Origin: Brachybacterium equifaecis
GTDB lineage: Bacteria > Actinomycetota > Actinomycetes > Actinomycetales > Dermabacteraceae
Reading direction: 5' to 3'
Assembly: GCF_023509525.1 (NCBI RefSeq)
Contig: NZ_JAKNCJ010000001.1
Location: 900,653-964,652, forward strand
DNA length: 64,000 nt
Position numbers and translations under genes: made by a program. Every line of letters begins with the position of its first letter. Positions within the stretch are counted from its first letter, which is position 1. Of the stretch, positions 1-64,000 are shown piece after piece. A model generated the notes under the pieces. The model saw only the letters and a program-made list of their open reading frames with translations. It searched no databases and was not told where the DNA came from.

Positions 1-243
1 CCGGACTGGCTGCGCGAGCGGGCCGGGCGCGACGTGGCCCCGGCGGTGCGCTGGTTCCCGTGGATCACGTTCTGGCAGCTCGCGGCCGACATGCCGCTGT
101 CCGGGGAGGTCGGCGGGGGCCACGGCCACAGCTATCACGAGGAGCTCGTGGCGGTGTGGGCCGGGGTGCTGGGGCTGGATCCCGCGATCGATCGCCGCGC
201 GATGATCGCGGCGATCCGGCGCGAGGGGCTGCCGCGCGGGTGA
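1..243 (+). CDS. C-terminal end of an alpha/beta-hydrolase family membrane protein (5' end outside window)
   Basis: Only the last 80 codons are present, in frame from the first base to a TGA at 241-243. The residues include WFPWITFWQLAADMP followed by GHGHSYHEE. This resembles the conserved C-terminus of the actinobacterial 'alpha/beta-hydrolase family' proteins (Abhydrolase_9 type), where a WFP-x-x-TFWQ-x-x-D segment precedes a GHGH motif. Those proteins combine N-terminal membrane helices with a cytoplasmic hydrolase-like domain, and their substrate is unknown. The catalytic residues lie outside the window, so only family membership can be judged. The next gene runs convergently 36 bp away. 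Confidence 0.6.
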   Translation, partial: PDWLRERAGRDVAPAVRWFPWITFWQLAADMPLSGEVGGGHGHSYHEELVAVWAGVLGLDPAIDRRAMIAAIRREGLPRG

Positions 244-279
244 GGGTCGGCGCTCAGGGGCCGCGGTCAGGGTCGGCGG

Positions 280-1188
280 TCAGGCCTCGGGGCCGGTGGC
301 GACCTCTCGCGACTCGTCGGCGCTCCACTGCGACCACGATCCCGGGAACAGCCGCGCCCCGTGCACACCCGCGCGCTCGAGCGCCAGCAGGTCGTGGGCG
401 GCGGTGACCCCGGAGCCGCAGTACACGATGACGTCTGCGCCCTCGTGCACGCCGACCGCCGCGAACCGCTCCCGCAGGGCCGCGGGCGGGAGGAAGCGGC
501 CGTCCTGGCCGAGGTTCCCGGTGAACGGGGCGTTCACCGCGCCCGGCACGTGCCCGGCGCGGGCGTCCATCGGCTCCATCTCCCCGCGGTAGCGCTCCCC
601 CGCGCGGGCGTCGATCACGACGGCTCCGGCGGAGCGGCCCGCCGCCTCTGTCTCGTCGATCGTGGCGATCGCCTCGGGCCCCCAGGGCGTGGGGGCGAAG
701 CGCGCACGGGGCGGGGCGACGTCGTCCTGGGTGACGCGCACGCTGCGACCGGCGCTGCCCGGGGAACCGTCCTCCCCGCCGTCCTCGAGCCAGGCGCCGA
801 GCCCGCCGTCGAGCAGTCCCGCCGGGGTGCCGACGGCCCGCAGCATCCAGACCAGTCGCGCGGCCTGGGAGCCGTCGGTGTCGTCGTAGGCGAGGACGAC
901 GGTGCCGTTCGCGATGCCCAGCCTGGACATCGCCGCGGCGAAGTCCTCCGGGGACGGAAGGGGGTGGCGCCCTGCCTCCCGGGATGCAGGCGCGGCGAGG
1001 TCGGAGCCGAGATCCGCGTACACGGCGCCCGGGATGTGCCCGGCCAGGTAGGTGTGGCGGCCCTTGCTGCCGTCCAGCGCCCAGCGCACATCGATCACGC
1101 GGGCATCGGGGCGCCGGGCGAGCTCCCGGAACTGCTGCGCATCCAGGATCGGGGGGACCTCTGCGGGTGCGGGATCGGTGGGCGTCAT
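280..1188 (-). CDS. sseA: Sulfurtransferase, two rhodanese domains (thiosulfate/3-mercaptopyruvate type)
   Basis: A 302-residue protein with two tandem rhodanese domains, the usual size and layout of SseA-type enzymes. These move a sulfane sulfur from thiosulfate or 3-mercaptopyruvate to cyanide or thiol acceptors through a cysteine persulfide. The C-terminal domain carries the active loop CGSGVTA with the catalytic cysteine at residue 257. The N-terminal domain has an aspartate-rich loop (YDDTDGS) instead of a cysteine and is presumably structural, as is normal in the family. CGSGVTA is closer to the mercaptopyruvate-type loop than to the CRxGx[RT] loop of thiosulfate rhodanese. No signal peptide is seen, so it should be cytoplasmic. 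The ATG at 1188 gives a full first domain. Confidence 0.85.
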   Translation of the reverse strand: MTPTDPAPAEVPPILDAQQFRELARRPDARVIDVRWALDGSKGRHTYLAGHIPGAVYADLGSDLAAPASREAGRHPLPSPEDFAAAMSRLGIANGTVVLAYDDTDGSQAARLVWMLRAVGTPAGLLDGGLGAWLEDGGEDGSPGSAGRSVRVTQDDVAPPRARFAPTPWGPEAIATIDETEAAGRSAGAVVIDARAGERYRGEMEPMDARAGHVPGAVNAPFTGNLGQDGRFLPPAALRERFAAVGVHEGADVIVYCGSGVTAAHDLLALERAGVHGARLFPGSWSQWSADESREVATGPEA

Positions 1189-1265
1189 GCGCTCAAGCGT
1201 AGGCTCCCGCCCTCCGCCGGGCCGGGGACCCGCCTGGGAGACGGCTCCACGGCTGCCCGCCCCGA

Positions 1266-2956
1266 CTACCGCAGATCCGCCGCGATCCCGCGGCCGGCCT
1301 GCCGGCCCGAGAAGAGGCAGCCGCCGAGGAAGGTGCCCTCGAGCGCCTTGTACCCGTGGTACCCGCCGCCGCCGAAGCCGCTGGCCTCCCCTGCCGCGTA
1401 CAGGCCCTCGAACCAGCCGCCTCCGGCGCCGGGGGTGCGCTGCACCCGCCCGGCGAGATCGGTCTCGAGCCCGCCGAGAGTCTTGCGCAGCAGGGTGTGC
1501 AGACGCACGGCGATGAGGGGCCGGAATCGGGATCGAGGAAGCGGTGCGGTGCGGCCGTGCGGATCAGGCGATCGCCGATGTACTCGCGGGCCGCCCGGAT
1601 CTGCTGGAGCTGCTGGTCCTTGCCGAAGGGGTTCTCGAGCTGCGCGTCGCGCGCGCGGATCAGGTCCTCGAGCTGCCCGACATCGACGAGGTCCTCGCCG
1701 ATGAGGGCGTTCATCTTCCCGACCAGCTCGGCGACAGTCTGCGCCTGCACGAAGTCCTCCCCGTGGTCCAGGAACGCCTGGACCGGAGCGGGAGCGCCGG
1801 GCACCATGCGACCCAGCACGCCCTTCAGGTCGCGACCGGTGAGGTCGGGGTTCTGCTCGCTCCCGGAGAGCACGAACTCCTTCTCGATGATCTTCCGGGT
1901 GAGCACGAACCAGGAGTGCTCGAAGCCGCGCTCGCGCAGGACCTCGAGGGTCCCCATGGTGTCGGAGCCCGGGAAAGCGGGGGCGGGCAGGCGCTGGCCG
2001 CGGGCGTCGAGCCACAGCGAGGACGGCCCGGGCAGGATGCGGATGCCGTGCCCCTCCCACACCGGGTCCCAGTTGCGCAGGCCCTCGGTGTAGTGCCACA
2101 TGCGGTCGGTGTTGATCCAGTGGGCACCGGCCTCGCGTGCCATCACCATCCCGGCCCCGTCGACGCTCGCGGGGACGCCGCGCACGATGTCGCGGGGCAT
2201 GGTGCCGAGACGCTCGGGCCACATCTCGCGCACGAGATCCGGGTTGCCGCCGACTCCGCCGGTGGCCAGCAGCACCGCCGCGGCGCGCTCCTCGAACTCG
2301 CCGATGGCCTCGCGGGTGGAGGCGACGCCGCGCGGAGTCGGATGCGGGGCGAGGATCTCCCCGCGCACGCCGACCACCCTGCCCTGCTCGAGGATCAGCC
2401 CGCTCACCGCATGGCGCAGCGCCAGGCGGATCCGCCCGGTCTCGAGGTGGGCGTGCAGGCGCCGCATGAACGGCTCCAGGATGCCGGGGCCCGTCCCCCA
2501 GGTGACGTGGAAACGCGGGACCGAGTTGCCGAAGCCCTCGGCCCGCCCGTCTCCGCGCTCGGCCCACCCGACGACCGGGAAGAACCGATGGCCCATGGAA
2601 TGCAGCCACGCGCGCTTCTCCCCCGCGGCGAACTCGAGATAGGCCTCCGCCCACCGGCGGGGCCAGTGGTCCTCGGCGCGGTCGAAGCCTGCCGATCCGA
2701 ACCAGTCGCGGCGGGCGAGCTCAAGGGAGTCCCGCACGCCGAGGCGGCGCTGCTCCGGAGAGTCGACGAGGAACAGCCCGCCGAAGCTCCAGAAGGCCTG
2801 CCCGCCGACGTCGGCCCAGCCCTCCCGTTCGAGCAGGAGGACCCTTCGCCCCGCATCCGCGATCTCGCAGGCGGCGACCAGTCCCGCCAGTCCCGCGCCG
2901 ACGACGATCGCCTCGGCGGCTCCGGATCGATCTGCTGTGCTCGTGGGCTCTCTCAT
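1266..2956 (-). pseudogene. FAD-binding dehydrogenase (ketosteroid-dehydrogenase/fumarate-reductase flavoprotein type), frameshifted
   Basis: The reading begins with a dinucleotide fold (VVGAGLAGLVAACEIADAG) that binds FAD, as in FAD_binding_2 flavoproteins annotated 'FAD-binding dehydrogenase' and related to 3-ketosteroid 1-dehydrogenases. About 480 codons in, the frame is lost after residues FLDPDSGP. The expected C-terminus (GGWFEGLYAAGEASGFGGGG, then a GTFLGGCLFSG stretch and a TAG at 1266-1268) continues in another frame. One extra G in the run at 1517-1520 would restore a single frame of about 563 codons. The C-terminal GLYAAGEASGFGGGG loop closes the FAD site, so the protein as written should be inactive. 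Left unrepaired, the first frame runs to 1193. The start overlaps the upstream small membrane-protein gene by 4 bp. A sequencing error is possible. Confidence 0.75.
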
Positions 2957-3255
2957 CTCACGTCGATCCGGCGCACGCGCTCCAGCGGGCTGTCGTCGTT
3001 CGCCCCGTCCATGCGGGGCGAGCGCTGCCGGTTCTTCGAACCGACCCTGCGGTCATGGGCGCGCAGATTCCCCACCTTGATGTCGGTCTCGCGCTCGAAC
3101 ACGTGCCTCTTGTCGCGGTTGCGGTAGTAGCGGTAGATCCCCATGTAGATCATCCCGAACACCGCCGGGCCGACGAGGAACGGCAGCAGCAGCATCATCG
3201 TCTGCGTGTCGCCGCTGCCCTCGGCCAGCAGGATCCCCTGCGTCAGCTCATGCAT
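2953..3255 (-). CDS. Small membrane protein of unknown function
   Basis: A 100-residue protein with one clear hydrophobic segment at about residues 19-41, followed by a basic stretch (RYYRNRDKRH) and a polar tail. This suggests a single-pass protein with its C-terminus in the cytoplasm. The stop overlaps the start of the FAD dehydrogenase gene by 4 bp, so the two are probably co-translated. It lies 30 bp downstream of the zinc-ribbon gene, so it may also belong to the SPFH/zinc-ribbon cluster. No family is recognised. The tight spacing and conserved-looking membrane segment argue that it is real. Confidence 0.6.
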   Translation of the reverse strand: MHELTQGILLAEGSGDTQTMMLLLPFLVGPAVFGMIYMGIYRYYRNRDKRHVFERETDIKVGNLRAHDRRVGSKNRQRSPRMDGANDDSPLERVRRIDVR

Positions 3256-3285
3256 CGTGCACCCTCCCTCGGGCAGGATCGATGA

Positions 3286-4872
3286 TCACAGGAACAACGA
3301 CCCCCAGCCGACGACGGCGGCGAGCGCCGCAGCGACCGTCGCCCCGGCGCAGGCCACGGAGAAGATCCGCGGATGGGAGACGGGGACCGATCCCATGGTG
3401 CGGCCGGTGCGGCCGTTGACGGCGATGTAGTGCACGTACGCCTCGCCCGAGCCCCGGCGCTGGTAGTAGCTGTAGAGCCACACGGGCACGTACATCGTCA
3501 CCCAGCGGGTGCCGCGCACCGCGACGCCCTCGCCCTCCCAGCGCACGCCGCGCGTGTACTGCTGGATCGTGGGGCGCACCTTCTCGCGGCCGATCGACAG
3601 GAACTTCTCCTCGACGTCCGAGTCGAGATCGGAGATGTTCTGATCGCGCCGCTCCGAGGTGAAGCCCGAGAGGTAGTTCGAGTTGTAGGCGAACGCGGCG
3701 GCGGTGTCGTACGGCTGGATCGCATCGAGCACGTAGTTCGTCGCCACGACCTCCTGGCCGCGCGAGTAGCGGCTGGAGGACTCGGTGGCGAGGTCGTTGA
3801 CGAGGATGTCGAAGCTGCGCCCCACCTCGTGCACGCTCGCGTCCCAGAACGTCTCGGTGACGGTCGTGTCCTTGCCGATGCGGCGCTGCTCGGTGTAGCG
3901 CCGCGTGGTGATCTCGCCGGTTCCCCGCAGCTCCGCGTGGAGGTTGCCGTCCACCACCATGTACGGCATGTAGACGCCCTTGACGTTCTCGGGCACGAAC
4001 TCGCGCAGGAACGCGCGGTTCGCGAATCCGCGGCGAGAGGCGACGAACTCCTGGATCTTGGCGATGCCCTGCTCGCGGGTGAGCGTGAACGGGAGGACCG
4101 CATCGGGCACGGCGCCGTTGGGGATCTGGTGGTTCACGGAGAGCACCTGGCGGCACCAGTGGCATCGGGCCTGCAGGGACTCGTCGGTCTTCAGGACGAT
4201 CTCCGCGCCGCAGCCCTGGCACTTGATGGTCATGGTCGTGGCGTCGTCGGCGATGTCGCGCGAGGCGGACGCCAGCACGCTGCCCTGGAGCTCCTCGATC
4301 GGAGTGCCGAGGTTGAACGCCTCCTCGGCGACGGGCTCGTTCCAGGTGTTGCGGCAGTAGCCGCACACCAGCGCGCGATCGGGGATCGAGTACGCGACGT
4401 CGGAGGAGCCGCAGCGCGGGCACTTGTCGAGTCCGTGGTCGAGACCGCGGTCGGTGCTGATGATGCGCTCGCCCGGAGGCCCGGGGATGAACCCGGGCTG
4501 CGCCGGCTGGGCCGACCGGGCCGTCTCGTCCGGCTGGGCCGACGGCGCAGGCGGCACGGGCTGGGAGGGCGTCTCGGGCACGAGCGGCTGCGCGGGCTCG
4601 TCCTGCTGCGGTGGCGCCGGGGCCGACGGGCCCGGCTGCGCGCCGGGCGCGCCCGTCGGCCCCCCGGGAGCTCCGGGGCCGGGCTGCTGCGCAGCAGCAT
4701 CAGACTGTTGCGCAGGGGCATCAGGCTGCTGGGGCGCGCGCGGCCCCCACGGCAGCTGCCCGCCTTCGGCACCCGGGCGCGCCCCCGCGCCCGACGGCCA
4801 CCCGCCCTGCGAGAGGGGGAGGCCGTCGGGGCGCGAGGGATGCTGCGACCGGGCGCCGAAGGGATCGGACAT
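3286..4872 (-). CDS. Membrane-anchored protein with a Pro/Gln-rich N-terminus and two zinc ribbons (TFIIB-type)
   Basis: A 528-residue protein. The first 130 or so residues are low-complexity (P, Q, A, G). A zinc ribbon CPRCG...CGYC follows, then a second one, CQGCG...CHWC. After that comes a large beta-rich region with many aromatic residues and a C-terminal hydrophobic segment ending the protein. The family is annotated as 'TFIIB-type zinc ribbon-containing protein', usually without a known role. The start at 4872 lies 2 bp after the stop of the SPFH gene, so the two are translationally linked. The arrangement recalls Bacillus subtilis YdjG and YdjI, a zinc-ribbon membrane protein and an SPFH protein that recruit PspA to the membrane. 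That parallel is an inference; no pspA gene lies in this window. Confidence 0.65.
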   Translation of the reverse strand: MSDPFGARSQHPSRPDGLPLSQGGWPSGAGARPGAEGGQLPWGPRAPQQPDAPAQQSDAAAQQPGPGAPGGPTGAPGAQPGPSAPAPPQQDEPAQPLVPETPSQPVPPAPSAQPDETARSAQPAQPGFIPGPPGERIISTDRGLDHGLDKCPRCGSSDVAYSIPDRALVCGYCRNTWNEPVAEEAFNLGTPIEELQGSVLASASRDIADDATTMTIKCQGCGAEIVLKTDESLQARCHWCRQVLSVNHQIPNGAVPDAVLPFTLTREQGIAKIQEFVASRRGFANRAFLREFVPENVKGVYMPYMVVDGNLHAELRGTGEITTRRYTEQRRIGKDTTVTETFWDASVHEVGRSFDILVNDLATESSSRYSRGQEVVATNYVLDAIQPYDTAAAFAYNSNYLSGFTSERRDQNISDLDSDVEEKFLSIGREKVRPTIQQYTRGVRWEGEGVAVRGTRWVTMYVPVWLYSYYQRRGSGEAYVHYIAVNGRTGRTMGSVPVSHPRIFSVACAGATVAAALAAVVGWGSLFL

Positions 4873-4874
4873 GC

Positions 4875-6101
4875 TCAGAGACCGAGAGCCTTCTTCTTCG
4901 CAGCCTCGTAGTCGTCCTCGGAGATGAGGCCCTGCTCGAGCATCTGCTTGTACTGGGCGAGCTGCGCGACCGGGTCGGCGCCCTGCGCGGGAGCGCCGTC
5001 GGCGGGAGCCGCCTGCTGGGGGGCGCCCTGCTGGGGAGCCTGCTGGCCCTGGAACTGGGTGCCGGGAGGGTTCCCGCCCTGGACGGGCTGGACCATGCCG
5101 CCGACGCCGCCCATGCCCATTCCCATCATCGCGAGGTTCCCGCCGCCGCCGTTCTCGCCGGCCGCCTGCACGCCGCGCGCGACGGCCTGATTGATGAAGG
5201 ACTGCGAGCGGTTGCCGGAGAGGGCATCGGCCTTCTGCACATCCGCCAGCAGCGCACGGGTGTTCTGGTCGTACTCGATCGAGGCGATCGCGACCTTGAC
5301 GATCGCGAGGCCGCGATCGGTGGACCACTTGTAGTCCTCCTCGACGACCGCGCCGAGGGACTGCGCGAAGCCGACGGAGTCCGACTGGATGCGGGTGATG
5401 CGGTTGCCCTTGTCAGGGTCGTTCACGTAGCGCGAGAACGCGGCGGCGAGCGAGGAGACGACCTCGGTGAACAGCTGGTTCCCGGCGGGGTTCTTCTGGT
5501 CGGCGAAATCGAAGATCGCGCCTTCCTCGGTGATGTAGTTCGCCGGCACGTAGTTGTGCACGAACAGCAGGGGATCCACGATGCGCAGCGTGTAGGAGCC
5601 GCGGGCCACGGCGCCGACCTGGGCGTTCAGGTAGGCGTCATCCCAGTAGATCTCCGACTGGGTGCCGAAGCGGTTGTCGGGGATCTCCTTGAGGTTCACG
5701 AAGAATGCGAGCTGCTGCGAGGTGGGGCGGCCGCCGAACTTGAAGCGCTCCCAGCTCATCGAGATGGTCGAGGAGAGCGGGGTGTCTCCGGCGAAGATCG
5801 ACTGCGAGTCGATCGCATCGCCGCGGAACTCGTAGCCGCCGGCCTCGGTGATGAAGCCGGTCGCGCGGCCGTCGATGACGGTGATGAGGCCGTAGCCCTG
5901 GGGCACGAGGATCTTCGAGCCGTTGGTGATGACGCCGTCGGAGCCGCGCACGTTCGAGCCGCGGCCCGCGTTCGTGCCGCGGGCGACCGCGGGGAAGAGG
6001 GCGGCCGTCGGCGGGAGGCCCTCCGGGATGGTGAGGAAGTCCTTCCACTGATCGGCGAGCATGCCGCCGATCGCGCCCTTGAATGCCTGGATGAAGCCCA
6101 T
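4875..6101 (-). CDS. SPFH-domain protein with a C-terminal SHOCT module (YdjI-like)
   Basis: A 408-residue protein of the SPFH/'virion core protein' group. The SPFH-like region covers about residues 30-310. A Gly/Met-rich and then Gln/Pro/Ala-rich linker leads to a short C-terminal helical hairpin (QLAQYKQMLEQGLISEDDYE) typical of SHOCT oligomerisation modules. SPFH proteins form membrane-associated scaffolds. There is no obvious transmembrane helix, but the N-terminus (MGFIQAFKGAIGGML) could be an amphipathic anchor. A purine-rich Shine-Dalgarno (AGAAGGAGAG on the minus strand, about 6108-6117) precedes the ATG at 6101. It is the first gene of a run with the zinc-ribbon and small membrane-protein genes. 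Confidence 0.75.
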   Translation of the reverse strand: MGFIQAFKGAIGGMLADQWKDFLTIPEGLPPTAALFPAVARGTNAGRGSNVRGSDGVITNGSKILVPQGYGLITVIDGRATGFITEAGGYEFRGDAIDSQSIFAGDTPLSSTISMSWERFKFGGRPTSQQLAFFVNLKEIPDNRFGTQSEIYWDDAYLNAQVGAVARGSYTLRIVDPLLFVHNYVPANYITEEGAIFDFADQKNPAGNQLFTEVVSSLAAAFSRYVNDPDKGNRITRIQSDSVGFAQSLGAVVEEDYKWSTDRGLAIVKVAIASIEYDQNTRALLADVQKADALSGNRSQSFINQAVARGVQAAGENGGGGNLAMMGMGMGGVGGMVQPVQGGNPPGTQFQGQQAPQQGAPQQAAPADGAPAQGADPVAQLAQYKQMLEQGLISEDDYEAAKKKALGL

Positions 6102-6245
6102 GTCGCTCTCCTTCTGGTCCGGGGACCGCGTGCCGTGCTCCCGGCACAGGAGGGCCGGCGCGCGTCGCGTGTGACGCGGCCCATGCTAGAGGGATCTGCC
6201 ATGGAGTGTCTGAGGATTCGATGGGCAGGACTGGCGCCCGGTTGC

Positions 6246-6812
6246 TCAATCCACCGTCTGCGCGATGAGCGCGCGAGTGAGGGCGACGGTGGCGAACTCT
6301 CCGTGAAGATTCGCCGCTGTCATCGCCGCGACCGTCGCGGCCGGGATGACAGCGCCGCCCGGGGCGCTCAGGTCGAAGGTGTGCGTCGCGTCGATCGCGA
6401 AGTACGTGTCATACCCGAGATTCCCAGCTAGCCGCGCGCTCGTCTCGCAGCAGTGGTTCGTCGTGATGCCGCAGATGACAACCTGGTCGATCCCTTTCCC
6501 TCGGAGCCACGCGTCGAGGTCCGGGGAGCCGTGGAAGCAGGAGTTCACGGACTTGGTCACCAGCAGATCCGGCTCGCCTGTGATCACGTCCTTGAACCGG
6601 TTCCCGGGCGCGCCCGGCGCGAGCACCGAGCCAGGGTCAGTGGAGTCATGACGGACGAACACGATCGGCCAGGAGCGCTCGCGCCAGTGCGCGAGCAGAG
6701 CCGCGATATTGGACTCGCACTCGGGGTTGTAGCGAGGTCCCCAGTAGGCGACGTCGTCGAAGCCGCGCTGGACATCGACGACGATCAGGGCAGGGCTCGT
6801 GAAGCGGCGCAT
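6246..6812 (-). CDS. Cysteine hydrolase of the isochorismatase family
   Basis: A 188-residue protein, the usual length for the family. The catalytic triad is visible: Asp13 in VVDVQRGFDD, Lys87 in LLVTKSVNS, and Cys121 in GITTNHCCE. These enzymes cleave amides or vinyl ethers (nicotinamidase, N-carbamoyl hydrolases, isochorismatase); the sequence does not decide which. The Shine-Dalgarno-like AAGGAA lies just before the ATG. The gene stands alone, downstream of the SDR gene with a 67-bp gap. Confidence 0.8.
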   Translation of the reverse strand: MRRFTSPALIVVDVQRGFDDVAYWGPRYNPECESNIAALLAHWRERSWPIVFVRHDSTDPGSVLAPGAPGNRFKDVITGEPDLLVTKSVNSCFHGSPDLDAWLRGKGIDQVVICGITTNHCCETSARLAGNLGYDTYFAIDATHTFDLSAPGGAVIPAATVAAMTAANLHGEFATVALTRALIAQTVD

Positions 6813-6879
6813 CTTCGTGTTCCTTCGCCTCGTTGGGGACAGAGGGGTGTTGCTGGAGAGCCGTGCGTCCGCTCCAAAC

Positions 6880-7638
6880 TTAGAGCCTCACTCCTCCGGT
6901 GGCGTCGAGCGACTGCCCTGTGATCCATCGACTGGACTCGCCCGCCAGGAAGGCGACGATATCCGCCACGTCGCGCGGCTGACCGACTCGTCCCAGTGCC
7001 GATTCGGCCGCAACCGCCTCACGGGCACCGGGCTCGTCAATCCACTCCGCATTGATGTCTGTGTCGATGACGCCGGGACGCACAGTGTTAACGGTGATGC
7101 TCCGCTTCCCCAGCTCGACCGCCACGGCCGTGAAGGCCGCCTCGAGCCCGGCCTTCGCGGCACTGTAGGCCACGTGCGTCGGGGCCGCGATCCGCGCGTA
7201 TCCGGACGACACACCGATCACCCGTGCACCTTCGCTGAGATGCGGGGACAGGTGATGCAGCAGCATCAGCGGGACCGCGAGATTCACAGTGAGAACCCGA
7301 CCCACAACGTCCCCCGTCAGCTCATCCAGAGCTTGCGCTCCGTTGATCCCCGCATTGCTCACCAGCACATCCGTACCGCCGAGTCCGTGGCGCTGCACCT
7401 CCTTGCGCCACGCATCCGCGAGGCTGGCAGCAGCCGCAGCGCCTTCGGAGAAATCAGCCTGGAGCACGACAGGTGCTGCACCGTGGCGCTCCACCTCTCG
7501 TGCCACCGCCTGGGCGGCAGCTGCGTCTGCGGCGTAGTGGATACCCACAACGCCGACGCCCTGTCGCGCCAGAGCAACAGCGATGGCGGCACCGATGCCC
7601 CGTGAAGCCCCGGTGACCAGGGCAGTCCGTCTCCGCAT
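6880..7638 (-). CDS. SDR-family NAD(P)-dependent oxidoreductase
   Basis: A 252-residue classical short-chain dehydrogenase. TGASRGIG (residues 9-16) binds the cofactor, NAG is at 95-97, and the catalytic Tyr158 and Lys162 lie in AYSAAKAG with the matching Ser144/145 (GVSSG). The C-terminus ITGQSLDATGG is typical of FabG-like members. The start chosen is the ATG at 7638; the same frame stays open further upstream but there it runs into the divergent tetR gene. The substrate is unknown. It is divergently paired with a TetR regulator, 54 bp apart, which suggests the regulator represses this gene. Confidence 0.8.
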   Translation of the reverse strand: MRRRTALVTGASRGIGAAIAVALARQGVGVVGIHYAADAAAAQAVAREVERHGAAPVVLQADFSEGAAAAASLADAWRKEVQRHGLGGTDVLVSNAGINGAQALDELTGDVVGRVLTVNLAVPLMLLHHLSPHLSEGARVIGVSSGYARIAAPTHVAYSAAKAGLEAAFTAVAVELGKRSITVNTVRPGVIDTDINAEWIDEPGAREAVAAESALGRVGQPRDVADIVAFLAGESSRWITGQSLDATGGVRL

Positions 7639-7657
7639 CTCAACTCCGTAGTGATCG

Positions 7658-7670
7658 TTACGTAATTGTA
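7658..7670 (-). promoter_or_regulatory. Predicted SDR promoter -10 box with adjoining palindrome (possible TetR operator)
   Basis: In the 54-bp divergent gap, the minus strand reads TACAAT at 7670-7665, five of six bases matching a sigma-70 type -10 box. It abuts the 8-bp palindrome TTACGTAA at 7658-7665, which would sit at the start site. No convincing -35 box is visible. TetR proteins commonly bind such sites between themselves and their target gene, but the palindrome is short, so the operator role is only a guess. Confidence 0.3.
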
Positions 7671-7692
7671 GAGAGGTACCGTAGCACGCACT

Positions 7693-8310
7693 ATGGAACA
7701 GATGACCCGCGCGCCAGGCAGGCCGCGTTCGTTCGACCTCGCCCAAGCACTCCATGACGCCTTGCTGACCTTCTGGAAGCACGGATACGAGGGCACGAGC
7801 GTGGCACGTCTGCAAGCGGCTACCGGCCTCACCGCCCCCGCTCTGTATCGGGCGTTCGGATCGAAGGAAGAGCTCTTCCGAAGTGCTGTCGACCGCTATC
7901 AGGAGCAGTATGGTTTCGGCCTCGCCGCCGGTGTCCCGTTCCGCAGCGCGGTCGCCGCCTATCTCCGGAGAGCCGCCCACGAGTTCACGACTGAACCCGG
8001 CCTCGGGTGCCTGATCTCCACGGGACTGCTCGCGAGCGGTCCCGATTCGCGCGTCTCGGCGGAGGTGGTGCGAGCCGAGCGGAAAAAGGCGCTTGCAGAC
8101 ATTCGCTCTCGCTGCCAGGCGGCCGTGGACAGCGGGGAGCTGCCGGAGTCGACCGATATCGCTGGACTCTCTCGAGCAATCGCGGCTGTCATTCAGGGCA
8201 TGTCGGTCCAAGCGCGCGACGGCGCTACTGAGATCGACCTTCTGGGGCTCGGGGAGTCCGCGATCCGTCTGATCCCAGACCACGCTTGTCCGGGTATTGA
8301 TCGCGAGTGA
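7693..8310 (+). CDS. TetR/AcrR-family transcriptional regulator
   Basis: A 205-residue protein with an N-terminal helix-turn-helix (GYEGTSVARLQAATGLTAPA, then a LYRAFGSKEELF segment) typical of TetR regulators. The C-terminal ligand-binding half resembles the TetR_C group found beside oxidoreductase genes (KKALADIRSRCQAAVDSGEL). An ATG at 7693 and another at 7702 are both possible starts; no strong ribosome-binding site separates them. It is transcribed away from the SDR gene, so it probably controls that gene and itself. Confidence 0.8.
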   Translation: MEQMTRAPGRPRSFDLAQALHDALLTFWKHGYEGTSVARLQAATGLTAPALYRAFGSKEELFRSAVDRYQEQYGFGLAAGVPFRSAVAAYLRRAAHEFTTEPGLGCLISTGLLASGPDSRVSAEVVRAERKKALADIRSRCQAAVDSGELPESTDIAGLSRAIAAVIQGMSVQARDGATEIDLLGLGESAIRLIPDHACPGIDRE

Positions 8311-8365
8311 ACAGGATGGGCGGCCGCCGCCGAGCGCGACGAGACGGAGCGAATCCAGCCAGAGC

Positions 8366-8373
8366 AGATTGAC
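8366..8373. repeat. Target-site duplication, left copy (AGATTGAC)
   Basis: The 8-bp sequence AGATTGAC directly precedes the left inverted repeat of the IS at 8374. An identical copy follows the right end at 9813-9820. Eight base pairs is the duplication length normal for ISL3-family elements. Confidence 0.9.
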
Positions 8374-9812
8374 GGCTCATCCCAATCGGGGGTGTAGGAG
8401 TTGGGGTCTGAAGCCGCCGGTCTCGAGCAGGCTTCGGGCGATGTAGTTGGTCAGGTTGCGGAACCCGAGTGCGGAGCCGCGCAGGTGTTCGAGCCGTCCG
8501 TTGAGCGCCTCGGTCGGCCCGTTGCTGGTGCCGGGTCGTTCGAAGTAGGCGAGCACGTCAGCGGCTCGCTTCTTCAGGGTCCGGCCCAGGGTGGTGAGCT
8601 CGGTGAGCACCTTGGGGACCCCGGCGCTGAGGTCGGTGATCAGCTTCTCCATGAGCTCGCGGCCACGTTGCCGGTCCTCGTGGCGATAGGCGGCGATCAT
8701 GCGCTGGTAGACACCCCAGGTCGCCTCGACCTCGACGTGAACGTCATCAACGAACAGCGCGCGCAGCCTGTCGCTCTGCTTGTCGGTGAGCAGGTCCGCG
8801 CCGGTGTGCAGCGTGCGCCGCGACTTGTAGAGCGGGTCGTCCCTGAACCCACGGTGCCCGTGGATCGCGAGTTGGACCCGGCGCCGGCACCTGTCGAGGG
8901 CGTCACCGGCCAGGCGCACGACGTGGAAGGGATCCATCACCGTGACCGCGTCCGGGATCTCCTCTGCAGCGGCGGTCTTGAACCCGGTGAAGCCGTCCAT
9001 CGCGACCACCTCGACCGCGTCACGGAAGGCGTCGTCGCGGTCGGCGAGCCAGGTCTTGAACGCCGCCTTCGACCGGCCCTCGACCATGTCCAGCAGCCTT
9101 GCTGGGCCAGCGCCATCGCGGACCGGGGTGAGGTCGATGATCACGGTGACGTACTTGTCGCCACGCCTGGTGTGGCGCCAGACGTGCTCATCGACGCCAA
9201 TGACCTTCACGCCCTCAAACCGCGTGGGGTCGTTGATCAGCAGCCGCTTGCCTTCAGCCAGGACCGCGTTGTTGGCGGTGTCCCACGCGACCCCGAGTCC
9301 CTCGGCGACACGGGCGACGGTGAGGTGTGCGACCACGATCCCTTCCAGCGCCCACCGCAACCCGGTGCGCGAGAGCTTCGCGCGTGGCTCCGCCGCGGCG
9401 CTGGTGTCTTGGCGCCACACGTATCCGCAGTCGGCACAGCGGTAGCGGCGCACTACAACTTCCAGCACGGTCGGTCGCCAGCCCAGGGGCTCGTGGGCCA
9501 ACCGCCGGATCGCGGTGTCACGAGCAGCGCCTTCGCTGCCGCACCGTCGGCACCACTGATCTGGTTCCACCACGCGGCACGCGAGGACCGCACGATCCGG
9601 TTCAAGTCGTTGTCCGGTCACGCTCAGACCGAGGCCGTCGAGTCGAGCGAAAGCGGTCAGGTCAGGGCGGCCGAAGCCGGCCGGCGGGGTAGCGTCGGTC
9701 ACGTCGAGGTCTTTCGGATGGATGGCGTAGGAACCTCCATCGTCGGGAGACCTCGACGTCTACCTGCGGACCGACGCGCCCGGCCGACCTACACCCTCAT
9801 CTGGGAAGAGCC
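8374..9812. mobile_element. Complete ISL3-family insertion sequence, 1,439 bp
   Basis: The ends form imperfect terminal inverted repeats of about 25 bp. The left end reads GGCTCATCCCA and the right end, read inward, GGCTCTTCCCA; both continue to a shared GGGTGTAGG. A single transposase gene fills the element and its stop codon lies inside the left repeat. Perfect 8-bp direct repeats AGATTGAC flank it at 8366-8373 and 9813-9820. Clean repeats and an intact transposase suggest a recent and potentially active insertion. It lies between the TetR gene and the SMI1-like gene and does not appear to interrupt either. Confidence 0.9.
8377..9702 (-). CDS. ISL3-family transposase
   Basis: A 441-residue transposase. 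A zinc-finger region comes first (CRRCG near the N-terminus and CADCG further on), then a helix-turn-helix, then the DDE catalytic core. GVDEHVWRHTRRGDKYVTVI holds the first Asp, VMDPFHVVRLAGDALD the second, and SNGPTEALNGRLEHLRG the Glu. These motifs are diagnostic for ISL3 (DDE_Tnp_ISL3). The ATG at 9702 lies about 110 bp inside the right end. The frame is intact. It belongs to the same family as the transposase at 27627-28997 but is clearly divergent from it. Confidence 0.95.
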   Translation of the reverse strand: MTDATPPAGFGRPDLTAFARLDGLGLSVTGQRLEPDRAVLACRVVEPDQWCRRCGSEGAARDTAIRRLAHEPLGWRPTVLEVVVRRYRCADCGYVWRQDTSAAAEPRAKLSRTGLRWALEGIVVAHLTVARVAEGLGVAWDTANNAVLAEGKRLLINDPTRFEGVKVIGVDEHVWRHTRRGDKYVTVIIDLTPVRDGAGPARLLDMVEGRSKAAFKTWLADRDDAFRDAVEVVAMDGFTGFKTAAAEEIPDAVTVMDPFHVVRLAGDALDRCRRRVQLAIHGHRGFRDDPLYKSRRTLHTGADLLTDKQSDRLRALFVDDVHVEVEATWGVYQRMIAAYRHEDRQRGRELMEKLITDLSAGVPKVLTELTTLGRTLKKRAADVLAYFERPGTSNGPTEALNGRLEHLRGSALGFRNLTNYIARSLLETGGFRPQLLHPRLG

Positions 9813-9820
9813 AGATTGAC
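9813..9820. repeat. Target-site duplication, right copy (AGATTGAC)
   Basis: Identical to 8366-8373, immediately after the right end of the IS at 9812. This fixes both element boundaries to the base. Confidence 0.9.
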
Positions 9821-9871
9821 GGATACCCAACCCATTCTTGCCCGGATGTCCATGGAACCGGACCGGAGGGG

Positions 9872-10428
9872 TCAGGCGAGGCCGTCCTCGATCGCGTAGC
9901 GGCGGGCGTCCTCGATGTTCTCGAGGTTGTCGGCGATCATCGCGGTGAAGAACTCCTCGAAGGTCGCGTACCGCTCGCCCACACCGTCGTAGAACCAGGC
10001 CACGTGGGGCTGCGCTGAGCCGTCGCGATGCTGCATGACGAACAGGCAGTCGATCTCCAGATCGGCGGCGATCGGGAACAGGGCGCCTCTGTGCAGCCCA
10101 GCCTCTTCGAGCATCTCGTCGGGCCACACGCTGACCATCAGCTCCAGCGCCGCCTGCGCAGCAGTGTCGCCGAGCTCGTCCGAGCTGAACAGGTCGGCAC
10201 CGGTGAGGAATCCTCGCCAGCCGTCGGCGTGCGCGAGGAACGCCCGGTGCGCGGGGTCGAGCGCGAAGCCCAGCCGCGCCTCGGTCGCCGCGAGCTTCTC
10301 CTCAGTCGCGGCCACCGCGGGAAGAAGCCCGAGGCATCCGCGGCGTGGAGCTCCTGCTTGGTCAGGACCATCAGGCCGATGTGCGCGGGCCAGTTGAAGG
10401 GACTGTCAGGGGCAGGCGACTCGCTCAT
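9872..10428 (-). pseudogene. SMI1/KNR4-like (immunity-type) protein, frameshifted
   Basis: The gene appears to start at ATG 10428 (MSESPAPDSPFNWPAHIGLM) and reads about 36 codons to GFFP. There the frame breaks at the GGG run 10319-10321. The continuation, ATEEKLAATEARLGFALDPA and onward to the TGA near 9872, lies in the next frame. It resembles SMI1/KNR4 proteins: hydrophobic HRAFLAHADGW, then LFSSDEL, then a DGSAQPHVAWFYDG strand. Adding one C on the minus strand restores a single frame of about 185 codons. An internal ATG at 10315 could still give a 147-residue protein. SMI1/KNR4 proteins often act as immunity proteins to polymorphic toxins, but no toxin gene is adjacent. A sequencing error cannot be excluded. 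Confidence 0.6.
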
Positions 10429-10442
10429 GGCTCGGTCCTCCT

Positions 10443-10883
10443 TCACGCCGATTCGACCATCGGCAGGATCGTGGTGACTGCACCATCGTCGTCGTAGTCG
10501 ACGGCGATGTCGTAGCCCGCATGGAAGTAGTCGAAGGCCGGCAGCTCTTCGATGGGAGGGCCGAAGAACGCGCGGACGGTCTCGCGGTTCGCCGCACCGA
10601 GATCGAGGCCGTTCACCAGCGCCTCGGGCCTCGCGTACGGCGTGAAGCCCTTCTGCGGCGTGAGGTAGATGAACGCGCGCAGCACGACGCCGTCGCGCAG
10701 CATGATCGACACGCCGCTCGGCAGCGAGCGCACCGCGCTGTAGAGCGCACCTGCGTTCCGCACCGGCGGGGTCTCCTCGACCTCGCCCAGCAGGGCGAGC
10801 GCCGGCTCGAGCCGCGGGTCGCCGATCCGGACGCCGAACGCATCCATGAACGTCCGCAGCTCTCCGGTGATCTCTGTGGGCAT
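10443..10883 (-). CDS. Hypothetical protein, acidic, possibly immunity-like
   Basis: A 146-residue acidic protein with no recognised domain. Visible features are a predicted helical N-terminus, a beta-rich middle (VSIMLRDGVVLRAFIYLTPQ) and an acidic C-terminus (YDIAVDYDDDGAVTTILPM). The start chosen is the ATG at 10883; an in-frame reading further upstream to 10925 lacks a better ribosome-binding site. It lies 14 bp upstream of the SMI1-like gene on the same strand, so the two form a likely operon. Size, charge and partner are compatible with an immunity protein, but this is a guess. Confidence 0.55.
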   Translation of the reverse strand: MPTEITGELRTFMDAFGVRIGDPRLEPALALLGEVEETPPVRNAGALYSAVRSLPSGVSIMLRDGVVLRAFIYLTPQKGFTPYARPEALVNGLDLGAANRETVRAFFGPPIEELPAFDYFHAGYDIAVDYDDDGAVTTILPMVESA

Positions 10884-11028
10884 CGCTTCTCTCCGCTCGA
10901 GGGTCCGGGTGCGCCGTGATGTCACCGGACAGGGTCGTCGCTGGACTCATCTCTCGGCACCATCGCCGCTCGAGGCTCGCTGGGGGCCGACGCTACCGGA
11001 CGCCGCGGCCCGGCGGAAGATGCGCTTT

Positions 11029-11205
11029 TCAGGCGGAATCGCTGCTCGGCACTACGAGCGCTGCGAGCATGGTCCGCCCGTCGGCGCGGGAGCGGAGCTC
11101 CTCGGTGGCCGGGCCCGCGAACCGCAGGGCCTCCTGCGACTCCTCGTCCTCGAGGCGGTGACCGAGGGCCAGGCGGAACGCCTCGAGCTCACCCAGCACC
11201 CGCAT
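11029..11205 (-). CDS. Small hypothetical protein (58 aa)
   Basis: A 58-residue frame whose ATG (11205-11203) overlaps the stop codon of the preceding gene by one base (TGATG), a common sign of translational coupling. The product is Glu/Arg/Leu-rich (EAFRLALGHRLEDEESQEAL) and probably helical. No family is recognised. Support rests only on the coupling and on codon use that matches its neighbours. Confidence 0.4.
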   Translation of the reverse strand: MRVLGELEAFRLALGHRLEDEESQEALRFAGPATEELRSRADGRTMLAALVVPSSDSA

Positions 11206-11642
11206 CACAGGCTCTGCGGATCGGTGATCGGCCGCAGGGAGGCGTTCTCGATCTGGAAGCTCTCCAGCAGACGCAGCGCCTGCTCGCTGAGCGCCAGGGT
11301 CGTACTCCGGCGCACGGCGGCGATGTCGTCGCCGGCGGTCAGCGATCCTGTCGGCACCAGCCGGCGCCACACGGGCAGAGGTGGGTAGTCGAACTCGTCC
11401 CACGTCGGCCCGGTCGTCACGACGACGTCCGCGAGCTCGAAGCCCGTCAGCGCGGAGGACTGCAGCGCTGCGGCGAGCGCTTCGGTGACGAGCCAGAACC
11501 CGGAGGTCTCGACGATGTCATCGCCGAGCCACCCCTCGAACTCGGCGTGGAGCGTGCCCACCAGGCGCGGCTCGCGGTCATGGCGAAAGTCGCTGCCGGC
11601 GCCGAGGGAGATCGTGACCTCGGCTTCGAAGAGGGTGTGCAT
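11205..11642 (-). CDS. Hypothetical protein
   Basis: A 145-residue protein of unknown family. It is acidic and has a mixed composition with several aromatic residues (WDEFDYPPLPVWRRL near the middle). The C-terminus (RLLESFQIENASLRPITDPQ) looks helical and then extended. No signal peptide or membrane segment is seen. It is coupled by a one-base stop/start overlap to a 58-residue frame downstream. It lies 29 bp upstream (by position) of the convergent-looking end of the ABC exporter region, but on the same strand as that gene. Confidence 0.55.
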   Translation of the reverse strand: MHTLFEAEVTISLGAGSDFRHDREPRLVGTLHAEFEGWLGDDIVETSGFWLVTEALAAALQSSALTGFELADVVVTTGPTWDEFDYPPLPVWRRLVPTGSLTAGDDIAAVRRSTTLALSEQALRLLESFQIENASLRPITDPQSL

Positions 11643-11671
11643 GCGGTCAGGCTAGCCCGCATCGCGATCCC

Positions 11672-13570
<1,899 letters not shown>

Positions 13571-13702
13571 CCCTCCAGGGTATGGGGCCGCAGAGGCGAG
13601 TCGGGTCCCGGATCGGGGTCGCGGTGGTGCCCCTCTCGCCCCTCGTCGTCCGAGGCGGCGCAGAGGCGAGACGGCCGGCCAGTCGCTCGGTACCATCCCT
13701 GC

Positions 13703-13906
13703 ATGGCGAAGACCGTGCGACTCACTGACGAGGACTGGCGTGCCCCAGCGTCTCTCGCAGAAGCCGGCGGCGCCACCACTGAGGAGACTGCCGTCCGCGC
13801 GAGCCGCCAGGTCGCCGAGCCGCGCACCCACAGCCGGGCCGTGAGCGAGGCCTCTGCTCGCGTCCGCGCGCGCTATGCCGACGTGCTGGATCGGCTCGGT
13901 CGGTGA
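13703..13906 (+). CDS. Antitoxin-like protein, apparently without its toxin
   Basis: A 67-residue protein starting MAKTVRLTDEDW and ending ARVRARYADVLDRLGR. This matches the pattern of short actinobacterial antitoxins that precede Fic/Doc-type toxins: an N-terminal ribbon-helix-helix-like strand and a C-terminal amphipathic helix ending in DRLGR. The usual toxin gene should follow directly, but the next frame (13932) encodes a membrane protein instead. It is therefore probably an orphan or decayed antitoxin. The middle part (ATTEETAVRASRQVAEPRTH) looks slightly degenerate. Confidence 0.5.
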   Translation: MAKTVRLTDEDWRAPASLAEAGGATTEETAVRASRQVAEPRTHSRAVSEASARVRARYADVLDRLGR

Positions 13907-13931
13907 TCGCAGGTCTCGGCCTGGCGGGGCA

Positions 13932-14351
13932 ATGGCTGCGAAGCGCTCGGCACGTGGGGGCAAGGTGAGCCTGGCGGCCCGCCGCAGCGAAGCGCGCCTC
14001 CGTCGACGCCCCGAGGATCCCGGTGCGCGCCACTGTCCGTGGCTGATCCTCCTCGGCGTCGTGCTCCTGTTCCAGTACGGAAGCCTCGTCGCCGAGGGCG
14101 GCTGGAGGGCGGTCACCGGCTACTGGCGCGCTCAGGTCGCTGCGATCGGGTGGGACGATCTGGCCTCGAGCGGCGTCGGAGCGCTGCTGCTGAGCGCGTT
14201 CCTGGCAGCAATGGGGGTCCCGCCCATCGAGGCTTCCGGGACGAGGGCTCGTCGCGCGTGCGCGCTCATGGTCCGGGGGCTTCGCACAGCGGTGCTGCTG
14301 GTCATCGGCGTCTTTGGCTTCTCCGTCGTCCTCGGCTCCGACGGCCGCTGA
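13932..14351 (+). CDS. Hypothetical membrane protein
   Basis: A 139-residue protein with a basic N-terminus (about 35 residues rich in Arg) and three likely membrane helices: about residues 37-55, 78-95 and 115-133. No family is recognised. It begins 25 bp after the antitoxin-like gene. The upstream in-frame extension to 13875 overlaps that gene, so the ATG at 13932 is preferred. Confidence 0.5.
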   Translation: MAAKRSARGGKVSLAARRSEARLRRRPEDPGARHCPWLILLGVVLLFQYGSLVAEGGWRAVTGYWRAQVAAIGWDDLASSGVGALLLSAFLAAMGVPPIEASGTRARRACALMVRGLRTAVLLVIGVFGFSVVLGSDGR

Positions 14352-14380
14352 ACTGCGGGCCAGGACCGGCTCGGGCCAGC

Positions 14381-14944
14381 TCAGCCCCGCAACGGCGGCC
14401 CGATGCGGAAGGCGATCTCCCGGTCCCGGCTGGAGTCGAGCTCTCCGGAGACCGTGGTCGTCGACAGCGGCTTGGGATGCAGGAGGATCACGTCGGCGGG
14501 CATCGTCGTCCCGTCGTCGGCGAAGGACCGCAGCGTCGGCCCCCAGGTGAAGCCGCCCGTGATCACGAGGACGAACTCGCCGTCCTCGCTCTCATAGAGG
14601 AAGCATTCGATCGGATCGGCCTCTTCGATCGGGACCAGAGTGCTCTTCGCGAGCGGCAGCGCGGTCTCGTTCTCGATCCAGAACGACATCTCATGGGGCC
14701 AGCAGGTCGGGCCCCAGGGAACGTTCCAACCGGCGGGATTCACGAAGACGTCAGCCCCGCCCTTCACGCAGGCCCGCGCATCCTCCGCCGCCAGGCCCTG
14801 CTCCTTGAGCACGCAGACGCTGCCCGAGAGGTGGCGCAGGCGCGCTCGCGTGTCATCGAAGGATCCGGGCTGGGAGGGAAGTCCGTCATCGCCTACGGCC
14901 CGCTTCGGCGCAGCTCTGGCCCGGATCGGATCGGACGTGGTCAT
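14381..14944 (-). CDS. Hypothetical protein
   Basis: A 187-residue protein of unknown family. It has Trp- and Pro-rich stretches (NPAGWNVPWGPTCWPHEMSF) and a beta-rich acidic middle (ECFLYESEDGEFVLVITGG). No signal or membrane segment is seen. The start lies 12 bp after the stop of a GNAT acetyltransferase gene, so the two are probably co-transcribed. The N-terminal 30 residues are Arg-rich and variable-looking, and a later start is possible. Confidence 0.5.
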   Translation of the reverse strand: MTTSDPIRARAAPKRAVGDDGLPSQPGSFDDTRARLRHLSGSVCVLKEQGLAAEDARACVKGGADVFVNPAGWNVPWGPTCWPHEMSFWIENETALPLAKSTLVPIEEADPIECFLYESEDGEFVLVITGGFTWGPTLRSFADDGTTMPADVILLHPKPLSTTTVSGELDSSRDREIAFRIGPPLRG

Positions 14945-14956
14945 GACCAGGCTCGC

Positions 14957-15481
14957 TCAGCGCCCGCGCCGCGCATCGATCCAGTACCGGCGCTTGCCGA
15001 CCTTGCCGCCGCCCGGCTCGTAGAGGTCCTCCAGCACCCCGCCGCAGCGCTCGATCGTCGCGGCCGACGCCGCGTTCGTGTCATCGCAGGTCACGAGGAC
15101 GCGCTCGACGCCCAGCTCGGCGAGGCGGGCGACGGACTGCCGCAGGATCTCCGTCGCGTACCCGCGGCGGCGGTGCTCGGGGCCGACGGCGTAGCCGACG
15201 TGCCCGCCGATGGTGCGCAGGAAGTCGTTGAGCTCGTGGCGGATCGAGACGCGCCCGACGATCTCCCCGTCGACCTCGGCCACGAGGAACTCCGCGGGGA
15301 CCCGCCCCGGCGCGAGATCCTCCCCGCACGCCTCGCGGCGCTGGCCCTCCAGATAGGCGGCGAAGGGCTGGCCGTCATCGAGCAGGAAGTCGAAGTCGTC
15401 GGCCAGGAGCTGCTCCTGCAGGCGCCGCACCTCCGCTTCGTCCTCGAGGCGGAGCGGGCGCAGGGTCAGGTTCGCAGTCAC
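14957..15481 (-). CDS. GNAT-family N-acetyltransferase
   Basis: A 174-residue protein with the GNAT fold. LRPLRLEDEAEVRRLQEQL is the first strand and helix. The acetyl-CoA loop VGYAVGPEHRRRGYATEIL holds the R-x-x-G-x-A pyrophosphate-binding motif. A C-terminal strand (RVLVTCDDTNAASAATIERC) contains the asparagine typical of the family. The acceptor substrate is unknown. First gene of a likely two-gene operon with 14381-14944. Confidence 0.8.
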   Translation of the reverse strand: MTANLTLRPLRLEDEAEVRRLQEQLLADDFDFLLDDGQPFAAYLEGQRREACGEDLAPGRVPAEFLVAEVDGEIVGRVSIRHELNDFLRTIGGHVGYAVGPEHRRRGYATEILRQSVARLAELGVERVLVTCDDTNAASAATIERCGGVLEDLYEPGGGKVGKRRYWIDARRGR

Positions 15482-15608
15482 TCGGCGATCCTAAGGCGAG
15501 CAGACGCGGAGGTCACGGGCATTCTTCGCGGTCCCCGCCTCCCAGCGGAGCCCGCCTCCCAGTGGGCCCGGCCCCACACAGGACCGGTACCTCAGCACAG
15601 CCGTCCCT

Positions 15609-16238
15609 TCACCACGCCTTCGCGACCTCGCCGGCCGGGGCATCGACCGCCTCTGCCGCGCTCACGCCGTGCTCGCGGCAGTACCTCCGGGCGAGCTCCG
15701 TGCCGAGCGCATAGCCGAGCCAGCGCGGCAGGTCAGCGCCTCCGAAGAAGAACCGTGCGTGCTGATCCTCGCGCTCGAGCAGCGGGAGGGCATCCTGCCA
15801 GTGCCGATCGAGATCCTCGCCGGGCACGGCCCGGGCGTAGAGGGGTTCCTCGCCTGTGCGCTCGGCTTCGAAGAGGGTCGCCATGCCCTCGCTGACCAGG
15901 GAGTCCGCGAGCCGCGGGCCATAGCCGGGCCCCTGCCAGCGCCGCACATGGTGCAGTTCGTGGGCGATGCTCGCAGGAAGCGCCTGGCGCCAATGCTGCG
16001 CGAAGTGCTCGCCCCAGGGCTCGAGCGCGATGAAGGCGAGCGCGGCGCTCGGGGCGTACCCGCCCACCCCGAGCTCGGGGATCGCGAGCCCTCGGTAGTC
16101 GCACAGCACGAGATCCGCGCCGTCGATGCCGACCTGGGCGTCGACCGCGACGGCAGCGGTCTCGGCGAGCGCGCGCACCTCGCCCGCGAGACCGGGCGCG
16201 AGATGCCCGGCGGCGTCGAGGAGATAAACGCGGATCAT
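15609..16238 (-). CDS. Predicted zinc-dependent protease (DUF2268-type)
   Basis: A 209-residue protein with an HExxH zinc motif (SIAHELHHVRRW) and a downstream EGMAT segment (LVSEGMATLFEAE) that supplies the third ligand. This is the arrangement of DUF2268 putative zinc proteases. It lacks a signal peptide. Family members are about 200-300 residues; this one has the core only. The ATG at 16238 starts the first beta-strand (MIRVYLLDAAGHLAPG). No physiological substrate is known. Confidence 0.7.
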   Translation of the reverse strand: MIRVYLLDAAGHLAPGLAGEVRALAETAAVAVDAQVGIDGADLVLCDYRGLAIPELGVGGYAPSAALAFIALEPWGEHFAQHWRQALPASIAHELHHVRRWQGPGYGPRLADSLVSEGMATLFEAERTGEEPLYARAVPGEDLDRHWQDALPLLEREDQHARFFFGGADLPRWLGYALGTELARRYCREHGVSAAEAVDAPAGEVAKAW

Positions 16239-16417
16239 GCGCGCACCGACCGGCAGCAGACGTGCGGGAAAAGCACCATCGGACCATCGTGCCTGCTCCC
16301 GGCGCCGCCCGGGCCAGGTTCACGAAAGCCCCAGCGGGATCCCACCTGCGTGCGGTTCACTGAAGGATGCACTGCTGCCGCAGTGCGCACCTGTCACCCC
16401 GAGGAGAGGCGGCTGCC

Positions 16418-17200
16418 ATGCCCGGTTCGAGCATCAGGCCCGGTTCGAGCATCGCCCCGCGCCGGGCGCGCCGTCGCGCTCGCTGGCTGACCCGCGGCGT
16501 GCCGATCGTGCTCGGCGGCGGCGCCGGCATCTCCGCGTTCATGGTGCTGGGCGTGGCGAGCCTGATCGGCGGAGCGGGCATCCTGTCCCCGCTGCTCGGC
16601 GGTCTGGCCGTCGGCCTCGCGGTGGGCGGCGGCCTCGCCGTGCTCCTGCGCGATCGCGCCCCGCGGCACGTGCGCCCGTCGGACCTCCCCGAGCTCACGG
16701 AGACCACGCGCACGATGCTCGTGGCCATTGCGAAGTCCTCCGCGCGCGGGCAGAAGCATGCGGCCATGCTCCGCCGGCGCCTGCGCCAGAAGCCTCTGCG
16801 CCCCGCCCTCGATCGCGCCGACGGGATGCTGCAGCGCGTGAGCACCCTGCTGGGCTCCCCCGGTCTCGCCTCGCGCCATGCGGCCGACGACGCGGTGATG
16901 ACCCTCGAAGGGATGACCTCCCGGTACATCCCGGAGCTGCTCGGGGCAATCGAGGCGAACGCCCCGGCCCTCGCCTCGAGCGATGAGGCGACCCGCCGCG
17001 CCGGGCACGCGAACCTCCTCAGCATCGAGCGCCAGCTCGGCGTGCTGGAGGGCCAGCTCGATCAGCTCGACGCGCAGCTCGTGCGGGGGGTGACCCGCTC
17101 GCTCGACGTGCACGAGGAGTTCCTCTCCCAGCGCTTCTACGACCCGCGGACCGCGACCGTCGGGGCGGCTCCGCTCAGCGAGGTCCTCCAGGAGCGCTGA
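16418..17200 (+). CDS. Hypothetical membrane-associated protein (5-bromo-4-chloroindolyl phosphate-hydrolysis-type architecture uncertain)
   Basis: A 260-residue protein. The basic N-terminus is followed by two close hydrophobic stretches (about residues 30-75: LGGGAGISAFMVLGVASLIG, then LGGLAVGLAVGGGLAVLL). The rest is a long, mainly alpha-helical cytoplasmic domain. The purine-rich GAGGAGAGG at 16401-16409 is a good Shine-Dalgarno for the ATG at 16418. The helical tail after two membrane spans recalls proteins next to phage-shock or tellurite-type genes, but no family can be named. Its last 26 bp overlap the convergent acyltransferase gene. Confidence 0.5.
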   Translation: MPGSSIRPGSSIAPRRARRRARWLTRGVPIVLGGGAGISAFMVLGVASLIGGAGILSPLLGGLAVGLAVGGGLAVLLRDRAPRHVRPSDLPELTETTRTMLVAIAKSSARGQKHAAMLRRRLRQKPLRPALDRADGMLQRVSTLLGSPGLASRHAADDAVMTLEGMTSRYIPELLGAIEANAPALASSDEATRRAGHANLLSIERQLGVLEGQLDQLDAQLVRGVTRSLDVHEEFLSQRFYDPRTATVGAAPLSEVLQER

Positions 17201-18536
17201 CCGGCTCCTGCTCGGCGGACCGCCTCAGCGGCACCATCCCGAGGCCGAGCAGACCGATCAGCGGCAGCATCGGCCACAGGAAGCCGAGCCCGCCGGCGCC
17301 GACCATCCCTGAGCCCGCCATCACGGCGAGCCCTCCGCACACGAGCGCGGCGGCGAGCAGCGCCCGCCACAGCGGCGGGGCCGGGCGGGGATCAGGTCGG
17401 GGCGTCTCGAACCGGCCCATCACCAGCACGATCACCCCGGTGATCGCCAGCAGCGCCGCGCACCACAGGGGCCGGCTCGCCCACCAGATCCCCGTCAGCG
17501 GCTCTGGCAGCAGGGCGCGCGCATCGAGGGCGAGCAGCAGGTGCGCGAGGCCCACCAGAGCGGTGAGGTGCCACAGGAACCACGTCATGATCCGCTGGTT
17601 GACCATCACGGTGACGAGCCACAGGCGCGGCCGGGCGAGCAGCCTGGTCAGCGCGCCCTCTGCGAGCAGCACGATCCCGGCCTGCAGCAGGCCGAGGAAG
17701 GCCATGGTCACGCGGGTGGGGCTCGAGTTGCTGATCGCGTCGGCCGAGGCGGTGATCATCGAGACCGGGTAGGGCCCGAGGCCGACGAGCACCGCGAGTC
17801 CCGCCGCGCCGATCCCGGCGAGCGCGAGCCGCCGCCCGGTACCGGCGAGGCGCCCGTCGAGCCAGGCGTAGCCGACCTGGTGGAAGGCCGCCCAGACGAT
17901 CACGTAGTTCGGGTACCCCAGCAGCGGGGAGGAGGCGGTGATGCTGATGGCGTCCACGATGCCCGCGAGCGCCAGGCCCCCGGCCACCGAGAGCCAGCCG
18001 AAGCGCTCCCAGAGCACCAGGCACGGCGGGGCGAGCACGATGACGAGCAGGTAGGAGGCGAGGAACCAGGTGGGGATCAGCGCCATCTGCGAGGCGAGGC
18101 GCACCGTCTCCGCGGGGGCGCCCGCGAGCAGTGCGATCGCGCAGATCACGATCCAGGCCACCAGCAGCGGGATCAGCGGCACTCCGAGGCGGCGCAGGCG
18201 CGTGCGCAGCCACTCGGCGTACGTCGTGCCGCGCTTTCGCGCCGAGCGCCAGGAGAGCCCGTTGGAGTAGCCGCCCACCAGGAAGAAGATCGGCATGACC
18301 TGGAAGATCCAGGTCAGCGGATGGGTCCAGCGGGCGGAGTCCAGCACGCCGTGCGGGTCGATGCCGTGCGTGGGGCTGACGGCCATGATGGTCCAGTGCC
18401 CGAGCACGACCACCGCGATGGCGGCGGCGCGAAGGAAGTCGACCACGCGATTGCGGCTCGCGGGGGTCGCGGCGTCGACCTGCTGGGCCCGGGTCAGCCG
18501 GGCGGCGGGGTCGGCCGTCTGCGCGCGAGTGCTCAC
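17175..18536 (-). CDS. Membrane acyltransferase (acyltransferase 3 family)
   Basis: A 453-residue polytopic membrane protein. The N-terminal signature RNRVVDFLRAAAIAVVVLGH contains the D-x-x-R-x-x-A-x-x-x-V-x-x-x-H pattern of Acyl_transf_3 proteins, followed by about ten hydrophobic segments. FLVGGYSNGLSW and RLRRLGVPLI are further family hallmarks. Such enzymes acylate extracellular sugars, lipids or peptides. The GTG at 18536 overlaps the stop of the upstream SRPBCC gene by 4 bp. At the other end it overlaps the convergent gene at 16418-17200 by 26 bp. Confidence 0.8.
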   Translation of the reverse strand: MSTRAQTADPAARLTRAQQVDAATPASRNRVVDFLRAAAIAVVVLGHWTIMAVSPTHGIDPHGVLDSARWTHPLTWIFQVMPIFFLVGGYSNGLSWRSARKRGTTYAEWLRTRLRRLGVPLIPLLVAWIVICAIALLAGAPAETVRLASQMALIPTWFLASYLLVIVLAPPCLVLWERFGWLSVAGGLALAGIVDAISITASSPLLGYPNYVIVWAAFHQVGYAWLDGRLAGTGRRLALAGIGAAGLAVLVGLGPYPVSMITASADAISNSSPTRVTMAFLGLLQAGIVLLAEGALTRLLARPRLWLVTVMVNQRIMTWFLWHLTALVGLAHLLLALDARALLPEPLTGIWWASRPLWCAALLAITGVIVLVMGRFETPRPDPRPAPPLWRALLAAALVCGGLAVMAGSGMVGAGGLGFLWPMLPLIGLLGLGMVPLRRSAEQEPVSAPGGPR

Positions 18537-19030
18537 TGCGCGGGTGTGCCGGGGCCCTCGGCGAGAGCGGCGAGGCGATCGAGAGAGGCCTGGAGGTTCT
18601 GCGCGGTGGTCGCACGCGCCTTCTCCTCGCGCGCCGGGTCGTGCAGGTCGGACCAGTCGTAGATGTGGGTGACGCGAGTGGACTGCGCGCCGAGGGGCTC
18701 GAGCTTCCAGCCCCACTGGTGGCCGGGCTCGGAGGCGCCCTGCGGGGCGGGCCGCCAGGCGATGCGCCGGCCCTCCTCGAAGTCGACCACCCGGTTCTCC
18801 CGCACGGAGCCCTTGGTGAGCGTCATCGTGAAGACGTCCCCGGCCGCGCGCACGCGCTGGCCGTGATCGGCGGCGCCGAGGTTGTCGTTGCCGTCCCACT
18901 CGACCTGCCGGGCCGGATCGGCGATCAGCTCGAAGATCTCTGCGGCCGGGGCCGCGATCTCCCGGGATGCGGTGACGATGCGCGGGGCAGCGCCCTCGGA
19001 GGCAAGCTGCGGTGCGTCGGAAGTGCTCAT
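18533..19030 (-). CDS. SRPBCC-family (polyketide cyclase/START-like) protein
   Basis: A 165-residue protein. The sequence AAPAAEIFELIADPARQVEW is the first helix of the SRPBCC fold, and WKLEPLGAQSTRVTHIYDWS is the last beta-strand region with the long C-terminal helix following. The fold binds hydrophobic ligands in a deep cavity; most bacterial members have no assigned role. It precedes the acyltransferase gene with a 4-bp overlap, so the two are probably one operon. Confidence 0.75.
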   Translation of the reverse strand: MSTSDAPQLASEGAAPRIVTASREIAAPAAEIFELIADPARQVEWDGNDNLGAADHGQRVRAAGDVFTMTLTKGSVRENRVVDFEEGRRIAWRPAPQGASEPGHQWGWKLEPLGAQSTRVTHIYDWSDLHDPAREEKARATTAQNLQASLDRLAALAEGPGTPAQ

Positions 19031-19145
19031 AGAGGCATTGTGCCCCGGCGGGGGCGGCCCGCAGGGCGGGTGTGGAGAAACTGCGGCATGCACGGGCAGG
19101 GGCACGGGCGCAGCCGCTGCCCCGGCCAGCCGGTACCCTCGCCTG

Positions 19146-20666
19146 GTGCTCCTGCGACAGTTCCGCCGCCCCGGCTCCCCCGCGCTGCACGATGCGCGCC
19201 TGAGAGCAGGCCGCATCGCCGAGGTCGCCCCGCACCTCGCCGCGCACGCGGGCGAGGAGATCCTCGACGCCGGCGGCGCCGTCGCGATCCCGGGACTCTG
19301 GGACCAGCACGTGCACGTCGGCCAGGCCGCCCAGGGCGCCTCCCGCCTCGACACCAGCGCGATGACCAGCGTCGATGCCCTGCTCGCAGCAGTGCGCGCG
19401 GAGCTCGCCGCCCGGCCCGCCGCCGCCGAAGGCGAGACGCTCGTCGGCTTCGGGCACCGGCTCGTCGACCTCGAGGGAGCGCCGACGGTCGCAGCCCTCG
19501 ATGCGGCCTCCCGCGCGCCGGGCGGCGCTGCGGTGCCGGTGGTGCTGATCGGCGGGGACGCCCATCACGCCTGGATGAGCTCGGCCGCCCTCGCCGCCCT
19601 CGGCCTGCCCGCGCGCACAGGGATCGTCGCGGAGGACGAGTGGTTCGATGCCGCCTTCCACCTCGAGGACCTGCCGGGCGTCGCCGCCCGCCTCGAATCC
19701 GGGGTGGTGCGCCTGCAGGAGGACGCGCTCTCGCGCGGCATCGTGGGCCTGACGGACATGGAGTGGTCCGAGAACTGGCGCCTCTGGGAGCGCCGCCTCC
19801 CCCGGCTGCGGGTTCGCACCGCGACCTACCTCTCGCACCTGGAGACCGCCCCCGGGCCGACGGGCACCCCCATCGGCACCTCGGGGCTCGTGACGATGGG
19901 CCCGCTGAAGATCATCGCCGACGGCTCCCTCGGATCGCGCTCCGCGTTCTGCCGCCACGCCTACGCCGGCGCCGCCGCGAGCAGCATCAGCGCAGGCCAC
20001 GGCATTCTCAGCATCGACCCTGACGCCCTGCGCACCGCCATCGCGCGCGCCGAGGAGCGGGGGCTCGAAGCGGCGGTCCACGCGATCGGCGACGCCGCGG
20101 CCCGCATCGTGCTCGACGCCTTCGCCGCCCTCCCGCCGCGCGCGGGCCGGCGCATCGAGCACGCGCAGCTGCTCACCGATGAGGACATCGCCGGGATGGC
20201 CCGTCTCGGCATCGCCGCCTCCGTGCAGCCCGCGCACCTGCTGGATGACCGCGACGCCTCCGTCGAGCTGTGGCCGGGCACGTTCGAGGAGTCGTTCCGC
20301 TTCCGCGACCTGCTGCGCGCCGGGGTGCCGCTGCTGATGGGGTCCGACGCGCCCGTCGCGCCCATCGACCCGTGGCTCGCGATGGCGGCCGCCGTGCACC
20401 GCAGCGCCGACGCCCGCCAGGCCTGGCTGCCCGCTCAGCAGCTCCAGCCGCTCGAGGCGCTCATGGCCTCCGTCGACGGGGCGCCGCTGCTCGAGGCGGG
20501 CGCGACCTCGGACGTCGTCCTGCTCTCCGATGACCCGTTCGCAGCGGTGCCGACGACGCCGGACGGACTGATGGACGAGCACGCCGCCCGCGAGTCCGCC
20601 GCCCGGCTGCGGGAGGTGCGACCGCTCGCGACGATCCTCGCCGGGCAGGTCGCGTTCTCGCGGTAG
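19146..20666 (+). CDS. Amidohydrolase-family metallohydrolase (YtcJ-like)
   Basis: A 506-residue protein of the Amidohydro_3/YtcJ group. Metal-binding motifs in order: HVHVG (His55 and His57 from the GTG start), a conserved lysine-containing MGPLKIIADGSLGSRSA, VHAIGDAA, RIEHAQLL and GSDAPVAPIDPW with the catalytic Asp. These enzymes hydrolyse amide, urea or N-acyl bonds; the natural substrate is unknown. Starts further upstream in the same frame would overlap the divergent SRPBCC gene. The GTG at 19146 lies right before the first conserved strand and looks leaderless, since no ribosome-binding site precedes it. Confidence 0.8.
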   Translation: MLLRQFRRPGSPALHDARLRAGRIAEVAPHLAAHAGEEILDAGGAVAIPGLWDQHVHVGQAAQGASRLDTSAMTSVDALLAAVRAELAARPAAAEGETLVGFGHRLVDLEGAPTVAALDAASRAPGGAAVPVVLIGGDAHHAWMSSAALAALGLPARTGIVAEDEWFDAAFHLEDLPGVAARLESGVVRLQEDALSRGIVGLTDMEWSENWRLWERRLPRLRVRTATYLSHLETAPGPTGTPIGTSGLVTMGPLKIIADGSLGSRSAFCRHAYAGAAASSISAGHGILSIDPDALRTAIARAEERGLEAAVHAIGDAAARIVLDAFAALPPRAGRRIEHAQLLTDEDIAGMARLGIAASVQPAHLLDDRDASVELWPGTFEESFRFRDLLRAGVPLLMGSDAPVAPIDPWLAMAAAVHRSADARQAWLPAQQLQPLEALMASVDGAPLLEAGATSDVVLLSDDPFAAVPTTPDGLMDEHAARESAARLREVRPLATILAGQVAFSR

Positions 20667-20676
20667 GAGGCCCGTC

Positions 20677-20771
20677 GGCCCTCAGCTCGCGAGCCCGCCG
20701 GGCGGCCCTCAGCTCGCGAGCCCGCCGGGCGGCCCTCAGCTCGCGAGCCCGCGGGGCGGCCCTCAGCTCGC
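20677..20771. repeat. 27-bp tandem repeat, about 3.5 copies
   Basis: Units at 20677-20703, 20704-20730 and 20731-20757 are near identical; each begins GGCCCTCAGCTCGCGAGCCC, and only one base differs in the third. A partial copy at 20758-20771 runs into the 3' end of the SIMPL gene, whose TGA (20763-20765) lies inside this partial unit. Each upstream unit therefore carries a copy of the gene's last codons and stop. It fills the gap between the convergent amidohydrolase and SIMPL genes. Confidence 0.85.
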
Positions 20772-21464
20772 CTCGAACCTCGCGTGGATCCGCACCGCGA
20801 CCTCGATGTCCTCCGGGGTGACGTCGACGCCCTGGCCGGAGTCAGCCGCGCTGAACATCTTCGCGCGGCCGGCTGCGCCCGCCTCAGCGCCCCACGAGCC
20901 GGCGCCCCACGACCCGGCCGGGGCCCCCGCATCGCCGAGCAGTCCGGCGTCGGCCGCTTCCGTCATCGTGAGGTGCGCGAAGCCCGCCGCCTCGGCGATC
21001 ACGCGGGCCCGAGCGGTCGCATCCTGCACCGCCCCGGCCAGCACCTCCGCCTCGGCCTCCCGCTGGTGGGACGGGGCGAGGGACCAGGTGACGCTCTGGG
21101 CCTCGATACCCTCGCGGCCGCCCCAGCGGGCGATGAGATCGGTGAGGGCACGGTGCTCGCGGAACGTCAGGCGCAGCGTCGCGCTGGCGGCGCAGCGGGG
21201 CTGCTCCGCCTCCCCTTCCGGGGTCCAGGGCCGCCAGGAGCGGGTGGCGATAGGGAGGATCGCGTGCGCGGCGAGCGGGGATCGGGAGCCGTCGGCCCCG
21301 GGAGCGGCGAGCTGCTCGATATCTGCCTGCAGCTCGTGCAGGAGGGTGCTCGTGCGCTCCAGCGACTCGGCGGCCGAGCCGCTCTCGGTGCTGACGAGGA
21401 GGGTGAGATCCGCGAGCTCGGGCGGTAGGTGCCGCGAGGCGTCTCCGGTGACAGTGATGCGCAT
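20763..21464 (-). CDS. SIMPL-domain protein (DUF541)
   Basis: A 233-residue protein that begins with the characteristic strand MRITVTGDASRHLPPELADL and keeps the SIMPL pattern: a long helix of paired residues, then QSVTWSLAPSHQREAEAEVL and VIAEAAGFAHLTMTEAAD. DUF541 proteins are often exported; here no signal peptide is visible, as in other actinobacterial cytoplasmic members. Function unknown. The 3' end has been duplicated into the adjacent tandem repeat. Confidence 0.75.
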   Translation of the reverse strand: MRITVTGDASRHLPPELADLTLLVSTESGSAAESLERTSTLLHELQADIEQLAAPGADGSRSPLAAHAILPIATRSWRPWTPEGEAEQPRCAASATLRLTFREHRALTDLIARWGGREGIEAQSVTWSLAPSHQREAEAEVLAGAVQDATARARVIAEAAGFAHLTMTEAADAGLLGDAGAPAGSWGAGSWGAEAGAAGRAKMFSAADSGQGVDVTPEDIEVAVRIHARFEAS

Positions 21465-21517
21465 GGCGGCAGGGTAGCCCCGCCAGATGGGCCAGCCCGC
21501 CAGGCGGCGGAGCTCCC

Positions 21518-21874
21518 TCAGCCGCGTGCGACGTGGAGCGCCTGGGCGATCAGCACGGCCTGCAGAGGCAGGCGGCCGTACGCGATCGACCGGTGCAGGG
21601 CGCTGCGGTCCGACCAATCGGCCGCCATCTGCAGGTTCGCCGGGAACACCGCGACGAAGAGCGCCGCTGCCGCCGCTCCCCCGAGGCGGCGGGTCGCAGG
21701 AACAGCCAGCAGACCGGCGATGCCCAGCTCCGCCGCGCCCGAGGCGAGCGTGTAGACGCGCGCATCGCCCGGCAGCGCGCGCGGGACGATCGAGTCGAAG
21801 GGCGCGGGCCGAGCGAAGTGAAGCGCTCCGGCGCCTGCGAGCAGAGCGCTGAGGGCAATTGCGGTGCGAGACAT
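21518..21874 (-). CDS. DoxX-like small membrane protein
   Basis: A 118-residue protein with four hydrophobic segments, at about residues 3-20, 42-60, 65-82 and 100-115. The loop HFARPAPFDSIVPRALPGDA and the following GAAELGIAGLLAVP helix match short DoxX-like proteins. Function unknown. It lies 53 bp upstream of the SIMPL gene on the same strand. Confidence 0.65.
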   Translation of the reverse strand: MSRTAIALSALLAGAGALHFARPAPFDSIVPRALPGDARVYTLASGAAELGIAGLLAVPATRRLGGAAAAALFVAVFPANLQMAADWSDRSALHRSIAYGRLPLQAVLIAQALHVARG

Positions 21875-22172
21875 CCCGCCACGCTACGCGGCGGCCCTGG
21901 GCACCGGGCCGCGGGCCGCAGGCCGCAGGCCGCAGGCGCGCCCTACCCCGCCCGTCCCGCCCCGCCTGTCCCGCCTCGCCTGTCCCGCCTCGCCTGTCCC
22001 GCCTCGCCCGGCCCCGCCCGGCCCCGCCCCGTCCCGCGTGGATTGCGACCCACGTGGGTACCTTTCGCGCGTCGCAAAGGTACCTGAGCGGGCCGCAGCG
22101 GCATCCAACCGCCGCAAAGGTACCTGAGCGGGCCCAAAGGCGTCGGCCCCTCTGGAAAGGTGCCTCGGCGGT
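21875..22172. repeat. Gene-free gap with GC-rich tandem repeats and KpnI-type palindromic repeats
   Basis: This 298-bp gap holds no credible gene. From 21913 the unit GGCCGCA repeats, and from about 21950 to 22034 CCTGTCCCGCCTCG-like 14-bp units repeat three to four times. At 22057-22084 an inverted repeat GGTACCTTT...AAAGGTACC forms a hairpin. The 21-bp segment beginning GCAAAGGTACCTGAGCGGG occurs exactly at 22074-22094 and again at 22114-22134, with a degenerate third copy near 22154. The palindromic part looks like an intergenic repeat family; the rest resembles replication-slippage repeats. Confidence 0.7.
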
Positions 22173-22691
22173 TCACCGCGGCGCGGCGCCGCCGTTCCTG
22201 GACCCCAGGATCCGACGTAGCCGGGCCAGCAGCCCGCGCCGCTCGTCGTGCGGTCCTGGCTCGTCGCGCGGTCCTGCGCCCGGATCCGCCGCGCCTCCTG
22301 CCGCCGCCCCCTCCTCCGCCTGGATCTCCCGCCATCGCGCGACCGCGTCCTCCGGATCGAGGACGGGAGCGAGGAGGCGGGCGAAGGGGGTCGCGGCGCG
22401 GTCCTCGAGCACGCGGGCAGTGAAGTCCTCGGCGTACTCCCGCACCGCGCTCTCGTCGCGCAGCACGCGCAGGGTCTCCTCGAGGCCCTCCCGCTCCCGG
22501 CGCAGCAGGATCACGGGCGGCAGCAGCGCGTCGCGGTCGACGTCCTCCCCCTCGAGGCGGCCCTTGATCCACCAGTCGGGGTCGTGGTGATCGGGGAGGT
22601 CCAGCGGCTTGCCTGCACCCGGGAGGTCCTCGAAGTCGCCGCGGGCGATGGCCTCGTCCACCGCGCTCTCGACCCAGCGCCTGTCCCTCAT
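22173..22691 (-). CDS. DUF1992 protein (DnaJ-homologue subfamily C member 28-like)
   Basis: A 172-residue protein. Its first 70 residues carry the DUF1992 signature: WVESAVDEAIARGDFEDLPG, then GKPLDL and DPDWWIKGRL. The remainder is a charged helical region and a Gly/Ala/Pro-rich tail. Family members are called DnaJ-like but lack the HPD motif, and their role is unknown. The start codon lies within a row of near-identical ATGAGGGA units; the ATG at 22691 is preceded by GGGAGGG and fits the family best. Confidence 0.75.
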   Translation of the reverse strand: MRDRRWVESAVDEAIARGDFEDLPGAGKPLDLPDHHDPDWWIKGRLEGEDVDRDALLPPVILLRREREGLEETLRVLRDESAVREYAEDFTARVLEDRAATPFARLLAPVLDPEDAVARWREIQAEEGAAAGGAADPGAGPRDEPGPHDERRGLLARLRRILGSRNGGAAPR

Positions 22692-22741
22692 CGGCCCTCC
22701 CTCATCGGCTATCCCTCATCGTCTCTCCCCTCATCGGCTCA
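22684..22741. repeat. Short tandem repeat, about four 14-17 bp units (TCCCTCATCGGC core)
   Basis: The core CCCTCATCGG recurs four times between the YdcF stop and the start of the DUF1992 gene. On the coding strand each unit reads CCGATGAGGGA and so offers an ATG with a purine-rich stretch, one of which is the gene's real start. Confidence 0.6.
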
Positions 22742-23458
22742 CCCTCTGCGCGCCGGCCCGGCCCGACCCAGCCCGGCCCGGCCCGCGCGCCGCGAGGGGA
22801 TCTGACCGTCCCTGCGCGCGCGGCGCAGCCCTTCGAGGCCGACGACCGCCTCGGCCGGCTTCCACAGCATCCGCTCCCCGAAGCGATGGTTCGCGGCAGG
22901 GGCGAGGCGCGCGGCGAGATCCGGTCGCTGCGCCTGCAGGAACGCGCGGGCGCGCTCGGCGTGCAGGGGGCTCGAGGCGATGACGATCCGCTGGGCGTCC
23001 TCCACCAGCGGGATGATCTGTTCGATGTTCTCCCAGGTGGTGCGGCTGCGGCCCTCGATGAGCAGCGGTCCCTCCCATCCGAGGACCGCGCGGGCGTGGC
23101 GGGCGAGGAGCTGGGCCTCCGCGCTCGCGCCGCTGACCGCGCCGCCGCTCGCGATGAGGGTGGTCTGCGCGCCCGGCGTCATCGAGCGCAGAGCGATCCG
23201 CAGCCGCCAGCGGTTCACACCGTTCAGCACCTCGCCGCGGTTGCCGTACCCGAGCACTACGACGCTCTCGCGCAGGGGCGGCGCTCCCGGCCCCGCATCC
23301 CGGGCCGCGCCGTCGGCCCTGGCGGAGTCCTCGCGCCGGGCCCGGCGAGCCGCCCGCCAGGAGATCGCCTCGGCTCCCGCGATGACCGCAGCGAGCGCCG
23401 CAGCGAGCGCCGCCGCCAGGACCGGCGCCGCAGAGAGGGAGAGCCGTCGTCCTGCCAC
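22739..23458 (-). CDS. YdcF-family (DUF218) protein
   Basis: A 239-residue protein with one N-terminal membrane helix (about residues 8-30) and the DUF218 fold. VVVLGYGNRGEVLNG gives the first strand and loop, LIASGGAVSGASAEAQLLARH the second, and LLIEGRSRTTWENIEQII and IVIASSPLHAERARAFL the conserved Asn/His sites. Family members act on the outer side of the membrane, possibly on cell-wall precursors. The C-terminus (RAGRAGLGRAGPARRG) is repetitive, like the DNA just after it. It lies 21 bp after tctA and may be the last gene of that operon. Confidence 0.75.
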   Translation of the reverse strand: MAGRRLSLSAAPVLAAALAAALAAVIAGAEAISWRAARRARREDSARADGAARDAGPGAPPLRESVVVLGYGNRGEVLNGVNRWRLRIALRSMTPGAQTTLIASGGAVSGASAEAQLLARHARAVLGWEGPLLIEGRSRTTWENIEQIIPLVEDAQRIVIASSPLHAERARAFLQAQRPDLAARLAPAANHRFGERMLWKPAEAVVGLEGLRRARRDGQIPSRRAGRAGLGRAGPARRG

Positions 23459-23479
23459 GCAGCGAGCCTAGCGCCGACC

Positions 23480-24985
23480 TCAGGCCCGTGCGCCCGCCCT
23501 CCCGGCGAGCTTCGCGCGGATGGTGAGGCCGAGCACGAGCAGCAGCACCACGTACAGGCCGATCGCGATCGGGCTGGAGACGAGCACGCTCGCGTCGCCG
23601 TCGGCGCTCTGCATCGCGTCGCGCAGGCTGTACTCCGCGAGCGGGCCGAGCACCATGCCGATGATCAGCGGTGCCAGCGGGTAGTCGAAGGTGCGCATGA
23701 GGAAGGCGAGCACGCCGATCACGAGCAGCACGATCAGATCCGCGATCGAGGAGCTGGAGGCGTAGATGCCGAGCCCGCAGAACATCGTGATGCCCGCGTA
23801 CAGGTAGGGCTTCGGGATCAGCAGCAGCTTCGCCCAGAGCATCGCGAAGGGCAGGTTGATCGCCAGCAGCACGATCATCGCGACGAAGAAGCTCGCCATC
23901 AGCGCCCACACCAGATCGGGGCGGTTCACGAACAGCAGGGGCCCTGGCTGGAGACCGAACATGCGGAACGCCGCGAGGATCACCGCGGCCGTCGCGGAGA
24001 TCGGCAGGCCCAGCGCCAGCAGGGCGCCCATCGCCATGCCGGTGGTGGAGTTGCCGGCGGCCTCCGGCGCGGCGAGGCCGCGGATCGCGCCGGTGCCGAA
24101 CTGGGGGTCGGGGCGGCGGGAGTCCAGCTTCTTCTCCGCGCCGTAGGCGAGGAACGTCGGGATCTCGGAGCCGCCGGCGGGGATCACGCCGAACGGGAGG
24201 CCGATGGCGGTGCCGCGCAGCCACGCGGGCAGCGCCTCGCGGAACTCCTTCCCGGAGAGCCAGGGCCGGCCCTTCGGGCGCAGCATCTCGCCCTCGTCGG
24301 TCTTCCGGGCGATCACGCCCATGTAGATGACCTCGCCGAGGGCCAGCATGCCCACGGTCACGGTGACGATGGAGATGCCGTCGAACAGCAGCGGGCTGCC
24401 GAGAGTGAAGCGCGGTGCGCCCGAGACGCCGTCGATGCCGATCACCGCGATGGCGAGGCCGAGCACGAGGGCCAGCAGGCCCTTGATCGCGCTGTCGGTC
24501 ACCACCGAGCTGGTGGCGACGAAGGCGAACAGGGCGAGCGCGAAGAACTCCGCGGGGCCGAACTGCGAGGAGAACTCCGCGAGCCATGGGGCGAGGAAGG
24601 TGACGACCACCGAGGCGATCATGCCGCCGATGAACGCGCCGATCGCGGCGGTCGCGAGCGCCTGGGGCGCCCTGCCGTTCTGCGCCATCTTGTAGCCCTC
24701 GAAGGTCGAGGCGATGGAGGAGGCCTGCCCGGGGGTGTTCAGCAGGATCGCCATCGTGGAGTCGCCGAAGAGGCCTCCGAAGTAGATGCCGGAGAACATG
24801 ATGAGCGCGGCGGTCGGCTCGAGAGCGAAGGTGACGGGCAGCAGCAGGGCCACCGCCATCGAGGACCCGAGGCCCGGCATGACGCCGACGGCGGTGCCGA
24901 GGAAGCAGCCGATGACCACCCACAGCAGGTTCTGGATGCTGAGGACGTGCCCGAAGCCGTCGATCAGAGAGGCGAGCGAATCCAT
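23480..24985 (-). CDS. tctA: Tripartite tricarboxylate transporter, large membrane subunit TctA
   Basis: A 501-residue polytopic membrane protein with the TctA signature segments: GVMPGLGSSMAVALLLPVTF near residue 35, IYFGGLFGDSTMAILLNTPG, and GVIPAGGSEIPTFLAYGAEK. About eleven to twelve hydrophobic segments are present. TctA forms the main channel of TTT importers that take up citrate, tartrate or aromatic acids using a periplasmic-type binding protein. It follows tctB with a 1-bp gap. The substrate cannot be read from the sequence. Confidence 0.9.
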   Translation of the reverse strand: MDSLASLIDGFGHVLSIQNLLWVVIGCFLGTAVGVMPGLGSSMAVALLLPVTFALEPTAALIMFSGIYFGGLFGDSTMAILLNTPGQASSIASTFEGYKMAQNGRAPQALATAAIGAFIGGMIASVVVTFLAPWLAEFSSQFGPAEFFALALFAFVATSSVVTDSAIKGLLALVLGLAIAVIGIDGVSGAPRFTLGSPLLFDGISIVTVTVGMLALGEVIYMGVIARKTDEGEMLRPKGRPWLSGKEFREALPAWLRGTAIGLPFGVIPAGGSEIPTFLAYGAEKKLDSRRPDPQFGTGAIRGLAAPEAAGNSTTGMAMGALLALGLPISATAAVILAAFRMFGLQPGPLLFVNRPDLVWALMASFFVAMIVLLAINLPFAMLWAKLLLIPKPYLYAGITMFCGLGIYASSSSIADLIVLLVIGVLAFLMRTFDYPLAPLIIGMVLGPLAEYSLRDAMQSADGDASVLVSSPIAIGLYVVLLLVLGLTIRAKLAGRAGARA

Positions 24986-24986
24986 G

Positions 24987-25559
24987 TCAGAACCCCCATC
25001 CGAGAATGCCCGAGGGGAGGCTCAGGCCGAGCAGCATGTCGAAGCCGATGTAGGCGATCGAGGAGACCGTCAGCCCGATCACGAGGTCCTTCAGCGGGGT
25101 GCGCGAGCCGAATCCGCGGGCGACGCCCCAGAACAGGAGCGCTGCGGCGATGATCCAGCCGAGGATCTCGAGGGTGACCGCGAAGGCGAGGAAGGATCCG
25201 ATGATCCACAGAAGGGAGGGCACGTCCATCCGGCTGCTGGTCCCGGCCTCGACGACGAGTCCGGACTGACGGCGCTGGTCCTCGTCCTCCCCGAGCTCGA
25301 CGAGGTCCCCGCTGCGCCAGTCGCGCACTGCGGTGATGGTCTGCAGGATCACCAGGATCGTCATGGCGATGACGATGATCAGCGGGAAGAAGCGGGGACC
25401 GGGGAACGCGGCATTGCCGGGGACGGTCATCGTGACCAGCCCGTAGACCAGGTAGATGATGACGGCGACGAGCACGATCGGCATCGTCAGCTCGCGCAGG
25501 AGGTGGATCGGGGCCCGACGGTCCTCGACCTTCCCCAGAGGGGCGAAGCTGCTGCTCAT
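24987..25559 (-). CDS. tctB: Tripartite tricarboxylate transporter, small membrane subunit TctB
   Basis: A 190-residue protein with four hydrophobic segments. The pattern GNAAFPGPRFFPLIIVIAM is the conserved TctB motif, in which P-G-P-R-F-F-P follows the first helix. The cytoplasmic loop between helices 2 and 3 (residues about 70-105) is longer and more charged than usual. Its start overlaps the end of tctC by 4 bp, and tctA follows after 1 bp, so the three genes are translated together. Confidence 0.85.
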   Translation of the reverse strand: MSSSFAPLGKVEDRRAPIHLLRELTMPIVLVAVIIYLVYGLVTMTVPGNAAFPGPRFFPLIIVIAMTILVILQTITAVRDWRSGDLVELGEDEDQRRQSGLVVEAGTSSRMDVPSLLWIIGSFLAFAVTLEILGWIIAAALLFWGVARGFGSRTPLKDLVIGLTVSSIAYIGFDMLLGLSLPSGILGWGF

Positions 25560-26605
25560 GCGTTCATCTCCTCGTAGAGCGCGCGGATGCGGGTCTCCTG
25601 ATCGGCGAGGAACGCGGTGAGCTCATCGCCGGTGATGACGTTCTCGGTCCATGCGTACTTCTCCATCGCGTCGGCCCACTCGGGGGTCGCCACGGTCTCG
25701 AGCACGATCTCGACGAGCTCGTCGACGGTCTCGGGCTCGAGGCCCGCGGGGGCGGAGACCGAGCGCCAGTTCGAGAGGGTGACGTCGTAGCCCTGCTCGA
25801 TCGCGGTCGGCACGTCGAGGCCCTCGATCGGCTCCTTCGCGATCAGGGCGAGGGCGCGCAGGCGGCCCGCCTCGATCTGGTCGCGGGTGTCGGGCAGTCC
25901 GCTCGCGGCGGCCTTGGCGGTGCCGTTCAGCAGCGCGGCGAGCGCTTCGCCGCCGCCGTCGGAGGAGATGTAGTTGACGTCGGCGCCGGTGAGCCCCGCC
26001 TTCACGGCGAGATCGGTGACGACGAGCTGGTCGAAGGAGCCGCCGCCGGTCCACGGCACCGCCCCCGGGTTCGCGGTCCAGTCGGCCACCAGCGCGGCGA
26101 GGTCCTGGTACGGCGAGTTCGCCGGGACGACGATCGCGTCGTACTCCTCCACGAGCACCGCGAGCGGGGTGATGTCGGTGAACTTCGTCTTCGAGTCGAA
26201 CTGGATGGTGCCGGCCATCAGCCCGGTGCCGCCGATCAGCAGCATGTCGGACTGGCCGGAGAGGGTCGCGAAGTTGTTCAGGGCGATCGTGCCGCCGGCG
26301 CCGGGCATGTTCAGCACCTGCGTGTTGTTCACGATCGAGTTCTCGCGCTGCGCCTGCTGCATCTGCCGTGCGACGGCGTCCCATCCGCCGCCCGCGGCCG
26401 CCGGGGCGACGAGCGAAAGGGAGGAGCGCACATCGCTGCCGGAGGAGGCGGAGAGGATGGAGCCCGCGGTCGCAGTGCCGATGGCGCCTGCGGCGACGAG
26501 GGCGCCGAGGACGGTCATCGCCGTGCGGCGGGTGGGCGCGGCGGGCGGATTCGCCGGGGAATCCGGTGAGGGATCCGGCGGGACCGCGGAGGAGGCATGG
26601 GACAT
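25556..26605 (-). CDS. tctC: Tripartite tricarboxylate transporter substrate-binding protein TctC
   Basis: A 349-residue Bug/TctC-type binding protein. The N-terminus has a proline-rich head, then RRTAMTVLGALVAAGAIGTA (about residues 26-45), which is a signal or anchor sequence, possibly Tat-type because of the twin arginine. The mature part shows LVAPAAAGGGWDAVARQMQQ and LNMPGAGGTIALNNF, the conserved P-G-A-G-G-x-I-A ligand loop. There is no lipobox cysteine. First gene of the tctCBA operon. Confidence 0.85.
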   Translation of the reverse strand: MSHASSAVPPDPSPDSPANPPAAPTRRTAMTVLGALVAAGAIGTATAGSILSASSGSDVRSSLSLVAPAAAGGGWDAVARQMQQAQRENSIVNNTQVLNMPGAGGTIALNNFATLSGQSDMLLIGGTGLMAGTIQFDSKTKFTDITPLAVLVEEYDAIVVPANSPYQDLAALVADWTANPGAVPWTGGGSFDQLVVTDLAVKAGLTGADVNYISSDGGGEALAALLNGTAKAAASGLPDTRDQIEAGRLRALALIAKEPIEGLDVPTAIEQGYDVTLSNWRSVSAPAGLEPETVDELVEIVLETVATPEWADAMEKYAWTENVITGDELTAFLADQETRIRALYEEMNA

Positions 26606-26708
26606 GGTCGTCTCCGGGGGCGAGGAGGAGAGAGACGACAGCGGGGGGATGCAGCGCTGAGGCGCGACTGCGATGTCGCTCCGACCTGCGAGGGGCGGGA
26701 AGTGGCCT

Positions 26709-26736
26709 AGGTTACACCACAGACTGCTCCCAGCAA
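26709..26736 (-). promoter_or_regulatory. tctC: Predicted tctC promoter
   Basis: On the minus strand TTGCTG (26736-26731) and TAACCT (26714-26709) are separated by 16 bp. This matches TTGnnn/TAnnnT, the relaxed actinobacterial housekeeping promoter. It would start transcription about 95 bp before the tctC ATG. It is the best pair in the 171-bp gap, but such pairs arise by chance. Confidence 0.3.
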
Positions 26737-26776
26737 GCCATGTCTCAACTCAGACGTCGACGAGACGGGCGGGCCC

Positions 26777-27574
26777 TCAGCGTCGCCAGACCGCAGGAGT
26801 GGTGGTGGTGATCGGCACCAGGCCGGCCCGCTCGAGGATCGGCCGCGACATCGGGGAGCAGTCCGACTGCAGGAAGCGGACTCCCCGCTCTCGCGCGCTG
26901 CGGGCCCGAGCGGCCGTGAGCGCCCGGTACAGGCCCAGCCCGCGGTGCTCGGGTGCGCACGCGCCGCCCCAGAGCCCTGCGAAGTCCGATCCGGGGACCG
27001 GATCCACCCGGCCGGAGCAGACGATCTCGCCTCTCGCATCGCGCACGCACCACATCTCGAAGGATCCGGGCCACCGCCGGTCGCGCTCGACCAGCTCGTC
27101 GGCCCGGCGGGCGGAGTCCTCGGGAGAATCTCCGAACACGCGGCCCGCGAGCGCCTCCGCTTCGCGGATCAGCGCGGGGGTGTCTGCCCGATGCAGCGAG
27201 TAGTGGACGGGGATGGGGCTCTCGGCGGCGATCACGGCGTCGATGTCCCCGGCCATGATTGTCTCGACCTCTTCGAGCCTGAAGCCGTGGCGGGCGAGGG
27301 CGTCGAGAAGGCCCAGGGTCCCGTCATGCCCGCGGGTCTTCCACTCGGCGTTCGAGACCCGCGGATCCGACTGGAAGTGCGCGGCGACCTCGGCGACGAG
27401 CGCCTCGACATCCGTGCCGGCGGGGATGGGGCGGGCCGTCGCAAAGCCCCTCCCGCGTGCGGGGAAGATCGCGGCGAGCACCGGGCCGATGGCCGTGACC
27501 TCGTCGGCGTCGGCCACCTCGGCCTCGGCGCGCAGCTGCTGGTCGTACAGGCGGAGGAGCTCTTCGGGCGTCAT
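26777..27574 (-). CDS. GNAT-family N-acetyltransferase
   Basis: A 265-residue protein. The C-terminal 130 residues form the GNAT domain, with the acetyl-CoA loop LWGGACAPEHRGLGLYRALT (R-G-x-G-x-Y variant) and a C-terminal RFLQSDCSPMSRPILERAGL strand-helix. The N-terminal 100 residues are extra and end in FRLEEVETIMAGDIDAV, as in other actinobacterial GNATs with an added domain. Its substrate is unknown. Before the mobile element inserted, it would have followed the quinone-oxidoreductase gene by 22 bp on the same strand, so the insertion probably split an operon. Confidence 0.75.
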   Translation of the reverse strand: MTPEELLRLYDQQLRAEAEVADADEVTAIGPVLAAIFPARGRGFATARPIPAGTDVEALVAEVAAHFQSDPRVSNAEWKTRGHDGTLGLLDALARHGFRLEEVETIMAGDIDAVIAAESPIPVHYSLHRADTPALIREAEALAGRVFGDSPEDSARRADELVERDRRWPGSFEMWCVRDARGEIVCSGRVDPVPGSDFAGLWGGACAPEHRGLGLYRALTAARARSARERGVRFLQSDCSPMSRPILERAGLVPITTTTPAVWRR

Positions 27575-27596
27575 CGGGCCAGTATGCGAGGCCGGA

Positions 27597-27620
27597 TCAG
27601 ATCTCGACAAGGACTTTTCC
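27597..27620 (-). pseudogene. Severed last codons of the quinone-oxidoreductase gene
   Basis: Read on the minus strand, 27620-27597 gives codons for G-K-V-L-V-E-I and a TGA. This is the natural C-terminus of zinc-independent quinone oxidoreductases (SKGK-V-x-V-E/x). The body of the gene ends at the other side of the mobile element, where the same first codons (GGA AAA GT) recur as part of the 8-bp target duplication. Confidence 0.8.
27613..27620. repeat. Target-site duplication of the dld transposable unit, left copy (ACTTTTCC)
   Basis: ACTTTTCC directly precedes the left inverted repeat at 27621. The only matching copy is at 31341-31348, after the second right end. The sequence after the first right end (29067-29074, ATCTATGG) does not match. 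Confidence 0.9.
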
Positions 27621-27626
27621 GGCTCT

Positions 27627-28997
27627 TCAGAGTTGAGTGTGGGGTGAGGCGTCGAGACCGCCGGTGATGAGGAGCATGCGGAGTCGGTAGTGCTCGAAGT
27701 TGCGGAACCCTCTGGCGATGCGGCGGCCGAGTTCGATGATCCCGTTGACGGCCTCTGTCCCGCCGTTGCTCGCGCCGTCGGTGTCGAAGTAGGCCAGGAA
27801 CGCTGTCCGCCAGCGGCGCAGGGTCGTCCCGAGCCGCGCGATCTCGGGGATCGGGCACGATGGCAGCTTCTCGATCAGCTGCTCGGCCAGTCGACGACCC
27901 CGGGCGGGTGTGGGCTGGTGGAACACGTCTCGGAGGTCCTGGACGCAGTGGTAGGCGACCTCGACCTCGATGTGAGCGGGATGGGCGTCGAAAGCGCTGG
28001 CCAGACGCACCTGTTGCCTGCTCGTCAAGCGTTCTCGGCCGGCGCGAAGGACGTTGCGGATCCCGTAGAGAGGATCACCCTTGCGGCCGCGGTGGCCGAG
28101 GGTCTCCTGCTGGATCCGGCGGCGGACGTCGTCGATCGCAGCCCCGCCGAGCTTCACGATGTGGAACGCATCCAGTACGCAGGTGGCATCCTCGAGGCGG
28201 TCATCGATCGCGTTCTTGTATCCCTGGAACGGATCCAGCGTCGCGATGTCGATACTTTGCCGGAACTCCTCGCCCCGCTCGTCGAGCCAGTTGCGATAGA
28301 CCGTCCCGGATCGGCCCGGGACGAGATCGAGAAGCCTCGCGGTCGGGTGGGGGCCGCGCGTCAGATCGACCATCCCGGTGAGTTCCTTCGGACCACGCCG
28401 GCGAGGATCACGGTGATGCCAGACATGCTCGTCCACGCCCAGGACATGCACTCCTTCGAACCTGGACGGGTCCTCGGCGGCCAGGGTCAGGACGGGCTGA
28501 ACCTGGGACCAGAGCGTGTTCCAGGTGGTGCCGAGCTGCCGCGCCAGGCCCTGGATCGTCGCTCCTTCACGGCGGAGCTGGCTGATCGCCCACCGAACCG
28601 TACGGATGCTCAACAGTCCCCGCGGTGCGCAAACCTCGGGATCCTGTTCGAGGAACGTCGCCACGGGACAGATGTCCTCAAGGCAGATCCAGCGGCGCTT
28701 CCGCCACCGGATCCGCACCGGCCTGCCGGCCCAGGGCGCATCGATCATCTCGACCATCACACGGCCGTGACCAGTCGCGATGACTCCACAGCCAGGGCAG
28801 CCCGTGACCGGATCGCAGGACTCCACCTCGAGCATCAGGCCTGATGGAGCCTGCGAGACCGCGATCAGGTGAAGGCCGGGGAAGTCCAGGAGAAGATCGC
28901 ATCTCCCATAGCGATCGAGCGCGTCAGGGCATACGCAACTATGGTTGTGTATCGTCGAGGTCCTTGGTGCGAGCAGAGGTAGAAGTCCGCTCATCAT
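27627..28997 (-). CDS. ISL3-family transposase
   Basis: A 456-residue transposase with an intact frame. A zinc finger (GCPGCGVIA and later CLEDICPV) is followed by a helix-turn-helix. The DDE core has GVDEHVWHHRDPRRRGPKEL (first Asp), CVLDAFHIVKLGGAAIDD (second Asp) and SNGGTEAVNGIIELGRRIAR (Glu). The stop codon lies inside the left inverted repeat, as in the other ISL3 element of the window. The start at 28997 is the first ATG; a later start near residue 30 is possible. Confidence 0.95.
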   Translation of the reverse strand: MMSGLLPLLAPRTSTIHNHSCVCPDALDRYGRCDLLLDFPGLHLIAVSQAPSGLMLEVESCDPVTGCPGCGVIATGHGRVMVEMIDAPWAGRPVRIRWRKRRWICLEDICPVATFLEQDPEVCAPRGLLSIRTVRWAISQLRREGATIQGLARQLGTTWNTLWSQVQPVLTLAAEDPSRFEGVHVLGVDEHVWHHRDPRRRGPKELTGMVDLTRGPHPTARLLDLVPGRSGTVYRNWLDERGEEFRQSIDIATLDPFQGYKNAIDDRLEDATCVLDAFHIVKLGGAAIDDVRRRIQQETLGHRGRKGDPLYGIRNVLRAGRERLTSRQQVRLASAFDAHPAHIEVEVAYHCVQDLRDVFHQPTPARGRRLAEQLIEKLPSCPIPEIARLGTTLRRWRTAFLAYFDTDGASNGGTEAVNGIIELGRRIARGFRNFEHYRLRMLLITGGLDASPHTQL

Positions 28998-29019
28998 CCG
29001 GGACCTCGACGCTTACCAC

Positions 29020-29066
29020 CAGCTACCCCGCACCACCAGCGCACCCACACTCAACTCTGAAGAGCC
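29020..29066. repeat. Inner copy of the IS right end (47 bp)
   Basis: Identical base for base to 31294-31340. It contains the right inverted repeat, whose outer 23 bp are the reverse complement of 27621-27643. Beyond the left edge of the 47 bp the two copies diverge at once. Confidence 0.9.
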
Positions 29067-29386
29067 ATCTATGGGGTGAGGGCAGTGGCCGACATCGTGG
29101 TCCGAACTATCGCGGTCCGAACCTACCGGAGTCCGAAAGTACCGCGGTCCGAAACTATCTGATGCGCATCTTCTACAATGAGGATGTGCGTATGCACATG
29201 CATACGCACACGCACACTCCTTGGACGCCGTAGCGAGCTTCCGGGCAGACGGTCGCAGACGTCGTCCCCCTGGCTCGTTTCCCCGCCCATCAAAAAATGA
29301 ACGACCGCGGACTAGCTCGGATCAAGGCGACATCCCCTCAGCATCATGACGCGCTTGTGATGCAACTGAATATAGGAAGCTTAGAG
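29067..29386. promoter_or_regulatory. dld: dld leader: iterons, -10 box, 24-bp near-palindrome
   Basis: This 320-bp stretch has no gene and is less GC-rich than its surroundings. The core TCCGAA recurs at 29101, 29116, 29132 and 29148, within four GGTCCGAA(A/C)CTA-like units about 16 bp apart. A -10-like TACAAT follows at 29174-29179. A near-palindrome at 29186-29209 (GTGCGTATGCA, then its mirror image; 22 of 24 bases symmetric) would sit at the start of transcription. A CACA-rich run follows it. AGGAAG at 29374-29379 is the ribosome-binding site for the ATG at 29387. Confidence 0.55.
29186..29209. promoter_or_regulatory. dld: Candidate operator of dld (24-bp near-palindrome)
   Basis: The left arm GTGCGTATGCA and right arm TGCATACGCAC are mirror images except for the central bases. 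It lies 7 bp after the TACAAT hexamer, so a bound repressor would block initiation. GntR-family lactate regulators (LldR type) bind near-palindromes, but the sequence here is not one I can assign. Confidence 0.45.
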
Positions 29387-31102
29387 ATGACGCAACCAGG
29401 ACAGACCACCACGACTTCGCACGAAGCGATCGATGCGTTCAAGAGAATCGTCGGCGACGAACATGTACTGACCTCTGAGCGTGCCACGATGCCATTCAGC
29501 AAAGGCTATCGATTCGGCGGAGGACCAGTCTTCGCCGTGGTGCGCCCCGGCACGCTGGTCGAGATGTGGCGGGCGCTGCAGGTATCCGTCGACAACAACC
29601 TCATCGTCATCCCGCAGGCATCGAACACGGGCCTGACTGGTGGATCCGGCCCCGGCTTCCAAGACTACGATCGCCCCATTGTGATCATCTCGACTCACCG
29701 CATCGATGAGGTGCACCTCATCAACGACGCGCGCGAGGCGATCTCGCTCGCGGGCACCCCGCTGACACACCTGACCGACGCGCTCGCCAAGCACCAGCGC
29801 GAGCCGCACTCGGTGATCGGGTCGACATCAATCGGCGCCTCGGTCATCGGCGGCATCGCGAACAACTCGGGCGGCAGCCAGATTCGCAAGGGTCCGGCAT
29901 TCACGCGCGAAGCGATCTTCGCCCGCGTCAACGACCACGGCAAGGTCGAGCTGGTCAATCACCTGGGCATCTCGCTCGGAGACGACCCTGAGGTCGCACT
30001 CGACCGTCTACAGTGCGGCGAGTGGTCTCCCGAGGATGTCACCCCAGCTCCCGAAGACTCGAACGAGACCGAGTACGCCGAGCACTTGCGCAAGATCGTG
30101 CCTTCGCCTGCTCGCTACAATGCGAACCCCGAGTACCTGTTCGAGGCTTCCGGCTCGGCCGGCAAGCTGATGGTGTTCGCGGTGCGCACCCGCACCTTCC
30201 CTCGCGAAGTGCACCCGACCGTGTTTTACATCGGCACGAACAACACGCACGAGCTCGAAGAGATCCGTCGGTTGTTCCTCGAAGCCGACATGCCGCTGCC
30301 TATCTCTGGTGAGTACATGGGCCGCAGTGCCTTCGACTTGGCCGAGAAGTACGGCAAAGACACCTTCGTCTTCCTGAAGTTCATGAGTCCAGCGCTGCAG
30401 ACGCGCATGTTCTCGTTCAAGACGTGGGCCAACGGCTTGTTCTCGAAGATTCCCGGCATTGGTCCGACCTTCGCCGACACGGTATCGCAAGCCATGTTCA
30501 GCGTGCTGCCCAACCAGCTGCCCAAGCGCATGATGGAGTACCGCAACCGTTTCGAGCATCACCTGCTGCTCACCGTCAGCGAGTCGCAGAAGGCCGCGAG
30601 CGAGAAGATGCTCAAGGAGTTCTTCGCAGAGCCCGAGCACACTGGTGAGTTCTTCATCTGCACGTCTGATGAAGAAAAGAGCGCGTCGCTCAACCGGTTC
30701 GGCGCGGCCAGTGCCGCCACTCGCTACGCCGCGTTGAAGCGCCGGCACATCGCAGGGCTCATCCCCATCGATGTGGCCCTGCGTCGCGACGATTGGAACT
30801 GGCTCGAGGTGCTGCCGGAGGAGATCGACGACCAGCTTGAGGTCAAGGCGTATTACGGGCACTTCTTCTGCCATGTGATGCACCAGGACTATGTCGCCAA
30901 GCAGGGCGTGGATCCCGAGGCGCTGCACGACCGCATCCAGCACCTGCTGGAGGAGCGCGGCGCGAAGCTGCCCGCCGAGCACAACTACGGTCGCATCTAC
31001 AAGCTGCCGGAGTCCATGGAAGAGCACTTCAAGGAGCTCGATCCGACGAATACGTTCAACGCCGGTATCGGCGGCACGTCGCCGCACAAGGACTGGGCCT
31101 AA
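29387..31102 (+). CDS. dld: Quinone-dependent D-lactate dehydrogenase
   Basis: A 571-residue membrane-associated flavoprotein that oxidises D-lactate to pyruvate and passes electrons to quinones. This is the same length as E. coli Dld. The FAD domain (about residues 20-260) contains VVRPGTLVEMWRALQ, IPQASNTGLTGGSGP and GASVIGGIANNSGGSQIRKG, the FAD_binding_4 pattern. The C-terminal half is the Dld-specific membrane-binding domain (NRFEHHLLLTVSES, YYGHFFCHVMHQDYVAK, AEHNYGRIYKLPESM, DPTNTFNAGIGGTSP). The in-frame region before 29387 is not part of the usual protein, and AGGAAG precedes this ATG. Codon use is less GC-biased than in the neighbours, consistent with transfer. It is the passenger gene of the ISL3 unit. 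Confidence 0.95.
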   Translation: MTQPGQTTTTSHEAIDAFKRIVGDEHVLTSERATMPFSKGYRFGGGPVFAVVRPGTLVEMWRALQVSVDNNLIVIPQASNTGLTGGSGPGFQDYDRPIVIISTHRIDEVHLINDAREAISLAGTPLTHLTDALAKHQREPHSVIGSTSIGASVIGGIANNSGGSQIRKGPAFTREAIFARVNDHGKVELVNHLGISLGDDPEVALDRLQCGEWSPEDVTPAPEDSNETEYAEHLRKIVPSPARYNANPEYLFEASGSAGKLMVFAVRTRTFPREVHPTVFYIGTNNTHELEEIRRLFLEADMPLPISGEYMGRSAFDLAEKYGKDTFVFLKFMSPALQTRMFSFKTWANGLFSKIPGIGPTFADTVSQAMFSVLPNQLPKRMMEYRNRFEHHLLLTVSESQKAASEKMLKEFFAEPEHTGEFFICTSDEEKSASLNRFGAASAATRYAALKRRHIAGLIPIDVALRRDDWNWLEVLPEEIDDQLEVKAYYGHFFCHVMHQDYVAKQGVDPEALHDRIQHLLEERGAKLPAEHNYGRIYKLPESMEEHFKELDPTNTFNAGIGGTSPHKDWA

Positions 31103-31138
31103 GTCCCCAAGGTAGCGCGACGCTGTGAGAGCCTGAGC

Positions 31139-31210
31139 GATGTCTTATCCATCTCGGGTGGACCTAGGGCTCGACTCCCTAGGTCCACCGGGACGGATGA
31201 GTCGAGACAT
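31139..31210 (+). terminator. Large hairpin after dld (probable terminator)
   Basis: A perfect 13-bp stem GGTGGACCTAGGG (31157-31169) / CCCTAGGTCCACC (31177-31189) with a 7-base loop stands 54 bp after the dld stop. The pairing continues imperfectly outward to GATGTC (31139) and GACATC (about 31205-31210). There is no T-run. Position and strength suggest transcription termination, although the long imperfect stem also resembles a palindromic repeat element. The rest of 31103-31293 holds nothing recognisable. Confidence 0.55.
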
Positions 31211-31293
31211 CGGTCAGAGGCTGGGCAGGCCATAGAATCGCGTGGCGGCGAGGGCCGCGCCCGGTCCGAGAACGGGTCATCGCCTCACGCCGT

Positions 31294-31340
31294 CAGCTAC
31301 CCCGCACCACCAGCGCACCCACACTCAACTCTGAAGAGCC
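31294..31340. repeat. Outer copy of the IS right end (47 bp)
   Basis: An exact duplicate of 29020-29066. It provides the functional right boundary of the dld unit and supplies the new 3' end and stop codon (TGA at 31325-31327) to the interrupted oxidoreductase gene. Confidence 0.9.
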
Positions 31341-32335
31341 ACTTTTCCCTTGGAGCGGCGGGACTCGAGGCGCTCGAACGCGGCCCGGTACTCCTCGAGC
31401 GGGAAACGGCTGTCGATCGGGACGCTCAAACGGCCCGCATCGACTTCGCGCACGAGCGCGGCGAGGCCGGCGCCGTCGGGGTGCATGAGGAAGAACTCGT
31501 AGGAGACGCCGAGGGCGCGCGCGGTCCGACGGATGCGCCGGCTCGCGGCGCGCTCGACGATCGCGGCGACCCAGCGGCGCGAGGGCGCGGCGATCACGGT
31601 GAGGCTGCCCGGGGAGGGAGGGCCGGAGATCGTCACGAGGGCCCCGCCGGGCTCGAGCGCGTGGAGAGCGTCGGAGACCGTGTCGCCGCCGACGAGGTCC
31701 AGCACCTTGTCGAAGCGCTCGGGGCCCTCGGAGACGGTGCGCTCGCGGTAGTCGATGACGTGCGCGGCGCCGAGGCCGCGAAGGATCTCGGCGCCCTCCG
31801 GAGACGCGGTGACGGTGACCTCGGCCCCGAGAGCCACGGCGAGCTGCACGGCGATCTGGCCAACGCCGCCTGCGGCGCCCGTGATCAGCAGCCGCTCGCC
31901 CGCGCGCACGTCGAGATGGTCGGGGCCGAGGGCCTGCTGGGCGGTGAGACCGGCGAGGGGGAGCCCTGCGGCGTCGGCCAGCGGGATCGAGGTGGGCGCT
32001 GCGGCGACGTGCGCGGCGCTCGTGGTCGCGAGCTGCGCGATGGCGCCGAGCTCGGACTTCCCGACGCGCGCGATGACGCTCTGCCCGACCTCGAAGCCGG
32101 TGACGCCCGCGCCGAGGGCCTCGATGACGCCGCTGAGCTCGTTGCCGGCGACCTTCGGGAAGCGGTAGGGGTCGATGGCCTTGAAGGTGCCCTCGCGCTG
32201 CAGGGCGTCGACGGGGTTCAGCCCGGCCGCGGTGACGCGGATCAGCACCTCTCCCGGAGCGGGCACGGGAGCAGGGACCTCGGTGAGGGACATGACGGAG
32301 GGGTCGCCGTAGGCGGTGAAGACGAGAGCACGCAT
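31325..32335 (-). CDS. NADP-dependent quinone oxidoreductase (MDR family), C-terminus altered by insertion
   Basis: A 336-residue zinc-independent medium-chain reductase. The N-terminus MRALVFTAYGDPSVMSLTEV and the catalytic-domain GLNPVDALQREG fit the quinone oxidoreductase group. The nucleotide-binding loop is LLITGAAGGVGQIAVQLAVALG (residues about 150-171), and the HVIDYRE motif follows. The ISL3 unit inserted at codon 333. The natural end GKV-LVEI became GKV-ALQS, then a stop from the inverted repeat. Only four residues differ, so activity may be retained. The ATG at 32335 is the best start; longer frames lack a ribosome-binding site. Confidence 0.85.
   Translation of the reverse strand: MRALVFTAYGDPSVMSLTEVPAPVPAPGEVLIRVTAAGLNPVDALQREGTFKAIDPYRFPKVAGNELSGVIEALGAGVTGFEVGQSVIARVGKSELGAIAQLATTSAAHVAAAPTSIPLADAAGLPLAGLTAQQALGPDHLDVRAGERLLITGAAGGVGQIAVQLAVALGAEVTVTASPEGAEILRGLGAAHVIDYRERTVSEGPERFDKVLDLVGGDTVSDALHALEPGGALVTISGPPSPGSLTVIAAPSRRWVAAIVERAASRRIRRTARALGVSYEFFLMHPDGAGLAALVREVDAGRLSVPIDSRFPLEEYRAAFERLESRRSKGKVALQS
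31341..31348. repeat. Target-site duplication of the dld unit, right copy (ACTTTTCC)
   Basis: Identical to 27613-27620 and directly adjacent to the outer right end at 31340. It codes for part of the GKV codons of the interrupted gene. Confidence 0.9.
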
Positions 32336-32406
32336 GGCGCCGATAGTAGGCGCGCGGGGCGCGGACTCCGGCCCCGGCTGGCCCTCTTCGCGGGCATACT
32401 CACCTG

Positions 32407-33165
32407 ATGCCCGATTCCCCCTCGCCCCTGACCGCCCTGCCGGCTGCGCCGCGCGCCGCCATCGCACGCGCCGCGACCCATCCCCTCGCACCGGCGGGGC
32501 TGCTGCTCCTGGCTCTGGGCCTCGTCGGCGCCCTCACGGTGGCGACCCACGAGGTCTACGAGGGGGTGACGGACGGCGACGGCATCGCGGTGCTCGACCA
32601 TCCCGTCCTGCAGTTCATGATCGACCACCGCACGCACTCCCTCACGCTGCTCGCCCAGGCGCTCGCGCACGCCGGCGATGTGATGGGCGCTGCGATCGTG
32701 ACGCTCCTGCTCATGGCAGGGCTTTGCGCGCTGCGCCGGGATCCGGCGCCGGCGCTGGTGATCGCGCCGGCGATGACGGGCGCGCTCGCGATCACCGCGC
32801 TCGGCAAGGCGATCGTCGGCCGGGTGCGCCCGCCGCACACGCTGGCTCTGCCGCCCCACGAGACCTCCCCGTCCTTCCCGAGCGGGCACACGCTGAACGC
32901 GACGGTGCTGATGGCGATCGTCGCCTACCTCGCCTGGATCTCGCTGCGCAGGGCCTGGCTGCGCTGGAGCGTGGTCGCAACGTGCGCCGGGTACGCGCTC
33001 GCGATGGGCATGAGCCGCGTCTACCTCGGCGCCCACTGGCTGACGGACGTGATCGCCGGGTGGCTGATCGGACTGGCGTGGTCGCTCGCGGTGATCACCG
33101 CGCACCAGCTGTGGCTGCGGCGCCGACGGGCCGAGCGCAGCGCAGAGCCCTCCCGCTCATGCTGA
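32407..33165 (+). CDS. PAP2-superfamily membrane phosphatase
   Basis: A 252-residue protein with about six membrane helices. All three motifs of the PAP2 active site are present: KAIVGRVRPPH (K-x6-RP), SFPSGHTLN (PSGH) and SRVYLGAHWLTD (SR-x5-H-x3-D). Such enzymes dephosphorylate undecaprenyl pyrophosphate or phosphatidic/phosphatidylglycerol phosphates at the outer membrane face. It diverges from the quinone-oxidoreductase gene; the 71-bp gap has no clear promoter. Confidence 0.85.
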   Translation: MPDSPSPLTALPAAPRAAIARAATHPLAPAGLLLLALGLVGALTVATHEVYEGVTDGDGIAVLDHPVLQFMIDHRTHSLTLLAQALAHAGDVMGAAIVTLLLMAGLCALRRDPAPALVIAPAMTGALAITALGKAIVGRVRPPHTLALPPHETSPSFPSGHTLNATVLMAIVAYLAWISLRRAWLRWSVVATCAGYALAMGMSRVYLGAHWLTDVIAGWLIGLAWSLAVITAHQLWLRRRRAERSAEPSRSC

Positions 33166-33188
33166 CGGCGCGGGTCAGAGCCGGCGGG

Positions 33189-33728
33189 TCAGAGGACCGC
33201 GAGCACCGTCCCGAGGAGGGTGCCGAGCGCCGAGGCCGGGATGCCGGGGAAGCACGTGCCGAGGCGGTGGCGCAAGGTGCCCAGCAGCAGCGACGAGACG
33301 AGCTGCGCCAGCAGCAGCGGCCAGGCCGTCGCGGCCGCCCCGAGGGCGAGAGCGAGCAGGAGCGTCGGCAGCAGGGAGATGACCGCCTGGAGCGCGTTGC
33401 CGGCGGGGAAGCCGAGACGGCGCATCAGCACCCCGCCGATCAGACCGCGGAACAGGATCTCCTGCCCGGCGGCGAGCGCGAGCGCCTGCATGATCGCGAG
33501 CGGGTTCACGACGGTCTCGAGGCTGCCGCCGCTGAGCCCCAGCGGACGCGCCGCCAGCCAGGTCAGAGCCGCGATCGCGAGCCCCACGAGGAGCCCGAGC
33601 CCGTAGCCGGACAGCGTCCCGAGGGCCGCGCCCGCGTCGCGGATCGCCTCGGCCCGGTCGTCACCGCGTCGCGAGCGCACCATGACGTACACGATCGTGG
33701 GCAGGCAGTAGAGCAGCAGGGTCAGCAT
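33189..33728 (-). CDS. CPBP-family intramembrane protease-like protein, active site altered
   Basis: A 179-residue protein with five or six hydrophobic segments. Motif 1 of the CPBP (Abi/Rce1-like) family is normally EExxxRG; here it reads QEILFRG, with Gln replacing the first, catalytic Glu. The C-terminal GTLRHRLGTCFPGIPASAL matches the last family motif but lacks its usual histidine. It may be an inactive relative. It is convergent with the PAP2 gene (23 bp apart). Confidence 0.6.
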   Translation of the reverse strand: MLTLLLYCLPTIVYVMVRSRRGDDRAEAIRDAGAALGTLSGYGLGLLVGLAIAALTWLAARPLGLSGGSLETVVNPLAIMQALALAAGQEILFRGLIGGVLMRRLGFPAGNALQAVISLLPTLLLALALGAAATAWPLLLAQLVSSLLLGTLRHRLGTCFPGIPASALGTLLGTVLAVL

Positions 33729-33770
33729 GGGCGAACGCTACCGGGCTCCGGGCTCCCCTACGATGCCGCC

Positions 33771-34019
33771 ATGGCCACCAGCGCGAAGACCGTCGCCGCG
33801 AAGCTCCTCGTGAAGCCCGGCAGCACGGTGCACCTGCCCGCGGATCCGGACGCGATCCGCGAGCGCGTGGAGCAGCCGGACGTCGGCTGGACGACGGTCG
33901 CGATCGCCGCGGTCGATGCGGCGTGGTCGGCGCTGCGGGTGAAGCCGTCCGACGCCGACTCCTTCCGCGAGACGCGCGACGTCCTCGCGAGCGCTGCGGA
34001 GATGGACGGGATCCGGTAG
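33771..34019 (+). pseudogene. Decayed DUF3052-like gene fused to an antitoxin remnant
   Basis: An 82-codon frame. The first 35 residues (MATSAKTVAAKLLVKPGSTV onward) and residues about 40-60 (TTVAIAAVDAAWSALRVKPS) resemble the two ends of a DUF3052-like protein of about 140 residues, whose middle is missing. The last 20 (FRETRDVLASAAEMDGIR) resemble the centre of a Phd/YefM antitoxin. After the TAG the same frame continues as antitoxin-like sequence to 34112. It looks like a deletion joint between two genes. It could still be translated. Confidence 0.45.
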
Positions 34020-34112
34020 AGCCAGCGGGACTTCGCAGAAGGCCGGTACTTCGCGGCTGAGGAGGTCCGCTCCGAGCTGATCGCCACGGGCAGGCTTCGT
34101 CAGGATCCCTGA
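34020..34112 (+). pseudogene. C-terminal remnant of a Phd/YefM-type antitoxin gene
   Basis: Directly after the TAG at 34017-34019, the same frame reads SQRDFAEGRYFAAEEVRSEL, then IATGRLRQDP and a TGA at 34110-34112. The pattern of an alternating charged helix D-x-x-x-G-R-x-x-x-x-E-E-V-R is that of Phd/YefM antitoxin C-termini. A single base change (TAG from CAG or GAG) would join it to the frame before. No toxin gene follows. Confidence 0.4.
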
Positions 34113-34140
34113 GCCCATCCCCGCTGAAGCACCCCAGTGC

Positions 34141-34713
34141 TCAGATGCTCCGCGCGAACCTCCGGCACACGTGCACCCGTTCGAAGCGCTCGCGCATGGC
34201 CGCTTCGTCCTCGATGCTCCCGTGGGCGAAAGCGAGCACGGGAGCGGAGAGCCCCTCGGGAGCCGACCAGCCCTCGTCGGGAGTGTCGGATGTCTTGTAA
34301 ACGTGCAGGTAGTGGTCCGATTCCTCGAAGCCGCGCGAGCGGTACCAGGCGAGGGCCGGTTCGTCATCGCGGGTCCAGGCGTCGAGCGTCGTGACGGCCT
34401 GGGGCAGGCACCGCAGCGCTTCTTCGAGCAGAGCGCTGGCGATCCCGAGCCCCTGGTGATCGGGGTGGACGGCGAGGGTGTCGATGGTGGCGAGGTCGCC
34501 GTCGATCTCCACGTCGAGGATGCCGACGACGTCGTCAGCCCCCGCAGAGGCTGCTCGCAGCACGGCGACCAGTTCGATCTGGTTCTCCCGCGTGCGGCGC
34601 GGCTTCACGTCGTCGAAGTAGGCGGAACCGAGGAAGGAGAGGGCGCGGCAGCGCAGCCACGACGGCTCGTCGGCGGGCTGGTAGTCGCGGACGGTCACGG
34701 AAGGGGTCGGCAT
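34141..34713 (-). CDS. GNAT-family N-acetyltransferase
   Basis: A 190-residue protein. VRDYQPADEPSWLRCRALSF is the first strand and helix of the fold, TIDTLAVHPDHQGLGIASAL the acetyl-CoA binding loop (Q-x-x-G-x-A), and LDAWTRDDEPALAWYRSRGF the last conserved region. The C-terminal 50 residues are an addition of unknown role. The ATG at 34713 is preferred; an immediately upstream frame has no ribosome-binding site. Confidence 0.8.
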   Translation of the reverse strand: MPTPSVTVRDYQPADEPSWLRCRALSFLGSAYFDDVKPRRTRENQIELVAVLRAASAGADDVVGILDVEIDGDLATIDTLAVHPDHQGLGIASALLEEALRCLPQAVTTLDAWTRDDEPALAWYRSRGFEESDHYLHVYKTSDTPDEGWSAPEGLSAPVLAFAHGSIEDEAAMRERFERVHVCRRFARSI

Positions 34714-34785
34714 GCCGGGAGCGTATGCCGGGAGCAATGCGAAGGCCGAGCGATTATCCGCGCCAGAAAGCCCTACCCTGGCCCC

Positions 34786-35319
34786 ATGCGCTACGCCCTC
34801 TTCCTCCGCGGGATCAACGTCGGCCGGATCCGCGTGCCGATGGCGGATCTGCGGGCGCTGCTGACGGGCCTCGGCCTGGGCGACGTCACCACCTGGCTGA
34901 ACACCGGGAACGCCGCTTTCACCTCGGACGAGTCGGCCGGCACCCTGCGCCCCCGCATCGAGGCGGCGCTCGCCGAGCGCTTCGGCTATGCGGCGTTCGC
35001 GCAGGTCATCCCCCACGAGCGCCTGGCGGCGATCGTCGCGGACTGCCCCTTCCCGGTGCGCGAGGGATGGCACCGATACGTCATCTTCTGCGACGAGACC
35101 GCCGTGCGCGACGAGCTGGCCGCCGCCGCGAACCAGCTCGGGACCGGGAAGAGGGCCGACGGCGCCTTCGAGCAGGTCGCCCCCGGCGAGGGCGTCCTCT
35201 ACTGGTCCTGCCCGAAGGGCTCCACCGTCGGCACGCCGTTCGCCGCGGTGCTCGCGAAGACGCGCTTCAAGGCCTCCACCACGAACCGGAACATCCAGAC
35301 GCTCGCGAAGATGGTCTGA
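34786..35319 (+). CDS. DUF1697-family protein
   Basis: A 177-residue protein that starts with the family signature MRYALFLRGINVGRIRVPMA and contains WLNTGNAAFTSDE and the C-terminal TTNRNIQTLAKM, in which the R-N-x-x-T motif ends the domain. DUF1697 proteins are small, cytoplasmic and functionally uncharacterised. It is followed by the cyclase-like gene after 21 bp. Confidence 0.85.
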   Translation: MRYALFLRGINVGRIRVPMADLRALLTGLGLGDVTTWLNTGNAAFTSDESAGTLRPRIEAALAERFGYAAFAQVIPHERLAAIVADCPFPVREGWHRYVIFCDETAVRDELAAAANQLGTGKRADGAFEQVAPGEGVLYWSCPKGSTVGTPFAAVLAKTRFKASTTNRNIQTLAKMV

Positions 35320-35340
35320 CCCCTCCCCTACGATCGCCCC

Positions 35341-36429
35341 ATGACCGAGACCCCGCTGATCACCTGGCTGCTGGATACCGATCCCGCCCTGCGCTGGCAG
35401 GTGCAGCGCGATCTGCTGGGGGCCGACGAAACCACCTGGCAGGCGACCCGCGCCCGCGTCGCGACCGAGGGGCTCGGCGCCGACCTCCTCTCCCATCAGG
35501 ACGATGACGGGCGCTGGGCCGCCGGCGCATACTTCCCCGGCGGCACCGACTGGTTCGACGGGCCGGACGCCGAGGAGCACGCGGCCCTGCCCGGCCAGCC
35601 GTGGACGGCGACGACCTGGTCCCTCACGATGCTGCGGGAATGGGGCGCGGACCCGTCGGCCCTGCGCGTCGCGGACACCGTCGCCGCCCTCGAGCGCAGC
35701 GCCCGCTGGGAGTACGACGATCTGCCCTACTGGGAGGGCGAGGTCGACTGCTGCATCAACGCGATGACGCTCGAGAACGGGCTGTGGCTGGGCCGGGACA
35801 TGCGCCACCTCGCGCGCTGGTTCGTGGCACATCAGCTGGCCGACGGCGGCTGGAACTGCGAATGGGTCGAGGGCGCGGAGGTCAGCAGCGTGCACTCCAC
35901 CCTGAACGCGCTGAAGGGCCTGATCGCCTACGAGAGCGCAGTGCGCAGCGGCGCCGCCCCGGCCGACGACACCCTGCCGCAGATCCGCGCCGCCCGCCGC
36001 CGCGGCGAGGAGTACCTGCTTCAGCGGCGTCTGATGCGGCGCCTGCGGGACGGCGCGCTGATCGGTCCCTTCATCACCAACCTCGCCTATCCCCTGCGCC
36101 ACGTCGCGAGCATCCTGAACTCCCTGACCTACTTCCGCGCCGCCCACCTCGCCGAGACGCGCTGGGCTGGTGCCGACTCTGGCACCGGTGCCGACGACAG
36201 CCCCGCACGCCCCGATCCGCGGCTCGCCGATGCGATCGAGGCGCTCCGGGCTCAGCAGGGACCGGACGGCCGCTTCCTCCAGGGCCGCGTGCTGCCCGGG
36301 GCGGTATGGTCGCCGATCGATGTGCTCGAAGGCGAGCCCTCCCCCTGGGTCACGTTCCTGGGGCTGCGGATCCTGCAGTGGTGGGATGCGGAGCCCGAAG
36401 CCGCCCTGCGCCTCCAGCTGGAGATCTGA
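35341..36429 (+). CDS. Squalene-cyclase/prenyltransferase-like alpha/alpha-toroid protein
   Basis: A 362-residue protein with repeated helical pairs of the terpenoid-cyclase toroid: QDDDGRWAAGAYF, LADGGWNCEWVEG and QQGPDGRFLQGRV are spaced like QW-type repeats. It lacks the DxDD motif of squalene-hopene cyclases and is too short for one. No signal peptide is seen. Bacterial proteins of this type are uncharacterised and may bind rather than cyclise. The ATG at 35341 comes 21 bp after the DUF1697 gene. Confidence 0.65.
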   Translation: MTETPLITWLLDTDPALRWQVQRDLLGADETTWQATRARVATEGLGADLLSHQDDDGRWAAGAYFPGGTDWFDGPDAEEHAALPGQPWTATTWSLTMLREWGADPSALRVADTVAALERSARWEYDDLPYWEGEVDCCINAMTLENGLWLGRDMRHLARWFVAHQLADGGWNCEWVEGAEVSSVHSTLNALKGLIAYESAVRSGAAPADDTLPQIRAARRRGEEYLLQRRLMRRLRDGALIGPFITNLAYPLRHVASILNSLTYFRAAHLAETRWAGADSGTGADDSPARPDPRLADAIEALRAQQGPDGRFLQGRVLPGAVWSPIDVLEGEPSPWVTFLGLRILQWWDAEPEAALRLQLEI

Positions 36430-36483
36430 CACCGACCCGCACGCCGTGTTCACCCACCGCCCCGCACTCCCCAGGAGCCTCCC

Positions 36484-36876
36484 CTGCTGATCCTCGCCCT
36501 GATCCTCGCGGCCTTCGCCGCTGCCCTGCACGTGCTCATCTTCTGGATGGAGTCGATCGCCTGGCGGGGGCCGCTCGCTCGCCGCACCTTCGGCCCCGCG
36601 ACCGACGCCGAGGTCGAGGCGACCGCGGAGCTCGCCTACAACCAGGGGTTCTACAACCTCTTCCTCGCGATCCTCACGGCGCTCGGAATCGCGCTGTGCG
36701 CGAGCGGCCACGTGGCCGTCGGCGCGACCCTCGTGCTCGCCGGCTGCGGGTGCATGCTCGCCGCGGCGAGCGTGCTGCTCCTCTCCTCGCCGCACCGGCG
36801 CGGCGCCGCGATCCGCCAGGGCGCCCTGCCGCTGCTCGCGGTCGGGGCGATGGGGGTCGCGCGGCTGCTCGGCTGA
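36484..36876 (+). CDS. DUF1304 membrane protein, probable CTG start
   Basis: A 130-residue membrane protein with four helices. The DUF1304 pattern is visible: ALHVLIFWMESIAWRGPLAR and the following TFG, then AYNQGFYNLFLAILTALGIA. No ATG, GTG or TTG lies early enough to give the first helix. CTG at 36484 is 7 bp after AGGAG (36472-36476), a good ribosome-binding site, so an unusual CTG start is proposed. The first GTG in frame (36532) would cut the first helix. Confidence 0.7.
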   Translation: MLILALILAAFAAALHVLIFWMESIAWRGPLARRTFGPATDAEVEATAELAYNQGFYNLFLAILTALGIALCASGHVAVGATLVLAGCGCMLAAASVLLLSSPHRRGAAIRQGALPLLAVGAMGVARLLG

Positions 36877-36917
36877 ACGGGGCCACCCGACGAAGCTCAT
36901 GCGAACTCACTCGCAAT

Positions 36918-36938
36918 TACTCTAAACCGTTTAGAGTA
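36918..36938. promoter_or_regulatory. Perfect 21-bp palindrome before the AlbA/ATPase regulator gene
   Basis: Arms TACTCTAAAC and GTTTAGAGTA are exact mirror images around one central C. It ends 5 bp before the ATG at 36944 and includes a TAGAGT hexamer (36933-36938) that could serve as the -10 of a leaderless transcript. A regulator bound here would block expression, so autoregulation by the downstream gene, whose C-terminus looks like a winged helix, is likely. Confidence 0.65.
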
Positions 36939-36943
36939 GGTGC

Positions 36944-38359
36944 ATGTCCGTCTCTGCCATCGCGCTCGCTCAGAGCGCACCTCCCGGCGACCGCCTGGCC
37001 GCTCTGCTCGCCGTTCCCGAGGACCAATGGTTCGATCGGAAGTCCGGCCGCATCGCCCCGAAGGATCTTGCACGCGCGCTCGCCGCCTTCGCGAACGCCG
37101 AGGGCGGGACGGTCATCGTGGGTCTCCACGGGGGCCGATATGACGGTGCCGAGCTCACCGTCGACAAGGAGAACGCTCTGCGTCAGGCGAGCATCGACTT
37201 CACTCATCCGCCGGTGCGTGTCCACACCGAGCGCCTCGACCTGGGAGACGGTCGATCGGTGCTGCGCTTCGACATCCCTGTCAGCGAGCACGTCCACGAG
37301 ACGAGCACCGGAGAGGTGTATCTCCGCGTCGGCGACGAATCGAAGCGGCTCTCCTACGCCCAACGGCGCGAACTCGACTTCGATCGCGGCTCCGCGCATT
37401 TCGAAGGCGAAGCCGCTCCCGGCGCCGATGCCCAGGATCTCGATCTGGACCTCCTTGCGGAGTACCGCTCATCCGTGGGCAGCACGGGCTCCGATGAGAC
37501 TGCTCTACGGGCACGGTCTCTCCTGACTCGAGACGGCAGCCTCACGCATGCCGCCGCCCTCCTCCTCGCGAAGGACCCGCAGCAATGGCTGCCCCAGGCG
37601 TCCGTACGGGTGCTCCGCTTCACGAGCGATCAGGCTGGCACGGGTCGGCGCCTGACCTTGGAGGCCGGGCGGGACGAGCGATTCGACGGTCCCATTCCCA
37701 GCGTGATCGCCTCGGCCTCCCGCAGGATCGCCGAGTGGATGCCGCAGCACAGGGCGCTCGGGAACCGAGGTCGTTTCGAGAACATCGACATCATCCCCGC
37801 AGACGCGTGGCTCGAGGGTCTCGTCAACGCGGTCGTGCACCGCAGCTACTCCATGGCCGGAGATCACATCCGAGTGAACATCCACCCGGGGAGGATCGAG
37901 ATCGAGAGCCCCGGGAGGTTCCCCGGACTTGCAGACCCGCATCACCCTCTGGAGATCGCCCGATACGCAAGGAACCCGAGGATCGCTCGCGTGTGCTCGG
38001 ACCTCGGGATCACGCAGGAGAGGGGTGAGGGCATCCGACGCATGTTCGAGGAGATGCGCGTGGCCGGCCTCCAGGATCCGACGTACGAGCAGACGAGCGG
38101 CAGCGTGCGTCTGCTCCTGCGCGCAGAGCCCAGCCTCAGCCCTCAGCTGCTCGCCTCCCTGCCCTCGGGAGGAGAAGAGATCCTGCGCATCCTTCGCGAG
38201 CACGACGCTCCGATGGGCACGGGAGACATCATCGACGCCTCCGGGCGCTCTCGACCGTACGTTCGCACTGCGCTGGCGGGCCTGAGAGAAGCGGGACTCA
38301 TCTCGTGGCGCGGCACTTCCGCACGCGACCCTCGGGCGACATGGGAGATCGTGCGCTGA
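36944..38359 (+). CDS. AlbA/Schlafen-type regulator with ATP-binding (GHKL-like) domain
   Basis: A 471-residue protein. Residues about 20-130 form an AlbA_2 domain (EDQWFDRKSGRI, LAAFANAEGGTVIVGLHGG). A HATPase_c_4-type region follows (LEGLVNAVVHRSYSMAGDHI, IHPGRIEIESPGRFPG, ERGEGIRRMFEEM). The last 60 residues look like a winged helix (ILREHDAPMGTGDIIDASGR). Proteins of this layout are predicted DNA-binding regulators, some linked to stress or defence. A perfect palindrome lies just before the start. Function here is unknown. Confidence 0.75.
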   Translation: MSVSAIALAQSAPPGDRLAALLAVPEDQWFDRKSGRIAPKDLARALAAFANAEGGTVIVGLHGGRYDGAELTVDKENALRQASIDFTHPPVRVHTERLDLGDGRSVLRFDIPVSEHVHETSTGEVYLRVGDESKRLSYAQRRELDFDRGSAHFEGEAAPGADAQDLDLDLLAEYRSSVGSTGSDETALRARSLLTRDGSLTHAAALLLAKDPQQWLPQASVRVLRFTSDQAGTGRRLTLEAGRDERFDGPIPSVIASASRRIAEWMPQHRALGNRGRFENIDIIPADAWLEGLVNAVVHRSYSMAGDHIRVNIHPGRIEIESPGRFPGLADPHHPLEIARYARNPRIARVCSDLGITQERGEGIRRMFEEMRVAGLQDPTYEQTSGSVRLLLRAEPSLSPQLLASLPSGGEEILRILREHDAPMGTGDIIDASGRSRPYVRTALAGLREAGLISWRGTSARDPRATWEIVR

Positions 38360-38386
38360 TCTTCCCGCTCTGCGAAGATTGCCCGC

Positions 38387-38806
38387 ATGAGCTTCTTCCT
38401 CTCCTGCCCCGTGGCCGACGTCGAGCGCGCGACCGCCTTCTACCTCGCCCTCGGGTGGACCCTGAACCCCGAGATGTCCCGCGAGGACGTCTCATGCATC
38501 GAGATGGCTCCCGGCCAGTTCCTCATGCTCGCGAGCCGCGAGATGTACGCGAGCGTCGGCGGCACCGAGGACGTCATCGGCGGGCCGGACACCCCCTCCA
38601 AGGTGAACGTCTCCTTCGACCTGCCGAGCCGCGAGGCGGTCGACGAGCTGCTCGCGCGCGCGGAGGCCGCCGGCGCCCGCATCGGCGACACCGACGAGTA
38701 CCCGTTCATGTACCAGCGCCAGTTCGACGACCTCGACGGCTACCACTACTCGCCGTTCTGGATGGCACCTCAGGAGGGCGCGGGCTCCGGGGACGCCGCG
38801 GCCTGA
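38387..38806 (+). CDS. VOC-family (glyoxalase/bleomycin-resistance-like) protein
   Basis: A 139-residue protein of the VOC superfamily, with two beta-alpha-beta-beta-beta units. LSCPVADVERATAFYLALGW is the first, and VSFDLPSREAVDELLARAEA the second. The C-terminal FDDLDGYHYSPFWM motif is typical of PhnB/YaeR-like lactoylglutathione-lyase relatives. Substrate unknown. The last 37 bp overlap the convergent HAD gene. Confidence 0.75.
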   Translation: MSFFLSCPVADVERATAFYLALGWTLNPEMSREDVSCIEMAPGQFLMLASREMYASVGGTEDVIGGPDTPSKVNVSFDLPSREAVDELLARAEAAGARIGDTDEYPFMYQRQFDDLDGYHYSPFWMAPQEGAGSGDAAA

Positions 38807-39621
38807 CCCCCTGAGAGCAGGGCCTCGAGCGCCTGGGCGACACCGTCCTCGGTGTTCGCGGGGCACGTCCGATCCGCGATCGCGAGGACGTCCTCGTGGG
38901 CGCCGGCCACGGCCCAACCGGTCCCGGCCCAGGTGAGCATCGGGATGTCGTTGGGCATGTCCCCGAACGCCCAGACCTCCTCGCGGGTGATCCCGAGGCT
39001 CTCGCACCAGCGGGCGAGCGCGGCGGCCTTGGTGACGCCGACGGGGCCGATCTCCGCGAGACCGTCGGCCCCCGAGCTCGACAGCAGCGCGCGATCGCCG
39101 ACGATCTCCCTCACGCGCTCCAGGAACTCCGACTGCCCGAGCGCATCGCTGCGCGCCAGGAGCTTTCCGACGGATGCCCCCTCCCCGGCGAGCTCCTCGG
39201 CGGTGAGGTCGGCGACGACCCTCCCGCGGCCGATGTCGGGGGTGCCTGCGAGGGTGGCCCAGAAGCCGTCCTCCTGCAGGAATCCGCTCTCCGTCTCCAC
39301 GGCCAGCGCCACGCCCTCGATGCCGCGCAGATCGCGGATGAGGGCGCGCAGGAGCTCCGGCGCGAGGACGGTGCGCTCGCGCATCCGCTGGTTCGCCGCG
39401 TCGTAGACGAAGGCGCCGTTCGCGCAGATCACGACGCCGTGGGCTCCGGTGATGCCGGCGAGGTGGTCGACCCAGCGCGGGGGCCGCGCGGTGACGAGGA
39501 CGGTCTCGATGCCGTGGTCCCACAGGGCCCGCCAGGCGCGCGCGGTGCGCTCCGTGACGACACCCTGGTCATCGAGCAGGGTCCCGTCGAGGTCGGAGGC
39601 CACCAGCCGCACGCGTTGCAT
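38770..39621 (-). CDS. HAD-superfamily phosphatase (Cof type)
   Basis: A 283-residue protein. Motif I DLDGTLLDDQG (nucleophile Asp in LVASDLDGT), a threonine motif VTARPPRW, a conserved lysine (VTKAAALARW) and GDMPNDIPML at the fourth motif are all present. This is the Cof/YbiV group, which dephosphorylates sugar phosphates or nucleotides. The cap domain follows motif I at about residue 85. The 3' end overlaps the VOC gene. Confidence 0.85.
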   Translation of the reverse strand: MQRVRLVASDLDGTLLDDQGVVTERTARAWRALWDHGIETVLVTARPPRWVDHLAGITGAHGVVICANGAFVYDAANQRMRERTVLAPELLRALIRDLRGIEGVALAVETESGFLQEDGFWATLAGTPDIGRGRVVADLTAEELAGEGASVGKLLARSDALGQSEFLERVREIVGDRALLSSSGADGLAEIGPVGVTKAAALARWCESLGITREEVWAFGDMPNDIPMLTWAGTGWAVAGAHEDVLAIADRTCPANTEDGVAQALEALLSGGQAAASPEPAPS

Positions 39622-39731
39622 GGGGCGAGTCTACGGAGCGTCCCCTGCGCCTCCGCCCCCCGCACCCCCGCGCATGACGCCGCCGCGCCCGCAGCTCCTT
39701 CGAGCGCGGACGCGACGGCGTCAGCGGTGAG

Positions 39732-41645
39732 TCAGCTCAGGCGCGAGCGCAGCGCTCCCGCGTACTGCTCAGCGTCGAGGCCCGGCACCAGGTGCCAGAC
39801 GCCCTCGCCGACCTGTGCGGCGGCGACGCCGTCACCGGCCAGGGCGTCGGCCCGCACGAGGCTCGAGTCCTTCACGGCCACGCGCACGCGGGTCGCCGCG
39901 ATCGCGGAGACGTCCTGCACGTTGCCCGCTCCGCCGAGGGCCTCGATCCAGCGCCCGGCGCTCTCGCGCTGCGCATCGGTGGAGTCGTCGGCACCCCCTG
40001 CGACGGGAGCGGCGGCCGCAGCCGGAGCCGCGGCAGCGACCGGGGCCGCCACCGGGCGGGCCTGGCTGGCGTCGGCCGCGACGCGCGCGTCGTCGACCGG
40101 CTGGGCCGGATCCACAGCGGCGTCGCCGCGCTCGGCAGCGGTCTTGGCGGCGAGCGCCTCGGCCTTCTGCTCCTTGGTGCGGTAGTCGAAGAAGATGACC
40201 ATGAGCATCGAGACGACGAACGCGGAGAGCACGCCCGCCGCGTACAGCGGGATGTTGTCGAAGGCGGGGATCGTCAGCAGCGAGGTGAACACGAACGCGG
40301 AGGTGTTCACGCCGCCGCCGATGCCGATGATCAGACCGCCCACGAGGCAGCCCACCAGCATGAGCGGGTAGATCCGCTTGAAGCGCAGGTGGATGCCGTA
40401 GAGCGAGGGCTCCGAGATGCCGCCCAGCAGACCGGCGGCGAGGGCGCCTGTGGCCGTCTGGCGCATCTGCTTCTCGCGGTCGCGGATCGACAGGAACAGC
40501 ACGCCGGCGGTGGCGCCGAAGCAGGCGAAGTTCCAGGCGCCCATCGGGCCCTGGATGTAGTCCGAGCCGTTCTGGGCGATGTTCAGCAGCATCACGGCGT
40601 TGATCGGCCAGTGCAGGCCGAGCGGCACCATGAAGGGGTAGGCGAGCGGCACCACGATCGCGAACACGAGCGGCGAGAAGTCGTTGATCGAGCCGAGGAC
40701 GTTCGCGACGAACGCGCCGAGGTACACGCCGATGGGGCCGATGAGGAAGGCCGTCAGCGGCAGCATGATGACCAGCGCGATGAACGGCACGAAGATCAGC
40801 TGCAGGTCGGTGGGGATGATGCGCCGCAGCAGCTTGTAGAGCGGGCCGAGCAGGGCGGCCATCAGCAGCGGCGGGAACACCTGGGAGGCGTAGCCGAAGA
40901 TCGTCAGCGGCAGTCCGAAGATCTCCACGATCGTGACCTCGGAGCCGAAGACGGTCTGCTGGGTCGCGACATCGGACTGCCCGAGGGCGGTGAAGCCCGG
41001 GAGCATCACCATCGCCATGATCGCGAAGCCGACCCACGGATCGGCGCCGAGCTTCTTCGAGGCGTTGTAGGCGACCATCAGCGGCAGGAACACGAACACG
41101 CTCTGCCACATCAGGTTCACGAACTGCCAGGACTCCGGCAGCGCCGTGCGCGGATCAGCCCAGTTGCCGATCACGCCGAGAGTCGACATGAGCGACATGA
41201 ACGTGATGATCAGCGAGGCGCCGAGCAGCGCGCCGATGATCGGGCGGAAGGAGTCCGAGAGGAACTCGAAGAACTTGTCGACGCCCGAGAAGCGACCGCG
41301 GACGCCGCCCGCGCGGGCCTGCGCCTTGATCTCCTCGTCCGACAGCTCGCCGCCCTTCGCGGCCGCCGGAGCCGCCCCGGCGCTCGCCATCGCGGGCAGT
41401 GCGTTGATGTCGTTGTACACGTTCTGCACGGCGCCGCCGATGATGACCTGCATGCCCGTCGAGCCCTGGGGGACGACGCCCATCACGCCGGGGATCGAGT
41501 CCAGGCGCTTCTGGTCGGCTGCAGACTGGTCGTTGAGCTGGAAGCGCAGGCGGGTCGCGCAGTGGCTGAGGCTCGCGACGTTCTGCGGGCCGCCGATCGC
41601 ATCGATGATCTCCGATGCGGTCGTCTGGGTGGATGTGGTGGCCAT
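39732..41645 (-). CDS. PTS sugar permease EIIB-EIIC with a second, cysteine-less EIIB domain
   Basis: A 637-residue PTS permease. The N-terminal EIIB domain carries the phosphocysteine Cys29 in LSHCATRLRF, and the EIIC domain (about residues 120-480) has ten hydrophobic segments and the sugar-binding GGISEPSLYGIHLR motif of the beta-glucoside/sucrose/trehalose group. After an Ala/Pro-rich linker the last 80 residues repeat an EIIB fold (LGGAGNVQDVSAIAATRVRV), but Ala583 replaces the cysteine. No EIIA domain is present, so the EIIA of the adjacent fusion protein should phosphorylate it. The exact sugar is unknown. It lies 49 bp after the fusion gene. Confidence 0.85.
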   Translation of the reverse strand: MATTSTQTTASEIIDAIGGPQNVASLSHCATRLRFQLNDQSAADQKRLDSIPGVMGVVPQGSTGMQVIIGGAVQNVYNDINALPAMASAGAAPAAAKGGELSDEEIKAQARAGGVRGRFSGVDKFFEFLSDSFRPIIGALLGASLIITFMSLMSTLGVIGNWADPRTALPESWQFVNLMWQSVFVFLPLMVAYNASKKLGADPWVGFAIMAMVMLPGFTALGQSDVATQQTVFGSEVTIVEIFGLPLTIFGYASQVFPPLLMAALLGPLYKLLRRIIPTDLQLIFVPFIALVIMLPLTAFLIGPIGVYLGAFVANVLGSINDFSPLVFAIVVPLAYPFMVPLGLHWPINAVMLLNIAQNGSDYIQGPMGAWNFACFGATAGVLFLSIRDREKQMRQTATGALAAGLLGGISEPSLYGIHLRFKRIYPLMLVGCLVGGLIIGIGGGVNTSAFVFTSLLTIPAFDNIPLYAAGVLSAFVVSMLMVIFFDYRTKEQKAEALAAKTAAERGDAAVDPAQPVDDARVAADASQARPVAAPVAAAAPAAAAAPVAGGADDSTDAQRESAGRWIEALGGAGNVQDVSAIAATRVRVAVKDSSLVRADALAGDGVAAAQVGEGVWHLVPGLDAEQYAGALRSRLS

Positions 41646-41694
41646 GAGGATTCCTGTTCCGTTGCAGGGAAGGAGGGGAAAGGGATGGGTGAGG

Positions 41695-44436
41695 TCAGAC
41701 GGCTTCGAGGGGCACGAGCGCGCGCACCTCGGCCGGGGTGGCGCAGGTGACCGCCTGGCGGGCGAGCTCCTGGCACTCGGCCGCCGAGACGCGGCGCACC
41801 GCGGCCTTGACGGAGGGGATCGCGGGGATCGAGCAGGAGAGCTCGTCCACGCCGAGGCCGATCAGGATCGGCACGGCCTGCGGGTCCGAGGCGACGCCGC
41901 CGCACACGCCCAGCCACTTGCCGCGCGCGTGCAGCGCCTCGGCGGCCGCGCCGATCTGCGCGAGCACGGAGGGGTTGCACGGGTCGACCTGAGGCGCGAG
42001 GCGCGGATGGCCGCGGTCCATGGCCAGGGTGTAGCTCGTGAGGTCGTTGGTGCCGACGGAGAAGAAGTCCAGCCCCTCCTCGGCGGCGAACTGGCGGGCC
42101 ATGATCGCGACGCTCGGCACCTCCATCATCACGCCGACGGACACGTTCGCGGCCGCCTCGTGCAGGCCGCTGGCCGCGACGGTCTCGTCGTAGATGCGCT
42201 TGGCCTCGCGCCAGTCCTCGATGGTGGCGATCATCGGGAACATGACGTAGAGCTTCGCGCCCGCATCGGCAGCGGTGAGGATCGCGCGCACCTGGGTGGC
42301 GAGCACCTCGGGCTGCTCGAAGCCGACGCGCACGCCGCGGATGCCCAGGAACGGGTTCTCCTCGGGCGGTATCGGCAGGTACGGCAGGGGCTTGTCGCCG
42401 CCGACGTCGAGGGTGCGGATCACGAGCGGCTGCCCGGGCTTGAGGGCCCGCGAGCACTCGGCGTAGACCTCGGCCTGCTCCTGCTCGGTGGGCGCGCTCG
42501 CCCGGTCCATGAACACGAACTCGCTGCGCAGCAGGCCGACGCCCTCGGCGCCGTACTCCATGGAGTTGCGGGCGTCCTTCGCGTTGCCGATGTTCGCGAC
42601 CACGGCGACCTGGTGGCCGTCCAGCGTGATGGCGGGCTCGTCCTTGTGGGAGTCCTCCTCCGCCTTGATGGCGGCGAGGCGCTCCTGGCGGCCGCGGATC
42701 TCGGTCACCTCGTCCTCGGTGAGGTTCAGGCGCAGGATGCCCGCGGCGCCGTCGATCATGGCGCGGGTGCCGTCGGCGATGTCCATCGCGCGCGCCTCGA
42801 CGCCCGCGATCGCGGGGATGCCGAGGGAGCGGGCGATGATCGCGACGTGCGAGGAGGCGCCGCCGCCGATGGTCGCGAAGCCGGCGACCTTCTCGGCGTC
42901 GAACTGCGCGGTGTCCGAAGGGGTGAGGTCCTCGGCGATGAGGATGGCGTCCTGCGGGAGCTCCATGGCCCCGCCGCCCTGGCCCGTGAGCTGGGCGAGC
43001 ACGCGCTGGCCGACGTCGCGCAGGTCGGTCGCGCGGCCGGCGAGGACCTCGTTGTCGAGGGCTGCGAGCTGGTCGGCGAACGCGGTGTAGGCCTGCTTCC
43101 ACGCGTAGCCGGCGCTGCGGCCCTCGGAGATGAACCCGCCGGCGACCTCCACCAGCTCGGGATCGCCGAGGATCTCGCGGTGCGCGGCGAAGATCGCCGA
43201 GCGGTCCTTGTCGCCCTCCTCCGTGAGGCGGCGCTGCAGCTCGTCGAGCTCGAGGCCCGAGCGGTCGATCGCGGCGTCGAGCGCGCGGCGCTCGGCCACG
43301 GGATCGGCGGCGTTCTCGGCGACCTCGATCTCCTCGTGCGTGATGCGGTGCACCGTGCCGAAGCCGAGGCCCGGGGAGGCGGAGACGCCCTCGAGGAGGT
43401 TCGGATCCTTCGCGGGAGCAGGCTCGGCGGCGGCCACCGCGGCGTTCGCCTGGGCGATCGCGGCGTCGGCGGACGCGGCGACCTCGGGGTTCTCCGAGGG
43501 CGCGACGGCGGCGACGGCGACGGTGTCCAGGGTGCTCGGGGTGCCGGCGGGGATCTCCTCGCCGAGTCCCTCGCGGATCGCGTCGGCCACGGCGGCGACG
43601 GCCTCGGAGGCGTCATCGCCGGTCGCGGTGACGGTCACCCGGGCGCCGCTCGCGAGGCCGAGCGCCATGATGCCCATGATGCTCTTCGCGCTGCCGGAGC
43701 GCTCGCCCGAGTGGAGCTTGATGTCGGAGGTGAAGCGCTTGGCGATGTCGACCAGCGTCGCGGCCGGTCGCGCGTGCAGGCCCGTCGGGTTCGGGATCGC
43801 GATCGGATCGGACGTGACCGTGCCGTCGGCGGAGGCCGGAACGGCAGCAGCGGCGACAGGCGCTGCGGCGACAGGCGCTGCGGCGGCTGCGACGTTCTCG
43901 CCGTGGTGGGCGTCGGCCGACGGCGACTGCTCGGGGGTCGCCTCCTGCTCGGCGCCGGCCGGCAGCTCGACTGTCAGCGCCACGGACTTCCCGGCGGTGA
44001 CCTGGCCGGTCGCCGGGGTGAGCGCGGTGTACGCATCGCCGTTGAGGATGAGGATCTGGGTGAGCAGGCTCTTGGCCTTCGCGCCGACGGTGTCGAGGTC
44101 GAAGCTGACCAGCAGGTCGCCGGGCTTCACCTCATCGCCCGCCTTCACCCGCGCCGTGAAGCCCTCGCCGTTCAGGGCGACGGTGTCGATGCCGATGTGC
44201 ATGAGGATCTCGAGGCCCTCGTCGGTCACCATGCTGACGGCGTGCGAGGTCGCCTGGACGTCGGCGATGGTGCCGGAGGCGGGAGCGAGGAGCTCGCCGA
44301 CCAGCGGGTCGATCGAGATGCCGTCGCCCACGATCTTCTGCGCGAAGACCGGGTCGGGGACCTGATCGAGGGGCATCATCACCCCGGTGAGCGGAGCGAG
44401 GAGCTCGAGGCGGGCGGGATGTGCGGGCGCGGTCAT
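41695..44436 (-). CDS. PTS triple fusion: EIIA(Glc type)-HPr-enzyme I
   Basis: A 913-residue phosphotransferase. EIIA covers about residues 8-165 with active His80 (EILMHIGIDT). HPr covers about 205-295 with active His221 (TGLHARPAA) and a Ser252 site (KSIMGIM). Enzyme I starts near residue 347; active His530 lies in GGGASSHVAII, and Cys845 in GVCGGVAS near the PEP site, with the conserved GVGLLRSEF segment before it. Ala-rich linkers join the parts. The chain can carry phosphate from PEP to EIIA without separate HPr and EI proteins. The ATG at 44436 has GGAGGAC 6 bp upstream. The permease gene follows. Confidence 0.9.
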   Translation of the reverse strand: MTAPAHPARLELLAPLTGVMMPLDQVPDPVFAQKIVGDGISIDPLVGELLAPASGTIADVQATSHAVSMVTDEGLEILMHIGIDTVALNGEGFTARVKAGDEVKPGDLLVSFDLDTVGAKAKSLLTQILILNGDAYTALTPATGQVTAGKSVALTVELPAGAEQEATPEQSPSADAHHGENVAAAAAPVAAAPVAAAAVPASADGTVTSDPIAIPNPTGLHARPAATLVDIAKRFTSDIKLHSGERSGSAKSIMGIMALGLASGARVTVTATGDDASEAVAAVADAIREGLGEEIPAGTPSTLDTVAVAAVAPSENPEVAASADAAIAQANAAVAAAEPAPAKDPNLLEGVSASPGLGFGTVHRITHEEIEVAENAADPVAERRALDAAIDRSGLELDELQRRLTEEGDKDRSAIFAAHREILGDPELVEVAGGFISEGRSAGYAWKQAYTAFADQLAALDNEVLAGRATDLRDVGQRVLAQLTGQGGGAMELPQDAILIAEDLTPSDTAQFDAEKVAGFATIGGGASSHVAIIARSLGIPAIAGVEARAMDIADGTRAMIDGAAGILRLNLTEDEVTEIRGRQERLAAIKAEEDSHKDEPAITLDGHQVAVVANIGNAKDARNSMEYGAEGVGLLRSEFVFMDRASAPTEQEQAEVYAECSRALKPGQPLVIRTLDVGGDKPLPYLPIPPEENPFLGIRGVRVGFEQPEVLATQVRAILTAADAGAKLYVMFPMIATIEDWREAKRIYDETVAASGLHEAAANVSVGVMMEVPSVAIMARQFAAEEGLDFFSVGTNDLTSYTLAMDRGHPRLAPQVDPCNPSVLAQIGAAAEALHARGKWLGVCGGVASDPQAVPILIGLGVDELSCSIPAIPSVKAAVRRVSAAECQELARQAVTCATPAEVRALVPLEAV

Positions 44437-44538
44437 TGCGTCCTCCAAGTCATGGGTCCACAGGGCAGTCGGCTCAATGTACGCCCGATCACCCTCGAAT
44501 GGGAGGACGTGGGTCCTGTGTGGACGAGCCGATCTGCC
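44437..44538. other. PTS upstream gap with a spaced inverted repeat
   Basis: GGCAGTCGGCTC (44464-44475) and GAGCCGATCTGCC (44526-44538) can pair over 12 bases with one bulge, separated by 50 bp. The second arm abuts the stop of the GNAT gene, so the structure may end that transcript or regulate the PTS operon. No other promoter element is clear. Confidence 0.25.
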
Positions 44539-45609
44539 TCAGCGCGCGGCTCCTCCAGCGTCCGCGCGCCCCTGCAGCGCGAGCTCGCGGCCGATCACCC
44601 GGTACCCGAGCTGCTCGTTGACCGCGATCATCCAGGGGTTCACGTGCGAGTTGTACGTGATGAGGCTGCGCAGATGCGGCGCGAGCGCGCTGATGCGCCG
44701 ATGGGTCGCGACCTTCAGCGCGAGGCCGAGGCGGTGGCCGCGGTGGTCCGGCATGACCAGGGTGTTCTCCTGCCAGCCGATGGTCGTGCCCTCGGCCTCC
44801 TGCCACTGCACCACGGAGTTGCCGGCGAACGCGCCGTCCGGAGCGATGGCGACGGCGGTGAGCGTGCGGGTGCCCGCATCGCGCTCGCGCTGCTCCATCT
44901 CGCGGATCCGGGCGGGTGTGTAGTCGGCCGCCTCGTACTCGACGTCCTCGTCGGGGTCGTCGAGGTCGAGCTGGCGCAGCAGCAGCCCGTAGGCCTCGAG
45001 GTGCTGCGCGGGCACTTCGCTCTCCCAGAGCTCGATCCGGTAGTCGCCGAGCTTCTCGTCGGCCCTCTCCTGCAGGGAGTCCAGGAGGCCCTGTGCGACG
45101 GGGAGCTCGACGGCGCGGACGACAGCCATGCCCTTGCGGCTGATGCCGAGCCGGCGCGCCAGTCGGTGCACGGGGAGGTCCGGGTCGTCGGCGTCGCCGT
45201 CTGCCGGCACGTCGCCCCAGGCGGAGCGCAGGGGCCGCCCGGTCTCCTCGATCGCGGGCAGGAGGATCTCCTCGACCATGCGGGTCGCGATGCCGAGCCC
45301 CCGGAACGCGGGGTGCACGGACACGCCGACGAAGACCGTCTCGAGGTTCTCCTCCAGCGGGATGGACACCGATGCGCGGCCGACGAGCGTCTGCCCGCCC
45401 TCCATCGTCTCCGCGAGCGCGACCCAGCGCCGGGTGCGGGAGTAGGAGGAGTCGACGAGCTGGGCCCGATGCTGGGCGAGAGTCCGCACCTCATGGCCGC
45501 CGAACGCATGATCGTCCAGCGCCTCATCGAGCGCGGCGTACTGCGCAAGCTCCGTGTCGGAGCCGGCGTCGAGAGGGCGGATGGTCAGGGAGAGGTCGTC
45601 GTGGAGCAC
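44539..45609 (-). CDS. Tandem GNAT acetyltransferase (two GNAT domains)
   Basis: A 356-residue protein with two GNAT-like domains. The first has the acetyl-CoA loop VFVGVSVHPAFRGLGIATRM (R-G-x-G-x-A), and the second LVMPDHRGHRLGLALKVATH (R-G-x-x-L-G). The C-terminus NSHVNPWMIAVNEQLGYRVI is the conserved end of tandem GNATs such as mycothiol-synthase relatives. It lacks further mycothiol-synthase motifs, so a specific function is not assigned. Confidence 0.75.
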   Translation of the reverse strand: MLHDDLSLTIRPLDAGSDTELAQYAALDEALDDHAFGGHEVRTLAQHRAQLVDSSYSRTRRWVALAETMEGGQTLVGRASVSIPLEENLETVFVGVSVHPAFRGLGIATRMVEEILLPAIEETGRPLRSAWGDVPADGDADDPDLPVHRLARRLGISRKGMAVVRAVELPVAQGLLDSLQERADEKLGDYRIELWESEVPAQHLEAYGLLLRQLDLDDPDEDVEYEAADYTPARIREMEQRERDAGTRTLTAVAIAPDGAFAGNSVVQWQEAEGTTIGWQENTLVMPDHRGHRLGLALKVATHRRISALAPHLRSLITYNSHVNPWMIAVNEQLGYRVIGRELALQGRADAGGAAR

Positions 45610-45686
45610 GGGGGAAGTGAAGCACGGCCCCGTGGGCGGGCCAAGCGGTTTTCTGAGCCCTCCTCGCCCCCTGGGACAATGCCTCC

Positions 45687-47702
45687 ATGCCGACGATGAC
45701 GCCGCACCTCCTCTCCCCGCTCGATCTGGGCCCGTTCACGGTGCGCAACCGCATCGTGATGGGCTCGATGCACGTCGGCCTCGAGGATCGCGCGGCCGAC
45801 GCACCCGCGCTCGCGGCCTTCCTCGGCGAGCGCGCCCGCGGTGGCCCCGGGCTGATCGTCACCGGCGGCTTCTCCCCGAACCGCACCGGGCGCCTCACTC
45901 CGCACGGCGCGCAGTTCACGCGAGCCGTCGCCGCCGCGCACCGCGGGATCACGGATGCCGTCCACGAGGCCGAGGGGCGCGTCGTCCTGCAGCTGCTCCA
46001 CGCGGGCCGCTACGCGTTCCACCCGCTGGCCGCCTCGGCCGATGCCGGCCGCTCCCCCATCACGCCGTTCCGCGCCCGGCGTCTCACGCGCCTCGGCGCG
46101 CAGCGGACGATCGGGGATTTCGCGCGCGCCGCCCGCCGCGCCCGCGAGGCCGGCTACGACGGCGTCGAGATCATGGGCTCCGAGGGCTACCTCCTGAACC
46201 AGTTCCTCGCCCCCGTCACCAACCACCGCCGCGACCGCTTCGGCGGCTCCGCGGCGGCCCGGCAGGCGCTGCCGCTCGCTGTCGCGCGCGCGGTGCGCGA
46301 AGCCGTCGGCCCGAAGGCCCTGCTGTCCTACCGGATCTCGCTCGCGGATCTGGTGCCCGGCGGGCAGGAGCAGGAGGAGACCCTGGCGCTCGGCCGCGCG
46401 CTCGAGCGCGCCGGGGTGGACGTGCTCTCCACCGGCATCGGCTGGCACGAGGCGCGCGTGCCCACGATCGTCGCCTCCGTGCCCGAAGGCGTGTTCGTAC
46501 CGCTCACCGCAGCCCTGCGCGCGGAGGTCGGCATCCCCGTGGTCGCCTCGAACCGCCTGCACGATCCGCAGCTCGCGGAGGGGATCCTCGAGCGCGGCGA
46601 GGCCGATCTGATCTCGATGGCCCGCCCGCTGCTCGCGGATCCGCAGCTTCCCGCGAAGCTCGCCGCGGGCCGCGCCCGCGAGACCGTCGCCTGCATCTCC
46701 TGCAACCAGGCGTGCCTGGACCGGGTGTTCGACGGGAAGCGCGCCAGCTGCCTGGTGAACCCGCGCGCCGGTCGCGAGACCGAGCTGGTGCTGCGCCCGG
46801 TTCCGCCGCAGCGCCGCCGCGCGGTGGCCGTCGTCGGCGCCGGGCCTGCGGGCTGCGAGGCCGCGATCACCGCCGCCGAGCGCGGCCACCGGGTGACGCT
46901 GTTCGAGCAGGCCGAGGCGATCGGCGGGCAGTTCCTCTTCGCCTCCCGCATCCCCGGCAAGGAGGTCTACGCGAGGGCGCTGGACTCCTGGAGCGCGCGC
47001 CTGGAGGCGAGCGGCGTGGACCTGCGTCTCGGCGCGAAGCCCTCGGCCGAGGAGCTGTCGGCCTTCGCCGACGTCATCCTCGCCACCGGTGTGCGGCCGC
47101 GCGAGCTGGATCTCCCCGTCAGCGCCGAGGTCTCCCCGCGAGTCCTCTCCTATGCGCAGCTGCTGTCCCTGCCGCGCGAGCGCGCGATCGCGGAGGTCGG
47201 CGAGCGCGTCGCGATCATCGGCGCCGGCGGGATCGGGGTCGACGTCGCGGAGTTCCTCACCGCGCCTGACCCCTCCCTCACCCTGGATCCGCCCGCCTGG
47301 CGGGCGCGCTGGGGGCTCGCTCCCGGTGCCGACGGCGCTCCGACGACGCCGGGCCCGCGCGAGGTGCACCTCCTGCAGCGCAAGCCCGGGAAGATCGGGG
47401 CCGGGCTCGGCCGCACCACCGGCTGGGTGCATCGCGCGGAGCTGCGCCATGCCGGGGTGATCGAGCACCGCGGGGTCGCCTACCTCGGCCTCGAGCCGGG
47501 CGGCCTGCGCATCCGCGAGGACGGGGCGGAGCGTCTCCTCGCCGTCGACACGGTGATCGTGTGCGCGGGGCAGGAGTCGGTGCGGGACCTCGCCGGTCTC
47601 GAGGGCGCGCGCGTGCACGTGATCGGCGGGGCCGACGTCGCCGCCGAGCTCGATGCCGTCCGGGCGATCAGCCAGGCCGTGGAGGTCGCAGCGGCTCTCT
47701 GA
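45687..47702 (+). CDS. Old-yellow-enzyme/2,4-dienoyl-CoA reductase-type flavoprotein
   Basis: A 671-residue protein with the three-part FadH layout. An FMN-binding TIM barrel comes first (residues about 5-330; LQLLHAGRYAF and GSEGYLLNQFLAPVTNHRRD). A [4Fe-4S] cluster site follows in ACISCNQACLDRVF...SCLVNPRAG. An NAD/FAD pyridine-nucleotide-disulfide domain ends it, with VVGAGPAGCEAAITAAERGH. Such enzymes reduce enoyl-CoA or related C=C bonds with NADPH. Large NADH:flavin oxidoreductases of the TMADH group share the layout, so the substrate is open. Confidence 0.85.
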   Translation: MPTMTPHLLSPLDLGPFTVRNRIVMGSMHVGLEDRAADAPALAAFLGERARGGPGLIVTGGFSPNRTGRLTPHGAQFTRAVAAAHRGITDAVHEAEGRVVLQLLHAGRYAFHPLAASADAGRSPITPFRARRLTRLGAQRTIGDFARAARRAREAGYDGVEIMGSEGYLLNQFLAPVTNHRRDRFGGSAAARQALPLAVARAVREAVGPKALLSYRISLADLVPGGQEQEETLALGRALERAGVDVLSTGIGWHEARVPTIVASVPEGVFVPLTAALRAEVGIPVVASNRLHDPQLAEGILERGEADLISMARPLLADPQLPAKLAAGRARETVACISCNQACLDRVFDGKRASCLVNPRAGRETELVLRPVPPQRRRAVAVVGAGPAGCEAAITAAERGHRVTLFEQAEAIGGQFLFASRIPGKEVYARALDSWSARLEASGVDLRLGAKPSAEELSAFADVILATGVRPRELDLPVSAEVSPRVLSYAQLLSLPRERAIAEVGERVAIIGAGGIGVDVAEFLTAPDPSLTLDPPAWRARWGLAPGADGAPTTPGPREVHLLQRKPGKIGAGLGRTTGWVHRAELRHAGVIEHRGVAYLGLEPGGLRIREDGAERLLAVDTVIVCAGQESVRDLAGLEGARVHVIGGADVAAELDAVRAISQAVEVAAAL

Positions 47703-47788
47703 CCTGCCCGGATCCTCCCTGCTACGGTAAAGGTGTAACCGGCGCCACGTCGCGCCGTCTCCCTCGTCGACTCCGGGAGTCCACCATC

Positions 47789-48589
47789 ATGAGCGTTCCC
47801 CCTCCGCAGGATCCGCAGCAGGGCCCGTACAGCTCCGACGCCTACGGCCAGAACCCGCAGCCCCAGTCCTCCTCGCAGGCGCCGTATTCTTCGGCGCCGT
47901 ACGGCGGGCCGGTCGATCCGTCGGCCGCCCCTGCGACCCCGCCGAACCGCACCGGCCGCACGGTCGGCATCGTCTGCGGCGCGCTCGCGCTGATCGCGGT
48001 GCTCCTGATCGGCGGCGGCATCGCCCTGTGGGCGCTGAACCGCGGCGGCGACGATCCCGCCCCGACCCCTGACCCCGCGACGACTCCGGTGGCCAGCACC
48101 GAGCCCGCCGAGTCGCCCACCCCGGCGGAGACGACGCCCGCGGCGACGACCCCCGCGCCCAGCGACTCGCCGAGCGCGAGCGATCCCGCCTCGAGCGAGC
48201 CCGCCGCGGGCGGCCTCGAGGGCGACGCCGGCGGCGTGAAGTACACGCTGGCCTCCGCGCGCGTTGGCTCCGTCTCCTCTGCTCCCCTGGGCGACGGCGA
48301 TGCCCGCGTCGAGCCGACGGGCCGCTTCCTCAGCACGCAGGTCCAGGTCACGAACACCACCTCCGAGGCCGTGCAGCCCGATCCCGCCGTGCTCAGCCTG
48401 GTGCTGGCCGACGGCACCGTCGTCCCGGCCGCGGGGTACGACGCTCTCGCCTCCGATGACGAGCAGTCGGTCGCCGCCGGCGAGAAGTCGCGCACCTACA
48501 ACGTCTACTGGGACGTCCCCGCGGACGCCGAGGTCGTCGCGATCCGCATGGGTCTCGGCTCCGCGTCGCACGACATCCCGCTCAGCTGA
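47789..48589 (+). CDS. Membrane-anchored DUF4352-type secreted protein
   Basis: A 266-residue protein. A Pro/Gln/Ser-rich cytoplasmic N-terminus (about 55 residues) precedes one membrane helix (VGIVCGALALIAVLLIGGGI and onward), then a Thr/Pro/Ser-rich stalk of about 65 residues. The C-terminal 110 residues form an immunoglobulin-like domain (RFLSTQVQVTNTTSEAV, SRTYNVYWDVP) of the DUF4352/telomere-repeat-binding-like type. No lipobox cysteine is present. It is probably exposed on the cell surface; role unknown. Confidence 0.7.
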   Translation: MSVPPPQDPQQGPYSSDAYGQNPQPQSSSQAPYSSAPYGGPVDPSAAPATPPNRTGRTVGIVCGALALIAVLLIGGGIALWALNRGGDDPAPTPDPATTPVASTEPAESPTPAETTPAATTPAPSDSPSASDPASSEPAAGGLEGDAGGVKYTLASARVGSVSSAPLGDGDARVEPTGRFLSTQVQVTNTTSEAVQPDPAVLSLVLADGTVVPAAGYDALASDDEQSVAAGEKSRTYNVYWDVPADAEVVAIRMGLGSASHDIPLS

Positions 48590-48603
48590 GGAGCCTCGCG
48601 CCC

Positions 48604-49422
48604 GTGCTCTCCCCCGATGCCCGCATCGTCCTGACGGATTTCGACGGCACCTTCGCCGACTACAGCGTGATCCCTGATGCGCACGTCGAGGCGGTGCGGG
48701 CGGCCCGGGAGAACGGGCACGTGGTGCTGCTGTGCACCGGGCGCTCGCTCGCCATCATCCCCGCGGAGGCAGCGGCCCTGTTCGACGGGGTCGTCTCCTC
48801 CGCGGGGGCGCGCGTGGACCTCGACGGCGAGACCCTCGTGGACGAGGTCTACCCCGAAGAGCTCGGGCGGCGCACCGTGTCCCTGCTGCTCGAGCACGGC
48901 GTGCAGTTCGCGCTCGAGGCGGCCGACGCCCTCTACGCCCCGGCGAGCGCCATCGCGCTGATGCGCAAGCGCCTCGCTCCCGCCGATGGGAGCAGCCGCA
49001 ACGCCGACTCGATCCTCTCGGCGATGCGCGAGAGCGAGGACCTCACCCGGGTGCCGTTCGCGAAGATCTCGATCTGGGCGAGCCCCGTGCCCGTCGAGGA
49101 GCTCGCCGCCGCGCTCGGCCCGGAGGTGAGGGCGCTGCCGAACTCGGTGGCCACGGGCGATGCGTTCATGGGCGAGCTGCAGCTGACCGCGATCGACAAG
49201 GCCGACGGCCTGCGGCTCGTCGCCGAGCACCTCGGCGCCGACCTCTCGCGCACGATCGCGGTGGGCGACGGGATGAACGATGTGGGGATGCTCGCGATCG
49301 CGGGCACGGGCGTGGCCGTCGAGGGCGGTCCCGCGGAGCTGATGGAGCATGCTGATCTGGTCATCCCGCCTCCCTCGGGCGACGGCTTCGCGGTCGCGCT
49401 GGATCGTCTCGGACTGATCTGA
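48604..49422 (+). CDS. HAD-superfamily phosphatase (Cof type)
   Basis: A 272-residue protein. Motif I FDGTFADYS begins at about residue 13, followed by LLCTGRSLAIIP (motif II), KADGLRLVAEHLG (motif III lysine) and GDGMNDVGMLAIAGTGVAVEG (motif IV). A cap domain lies between motifs II and III. Substrate is probably a sugar phosphate. It is a distant paralogue of the HAD gene at 38770-39621. The start is a GTG at 48604. Confidence 0.85.
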   Translation: MLSPDARIVLTDFDGTFADYSVIPDAHVEAVRAARENGHVVLLCTGRSLAIIPAEAAALFDGVVSSAGARVDLDGETLVDEVYPEELGRRTVSLLLEHGVQFALEAADALYAPASAIALMRKRLAPADGSSRNADSILSAMRESEDLTRVPFAKISIWASPVPVEELAAALGPEVRALPNSVATGDAFMGELQLTAIDKADGLRLVAEHLGADLSRTIAVGDGMNDVGMLAIAGTGVAVEGGPAELMEHADLVIPPPSGDGFAVALDRLGLI

Positions 49423-49453
49423 GCGCCCCCGACTGATCTGGAAGGTCTCCTCC

Positions 49454-50263
49454 ATGCGTCCCCTCACCTACACCGGCTCGCGGATCCTCATCACGGGCGC
49501 GAGCTCCGGGCTCGGCGTCGAGTTCGCCCGTCGTCTCGCCGCGCGCGGCGCGGATCTCGTGCTCGTCGCCCGCCGCGAGGAGCGCCTGCGCGCTCTGGCG
49601 GACGACATCGAAGCGGAGCACGGGGTCAGCGCCGCCGTGGTCGCGATGGATCTGGCAGAGCCCGGGGCGGGCGCTGCCCTGCGCGAGCGGCTCGAGGCCG
49701 AGGGGCTGCGGATCACGGGACTGGTCAACAACGCCGGGTTCGGGTACTCCGGAGCCCTGCACCACGCCGATGCCGACCGCACCCGCGCCATGGTGCAGCT
49801 GAACGTCGACACCCTGGTGGACCTGACCTGCACGTTCCTCGATGACCTGCGCTCCGCGCGGAGCGGCGCGATCCTCGTGAACATCGCGAGCCTCGCCGCC
49901 TTCCAGCCGAACCCCGGCCTCGCGGTCTACGGCGCGACCAAGGCCTTCGTGCTGAACTTCTCCGAGGCCCTCTGGGAGGAGTCCCGGGCGGCGGGACTGC
50001 GCGTGCTCGCCCTGTGCCCCGGGCCGACGAGCACCGAGTTCTTCGAGGTCGCCGGGGAGGCGGCCGGTGCGGGCCTGCCGCGCATGGAGGCCGGGGAGGT
50101 CGTCGAGAGCGCCCTGCGCGCTCTGGACCGCCGCCATCCTCCGGCCTCGGTGGTGCCGGGGGCGCTGAACACGGCCGCGTCCATCGCGACGAAGCGCCTG
50201 CTCCCCACGGCGCTCGTCGCCCGCACCGTCGGCGCGATGATGCGGCGCGGCCAGGGCGCCTGA
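49454..50263 (+). CDS. SDR-family oxidoreductase (YqjQ/DltE-like)
   Basis: A 269-residue short-chain dehydrogenase. ITGASSGLGVEFARRLAARG is the cofactor site, VNNAGFGYSG the NNAG motif, and VYGATKAFVLNFSEALWEE the Tyr-x-x-x-Lys site with ASLAAFQPN before it. The C-terminal region extends the usual fold with LALCPGPTSTEFFEVAG. Function unknown. AAGGTCTCC-like purines are weak, but the ATG at 49454 starts the fold correctly. Confidence 0.8.
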   Translation: MRPLTYTGSRILITGASSGLGVEFARRLAARGADLVLVARREERLRALADDIEAEHGVSAAVVAMDLAEPGAGAALRERLEAEGLRITGLVNNAGFGYSGALHHADADRTRAMVQLNVDTLVDLTCTFLDDLRSARSGAILVNIASLAAFQPNPGLAVYGATKAFVLNFSEALWEESRAAGLRVLALCPGPTSTEFFEVAGEAAGAGLPRMEAGEVVESALRALDRRHPPASVVPGALNTAASIATKRLLPTALVARTVGAMMRRGQGA

Positions 50264-50342
50264 CCCCGAGCACCTCGGACCCCCAGCACCTCGGACCCCC
50301 AGCGCCCCCGAACCCCAGCGCCCCCGAACCCCAGCGCCCCTA
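50264..50342. repeat. Tandem 16-17 bp C-rich repeats
   Basis: Units ACCCCCAGCACCTCGG and ACCCCAGCGCCCCCGA alternate about five times between the SDR stop and the fructokinase gene. Slippage-type repeats; no coding role seen. Confidence 0.65.
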
Positions 50343-50352
50343 GACTTCCCCC

Positions 50353-51288
50353 ATGCCCCGCGTGCTGCACACCGCCCAGGCCCTGGTGGACCTCGTCATC
50401 GAGGTCCCGGCTCTTCCGGAGCGGGGCGGCAACGTCAACGCCGCTTGCCAGGAGCGCTACGCAGGCGGGGCGGTGAACATCCTCGTCGCTGCGGCGCGCG
50501 CCGGAGCCGAGGCCGTCCACGGGGGCGCCCACGGCACCGGTCCGAACGGCGATCTGATCCGCGAGACCCTCGCGCGCGAGGGCGTCGGCCTCGCGGCGCC
50601 TCCGATCCCGGATGACGACACCGCCGAGTGCATCGTGCTGGTCGAGCCGACGGCCGAGCGCACCTTCGTCACGGCCTACGGCGCCGAGCGCCGCATCACT
50701 GCCGAGTCCCTCGCACTGCTCGAGCCCGCGCCCGGAGACCTCGTGTGCATCTCCGGGTACAGCTTCTTCGAGCCCACGCGGGAACCGCTCCTGGAATGGC
50801 TGGGCACCCTCCCGGACGGCGTCGAGGTCGTGCTCGATCCGGGCGCTCCCTTCGGCGCCTTCGACACCGCGCTGCAGGACCGGGTGCTCGCGCACGTGAG
50901 CGTCTGGACCTCCAACGCCGACGAGGCGCGCGCCCTGACCGGCCGCGACGCGCTGGAGGACACCCCCGCGGCGATCCGTCGGCGCGTCGGCCCCGGCTGC
51001 GTGGTGATCGTGCGCGACGGCGAGCGCGGCTGCACGGTCTTCCACCACGGACGGGGAACGGACATCCCGAGCTTCCCGATGGTCCCCGTGGACACGAACG
51101 GCGCGGGCGACACCCACACCGGCGTGCTCCTCGCGGAGCGGACCCTCGGCGCGGACTGGGAGGTCGCGGCGCTGCGCGCGAACGCCGCCGCCGCGATCAA
51201 GGTGACCCGCCGCGGCCCTGCGACGGCTCCCACCCGCGCAGAGGTCGACGCGTTCCTCGCCGGCGCAGCCCAGGAGAGCCCCGCATGA
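50353..51288 (+). CDS. PfkB-family carbohydrate kinase (probable fructokinase)
   Basis: A 311-residue ribokinase-like protein. The N-terminus VLHTAQALVDLVIEVPALPE and GGNVNA is the sugar-binding lid region, and VDTNGAGDTHTGVLLAERTL holds the anion hole with the catalytic base Asp253. It overlaps the GH32 gene by 4 bp (ATGA). That pairing suggests it phosphorylates the fructose released from sucrose or fructan. A different sugar is possible. Confidence 0.8.
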   Translation: MPRVLHTAQALVDLVIEVPALPERGGNVNAACQERYAGGAVNILVAAARAGAEAVHGGAHGTGPNGDLIRETLAREGVGLAAPPIPDDDTAECIVLVEPTAERTFVTAYGAERRITAESLALLEPAPGDLVCISGYSFFEPTREPLLEWLGTLPDGVEVVLDPGAPFGAFDTALQDRVLAHVSVWTSNADEARALTGRDALEDTPAAIRRRVGPGCVVIVRDGERGCTVFHHGRGTDIPSFPMVPVDTNGAGDTHTGVLLAERTLGADWEVAALRANAAAAIKVTRRGPATAPTRAEVDAFLAGAAQESPA

Positions 51289-52658
51289 GCGCCGCCATGC
51301 CCCGCCCCTCCGTGCATCTCACGGCCCGCTCCACCTGGATGAACGACCCCAACGGCCTCGTGCACCACGGCGGGCTGTGGCACGCGTTCTTCCAGAACAA
51401 CCCCTTCGGCTCCGACTGGGGCCACATGTCCTGGGGGCACGCGACCAGCACGGACCTCCTGCACTGGGAGGAGCAGCCGGTCGCGATCCCCGAAGGGGAG
51501 CAGATCGCGATCTTCTCCGGGAGCGTCGTGCACGACGCGGCGAACACCTCGGGCTTGGATCCTTCGGGCCCGCTGGTCGCGATCTACACCGGCGCCTCGC
51601 GGGAGGACCACCCCGAGCACCCCTCCATCCAGGGGCAGCGGCTCGCGTTCTCGACGGACGGCGGAGCCGTGTGGACGAAAGTGCCGGGATGGGTGCTCGA
51701 CCGCAGCTCCCGCAATTTCCGCGATCCCAAGGTCTTCTGGCATGCGCCGAGCGCGCGGTGGGTGATGGTCGCCGTCGAGGCCGAGCATCGCGAGCTGCTC
51801 CTCCACACCTCCCGTGACCTGCGCGTCTGGGAGCACGTCTCGACGTTCCGGGACGACCGGATCGACGGGATCTGGGAGTGCCCGGACCTCGTGCCGATGG
51901 ACCCCGCGGATCCGGACGGCGAGTGGCTGCTGATCCTCTCCACGAACCCCGCCGGGCCCGCAGGGGGCTCCGGGAACCACGGATTCCTCGGCTCCTTCGA
52001 CGGGCGCACCTTCACCCCGGACCCCGCGGTCGCCGGCGGCGGCGCCTTCCCGCTGGACTTCGGGCCCGACTTCTACGCCGCGGTGTCGTTCCACGGCGCG
52101 CCCGCAGTCGAGGATGCGGAGCACCCGCTCGTGCTGGGCTGGGCGAGCAACTGGGAGTACGCGCACCGCTCCCCGAGCGCGCCGTGGCGCGGGGCGATGA
52201 GCCTGCCCCGGCGACTGCTGCGCTCCGCCGACCCCGCAGCGCCCGTGCACTCGCAGCCCGTGCTCCCGTCGGCCCCCAGCGTCCCGGGCACCCCCAGCCT
52301 TCCGTCATCAGAGGCGGCGCTGGATCCCCTGGCCGTCCACGTGCTGCGCCTCCCCATGCCGCGCGAGGGGGAGCCGATCGTGCTGCGCTCGCCCGGTCGG
52401 GAGGAGCTGCGCATCGAGGCTGCGAGCGGCGGCATCCGCGCGGTGCGACCCGACTCCGTGTTCGCCCCTCTGCTCTCCACGGCCGTCCTGCCCGCGTCGG
52501 CCGAGAGCGATGAGCTGGCGCTGATCCTCGACGGCAGCATCGCGGAGCTGGTCGCGGTCCCGCGCGGCGCCGCGCGGATCGCCGGGCCGATGGCGACCCT
52601 CCTGCTCGCCCCGGAGCCCGGCCCCTGGACCCTTGGGTTCCCAGCCGCTCTCCGCTAG
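51285..52658 (+). CDS. Glycoside hydrolase family 32 (sucrose/fructan hydrolase)
   Basis: A 457-residue beta-fructosidase-type enzyme without signal peptide, so intracellular. The catalytic trio is present: nucleophile Asp21 in WMNDPNGL, Asp147 in FRDPKVF and acid/base Glu198 in WECPDLVP. The last 150 residues form the beta-sandwich. It splits sucrose, sucrose-6-phosphate or short fructans. The start overlaps the fructokinase gene by 4 bp. Confidence 0.9.
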   Translation: MSAAMPRPSVHLTARSTWMNDPNGLVHHGGLWHAFFQNNPFGSDWGHMSWGHATSTDLLHWEEQPVAIPEGEQIAIFSGSVVHDAANTSGLDPSGPLVAIYTGASREDHPEHPSIQGQRLAFSTDGGAVWTKVPGWVLDRSSRNFRDPKVFWHAPSARWVMVAVEAEHRELLLHTSRDLRVWEHVSTFRDDRIDGIWECPDLVPMDPADPDGEWLLILSTNPAGPAGGSGNHGFLGSFDGRTFTPDPAVAGGGAFPLDFGPDFYAAVSFHGAPAVEDAEHPLVLGWASNWEYAHRSPSAPWRGAMSLPRRLLRSADPAAPVHSQPVLPSAPSVPGTPSLPSSEAALDPLAVHVLRLPMPREGEPIVLRSPGREELRIEAASGGIRAVRPDSVFAPLLSTAVLPASAESDELALILDGSIAELVAVPRGAARIAGPMATLLLAPEPGPWTLGFPAALR

Positions 52659-52670
52659 CCTGTAGCGGAG
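52650..52670 (+). terminator. Hairpin overlapping the GH32 stop codon
   Basis: CTCCGCTA (52650-52657) and TAGCGGAG (52663-52670) form a perfect 8-bp stem with a 5-base loop that includes the TAG stop. It lacks a T-run. Probable end of the fructan operon transcript. Confidence 0.4.
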
Positions 52671-52717
52671 ATCACTCTGCGCAGCAGGGACCGCGCTGAC
52701 CGGGAAGGAGGATGAGG

Positions 52718-53308
52718 ATGAACTCCGCCCCCGAGCTCGTCCCGGCCTCGCCGCGGGTCACGAGCTTCTTCGACTTCTCCGCCCCGTCGATGACGGGAGG
52801 GGAGGTCCCCCTGGAGCAGTACCGCGGGAAGGTGGTGCTGGCCGTGAACACGGCCTCCCGCTGCCTGTTCACCCGGCAGTTCGAGGAGCTGCAGGCGCTG
52901 CAGTCGGCATACGAGGATCACGGCTTCACGGTCCTCGGGTTCCCCTCGGGCCAGTTCCGCCAGGAGCTCGAGACCGACGCGGAGGTCGAGGAGTTCTGCA
53001 CCTCCGCCTACGACGTCACCTTCCCGCTGTTCTCGACGATCGACGTCAACGGCCGCACGGCCCACCCCCTGTTCTCCTGGCTGCAGACCCAGAAGGGCGG
53101 GATCGTCGGCGGGCGCATCGCCTGGAACTTCACGAAGTTCCTCATCTCGGCCGACGGCCAGGTGCTGCGCCGCTACGCCCCGCCCGTGCCTCCGCGCCGC
53201 ATCGCCCGACGCATCGAGGAGGAGCTCGCAGAGAGCTCCGCGCAGGAAGCGCCGCGCCCCGCGCAAGAGCCACCGCGCCCCGCGCAGGATCTCGACTCGA
53301 CCATCTGA
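52718..53308 (+). CDS. Glutathione-peroxidase-family (thiol) peroxidase
   Basis: A 196-residue protein. The peroxidatic Cys49 lies in NTASRCLF, Gln79 in FPSGQF and Trp136-Asn137 in AWNFTKF. Cys94 (EEFCTSAYDV) matches the resolving cysteine of thioredoxin-dependent members, so it probably uses thioredoxin or mycoredoxin rather than glutathione. RCLFT and FPSGQF deviate from the usual KCGFT and FPCNQF. The C-terminal 30 residues are a Pro/Ala/Glu-rich tail. AAGGAGG (52705-52711) favours the ATG at 52718 over 52712. Confidence 0.85.
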   Translation: MNSAPELVPASPRVTSFFDFSAPSMTGGEVPLEQYRGKVVLAVNTASRCLFTRQFEELQALQSAYEDHGFTVLGFPSGQFRQELETDAEVEEFCTSAYDVTFPLFSTIDVNGRTAHPLFSWLQTQKGGIVGGRIAWNFTKFLISADGQVLRRYAPPVPPRRIARRIEEELAESSAQEAPRPAQEPPRPAQDLDSTI

Positions 53309-53328
53309 CCCCCACCCCAGGAGCCCTC

Positions 53329-54333
53329 ATGGACCCCATCGCCCTGCTCATCATCGCCATCGTGCTGCTGGTGATCCTCGTGATCGGCGCCGCGCTGCTG
53401 TTCGGCGGCCTGCGCACGAGCATGATGTTCACCGTCCGCACGCAGGAGAACGTGATCGTCGAGCGGTTCGGCAAGTTCAAGCGCGTGGCGAAGCCCGGCC
53501 TGAACTTCAAGACCCCGTTCATCGACTCCCTCACCCGTCCCATCTCGCTGCGCATCCAGCAGCTCGAGGTGAACATCGAGTCGAAGACGAAGGACAACGT
53601 CTTCGTGACGGTGCCCGTCGCGGTGCAGTACGTGATCCAGGAAAGCCAGGTCGTCGACGCCTACTACCGGCTGTCGAACCCCGAGGCGCAGATCCGCTCG
53701 TACGTGTTCGACACGGTCCGCTCGGCCCTGTCGGGACTGGGCCTCGATGAGGCTTTCGAGTCCAAGGACGACATCGCCCGCTCCGTCGAGTCGACGCTGT
53801 CGGCGCGGATGCAGGAGTTCGGGTTCAACATCGTCAACACCCTCGTGCAGGACATCTCCCCGGATCAGCGCGTGCGCGACTCGATGAACTCGATCAACGC
53901 CGCCCAGCGCGACCGCGTGGCCGCGCAGTCCCTCGCCGAGGCCGACAAGATCAAGCGCGTCACCCAGGCCGAGGCGGAGGCCGAGTCCAAGCGCCTGCAG
54001 GGCGTGGGCGTGGCCGCCCAGCGCAAAGCGATCGCCGAGGGCATCGCCGAGCAGTACGAGATGCTGCGTCGCGTGGGCATCGAGAACTCCGCCGAGCAGC
54101 TGCTGCTGATGACCCAGTACTTCGACACCATGCAGGACGTGGCCCGCAACGGCCGCTCGAACGTCCTGTTCCTCCCCTCGAACCCCGGCACGGTCGGCTC
54201 GATGGGCGAGGAGATCCGCACCGCGATGCTGCAGGCCGCCGCCTCGCAGGAGGCCAGCCAGGAGGCCGACCGCCAGGACCAGGCCGGCCGCGCGAGCGCC
54301 GCCGCCCGCCGGGCAGCGCAGCAGCAGGGCTGA
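53329..54333 (+). CDS. SPFH/Band-7 (stomatin/QmcA-like) membrane protein
   Basis: A 334-residue protein. One N-terminal membrane segment (residues about 2-28) precedes the SPFH domain: RTQENVIVERFGKFKRVAKP and FIDSLTRPISLRIQQLEVN, then VTVPVAVQYVIQESQVVDAY. A long coiled coil follows (AEADKIKRVTQAEAEAESKR). It should form membrane microdomain scaffolds. This is a different SPFH type from the one at 4875-6101. Two membrane-protein genes follow closely. Confidence 0.85.
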   Translation: MDPIALLIIAIVLLVILVIGAALLFGGLRTSMMFTVRTQENVIVERFGKFKRVAKPGLNFKTPFIDSLTRPISLRIQQLEVNIESKTKDNVFVTVPVAVQYVIQESQVVDAYYRLSNPEAQIRSYVFDTVRSALSGLGLDEAFESKDDIARSVESTLSARMQEFGFNIVNTLVQDISPDQRVRDSMNSINAAQRDRVAAQSLAEADKIKRVTQAEAEAESKRLQGVGVAAQRKAIAEGIAEQYEMLRRVGIENSAEQLLLMTQYFDTMQDVARNGRSNVLFLPSNPGTVGSMGEEIRTAMLQAAASQEASQEADRQDQAGRASAAARRAAQQQG

Positions 54334-54340
54334 GCAGCCG

Positions 54341-54886
54341 GTGACCGCGCAGCCGGTGCCGGCCGCCCCGCCGCAGCCTGTCGTCCCGGCGACCGGGCGG
54401 CGCGGCCGGTTCCTCGGCTTCTCCCTGCTGATCGGGGGTCTCGCCCTGCCCATCGGCGCGCTCCTCGCGGTCATCGCGCCCGTCGGGCTCTTCATCCTCG
54501 CCATGGTCGTGATGGGCGAGAACACGGACGGAGGGATCGGCGACGAGAAGATCTCCCCAACCATCGGGGGGATCGTGATCGTCGCAGCGGTGCTGGCCAT
54601 CGCGCTGGTGCTGCTGGGTCTCGTGATGGATCTGGTCTCTCTGGTGCTCGCGACCTCCGAGGCCTTCACCCGGCCGGACGCTCGGACCTTCCCGATCCTT
54701 GCGCTGCTCGCGACCGCGGGTGCGCTGGCGCCGCCCCTGCTGCTGGTCGTCTCCGCGTTCATGAGCGAGAGTGCGCCGGAGCTGGGCGGACTGGTCGGCA
54801 CGGGCGGCATCGTCGGGGCCATCGCGCTGCGCATCGCCCAGGTCGTCCTCGGGGTGATCCGCCTGATCGCCGGAAGGCGACGGTGA
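54341..54886 (+). CDS. Hypothetical four-helix membrane protein (paralogue of the next gene)
   Basis: A 181-residue protein with four hydrophobic segments. GRFLGFSLLIGGLALPIGAL opens the first helix and the C-terminus ALRIAQVVLGVIRLIAGRR closes the last. The next protein has the same plan, with GRLLGVTLIVGAVAWPVAIL and GLRFAQIILGIVRLAIGG. The two arose by tandem duplication. The GTG at 54341 is 7 bp after the SPFH stop. Role unknown. Confidence 0.6.
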   Translation: MTAQPVPAAPPQPVVPATGRRGRFLGFSLLIGGLALPIGALLAVIAPVGLFILAMVVMGENTDGGIGDEKISPTIGGIVIVAAVLAIALVLLGLVMDLVSLVLATSEAFTRPDARTFPILALLATAGALAPPLLLVVSAFMSESAPELGGLVGTGGIVGAIALRIAQVVLGVIRLIAGRRR

Positions 54887-55437
54887 GCGCGCCCAGCACG
54901 CCGGCCTCGTCGGCCCCGTCGGCGCCGCCAGTGCGTGACGGCCGGCTCCTCGGCGTCACCCTGATCGTCGGAGCCGTCGCGTGGCCGGTGGCGATCCTCT
55001 CCGGCGGCGTGCTCCTGGGGCTGGGGTTCGTCACGCTCATGCTGTGGTCCGGGGCCGGAGCGGACATGGGCGAGACGACCGACAACCTGCCCGTTCTGAT
55101 CGCGATGACGATCGCGTGCGCGGCGGTCGCGATCGGAGCCCTGCTGGCTGGCATCGCCATGGACATCACGAGCCTGATCCTCGCGAGCACCCGGGCGCTC
55201 TCCTCGCCCGGCGACCGCGTTCTCCCCGTCCTCGCGATCGTCGTGACCGTGGGCGCGCTGGTCTGCGGTGCGGTCGCGTGCGTGACGACCGTGACGGGCG
55301 CCGGCGAATCCTCGGATCTCGCCGGCCAGCTGCAGGTCGGCGCGCTGCGGGTGAGCACGCTCCTCGCGATCGGGCTGCGCTTCGCCCAGATCATCCTCGG
55401 CATCGTGCGCCTGGCCATCGGCGGGCCGAGGGGCTGA
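54883..55437 (+). CDS. Hypothetical four-helix membrane protein (paralogue of the previous gene)
   Basis: A 184-residue protein with the same four-helix layout as its neighbour; aligned ends are given there. The start overlaps the previous gene by 4 bp. The SPFH gene and this pair form a probable three-gene operon. Function unknown; a link to the SPFH scaffold is possible. Confidence 0.6.
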   Translation: MSAPSTPASSAPSAPPVRDGRLLGVTLIVGAVAWPVAILSGGVLLGLGFVTLMLWSGAGADMGETTDNLPVLIAMTIACAAVAIGALLAGIAMDITSLILASTRALSSPGDRVLPVLAIVVTVGALVCGAVACVTTVTGAGESSDLAGQLQVGALRVSTLLAIGLRFAQIILGIVRLAIGGPRG

Positions 55438-55504
55438 GGGCAGGACTGAGGGCTTCGTTCGTCGGCCCCCTCCCCTACTGTGGCCTGAGGCGGAAGGGGC
55501 GATC

Positions 55505-58318
55505 ATGGAGATCGAGTTCGGATGGACGGCCGACGGCGCGAGCTGGGTCGATGCGGGCGCCGTCACGGGCGCGGCCCGGGTGGGCCCCCGCAGCCTCGTG
55601 CAGCTTCTGCAGAACCGGCTGGGCCTGACCCGCCCGGCGATCTCCCCGTCCGTCCGGATCGCGCAGCAGCTCGCCCGGATCCAGTCGCTGCTGGCCGCGG
55701 AGCCCCAGGATTCGGAGCCCGGGAATTTCTGGCCTGCCGCTTCCTTCGCCGTCGACCCCTGGGCGACCGCATCCCAGCTCCTGCGCTGGCGCGACGCGGC
55801 CGTCGAGGCGGGCTGGCGGATGCCGGATTCCGCTCAGCCCCTCCCCCCGCGCCTCGCCGCCCTGCGCGACCTCGAGCTGCATGCCGCCGACGATGCTCCC
55901 CGCCTCGCCCCTTCCCTGGCCGACGACCTCCGCGAGCTGATCGCCGAGCTCGCCGCCCTCATCAGTGCCGGGGAGAGCTGGCCGCTCGGCATCACCCGGA
56001 TCATCGCTGCGGAGAACCCCGCCTCCCTCCCGGGCCTGTGGCCTGAGCTGTTCGCGCTCCTGGGGCGCGCCGGTGTCGAGCTGAGCCTGCAGGCGGAGGC
56101 CCCCGCATCGCCCCCGCAGCTGCACGTCATCGCCTGCCAGGACGAGTGGACCGCGGCCGACGCCGCCGCCCGTGCCCTGCGCGCCATCACCGAGGGCTCG
56201 CCGGAGGCCGCCCCCTCCGCTCTGACGGTCCTCGCCACGGGCGACACCGCAGTGCTCGACCAGGCTCTGCACCGCCGCTGTCTGCCGGCGATCGGCCAGG
56301 TCGCGTCCTCCACTGCCCGCGCCCACCACCAGGTGCTCCCCCTGTTCCTGGACGTGGCGACCGCCCCGCTCGACGTCCACCAGCTGGCCGCGCTCCTGGA
56401 TCTCCGCCTCCTGCCGCCTGCGAGCGGGGACGATGACGCCTCCGCGGGCGGGGCGCCCGTCGGCCTCTTCCCCGCAGCCGTGCGGGGGCAGCTGCTGCGT
56501 GCGCTGTCCCGCGAGCCCGGCGTCGGCGGCGAGGCCTGGCAGTCCGCCCTGGCGGTCCTCGCGGAGGATCCTCGCGATCCCGTGCGCGCGGCCGCAGCCG
56601 AGATCGACCGCCTCGTGCGGGAGCCGCTTCAGTCGTCGGCACTGACCCCGCCCGCGATCCTCGAGCGCCTCGACTGGCTCTCCCGGCGCCTGCGCCAGAT
56701 CGCTCGCGGAGAGGGCGACCTCCTCGGCGCTCTCACGCAGATCGCCACGCTGCGCGAGGTGCTCGGGCTGCTGCCCGCCCGGGCGCCGATCGCCCCGCGG
56801 CTCCTCGCCCAGGCCGTCGAGGCCGCCGGCGGCTCCGGCCGCTCCCCGCTCGCAGCCCCAGAAGCCTCCTCCCGCTGGCGCTCCACCACCAAGCCAGAGC
56901 ACCTCAGCCCTGCTCCCACGGGCACGGTCCTGTGGTGGGCTCCGTCCGACGGCCCCACCGAGCCGCCTGCGCGCTGGGACCCGCTCGAGGTGCAGCACCT
57001 CGAGCACGGGGGCGCCCGCCTGCTGGCACCGCAGGCCCTGGCGCAGCTGCACGTCGATGCGGCTCTGCGCGGGCTGCACCGCGCCCAGCGCATCATCGCC
57101 GTGCTCCCCGGCCGCGCGGCCGAGACCGCTCTGCCGCCGAGCGGGCTGCTCGCTCTGCTGGAGGCTGAGGCCGGGCTGTCGGAGGCCGCGCGCCTCGCCC
57201 CCGAGGCTCTGATCGACGAGCACCTGCGCACCTGGACCGTCGGCGGCCACGCGCTCCCGCTCGCCCCCGCGCGCGCCGACAGCGCGGAGATCGCGCCGTC
57301 CCCCGCCGTCCACCAGGTCCCGCCCGCCGCGCATCTCCTGCCGCGGCGCCTCTCGTTCTCGCAGATCAGCGGCCTGCTGGCCTGCCCGCACCACTGGCTG
57401 CTGGAGTATCCGCTGGCCCTGCGGCCCGCCGCGAGCGCGGCCCTGCCCACCGGCATCTCGATGGTCGGCACCCTCGTGCACGCCGTCGTCGAGAACCTGG
57501 TCGCCGCGCACACCGAAGAACCCGGCCTCGGCATGCGGATGGAGGTCCCGAGCGCCCAGGAGATCGGCACGATGTTCGATGCGCTCGTGCCGCGACTGGC
57601 CGCCGAGCTCGCGCTGCCCGAGCGGGAGGCGGAGCGCTCGACCCTGCGCGAGCAGGCGACCCACGCGCTCACCGAGCTGTTCACCCGGCTGCGCGACGCA
57701 GGGCTGCGCATCACCGGCACCGAGTCGCGCTTCGAGCTGCCGCTGCTGCTGGAGGTCGCGGGCCGGGAGCATGCGGTGCAGTTCGTCGGCAGCCGCGACC
57801 TCGACGCCGTCTCCGAGGACGGGCAGCGGATCGTCATCGACCTCAAGTGGTCCCATGCCCAGCGCCGCTACACCGAGCTGTACGAGGCAGGCGACGCGAT
57901 CCAGCTCGCCTCCTACGCGTGGTCCGTGGCGCATGCGGACGCAGCCGATGCGCAGCCCCTCCCGAGCGTCGCGTATGGCCTGCTGCGCAGCGGCAGCTTC
58001 ATCGGCGGCCCGTCGGCTCTCGACCCCCGCGGTCTCGCGCCGCTGGACTCGGACCGGTCGTGGAATCGCATGATCGCGACCCTCCAGGAGACCCTCGCCG
58101 AGATCGCGCAGGGGCGGATCCGCTGCGGCTGCGTCACGCATCTCGAAGCCGCGGGCATCGCTCCGGGGACCGGCGAGGCAGCCGCCCGTCGGGCCCTCGA
58201 CAAGGCCCTGGAGGCCCAGAAGGCGAGCGCCCGCGCGCAGGAGCGCATCGCCCTGACCCACTACTGCGCCTCGAGCGACTACGCCCAGCTCTGCGGGCTG
58301 ATGGGAGAGCTCCGATGA
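55505..58318 (+). CDS. AddB-like PD-(D/E)XK nuclease subunit
   Basis: A 937-residue protein. The N-terminal two thirds resemble an inactive helicase-like fold without a Walker A motif. The C-terminal 250 residues form a RecB-family nuclease (PDDEXK_1): RRLSFSQISGLLACPHHWLL, MVGTLVHAVVENLV (conserved His), VIDLKWSHAQRRY (D-x-K) and DAIQLASYAWSV (Q-x-x-x-Y). It overlaps the AddA-like gene by 4 bp. The pair should process double-strand breaks like AddAB/AdnAB. The usual iron-sulfur cysteines of AddB are not evident (CASSDYAQLCG at the end is suggestive). Confidence 0.75.
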   Translation: MEIEFGWTADGASWVDAGAVTGAARVGPRSLVQLLQNRLGLTRPAISPSVRIAQQLARIQSLLAAEPQDSEPGNFWPAASFAVDPWATASQLLRWRDAAVEAGWRMPDSAQPLPPRLAALRDLELHAADDAPRLAPSLADDLRELIAELAALISAGESWPLGITRIIAAENPASLPGLWPELFALLGRAGVELSLQAEAPASPPQLHVIACQDEWTAADAAARALRAITEGSPEAAPSALTVLATGDTAVLDQALHRRCLPAIGQVASSTARAHHQVLPLFLDVATAPLDVHQLAALLDLRLLPPASGDDDASAGGAPVGLFPAAVRGQLLRALSREPGVGGEAWQSALAVLAEDPRDPVRAAAAEIDRLVREPLQSSALTPPAILERLDWLSRRLRQIARGEGDLLGALTQIATLREVLGLLPARAPIAPRLLAQAVEAAGGSGRSPLAAPEASSRWRSTTKPEHLSPAPTGTVLWWAPSDGPTEPPARWDPLEVQHLEHGGARLLAPQALAQLHVDAALRGLHRAQRIIAVLPGRAAETALPPSGLLALLEAEAGLSEAARLAPEALIDEHLRTWTVGGHALPLAPARADSAEIAPSPAVHQVPPAAHLLPRRLSFSQISGLLACPHHWLLEYPLALRPAASAALPTGISMVGTLVHAVVENLVAAHTEEPGLGMRMEVPSAQEIGTMFDALVPRLAAELALPEREAERSTLREQATHALTELFTRLRDAGLRITGTESRFELPLLLEVAGREHAVQFVGSRDLDAVSEDGQRIVIDLKWSHAQRRYTELYEAGDAIQLASYAWSVAHADAADAQPLPSVAYGLLRSGSFIGGPSALDPRGLAPLDSDRSWNRMIATLQETLAEIAQGRIRCGCVTHLEAAGIAPGTGEAAARRALDKALEAQKASARAQERIALTHYCASSDYAQLCGLMGELR

Positions 58319-61300
58319 GCTACACGCTGATCAACGCCTCGGCAGGCTCCGGGAAGACGTACACGCTGACCACGCGCATCGCCGAGCTCACCGCCACGAC
58401 CGATCTCCGGCCCGAGGAGATCATCGCGACGACGTTCACGCGCCGCGCCGCCGCCGATCTCTCGGACCGGCTGCGCCGCGCGATGCTCGACCGGGGTCTC
58501 GTGCGCGAGGCCCGGGGCGTCGAGGCCGCGCTCATCGGCACCGTGAACTCGGTGGCGGGGCGGCTCCTGACCGAATTCGCGCTCGACGCCGGGATCTCGC
58601 CCGACGTCCGCATCCTCGACGAGGTCACCCAGAAGAGCGCGTTCTCCGCCGCGATCTCCCGCACCGCTGCGGTCAACGGCGCGGCGGCCGGGGACATGCT
58701 CGCCCGCACGGAGAACGACGGCGAGGAGGATCCTTCGTTCTTCGGCGAGCACGCCTCGTGGCGCCGCGCCGTGCGCGACCTCGCGGCATCGGCCCGCACG
58801 AACCTCATCAGCGCCGACGCGCTGCGCGCGGCCGCGGAGGAGACGTGGCAGGAGTACCGGGCGACGGCCCTTCCGGAGCCCGGCGAGGACCGTCGGCGCG
58901 CCTGGGCGGGGCAGCTGCGCCTCGCGCTCGACGGCCTCGCCGTGGAGCCGAGCGCGGCGGTCGCCAAGCAGCTCGACGGCCTCAACGCCCTGCATCGGCG
59001 CCTCGTGCACCCGCGCCACGGCACGGATCGCACCGCCTGGTCGGACTGGACCCGGATCGCGAAGGTCGCCTCCGGCAAGCTCGGCGATCCCGCCGCGAAG
59101 GGCTACGCCTTCGTGAAGGACGTGGATGCGGCCCTGATCGGCCTCGCGCTGGAGATCCAGGAGGACCTGCTGGCGAACCCCGCGCTCCAGGCCGATATCC
59201 GCGCGCTCATCGCGCTGGTGATGCGCACCGCCGCCGATTCGCTCGACGCCTACGCGGAGCACAAGCGCGCCGCCGGCCTCATCGACTACATCGACCAGGA
59301 GGTCCAGCTCCTGGACCTCCTGCGCACGAGCGACCGGGCGCGCCTGGCGATCGCGCGCCGCTTCCGCCTGCTCGCGGTCGACGAGTTCCAGGACACCTCG
59401 CCCGTCCAGCTCGCGCTGTTCCTCGAGCTCGGTCGGCTCGTGGACGAGGTCATCTGGGTGGGTGACCCGAAGCAGGCGATCTACGGCTTCCGCGAGGCCG
59501 ATCCCGCCCTCATGCTCGGCATCCTCGAGCAGATCGGATCGGGGACGGGCATCGGCCAGGGCGGGAGCGTCGAGACCCTCTCGCTCTCGTGGCGCTCGCA
59601 GCGCGAGGTCCTCGAGCTCTCCAATCGGGTCTTCACCGGCGTGTTCCCCGATCTGCCGCGCGAGCGCGTGGTGCTCGCTCCCGCGGAGCAGGCCGACGCC
59701 TCCCGCGCCGCCGCCGGTCGCCCCCCGGGCCGCCTGGAGGCGTGGACTCCGACGGACTGGACGCGGTCCCTCTCCGCCGAGAAGCATGCGCGCGCTATCG
59801 CCGCGGGCGTCGTGGAGCTGATCTCGGAAGGCCGGGCGGATCCTCAGGATCTCGCCGTGCTCACCCGCTCCAACGGCGAGGCCGAGGAAGTCGTGCGGGC
59901 GTTGGCGCGGCGCGGAGTGCCCGTGTCAGGACAGGGCTCTGCGGTCCTCTCCACCCGCGAGGGCCGACTGCTGCGCGCTGGCCTCGCCCGCACCCTCGAT
60001 GCCGACGTCACCCTCGCCCTCACCGAGCTCATCGATCTCCTGCCCGAGCATCCCGCCCACGGCGACTGGCTGGCTCAGCTCGTCGGCGCCACGGACCTCG
60101 ATGATCCGGCTCCGCGGAAGGAGCTCCTCGCGGACTGGTGGGCCGACGAATCCTTCGCAGGCCTGCGGGAGCTGCGCGGGCGCTGCATGTCCCTCACGCC
60201 GGAGGAGATGGTGCTCGAGCTCGTCGCGGCACTGGATCTGACCGAGCGGATCCGCAGCTGGGGCGATCCGGAGTCGCGGCTGCGCACTCTGGATGCGATC
60301 CGGGCGCTCGCCCGGGAGCATGCGGAGCAGTCTCGCGCGGCCAGCTCCCCCGTGACGCTGATGGGGCTGCGGGACGCGCTGAACAGCCTGGACCGCGGGC
60401 CTGACCTCAGCGGGATCCCCGGCACCGTGTGGGTCGGAACGATCCACGCGGCGAAGGGCCTCGAATGGGGCACCGTCGTGGTGATGCTGGAGCCGAAGGC
60501 GAAGGACCGCCAGCAGACCACGGGCGTGTTCGTGGTCCCGGCTGAGCGGCTCGACGTGGCGGCGCCTCTGGCGGGTCGCGCTCTGCGCTACTGGCCGCGA
60601 GTGCTCGAGACCTTCGCTCCGCTGCGCGATGGGCTCGCCGGCTCCGTGCATGCCCGGCGTCGCGCCGACGCGGAGCGGGAGGAGACGGGGCGCCTGCAAT
60701 ACGTCGCGCTCACCCGCTCGCGCGATGCGACCGTGCTGAGCGGTCCGGGCGGAGCGCCCGTGCTGGAGGACCTGCAGGGAGCGCCTGTGATCACCTGGGA
60801 GCCGGGAGGCGGTGCGATCGAGCTCGGCCCCGGGGCGGGCGTGCCCCTCGCCGGGGAGGCTCTGAATGGGGAGGCTCTGAACGGGGAGCGCAGCGTGCTG
60901 CCTGCGATCTCGCGGGAGCTGAGCTGCGAGATCGGAGAGGACGATCCGGTGCTCGCACTCGGCGCGAGCGCGCTGGCTGCTACGGATCTGCTGGCCGGGA
61001 CTGACCAGATCGTCGGGGCGGGCGCGCCGGTGCCCGGCGGCGGGCGCAGCTTCGTGCCCGCTCGGCATCGGGCGTCGGCCGCGGCGGCTGAGGCGGCAGC
61101 TGAGGCGGAGGCTGGGCCTGCGGCTGAGGGGCAAGCGCAGGAAGCATCCGCGACCTGGCGAGTCGGCCTCCCGCGCCCGATCGGCCCGGCTCTCGTCGAG
61201 AGGGGCGGCCAGCACTGGGAGCGGGTGGGCGAGGCGATCCACGCCTATCTGGCCCTGCCGCTCGCGCAGCTCTCCGCGACCCAGCGGGAGCGCACTGCGG

Positions 61301-61686
61301 AGCGGCTCGTGCAGCGGTGGCTCGTGGAGCGAGCCGTCGGCGCCGATGCGCTGCTCGGTGCGGGGGCGGCCTGGATGGCATTCCTGGAGAGCGAGTTCCC
61401 GGGGGCCGACGTGCTCACAGAGCAGCCGATCGCCTGGTGGAACGAGGACGAGCAGGCGATGGAGGGCTGGATCGACACGCTGCTGCGCCTGCCGAGCGGC
61501 GATCTCGTCCTGGTCGACCACAAGACCTATCCGGGTGCAGACCCTGTCACGCATGTGCGCGAGCACTACGTGGGTCAGATGCAGGCCTACGCACGGGCCC
61601 TGGAAGCGGCGGGCACGGCGCCCGCCAGGATCCTCATCCACCTGCCTCTGCGCGGCGAGGTGCTGGAAGTCTTGCAGCCGGAGTGA
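58315..61686 (+). CDS. AddA-like UvrD/Rep helicase-nuclease
   Basis: A 1,123-residue superfamily-1 helicase with C-terminal nuclease. Walker A is INASAGSGKTYTL (Lys14), Walker B VDEFQDTSPVQL, motif III WVGDPKQAIYGFREADP, motif IV LSWRSQREVLELS, motif V GTIHAAKGLEWGTVVV and motif VI LQYVALTRSRDA. The nuclease core is LVLVDHKTYP (Asp1068, Lys1070) with QMQAYARAL. An Ala/Glu-rich spacer lies at about residues 920-950. With the preceding gene it forms an AddAB-type dual-nuclease complex for recombination repair, or less likely for defence. The ATG overlaps the AddB-like stop. Confidence 0.85.
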   Translation: MSYTLINASAGSGKTYTLTTRIAELTATTDLRPEEIIATTFTRRAAADLSDRLRRAMLDRGLVREARGVEAALIGTVNSVAGRLLTEFALDAGISPDVRILDEVTQKSAFSAAISRTAAVNGAAAGDMLARTENDGEEDPSFFGEHASWRRAVRDLAASARTNLISADALRAAAEETWQEYRATALPEPGEDRRRAWAGQLRLALDGLAVEPSAAVAKQLDGLNALHRRLVHPRHGTDRTAWSDWTRIAKVASGKLGDPAAKGYAFVKDVDAALIGLALEIQEDLLANPALQADIRALIALVMRTAADSLDAYAEHKRAAGLIDYIDQEVQLLDLLRTSDRARLAIARRFRLLAVDEFQDTSPVQLALFLELGRLVDEVIWVGDPKQAIYGFREADPALMLGILEQIGSGTGIGQGGSVETLSLSWRSQREVLELSNRVFTGVFPDLPRERVVLAPAEQADASRAAAGRPPGRLEAWTPTDWTRSLSAEKHARAIAAGVVELISEGRADPQDLAVLTRSNGEAEEVVRALARRGVPVSGQGSAVLSTREGRLLRAGLARTLDADVTLALTELIDLLPEHPAHGDWLAQLVGATDLDDPAPRKELLADWWADESFAGLRELRGRCMSLTPEEMVLELVAALDLTERIRSWGDPESRLRTLDAIRALAREHAEQSRAASSPVTLMGLRDALNSLDRGPDLSGIPGTVWVGTIHAAKGLEWGTVVVMLEPKAKDRQQTTGVFVVPAERLDVAAPLAGRALRYWPRVLETFAPLRDGLAGSVHARRRADAEREETGRLQYVALTRSRDATVLSGPGGAPVLEDLQGAPVITWEPGGGAIELGPGAGVPLAGEALNGEALNGERSVLPAISRELSCEIGEDDPVLALGASALAATDLLAGTDQIVGAGAPVPGGGRSFVPARHRASAAAAEAAAEAEAGPAAEGQAQEASATWRVGLPRPIGPALVERGGQHWERVGEAIHAYLALPLAQLSATQRERTAERLVQRWLVERAVGADALLGAGAAWMAFLESEFPGADVLTEQPIAWWNEDEQAMEGWIDTLLRLPSGDLVLVDHKTYPGADPVTHVREHYVGQMQAYARALEAAGTAPARILIHLPLRGEVLEVLQPE

Positions 61687-61791
61687 ACCGGGAGGGGAAA
61701 CCCCACACGGGCGCCCCCGGCACGCATCCGCCACCCCCGAAATATTTTCGCAAGGAGGGGCTTGCGAAACCCGGGAGCGGCGCGCTACTGT

Positions 61792-61940
61792 CGTCCACGT
61801 AGCCAGGCCGGAGCGTTTCGCAGTCGCTCCGCCGGCGCCACGGATGTCGCTGACGCGGTGGAACTCCGCCAGCAGTCGCGACCTTCACGCGCCGCCGATC
61901 GGATCATGGGGCGAACAGGATCCGATCGGCGGCGCGTCTC
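61792..61940 (+). ncRNA. Candidate small RNA
   Basis: TTGCGA (61762-61767), an 18-bp spacer and TACTGT (61786-61791) match the relaxed TTGnnn/TAnnnT promoter pattern. Downstream come two or three short stems (GGAGCG...CGCTCC; CCAC...GTGG) and then the perfect 17-bp hairpin at 61889-61935, a plausible terminator. It does not show the motifs of SRP RNA, tmRNA, RNase P or 6C RNA. The evidence is structural only, and the hairpin could just be the terminator of the AddA-like gene. Confidence 0.3.
61889..61935. terminator. Perfect 17-bp hairpin between convergent genes
   Basis: GCGCCGCCGATCGGATC and its exact reverse complement are separated by 13 bases. It lies between the AddA-like gene and the convergent HNH gene, so it could serve both strands. 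No T-run follows, as is common in high-GC actinobacteria. Confidence 0.5.
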
Positions 61941-62046
61941 CGTTCTCAGGGCCCACGGCGAGGCAGCCCCGGCCCCGGGGGTCCCGACGGTCCCCGGCTC
62001 ACGAGGAGCCGGCCGCCCCTGGCCGCAGAGTCTCGATCGCTCCCGC

Positions 62047-63858
62047 TCACGACGTCTCCCCGATGCTCCGCGCACAGGGCCGCGGTTCCATGCGCGGCGT
62101 GGGCGATGTTCCCACCGCGCCGTTCGGACTCTGCCAGTGCTGCACTGTCCTCTCCCCGCCACCGGCTGCGTCACCGCAACCCGGATCCGTTTCCACGGGA
62201 GCGATGGCCACTTCCCAGGCGCCGATCTCTTTCTGCAGATTGCATCGCTCGCACAGGCCGCTGGCGTTCGCGAAACTCGTCGGCCCGCCGCGGGCATGGG
62301 CCTGCGCATGGTCGAGGTGGCGCACCGCCGCGTTGCACCACGGCGTGCGGCAGGTCCGATCCCGCCATCGCACCATCCGCTGGATCCCGACGGGGAACGC
62401 GCGCGCTGTCGCTTCCATCGCCACGAGCTCCCCGCTGCGGGGGTGGGTGTAGAGCCGCCGGTAGACGGCGGAGACGCAGGCATCAGGGTCTTCGGCCCCG
62501 AGTCCGCTCTCCTCACGAGCACCTTGCCCCGGCATTTCACGAGCATCCCGGCTCGCAGCCCCTATGCGGTCCGCACCGCCGCCTCGTCGCACCCCGGGCG
62601 GACGTCCCCTGAGCGTCTCGGTGATGATGTGCGCCGGGATCGCTCCGTAGCCCACCAGGTAGGCGCTCTCGGCATCGTCCTCGCGACCGAGCAGGGCCCG
62701 GTCCGTGATCACCACCCCGACGTCCAGCCTCTGGAGCCGGCGCCGCTGCGCGAGGGACAGCAGGCGAGAAGTCGGCAGAGATGCGAAGTCGCGGGCGGCA
62801 AGGTGTGCGGCGAGGGCCTCATCCGCCTGGGCAAACGACTCCTCGTCGAGATCGAGCACCCCCGCAGACTGCTCGCCCGTATCGTCGGAAAAGACAGTGG
62901 CCGCCTCGAGCACCGCGCTGACCAGCAGGTCCGCTTCGATCGTGCGGGGATGATCCTCGTGGCCCCGGGCGCGGAGCGACTCCGCGCCTGCACGCAGCGC
63001 CGACATCACCGAGACCGCGTCGATCGCCGGGAGCACCGCGCTGACTCGCGCCATGCCGTCGGCCAAGGGCGTCAGCGAGACGTGCCTGCGCTGAGCCGCC
63101 CGCTGGGCGCGAGCGCGAGAGTCGGACGGATCGAGGGCGTGCACCATCTCGGCGATCACCTCGGCGGCCCGCCGAGGGCCGAGGCCCTCCAGGACTGTCG
63201 GCTCTGCGGCGAGCTGGGCGTCGAGGGCAGCGCAGATCTGCGGCTCGGCGCCGTCGGTGCGCTGACCGATGACATGCAGCTGCCTCTCCGTCAGCCGCCC
63301 CTCGAACAGATTCCCGAGGGTGGCCGGCATCGACTCGACGACCCGACGGGCCGCTCCGAGCGAGAGAGCGGAGGCCGACGGGGAGATGCGACGCGCCAGA
63401 GCGATCTCCTGAGCGACACCGCGGCCCCGCATCCCGGGGGAGATTCCGGACGCGGCATCGGCCGCGCGGATCCGCGATTCCGCCTCCACCTGCCAGGTCG
63501 CCTCGAGCGCTGCGAGCGCGCTGCGCAGCTGGTCGAAGGCGCCCAGCGTGGCCAGAGCCTCCTGCGCCGACCCCGGTGCCGACTCGACAACGGGGGCGGC
63601 GGTCGATCGCGACTGGGTGAAGGCCCGCTCTACCGCGCCGAGGAGCAGAGCGAGGGCTTCACGGCCCGCCTCGCTCGGCATGTGCGCGAGCAGCGCCGCG
63701 AGGGCCCCCACGTCCGTGGCGTCCGTGGCGTCGGCATGGAATGCGCCGGCAGCCTGCGCAGGCGCTCCGGCGACACGCCCTGATCCCGGTGCGCGCGCCG
63801 CGGGAGGCGCCGGTGGGCCGGGCACCTCGGGCACGAATGCGGGATCGATGAATTCCAT
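62047..63858 (-). CDS. DUF222/HNH-endonuclease-type protein
   Basis: A 603-residue protein of the large actinobacterial DUF222 family. The N-terminal 100 residues are Pro/Ala-rich. The DUF222 region (about residues 120-400) includes RLTERQLHVIGQRTDG and ARAQRAAQRRHVSLTPLADG. The C-terminal HNH site is CRTPWCNAAVRHLDHAQAHA, followed by GGPTSFANASGLCERCN, which gives the catalytic H/N and the zinc cysteines. These multi-copy genes may be homing or mobile endonucleases. The ATG at 63858 has AGGA upstream; an in-frame ATG at 63996 is also possible. Confidence 0.75.
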   Translation of the reverse strand: MEFIDPAFVPEVPGPPAPPAARAPGSGRVAGAPAQAAGAFHADATDATDVGALAALLAHMPSEAGREALALLLGAVERAFTQSRSTAAPVVESAPGSAQEALATLGAFDQLRSALAALEATWQVEAESRIRAADAASGISPGMRGRGVAQEIALARRISPSASALSLGAARRVVESMPATLGNLFEGRLTERQLHVIGQRTDGAEPQICAALDAQLAAEPTVLEGLGPRRAAEVIAEMVHALDPSDSRARAQRAAQRRHVSLTPLADGMARVSAVLPAIDAVSVMSALRAGAESLRARGHEDHPRTIEADLLVSAVLEAATVFSDDTGEQSAGVLDLDEESFAQADEALAAHLAARDFASLPTSRLLSLAQRRRLQRLDVGVVITDRALLGREDDAESAYLVGYGAIPAHIITETLRGRPPGVRRGGGADRIGAASRDAREMPGQGAREESGLGAEDPDACVSAVYRRLYTHPRSGELVAMEATARAFPVGIQRMVRWRDRTCRTPWCNAAVRHLDHAQAHARGGPTSFANASGLCERCNLQKEIGAWEVAIAPVETDPGCGDAAGGGERTVQHWQSPNGAVGTSPTPRMEPRPCARSIGETS

Positions 63859-64000
63859 ATCTGCATCCTGCAGCACCGGCGGTGTCGTAGCGTCGTAGCA
63901 ACACTCCCGGCCGGCGGGGGCCTGGAGGGGTGAGGCGGGCGTGATGGCGCGTGCAGGGTTGACGTTTAACGACAGGTCGGAGATCTCCACCGCCACGAAG

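What the first reader, a model, noticed from the sequence alone, without database searches (positions are those of the whole stretch)
27613..31348. D-lactate dehydrogenase gene carried as passenger by an ISL3-family transporter IS
The IS right end exists twice, as a 47-bp exact copy at 29020-29066 and 31294-31340. The 8-bp target duplication ACTTTTCC flanks the outer unit, at 27613-27620 and 31341-31348; nothing matches after the inner end. So the IS and dld moved together in one event. A catabolic gene as IS passenger is rare, and dld could spread by this route among actinobacteria. From memory and unchecked, the dld of Corynebacterium glutamicum ATCC 13032 has been described as horizontally acquired and flanked by 23-bp repeats. 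The terminal repeat here is also 23 bp, so this element may explain that observation.
Basis: partly seen in the sequence, partly recalled or inferred. Interest (0 to 1): 0.85.

Follow-up and report, generated by a model that had tools for sequence, protein, structure and literature searches.

The report
Jumping D-lactate gene carried by transposon
In this actinobacterial genome a predicted gene for using D-lactate lies between two matching ends of a jumping DNA element, flanked by the 8-base footprint such an element leaves, and nearly identical copies of the gene sit beside related elements in other actinobacteria, so this food-related trait is likely spread with the help of such elements.

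Summary
An ISL3-family IS (27621-29066) is followed by a dld module and a second exact 47-bp copy of the IS right end (31294-31340); the 3,720-bp unit is flanked by ACTTTTCC. Joining the flanks restores the end of the interrupted dehydrogenase gene (KGKVLVEI*; an uninterrupted homologue ends KGKVLVEF*). Simple copies of this IS in relatives make 8-bp duplications.

Near-identical modules were found in 11 loci of at least seven actinobacterial genera, two of them inferred (CDSs differ by 1-7 of 1,716 nt); ISL3 sequence abuts 10 of 11. Micrococcus lylae has the same architecture (IS, dld, orphan right end of 44-47 bp, perfect 8-bp duplication) with a transposase only 38% identical. A third unit with mixed ISL3 ends also has a perfect duplication; two others do not.

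So IS and dld moved together. Whether the second end was already an orphan at insertion, or a full second IS copy was deleted afterwards, is open. Transfer of this dld was proposed in 2010 and linked to IS3 elements; the recalled 23-bp repeats are not in that text. ISL3 passengers and composites have precedents. New here: the ISL3 route, its repetition with an unrelated IS, and the two-tier architecture.

The parts
27613..27620 (.). left copy of the 8-bp target duplication ACTTTTCC
27621..27643 (+). left terminal inverted repeat (23 bp) of the IS and of the whole unit
   Evidence: perfect complement of both right ends
27621..29066 (.). complete ISL3-family IS, 1,446 bp, the length of most simple copies checked in related genomes
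27627..28997 (-). ISL3 transposase, 456 aa, open; DDE_Tnp_ISL3 and Zn-ribbon domains
29020..29066 (+). inner right end of the IS (23-bp inverted repeat 29044-29066); no duplication next to it
29067..31298 (.). dld module (upstream region, dld, hairpin), near-identical in 10 other loci though cut at different points in some; the last 5 bp CAGCT are shared with the IS right end
29387..31102 (+). dld, predicted quinone-dependent D-lactate dehydrogenase, 571 aa; an in-frame upstream ATG at 29297 would give 601 aa
31157..31189 (+). strong hairpin behind dld (predicted terminator); the module is interrupted or ends at its CCTAGG in three other copies
   Evidence: fold; other copies
31294..31340 (+). 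second copy of the IS right end (47 bp, of which 42-47 IS-derived); 23-bp inverted repeat 31318-31340
31341..31348 (.). right copy of the 8-bp target duplication ACTTTTCC
31325..32491 (-). zinc-type alcohol dehydrogenase gene whose last codons were replaced by the insertion (...KGKVALQS*; joined flanks give ...KGKVLVEI*); ORF as listed, its true start not determined

Best explanation
The 3,720-bp stretch 27621-31340 is a transposition unit made of an ISL3-family IS plus dld: it runs from the IS left end to a second copy of the IS right end beyond dld and is flanked by an 8-bp target duplication, so the IS and dld likely inserted together in one event, driven by the IS's own predicted transposase. 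Shown: ends, duplication, restored target gene, open transposase and dld frames, near-identical dld modules beside ISL3 sequence in other genera. Inferred: the IS first inserted upstream of dld (at ATCTATGG), a second same-orientation copy lay downstream, and a short-homology deletion (5 bp, CAGCT) removed that copy except for 42-47 bp. Inferred: the transposase can pair the left end with either right end, moving the IS alone (1,446 bp) or with dld (3,720 bp). Inferred: transfer between cells rides on other vehicles such as plasmids, and the carried gene lets the host oxidise D-lactate. The confidence below is for the first sentence.
For: Anatomy. Joined flanks give ...SRRSKGKVLVEI*, and an uninterrupted homologue in same-genus genome G013 ends ...SRRAKGKVLVEF*. 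Simple copies of this IS: perfect 8-bp duplication in 6 of 13 copies checked (5 of 12, plus the G165 copy near dld), among them 3 of 3 of the ~98.8%-identical copies in G165. Mobile cargo: 11 distinct loci whose dld CDSs differ pairwise by 1-7 of 1,716 nt. Same architecture in M. lylae L009 5279-10135 (GTGTATCC both sides), with a transposase 38% identical to this one; its inner and outer right ends agree in 46 of 47 bp. Third duplication-flanked unit, G1229 (L156) 4013-12220 (GGATTCGG). One inner junction (IRR|TCCGAACC) behind unrelated left flanks in L009 and L011 (only 120 bp are held left of it in L008). Two-copy arrangements: L011, and G165, where the second copy is itself interrupted by another ISL3 IS. 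A simple copy of the window's IS lies downstream of dld in G165 in the same orientation, the arrangement a deletion would need. dld-bearing plasmid: L005. dld is the only PF09330 match in the host genome.
Against: No second copy of this exact unit at another site was found: of the 37 other same-genus genomes only G165 has the module at the strict cut-off, in a different arrangement. So use of the second end as an outer end rests on this insertion plus L009, and the same picture would result if a full IS-dld-IS element inserted and its second IS was deleted afterwards. A third short right-end remnant (67 bp, L006/L007/G574) faces the dld module the wrong way to serve as its outer end, so short remnants need not mean function. 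Two of five units with both outer ends assignable lack a matching duplication (L011, G165). GGATTCGG occurs a third time in the 16 kb of G1229. 7 of 13 simple IS copies lack a duplication, including one at 98.5% identity in G404. G528 carries the module with no ISL3 sequence found in the 15 kb fetched.
Confidence: 0.82

Rival explanations
1. Variant that shares the core (IS and dld inserted together) but disputes the order: a full direct-repeat element IS-dld-IS inserted at this site, and most of the second IS was later deleted in place, leaving 42-47 bp; the present unit never moved in its present form. Its confidence is conditional on the core.
For: Two-copy arrangements around the same module exist in L011 and G165; 5-bp microhomology at the breakpoint. 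It gives the same outer duplication.
Against: M. lylae has the same arrangement with an unrelated IS and nearly the same retained length (44-47 bp), which chance in-place deletions would not favour; but n is two, and a 67-bp remnant elsewhere is not an outer end.
Confidence: 0.4
2. ISL3 elements merely accumulate around a dld region that is moved by other vehicles (plasmids, conjugative islands, other ISs); the IS did not carry dld.
For: A plasmid copy, P. freudenreichii dld on genomic islands (PMC5644110, passages), and module copy G528 without ISL3 sequence found nearby.
Against: Outer 8-bp duplications around IS plus dld in three loci and the restored target gene when the window's flanks are joined are not expected from accumulation. 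It may still be right for transfer between cells.
Confidence: 0.1
3. Assembly error created the second right end or the outer duplication.
For: Draft genome in 23 contigs.
Against: This IS is single-copy in the genome, the repeat is only 47 bp, the joined flanks give an intact gene end, and an independent locus shows the same layout.
Confidence: 0.03
4. The second right end was copied in by template switching or aberrant one-ended transposition, without a former second IS copy.
For: Breakpoints show only 3-5 bp of shared sequence; retained ends are short in both cases.
Against: Two-copy arrangements exist and make simple deletion sufficient.
Confidence: 0.15

Closest known systems
dld of Corynebacterium glutamicum ATCC 13032 / Propionibacterium freudenreichii (2010, PMC3022706, passages seen)
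   Same: D-lactate dehydrogenase gene shared almost identically between distant actinobacteria (2367 of 2372 bp, as the paper states) beside insertion sequences; function shown there by disruption, complementation and expression in C. efficiens.
   Different: The paper attributes it to flanking IS3-family ISCg6a/b and the passages seen give no transposition unit. Here the carrier is an ISL3 unit with defined ends and duplication. That DNA could not be read, so identity of the module is inferred.
ISL3 ISs with passenger genes: ISPst2 (PMC6305408, passages), ISPpu12 (PMC12060670, passages)
   Same: ISL3 transposase plus non-transposition genes on one mobile element.
   Different: Those carry regulator, permease, signal-peptidase or metal genes within the IS. 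Here a catabolic gene lies outside a complete IS whose own right end is intact, with a second right end beyond it.
DEH of Pseudomonas sp. PP3 (PMC12060670, passages)
   Same: Catabolic gene (dehI) on a mobile element bounded by ISL3-family ISs.
   Different: Two almost identical full ISPpu12 copies flank the gene; here one full IS and one 47-bp end.
Iron-uptake composite transposon with ISL3 elements ISAar39/ISAar42 in Brevibacterium aurantiacum (PMC6579920, passages)
   Same: ISL3 elements bounding a niche gene cluster shared by cheese actinobacteria at 99% identity.
   Different: Different cargo, 11,797 bp; the passages seen describe no single-IS unit with a second right end.
ISEcp1-type units (recalled; only a search listing seen)
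   Same: One IS moves a neighbouring gene by using an alternative right end.
   Different: There the alternative end is a poor match (recalled); here it is an exact copy of the true end.

Membership tests
ISL3 insertion sequence family | ISL3 transposase with DDE_Tnp_ISL3 domain | tested here: met
   NF033550 271 bits (cut-off 180); PF01610 full length. PF13542 (ISL3 helix-turn-helix) at 23.4 bits is below its cut-off of 27.4
ISL3 insertion sequence family | terminal inverted repeats beginning GG and 8-bp target duplication (recalled as typical) | tested here: met
   23-bp perfect repeats starting GGCTCTTC; 8-bp duplications in 6 of 13 simple copies
Transporter IS (passenger gene between IS ends; definition recalled) | transposase and non-transposition gene together between one pair of ends with one outer duplication | tested here: met
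   27621-31340 with ACTTTTCC
Transporter IS (passenger gene between IS ends; definition recalled) | shown to transpose as a unit, or present at more than one site | tested here: inconclusive
   this unit found once; same architecture with another IS in L009
Composite / pseudo-compound transposon | two full IS copies flanking the cargo | tested here: not met
   second copy reduced to 42-47 bp
[quoted passage not shown]
   NF008387 799 bits (cut-off 391), PF09330 full length, PF01565 31.5 bits (cut-off 26.4)
[quoted passage not shown]
   no assay; D184H and R210C are the only differences from the L006 protein

The most novel reading that the evidence does not exclude
Orphan right ends of about 45 bp are working parts: unrelated ISL3 transposases have each captured the same dld gene by gaining a minimal second right end, giving two-size elements (IS alone, or IS plus dld). 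This would be a general ISL3 gene-capture route that is currently spreading D-lactate use through actinobacteria of cheese and animals.
Probability: 0.35. Interest if true: 0.65.

Novelty: new variant of a known kind. Interest (0 to 1): 0.5.

Why it matters
The 2010 report of dld transfer between C. glutamicum and P. freudenreichii left the conditions of transfer unclear (PMC3022706). Here are transposition units with exact ends and footprints for what appears to be the same gene, in several genera including cheese bacteria, so the route becomes testable. It also gives two natural examples, built on unrelated ISL3 transposases, of how a single IS plus a second end can pick up a metabolic gene, and an estimate (42-47 bp) of a right end that may suffice for ISL3 transposition.

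Tried and rejected
Tried without result: C. glutamicum ATCC 13032 and P. freudenreichii DNA. The one genome-contig scan showed neither among the 80 loci kept of 149; C. glutamicum appears only as one of 14 named control genomes, ringing for PF09330 without sequence. The recalled 23-bp repeats were therefore not tested in DNA. A search of 394 class-level genomes showed only the window's own genome, and 47 genomes of the family of G032 showed none, with the tool's warning that an empty answer shows nothing.

Rejected: simple IS insertion beside a resident dld (outer duplication and restored gene end); composite transposon in the strict sense (only 47 bp of the second copy); the idea that short retained right ends prove selection for function (the 67-bp remnant in L006/L007/G574 faces the wrong way). 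Dropped before counts: G694, G485 and G1187, which match L008, L009 and L011 by coordinates; dld genes of 86% protein identity or less (for example Pseudoclavibacter, Rothia, native Brachybacterium); the IS copy in L088, cut by a contig end.

Full report
Observation. All coordinates of the finding hold. The left end 27621-27643 is a perfect inverted repeat of right ends at 29044-29066 and 31318-31340; the right-end copies are identical over 47 bp, and ACTTTTCC flanks the outer unit only. Two random window positions share an 8-mer with probability 9.5e-5; at the duplication's own spacing, 13 of 60,264 positions do. The transposase (456 aa) and dld (571 aa) frames are open and score above their curated cut-offs.

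Empty site. The right flank is a zinc-type alcohol dehydrogenase gene read on the minus strand. With the element present its frame ends ...KGKVALQS* inside the terminal repeat. Joining the two flanks with one ACTTTTCC gives ...KGKVLVEI*, and the uninterrupted homologue in same-genus genome G013 ends ...KGKVLVEF*. This supports the outer boundaries and the duplication as insertion marks.

The IS itself. 15 of 38 genus genomes, the window's own included, hold this terminal sequence with at most one mismatch. Of 13 full-length copies checked in relatives, 6 have perfect 8-bp duplications (5 of 12, one), including all three ~98.8%-identical copies in G165; a 98.5% copy in G404 does not. These are simple ISs of about 1.45 kb, so the inner type of right end works alone.

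The cargo. The module 29067-31298 is near-identical in ten further loci: Microbacterium plasmid L005; Agrococcus casei L006, Ca. Agrococcus pullicola L007, Ca. Nesterenkonia stercoripullorum L008, Micrococcus lylae L009 and Mycetocola reblochoni L011; and unnamed G165, G574 and G528 and G1229. Per search, near-identical copies were 2 of 396 order-level genomes, 2 of 38 genus genomes, 4 of 395 in the family of G213 (13 of 395 pass the cut-off, nine of them lower-identity homologues), 2 of 398 in the family of G223 (5 of 398 pass), 1 of 394 class-level and 0 of 47; draws overlap. The 11 dld CDSs differ pairwise by 1-7 of 1,716 nt, with L006 near the centre of a star-like pattern. The next protein clusters are at 86% identity. 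G574 is probably Glutamicibacter arilaitensis Re117: its contig length of 3,859,257 equals the published chromosome (abstract), whose D-lactate dehydrogenase gene has no orthologue in three environmental Arthrobacter strains (PMC2991359, passages). L007 and L008 are 4-kb contigs of metagenome-assembled genomes, so their species assignment is weaker.

Carriers. ISL3 sequence abuts the module in 10 of 11 loci, in L005 as a transposase remnant reaching the module's first base; G528 shows none in the 15 kb fetched, by DNA search with four ISL3 elements and translated search with three transposases. The module's left junction falls at three IS boundaries: IRR|ATCTATGG (window), IRR|TCCGAACC (L008, L009, L011) and IRR|ACCAAACC (L006, L007, G574), and at a fourth in G165 (IRR|GGACTAGC). 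The TCCGAACC junction is inherited in L008, L009 and L011, while the 1.5-kb left flanks of L009 and L011 share no similarity; only 120 bp are held for L008. Of five loci where both outer ISL3 ends could be assigned, three have a perfect 8-bp duplication (window, L009 GTGTATCC, G1229 GGATTCGG) and two do not (L011, G165). L011 is a draft with two identical IS copies, so its flanks may be mis-joined. In L006 and G574 no partner for the right-hand duplication was found in the stretch held; L007 and L008 end inside an IS.

The second right end. L009 repeats the window's layout with a transposase 38% identical to the window's: complete IS, dld module (interrupted by an IS481-family IS), then an orphan right end and the duplication. 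Its two right ends agree in 46 of 47 bp; the outer one matches the related element in L011 fully. In the window the junction lies in CAGCT, present in both the intact module of relatives and the IS end; in L009 it lies in GCC. Retained lengths are 42-47 and 44-47 bp. A short-homology deletion inside a former two-copy element explains both. Two-copy arrangements exist in L011 and, with the second copy interrupted, in G165; in G165 a simple copy of the window's own IS lies downstream of dld in the same orientation. Whether deletion preceded or followed the insertion seen here cannot be read from one site. A 67-bp right-end remnant on the other side of dld in L006, L007 and G574 warns against reading function into every short remnant.

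Function. dld is the only Lact-deh-memb match in the host genome, whereas 14 of the 26 other same-genus genomes listed have a long match of 70-74% DNA identity, taken as native dld. The window copy has two amino-acid differences from L006 (D184H, R210C), at positions that also vary in a Bifidobacterium homologue. Use of D-lactate is predicted, not shown here; the C. glutamicum gene was shown by others to be needed for growth on D-lactate (PMC3022706, passages).

Literature. Passages or sections of 11 papers were seen. Horizontal transfer of dld was proposed in 2010 with IS3-family ISCg6. P. freudenreichii dld lies on genomic islands in eight strains, with that of a ninth just downstream of one (PMC5644110). 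Lactate genes are prominent among transferred genes in cheese bacteria (PMC5526665; the KEGG number named there for lactate dehydrogenase is, from recall, the L-type). ISL3 elements with passengers or as composites are known (PMC6305408, PMC12060670, PMC6579920). In the listings and passages seen from nine searches of an open-licence library no paper links dld to ISL3 elements; listings were capped (one search showed 20 of 9,467) and most subscription journals are not held.

Noticed in passing
window 31157-31189; L005 8530, L009 8782-9898, G528 (L149) 8661: At the CCTAGG of the hairpin behind dld (fold z-score -4.0) the module is interrupted once (L009, by an IS481-family IS) and ends twice (L005, G528); a possible insertion hot spot.
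   Followed up: partly
window 29094-29160 and the upstream region of ten other copies: GTCCGAA-containing 15/16-bp repeats upstream of dld vary in number between copies (0 to 6 GTCCGAA, partly because the region held is of different length); G165 keeps only 78 bp upstream of the start codon.
   Followed up: partly
L005 6001-6375: The plasmid copy joins an ISL3 fragment (left end plus about 113 codons of transposase) exactly at CACCAAACC, where other copies have an intact IS right end; it looks like an excision or adjacent-deletion scar.
   Followed up: partly
L156 4013-12220 (G1229): An 8.2-kb unit with dld has ends from two different ISL3 elements in inverted orientation, yet a perfect 8-bp duplication (GGATTCGG), suggesting that ends of related ISL3 elements can be paired.
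   Followed up: partly
L006 5331-6665, identical in G574, partial in L007 and L008: The 1,335-bp ISL3 element beside dld has a split transposase missing a central part (profile 136-183), so it is probably non-autonomous.
   Followed up: partly
window 23480-26605: A tripartite tricarboxylate transporter set (TctA, TctB, TctC) lies about 1 kb to the left of the element.
   Followed up: no
L149 (G528) 6585-8661: A single-contig genome of the same genus handle as M. lylae carries the dld module with no ISL3 sequence found in the 15 kb fetched, so other routes must also move or retain it.
   Followed up: partly
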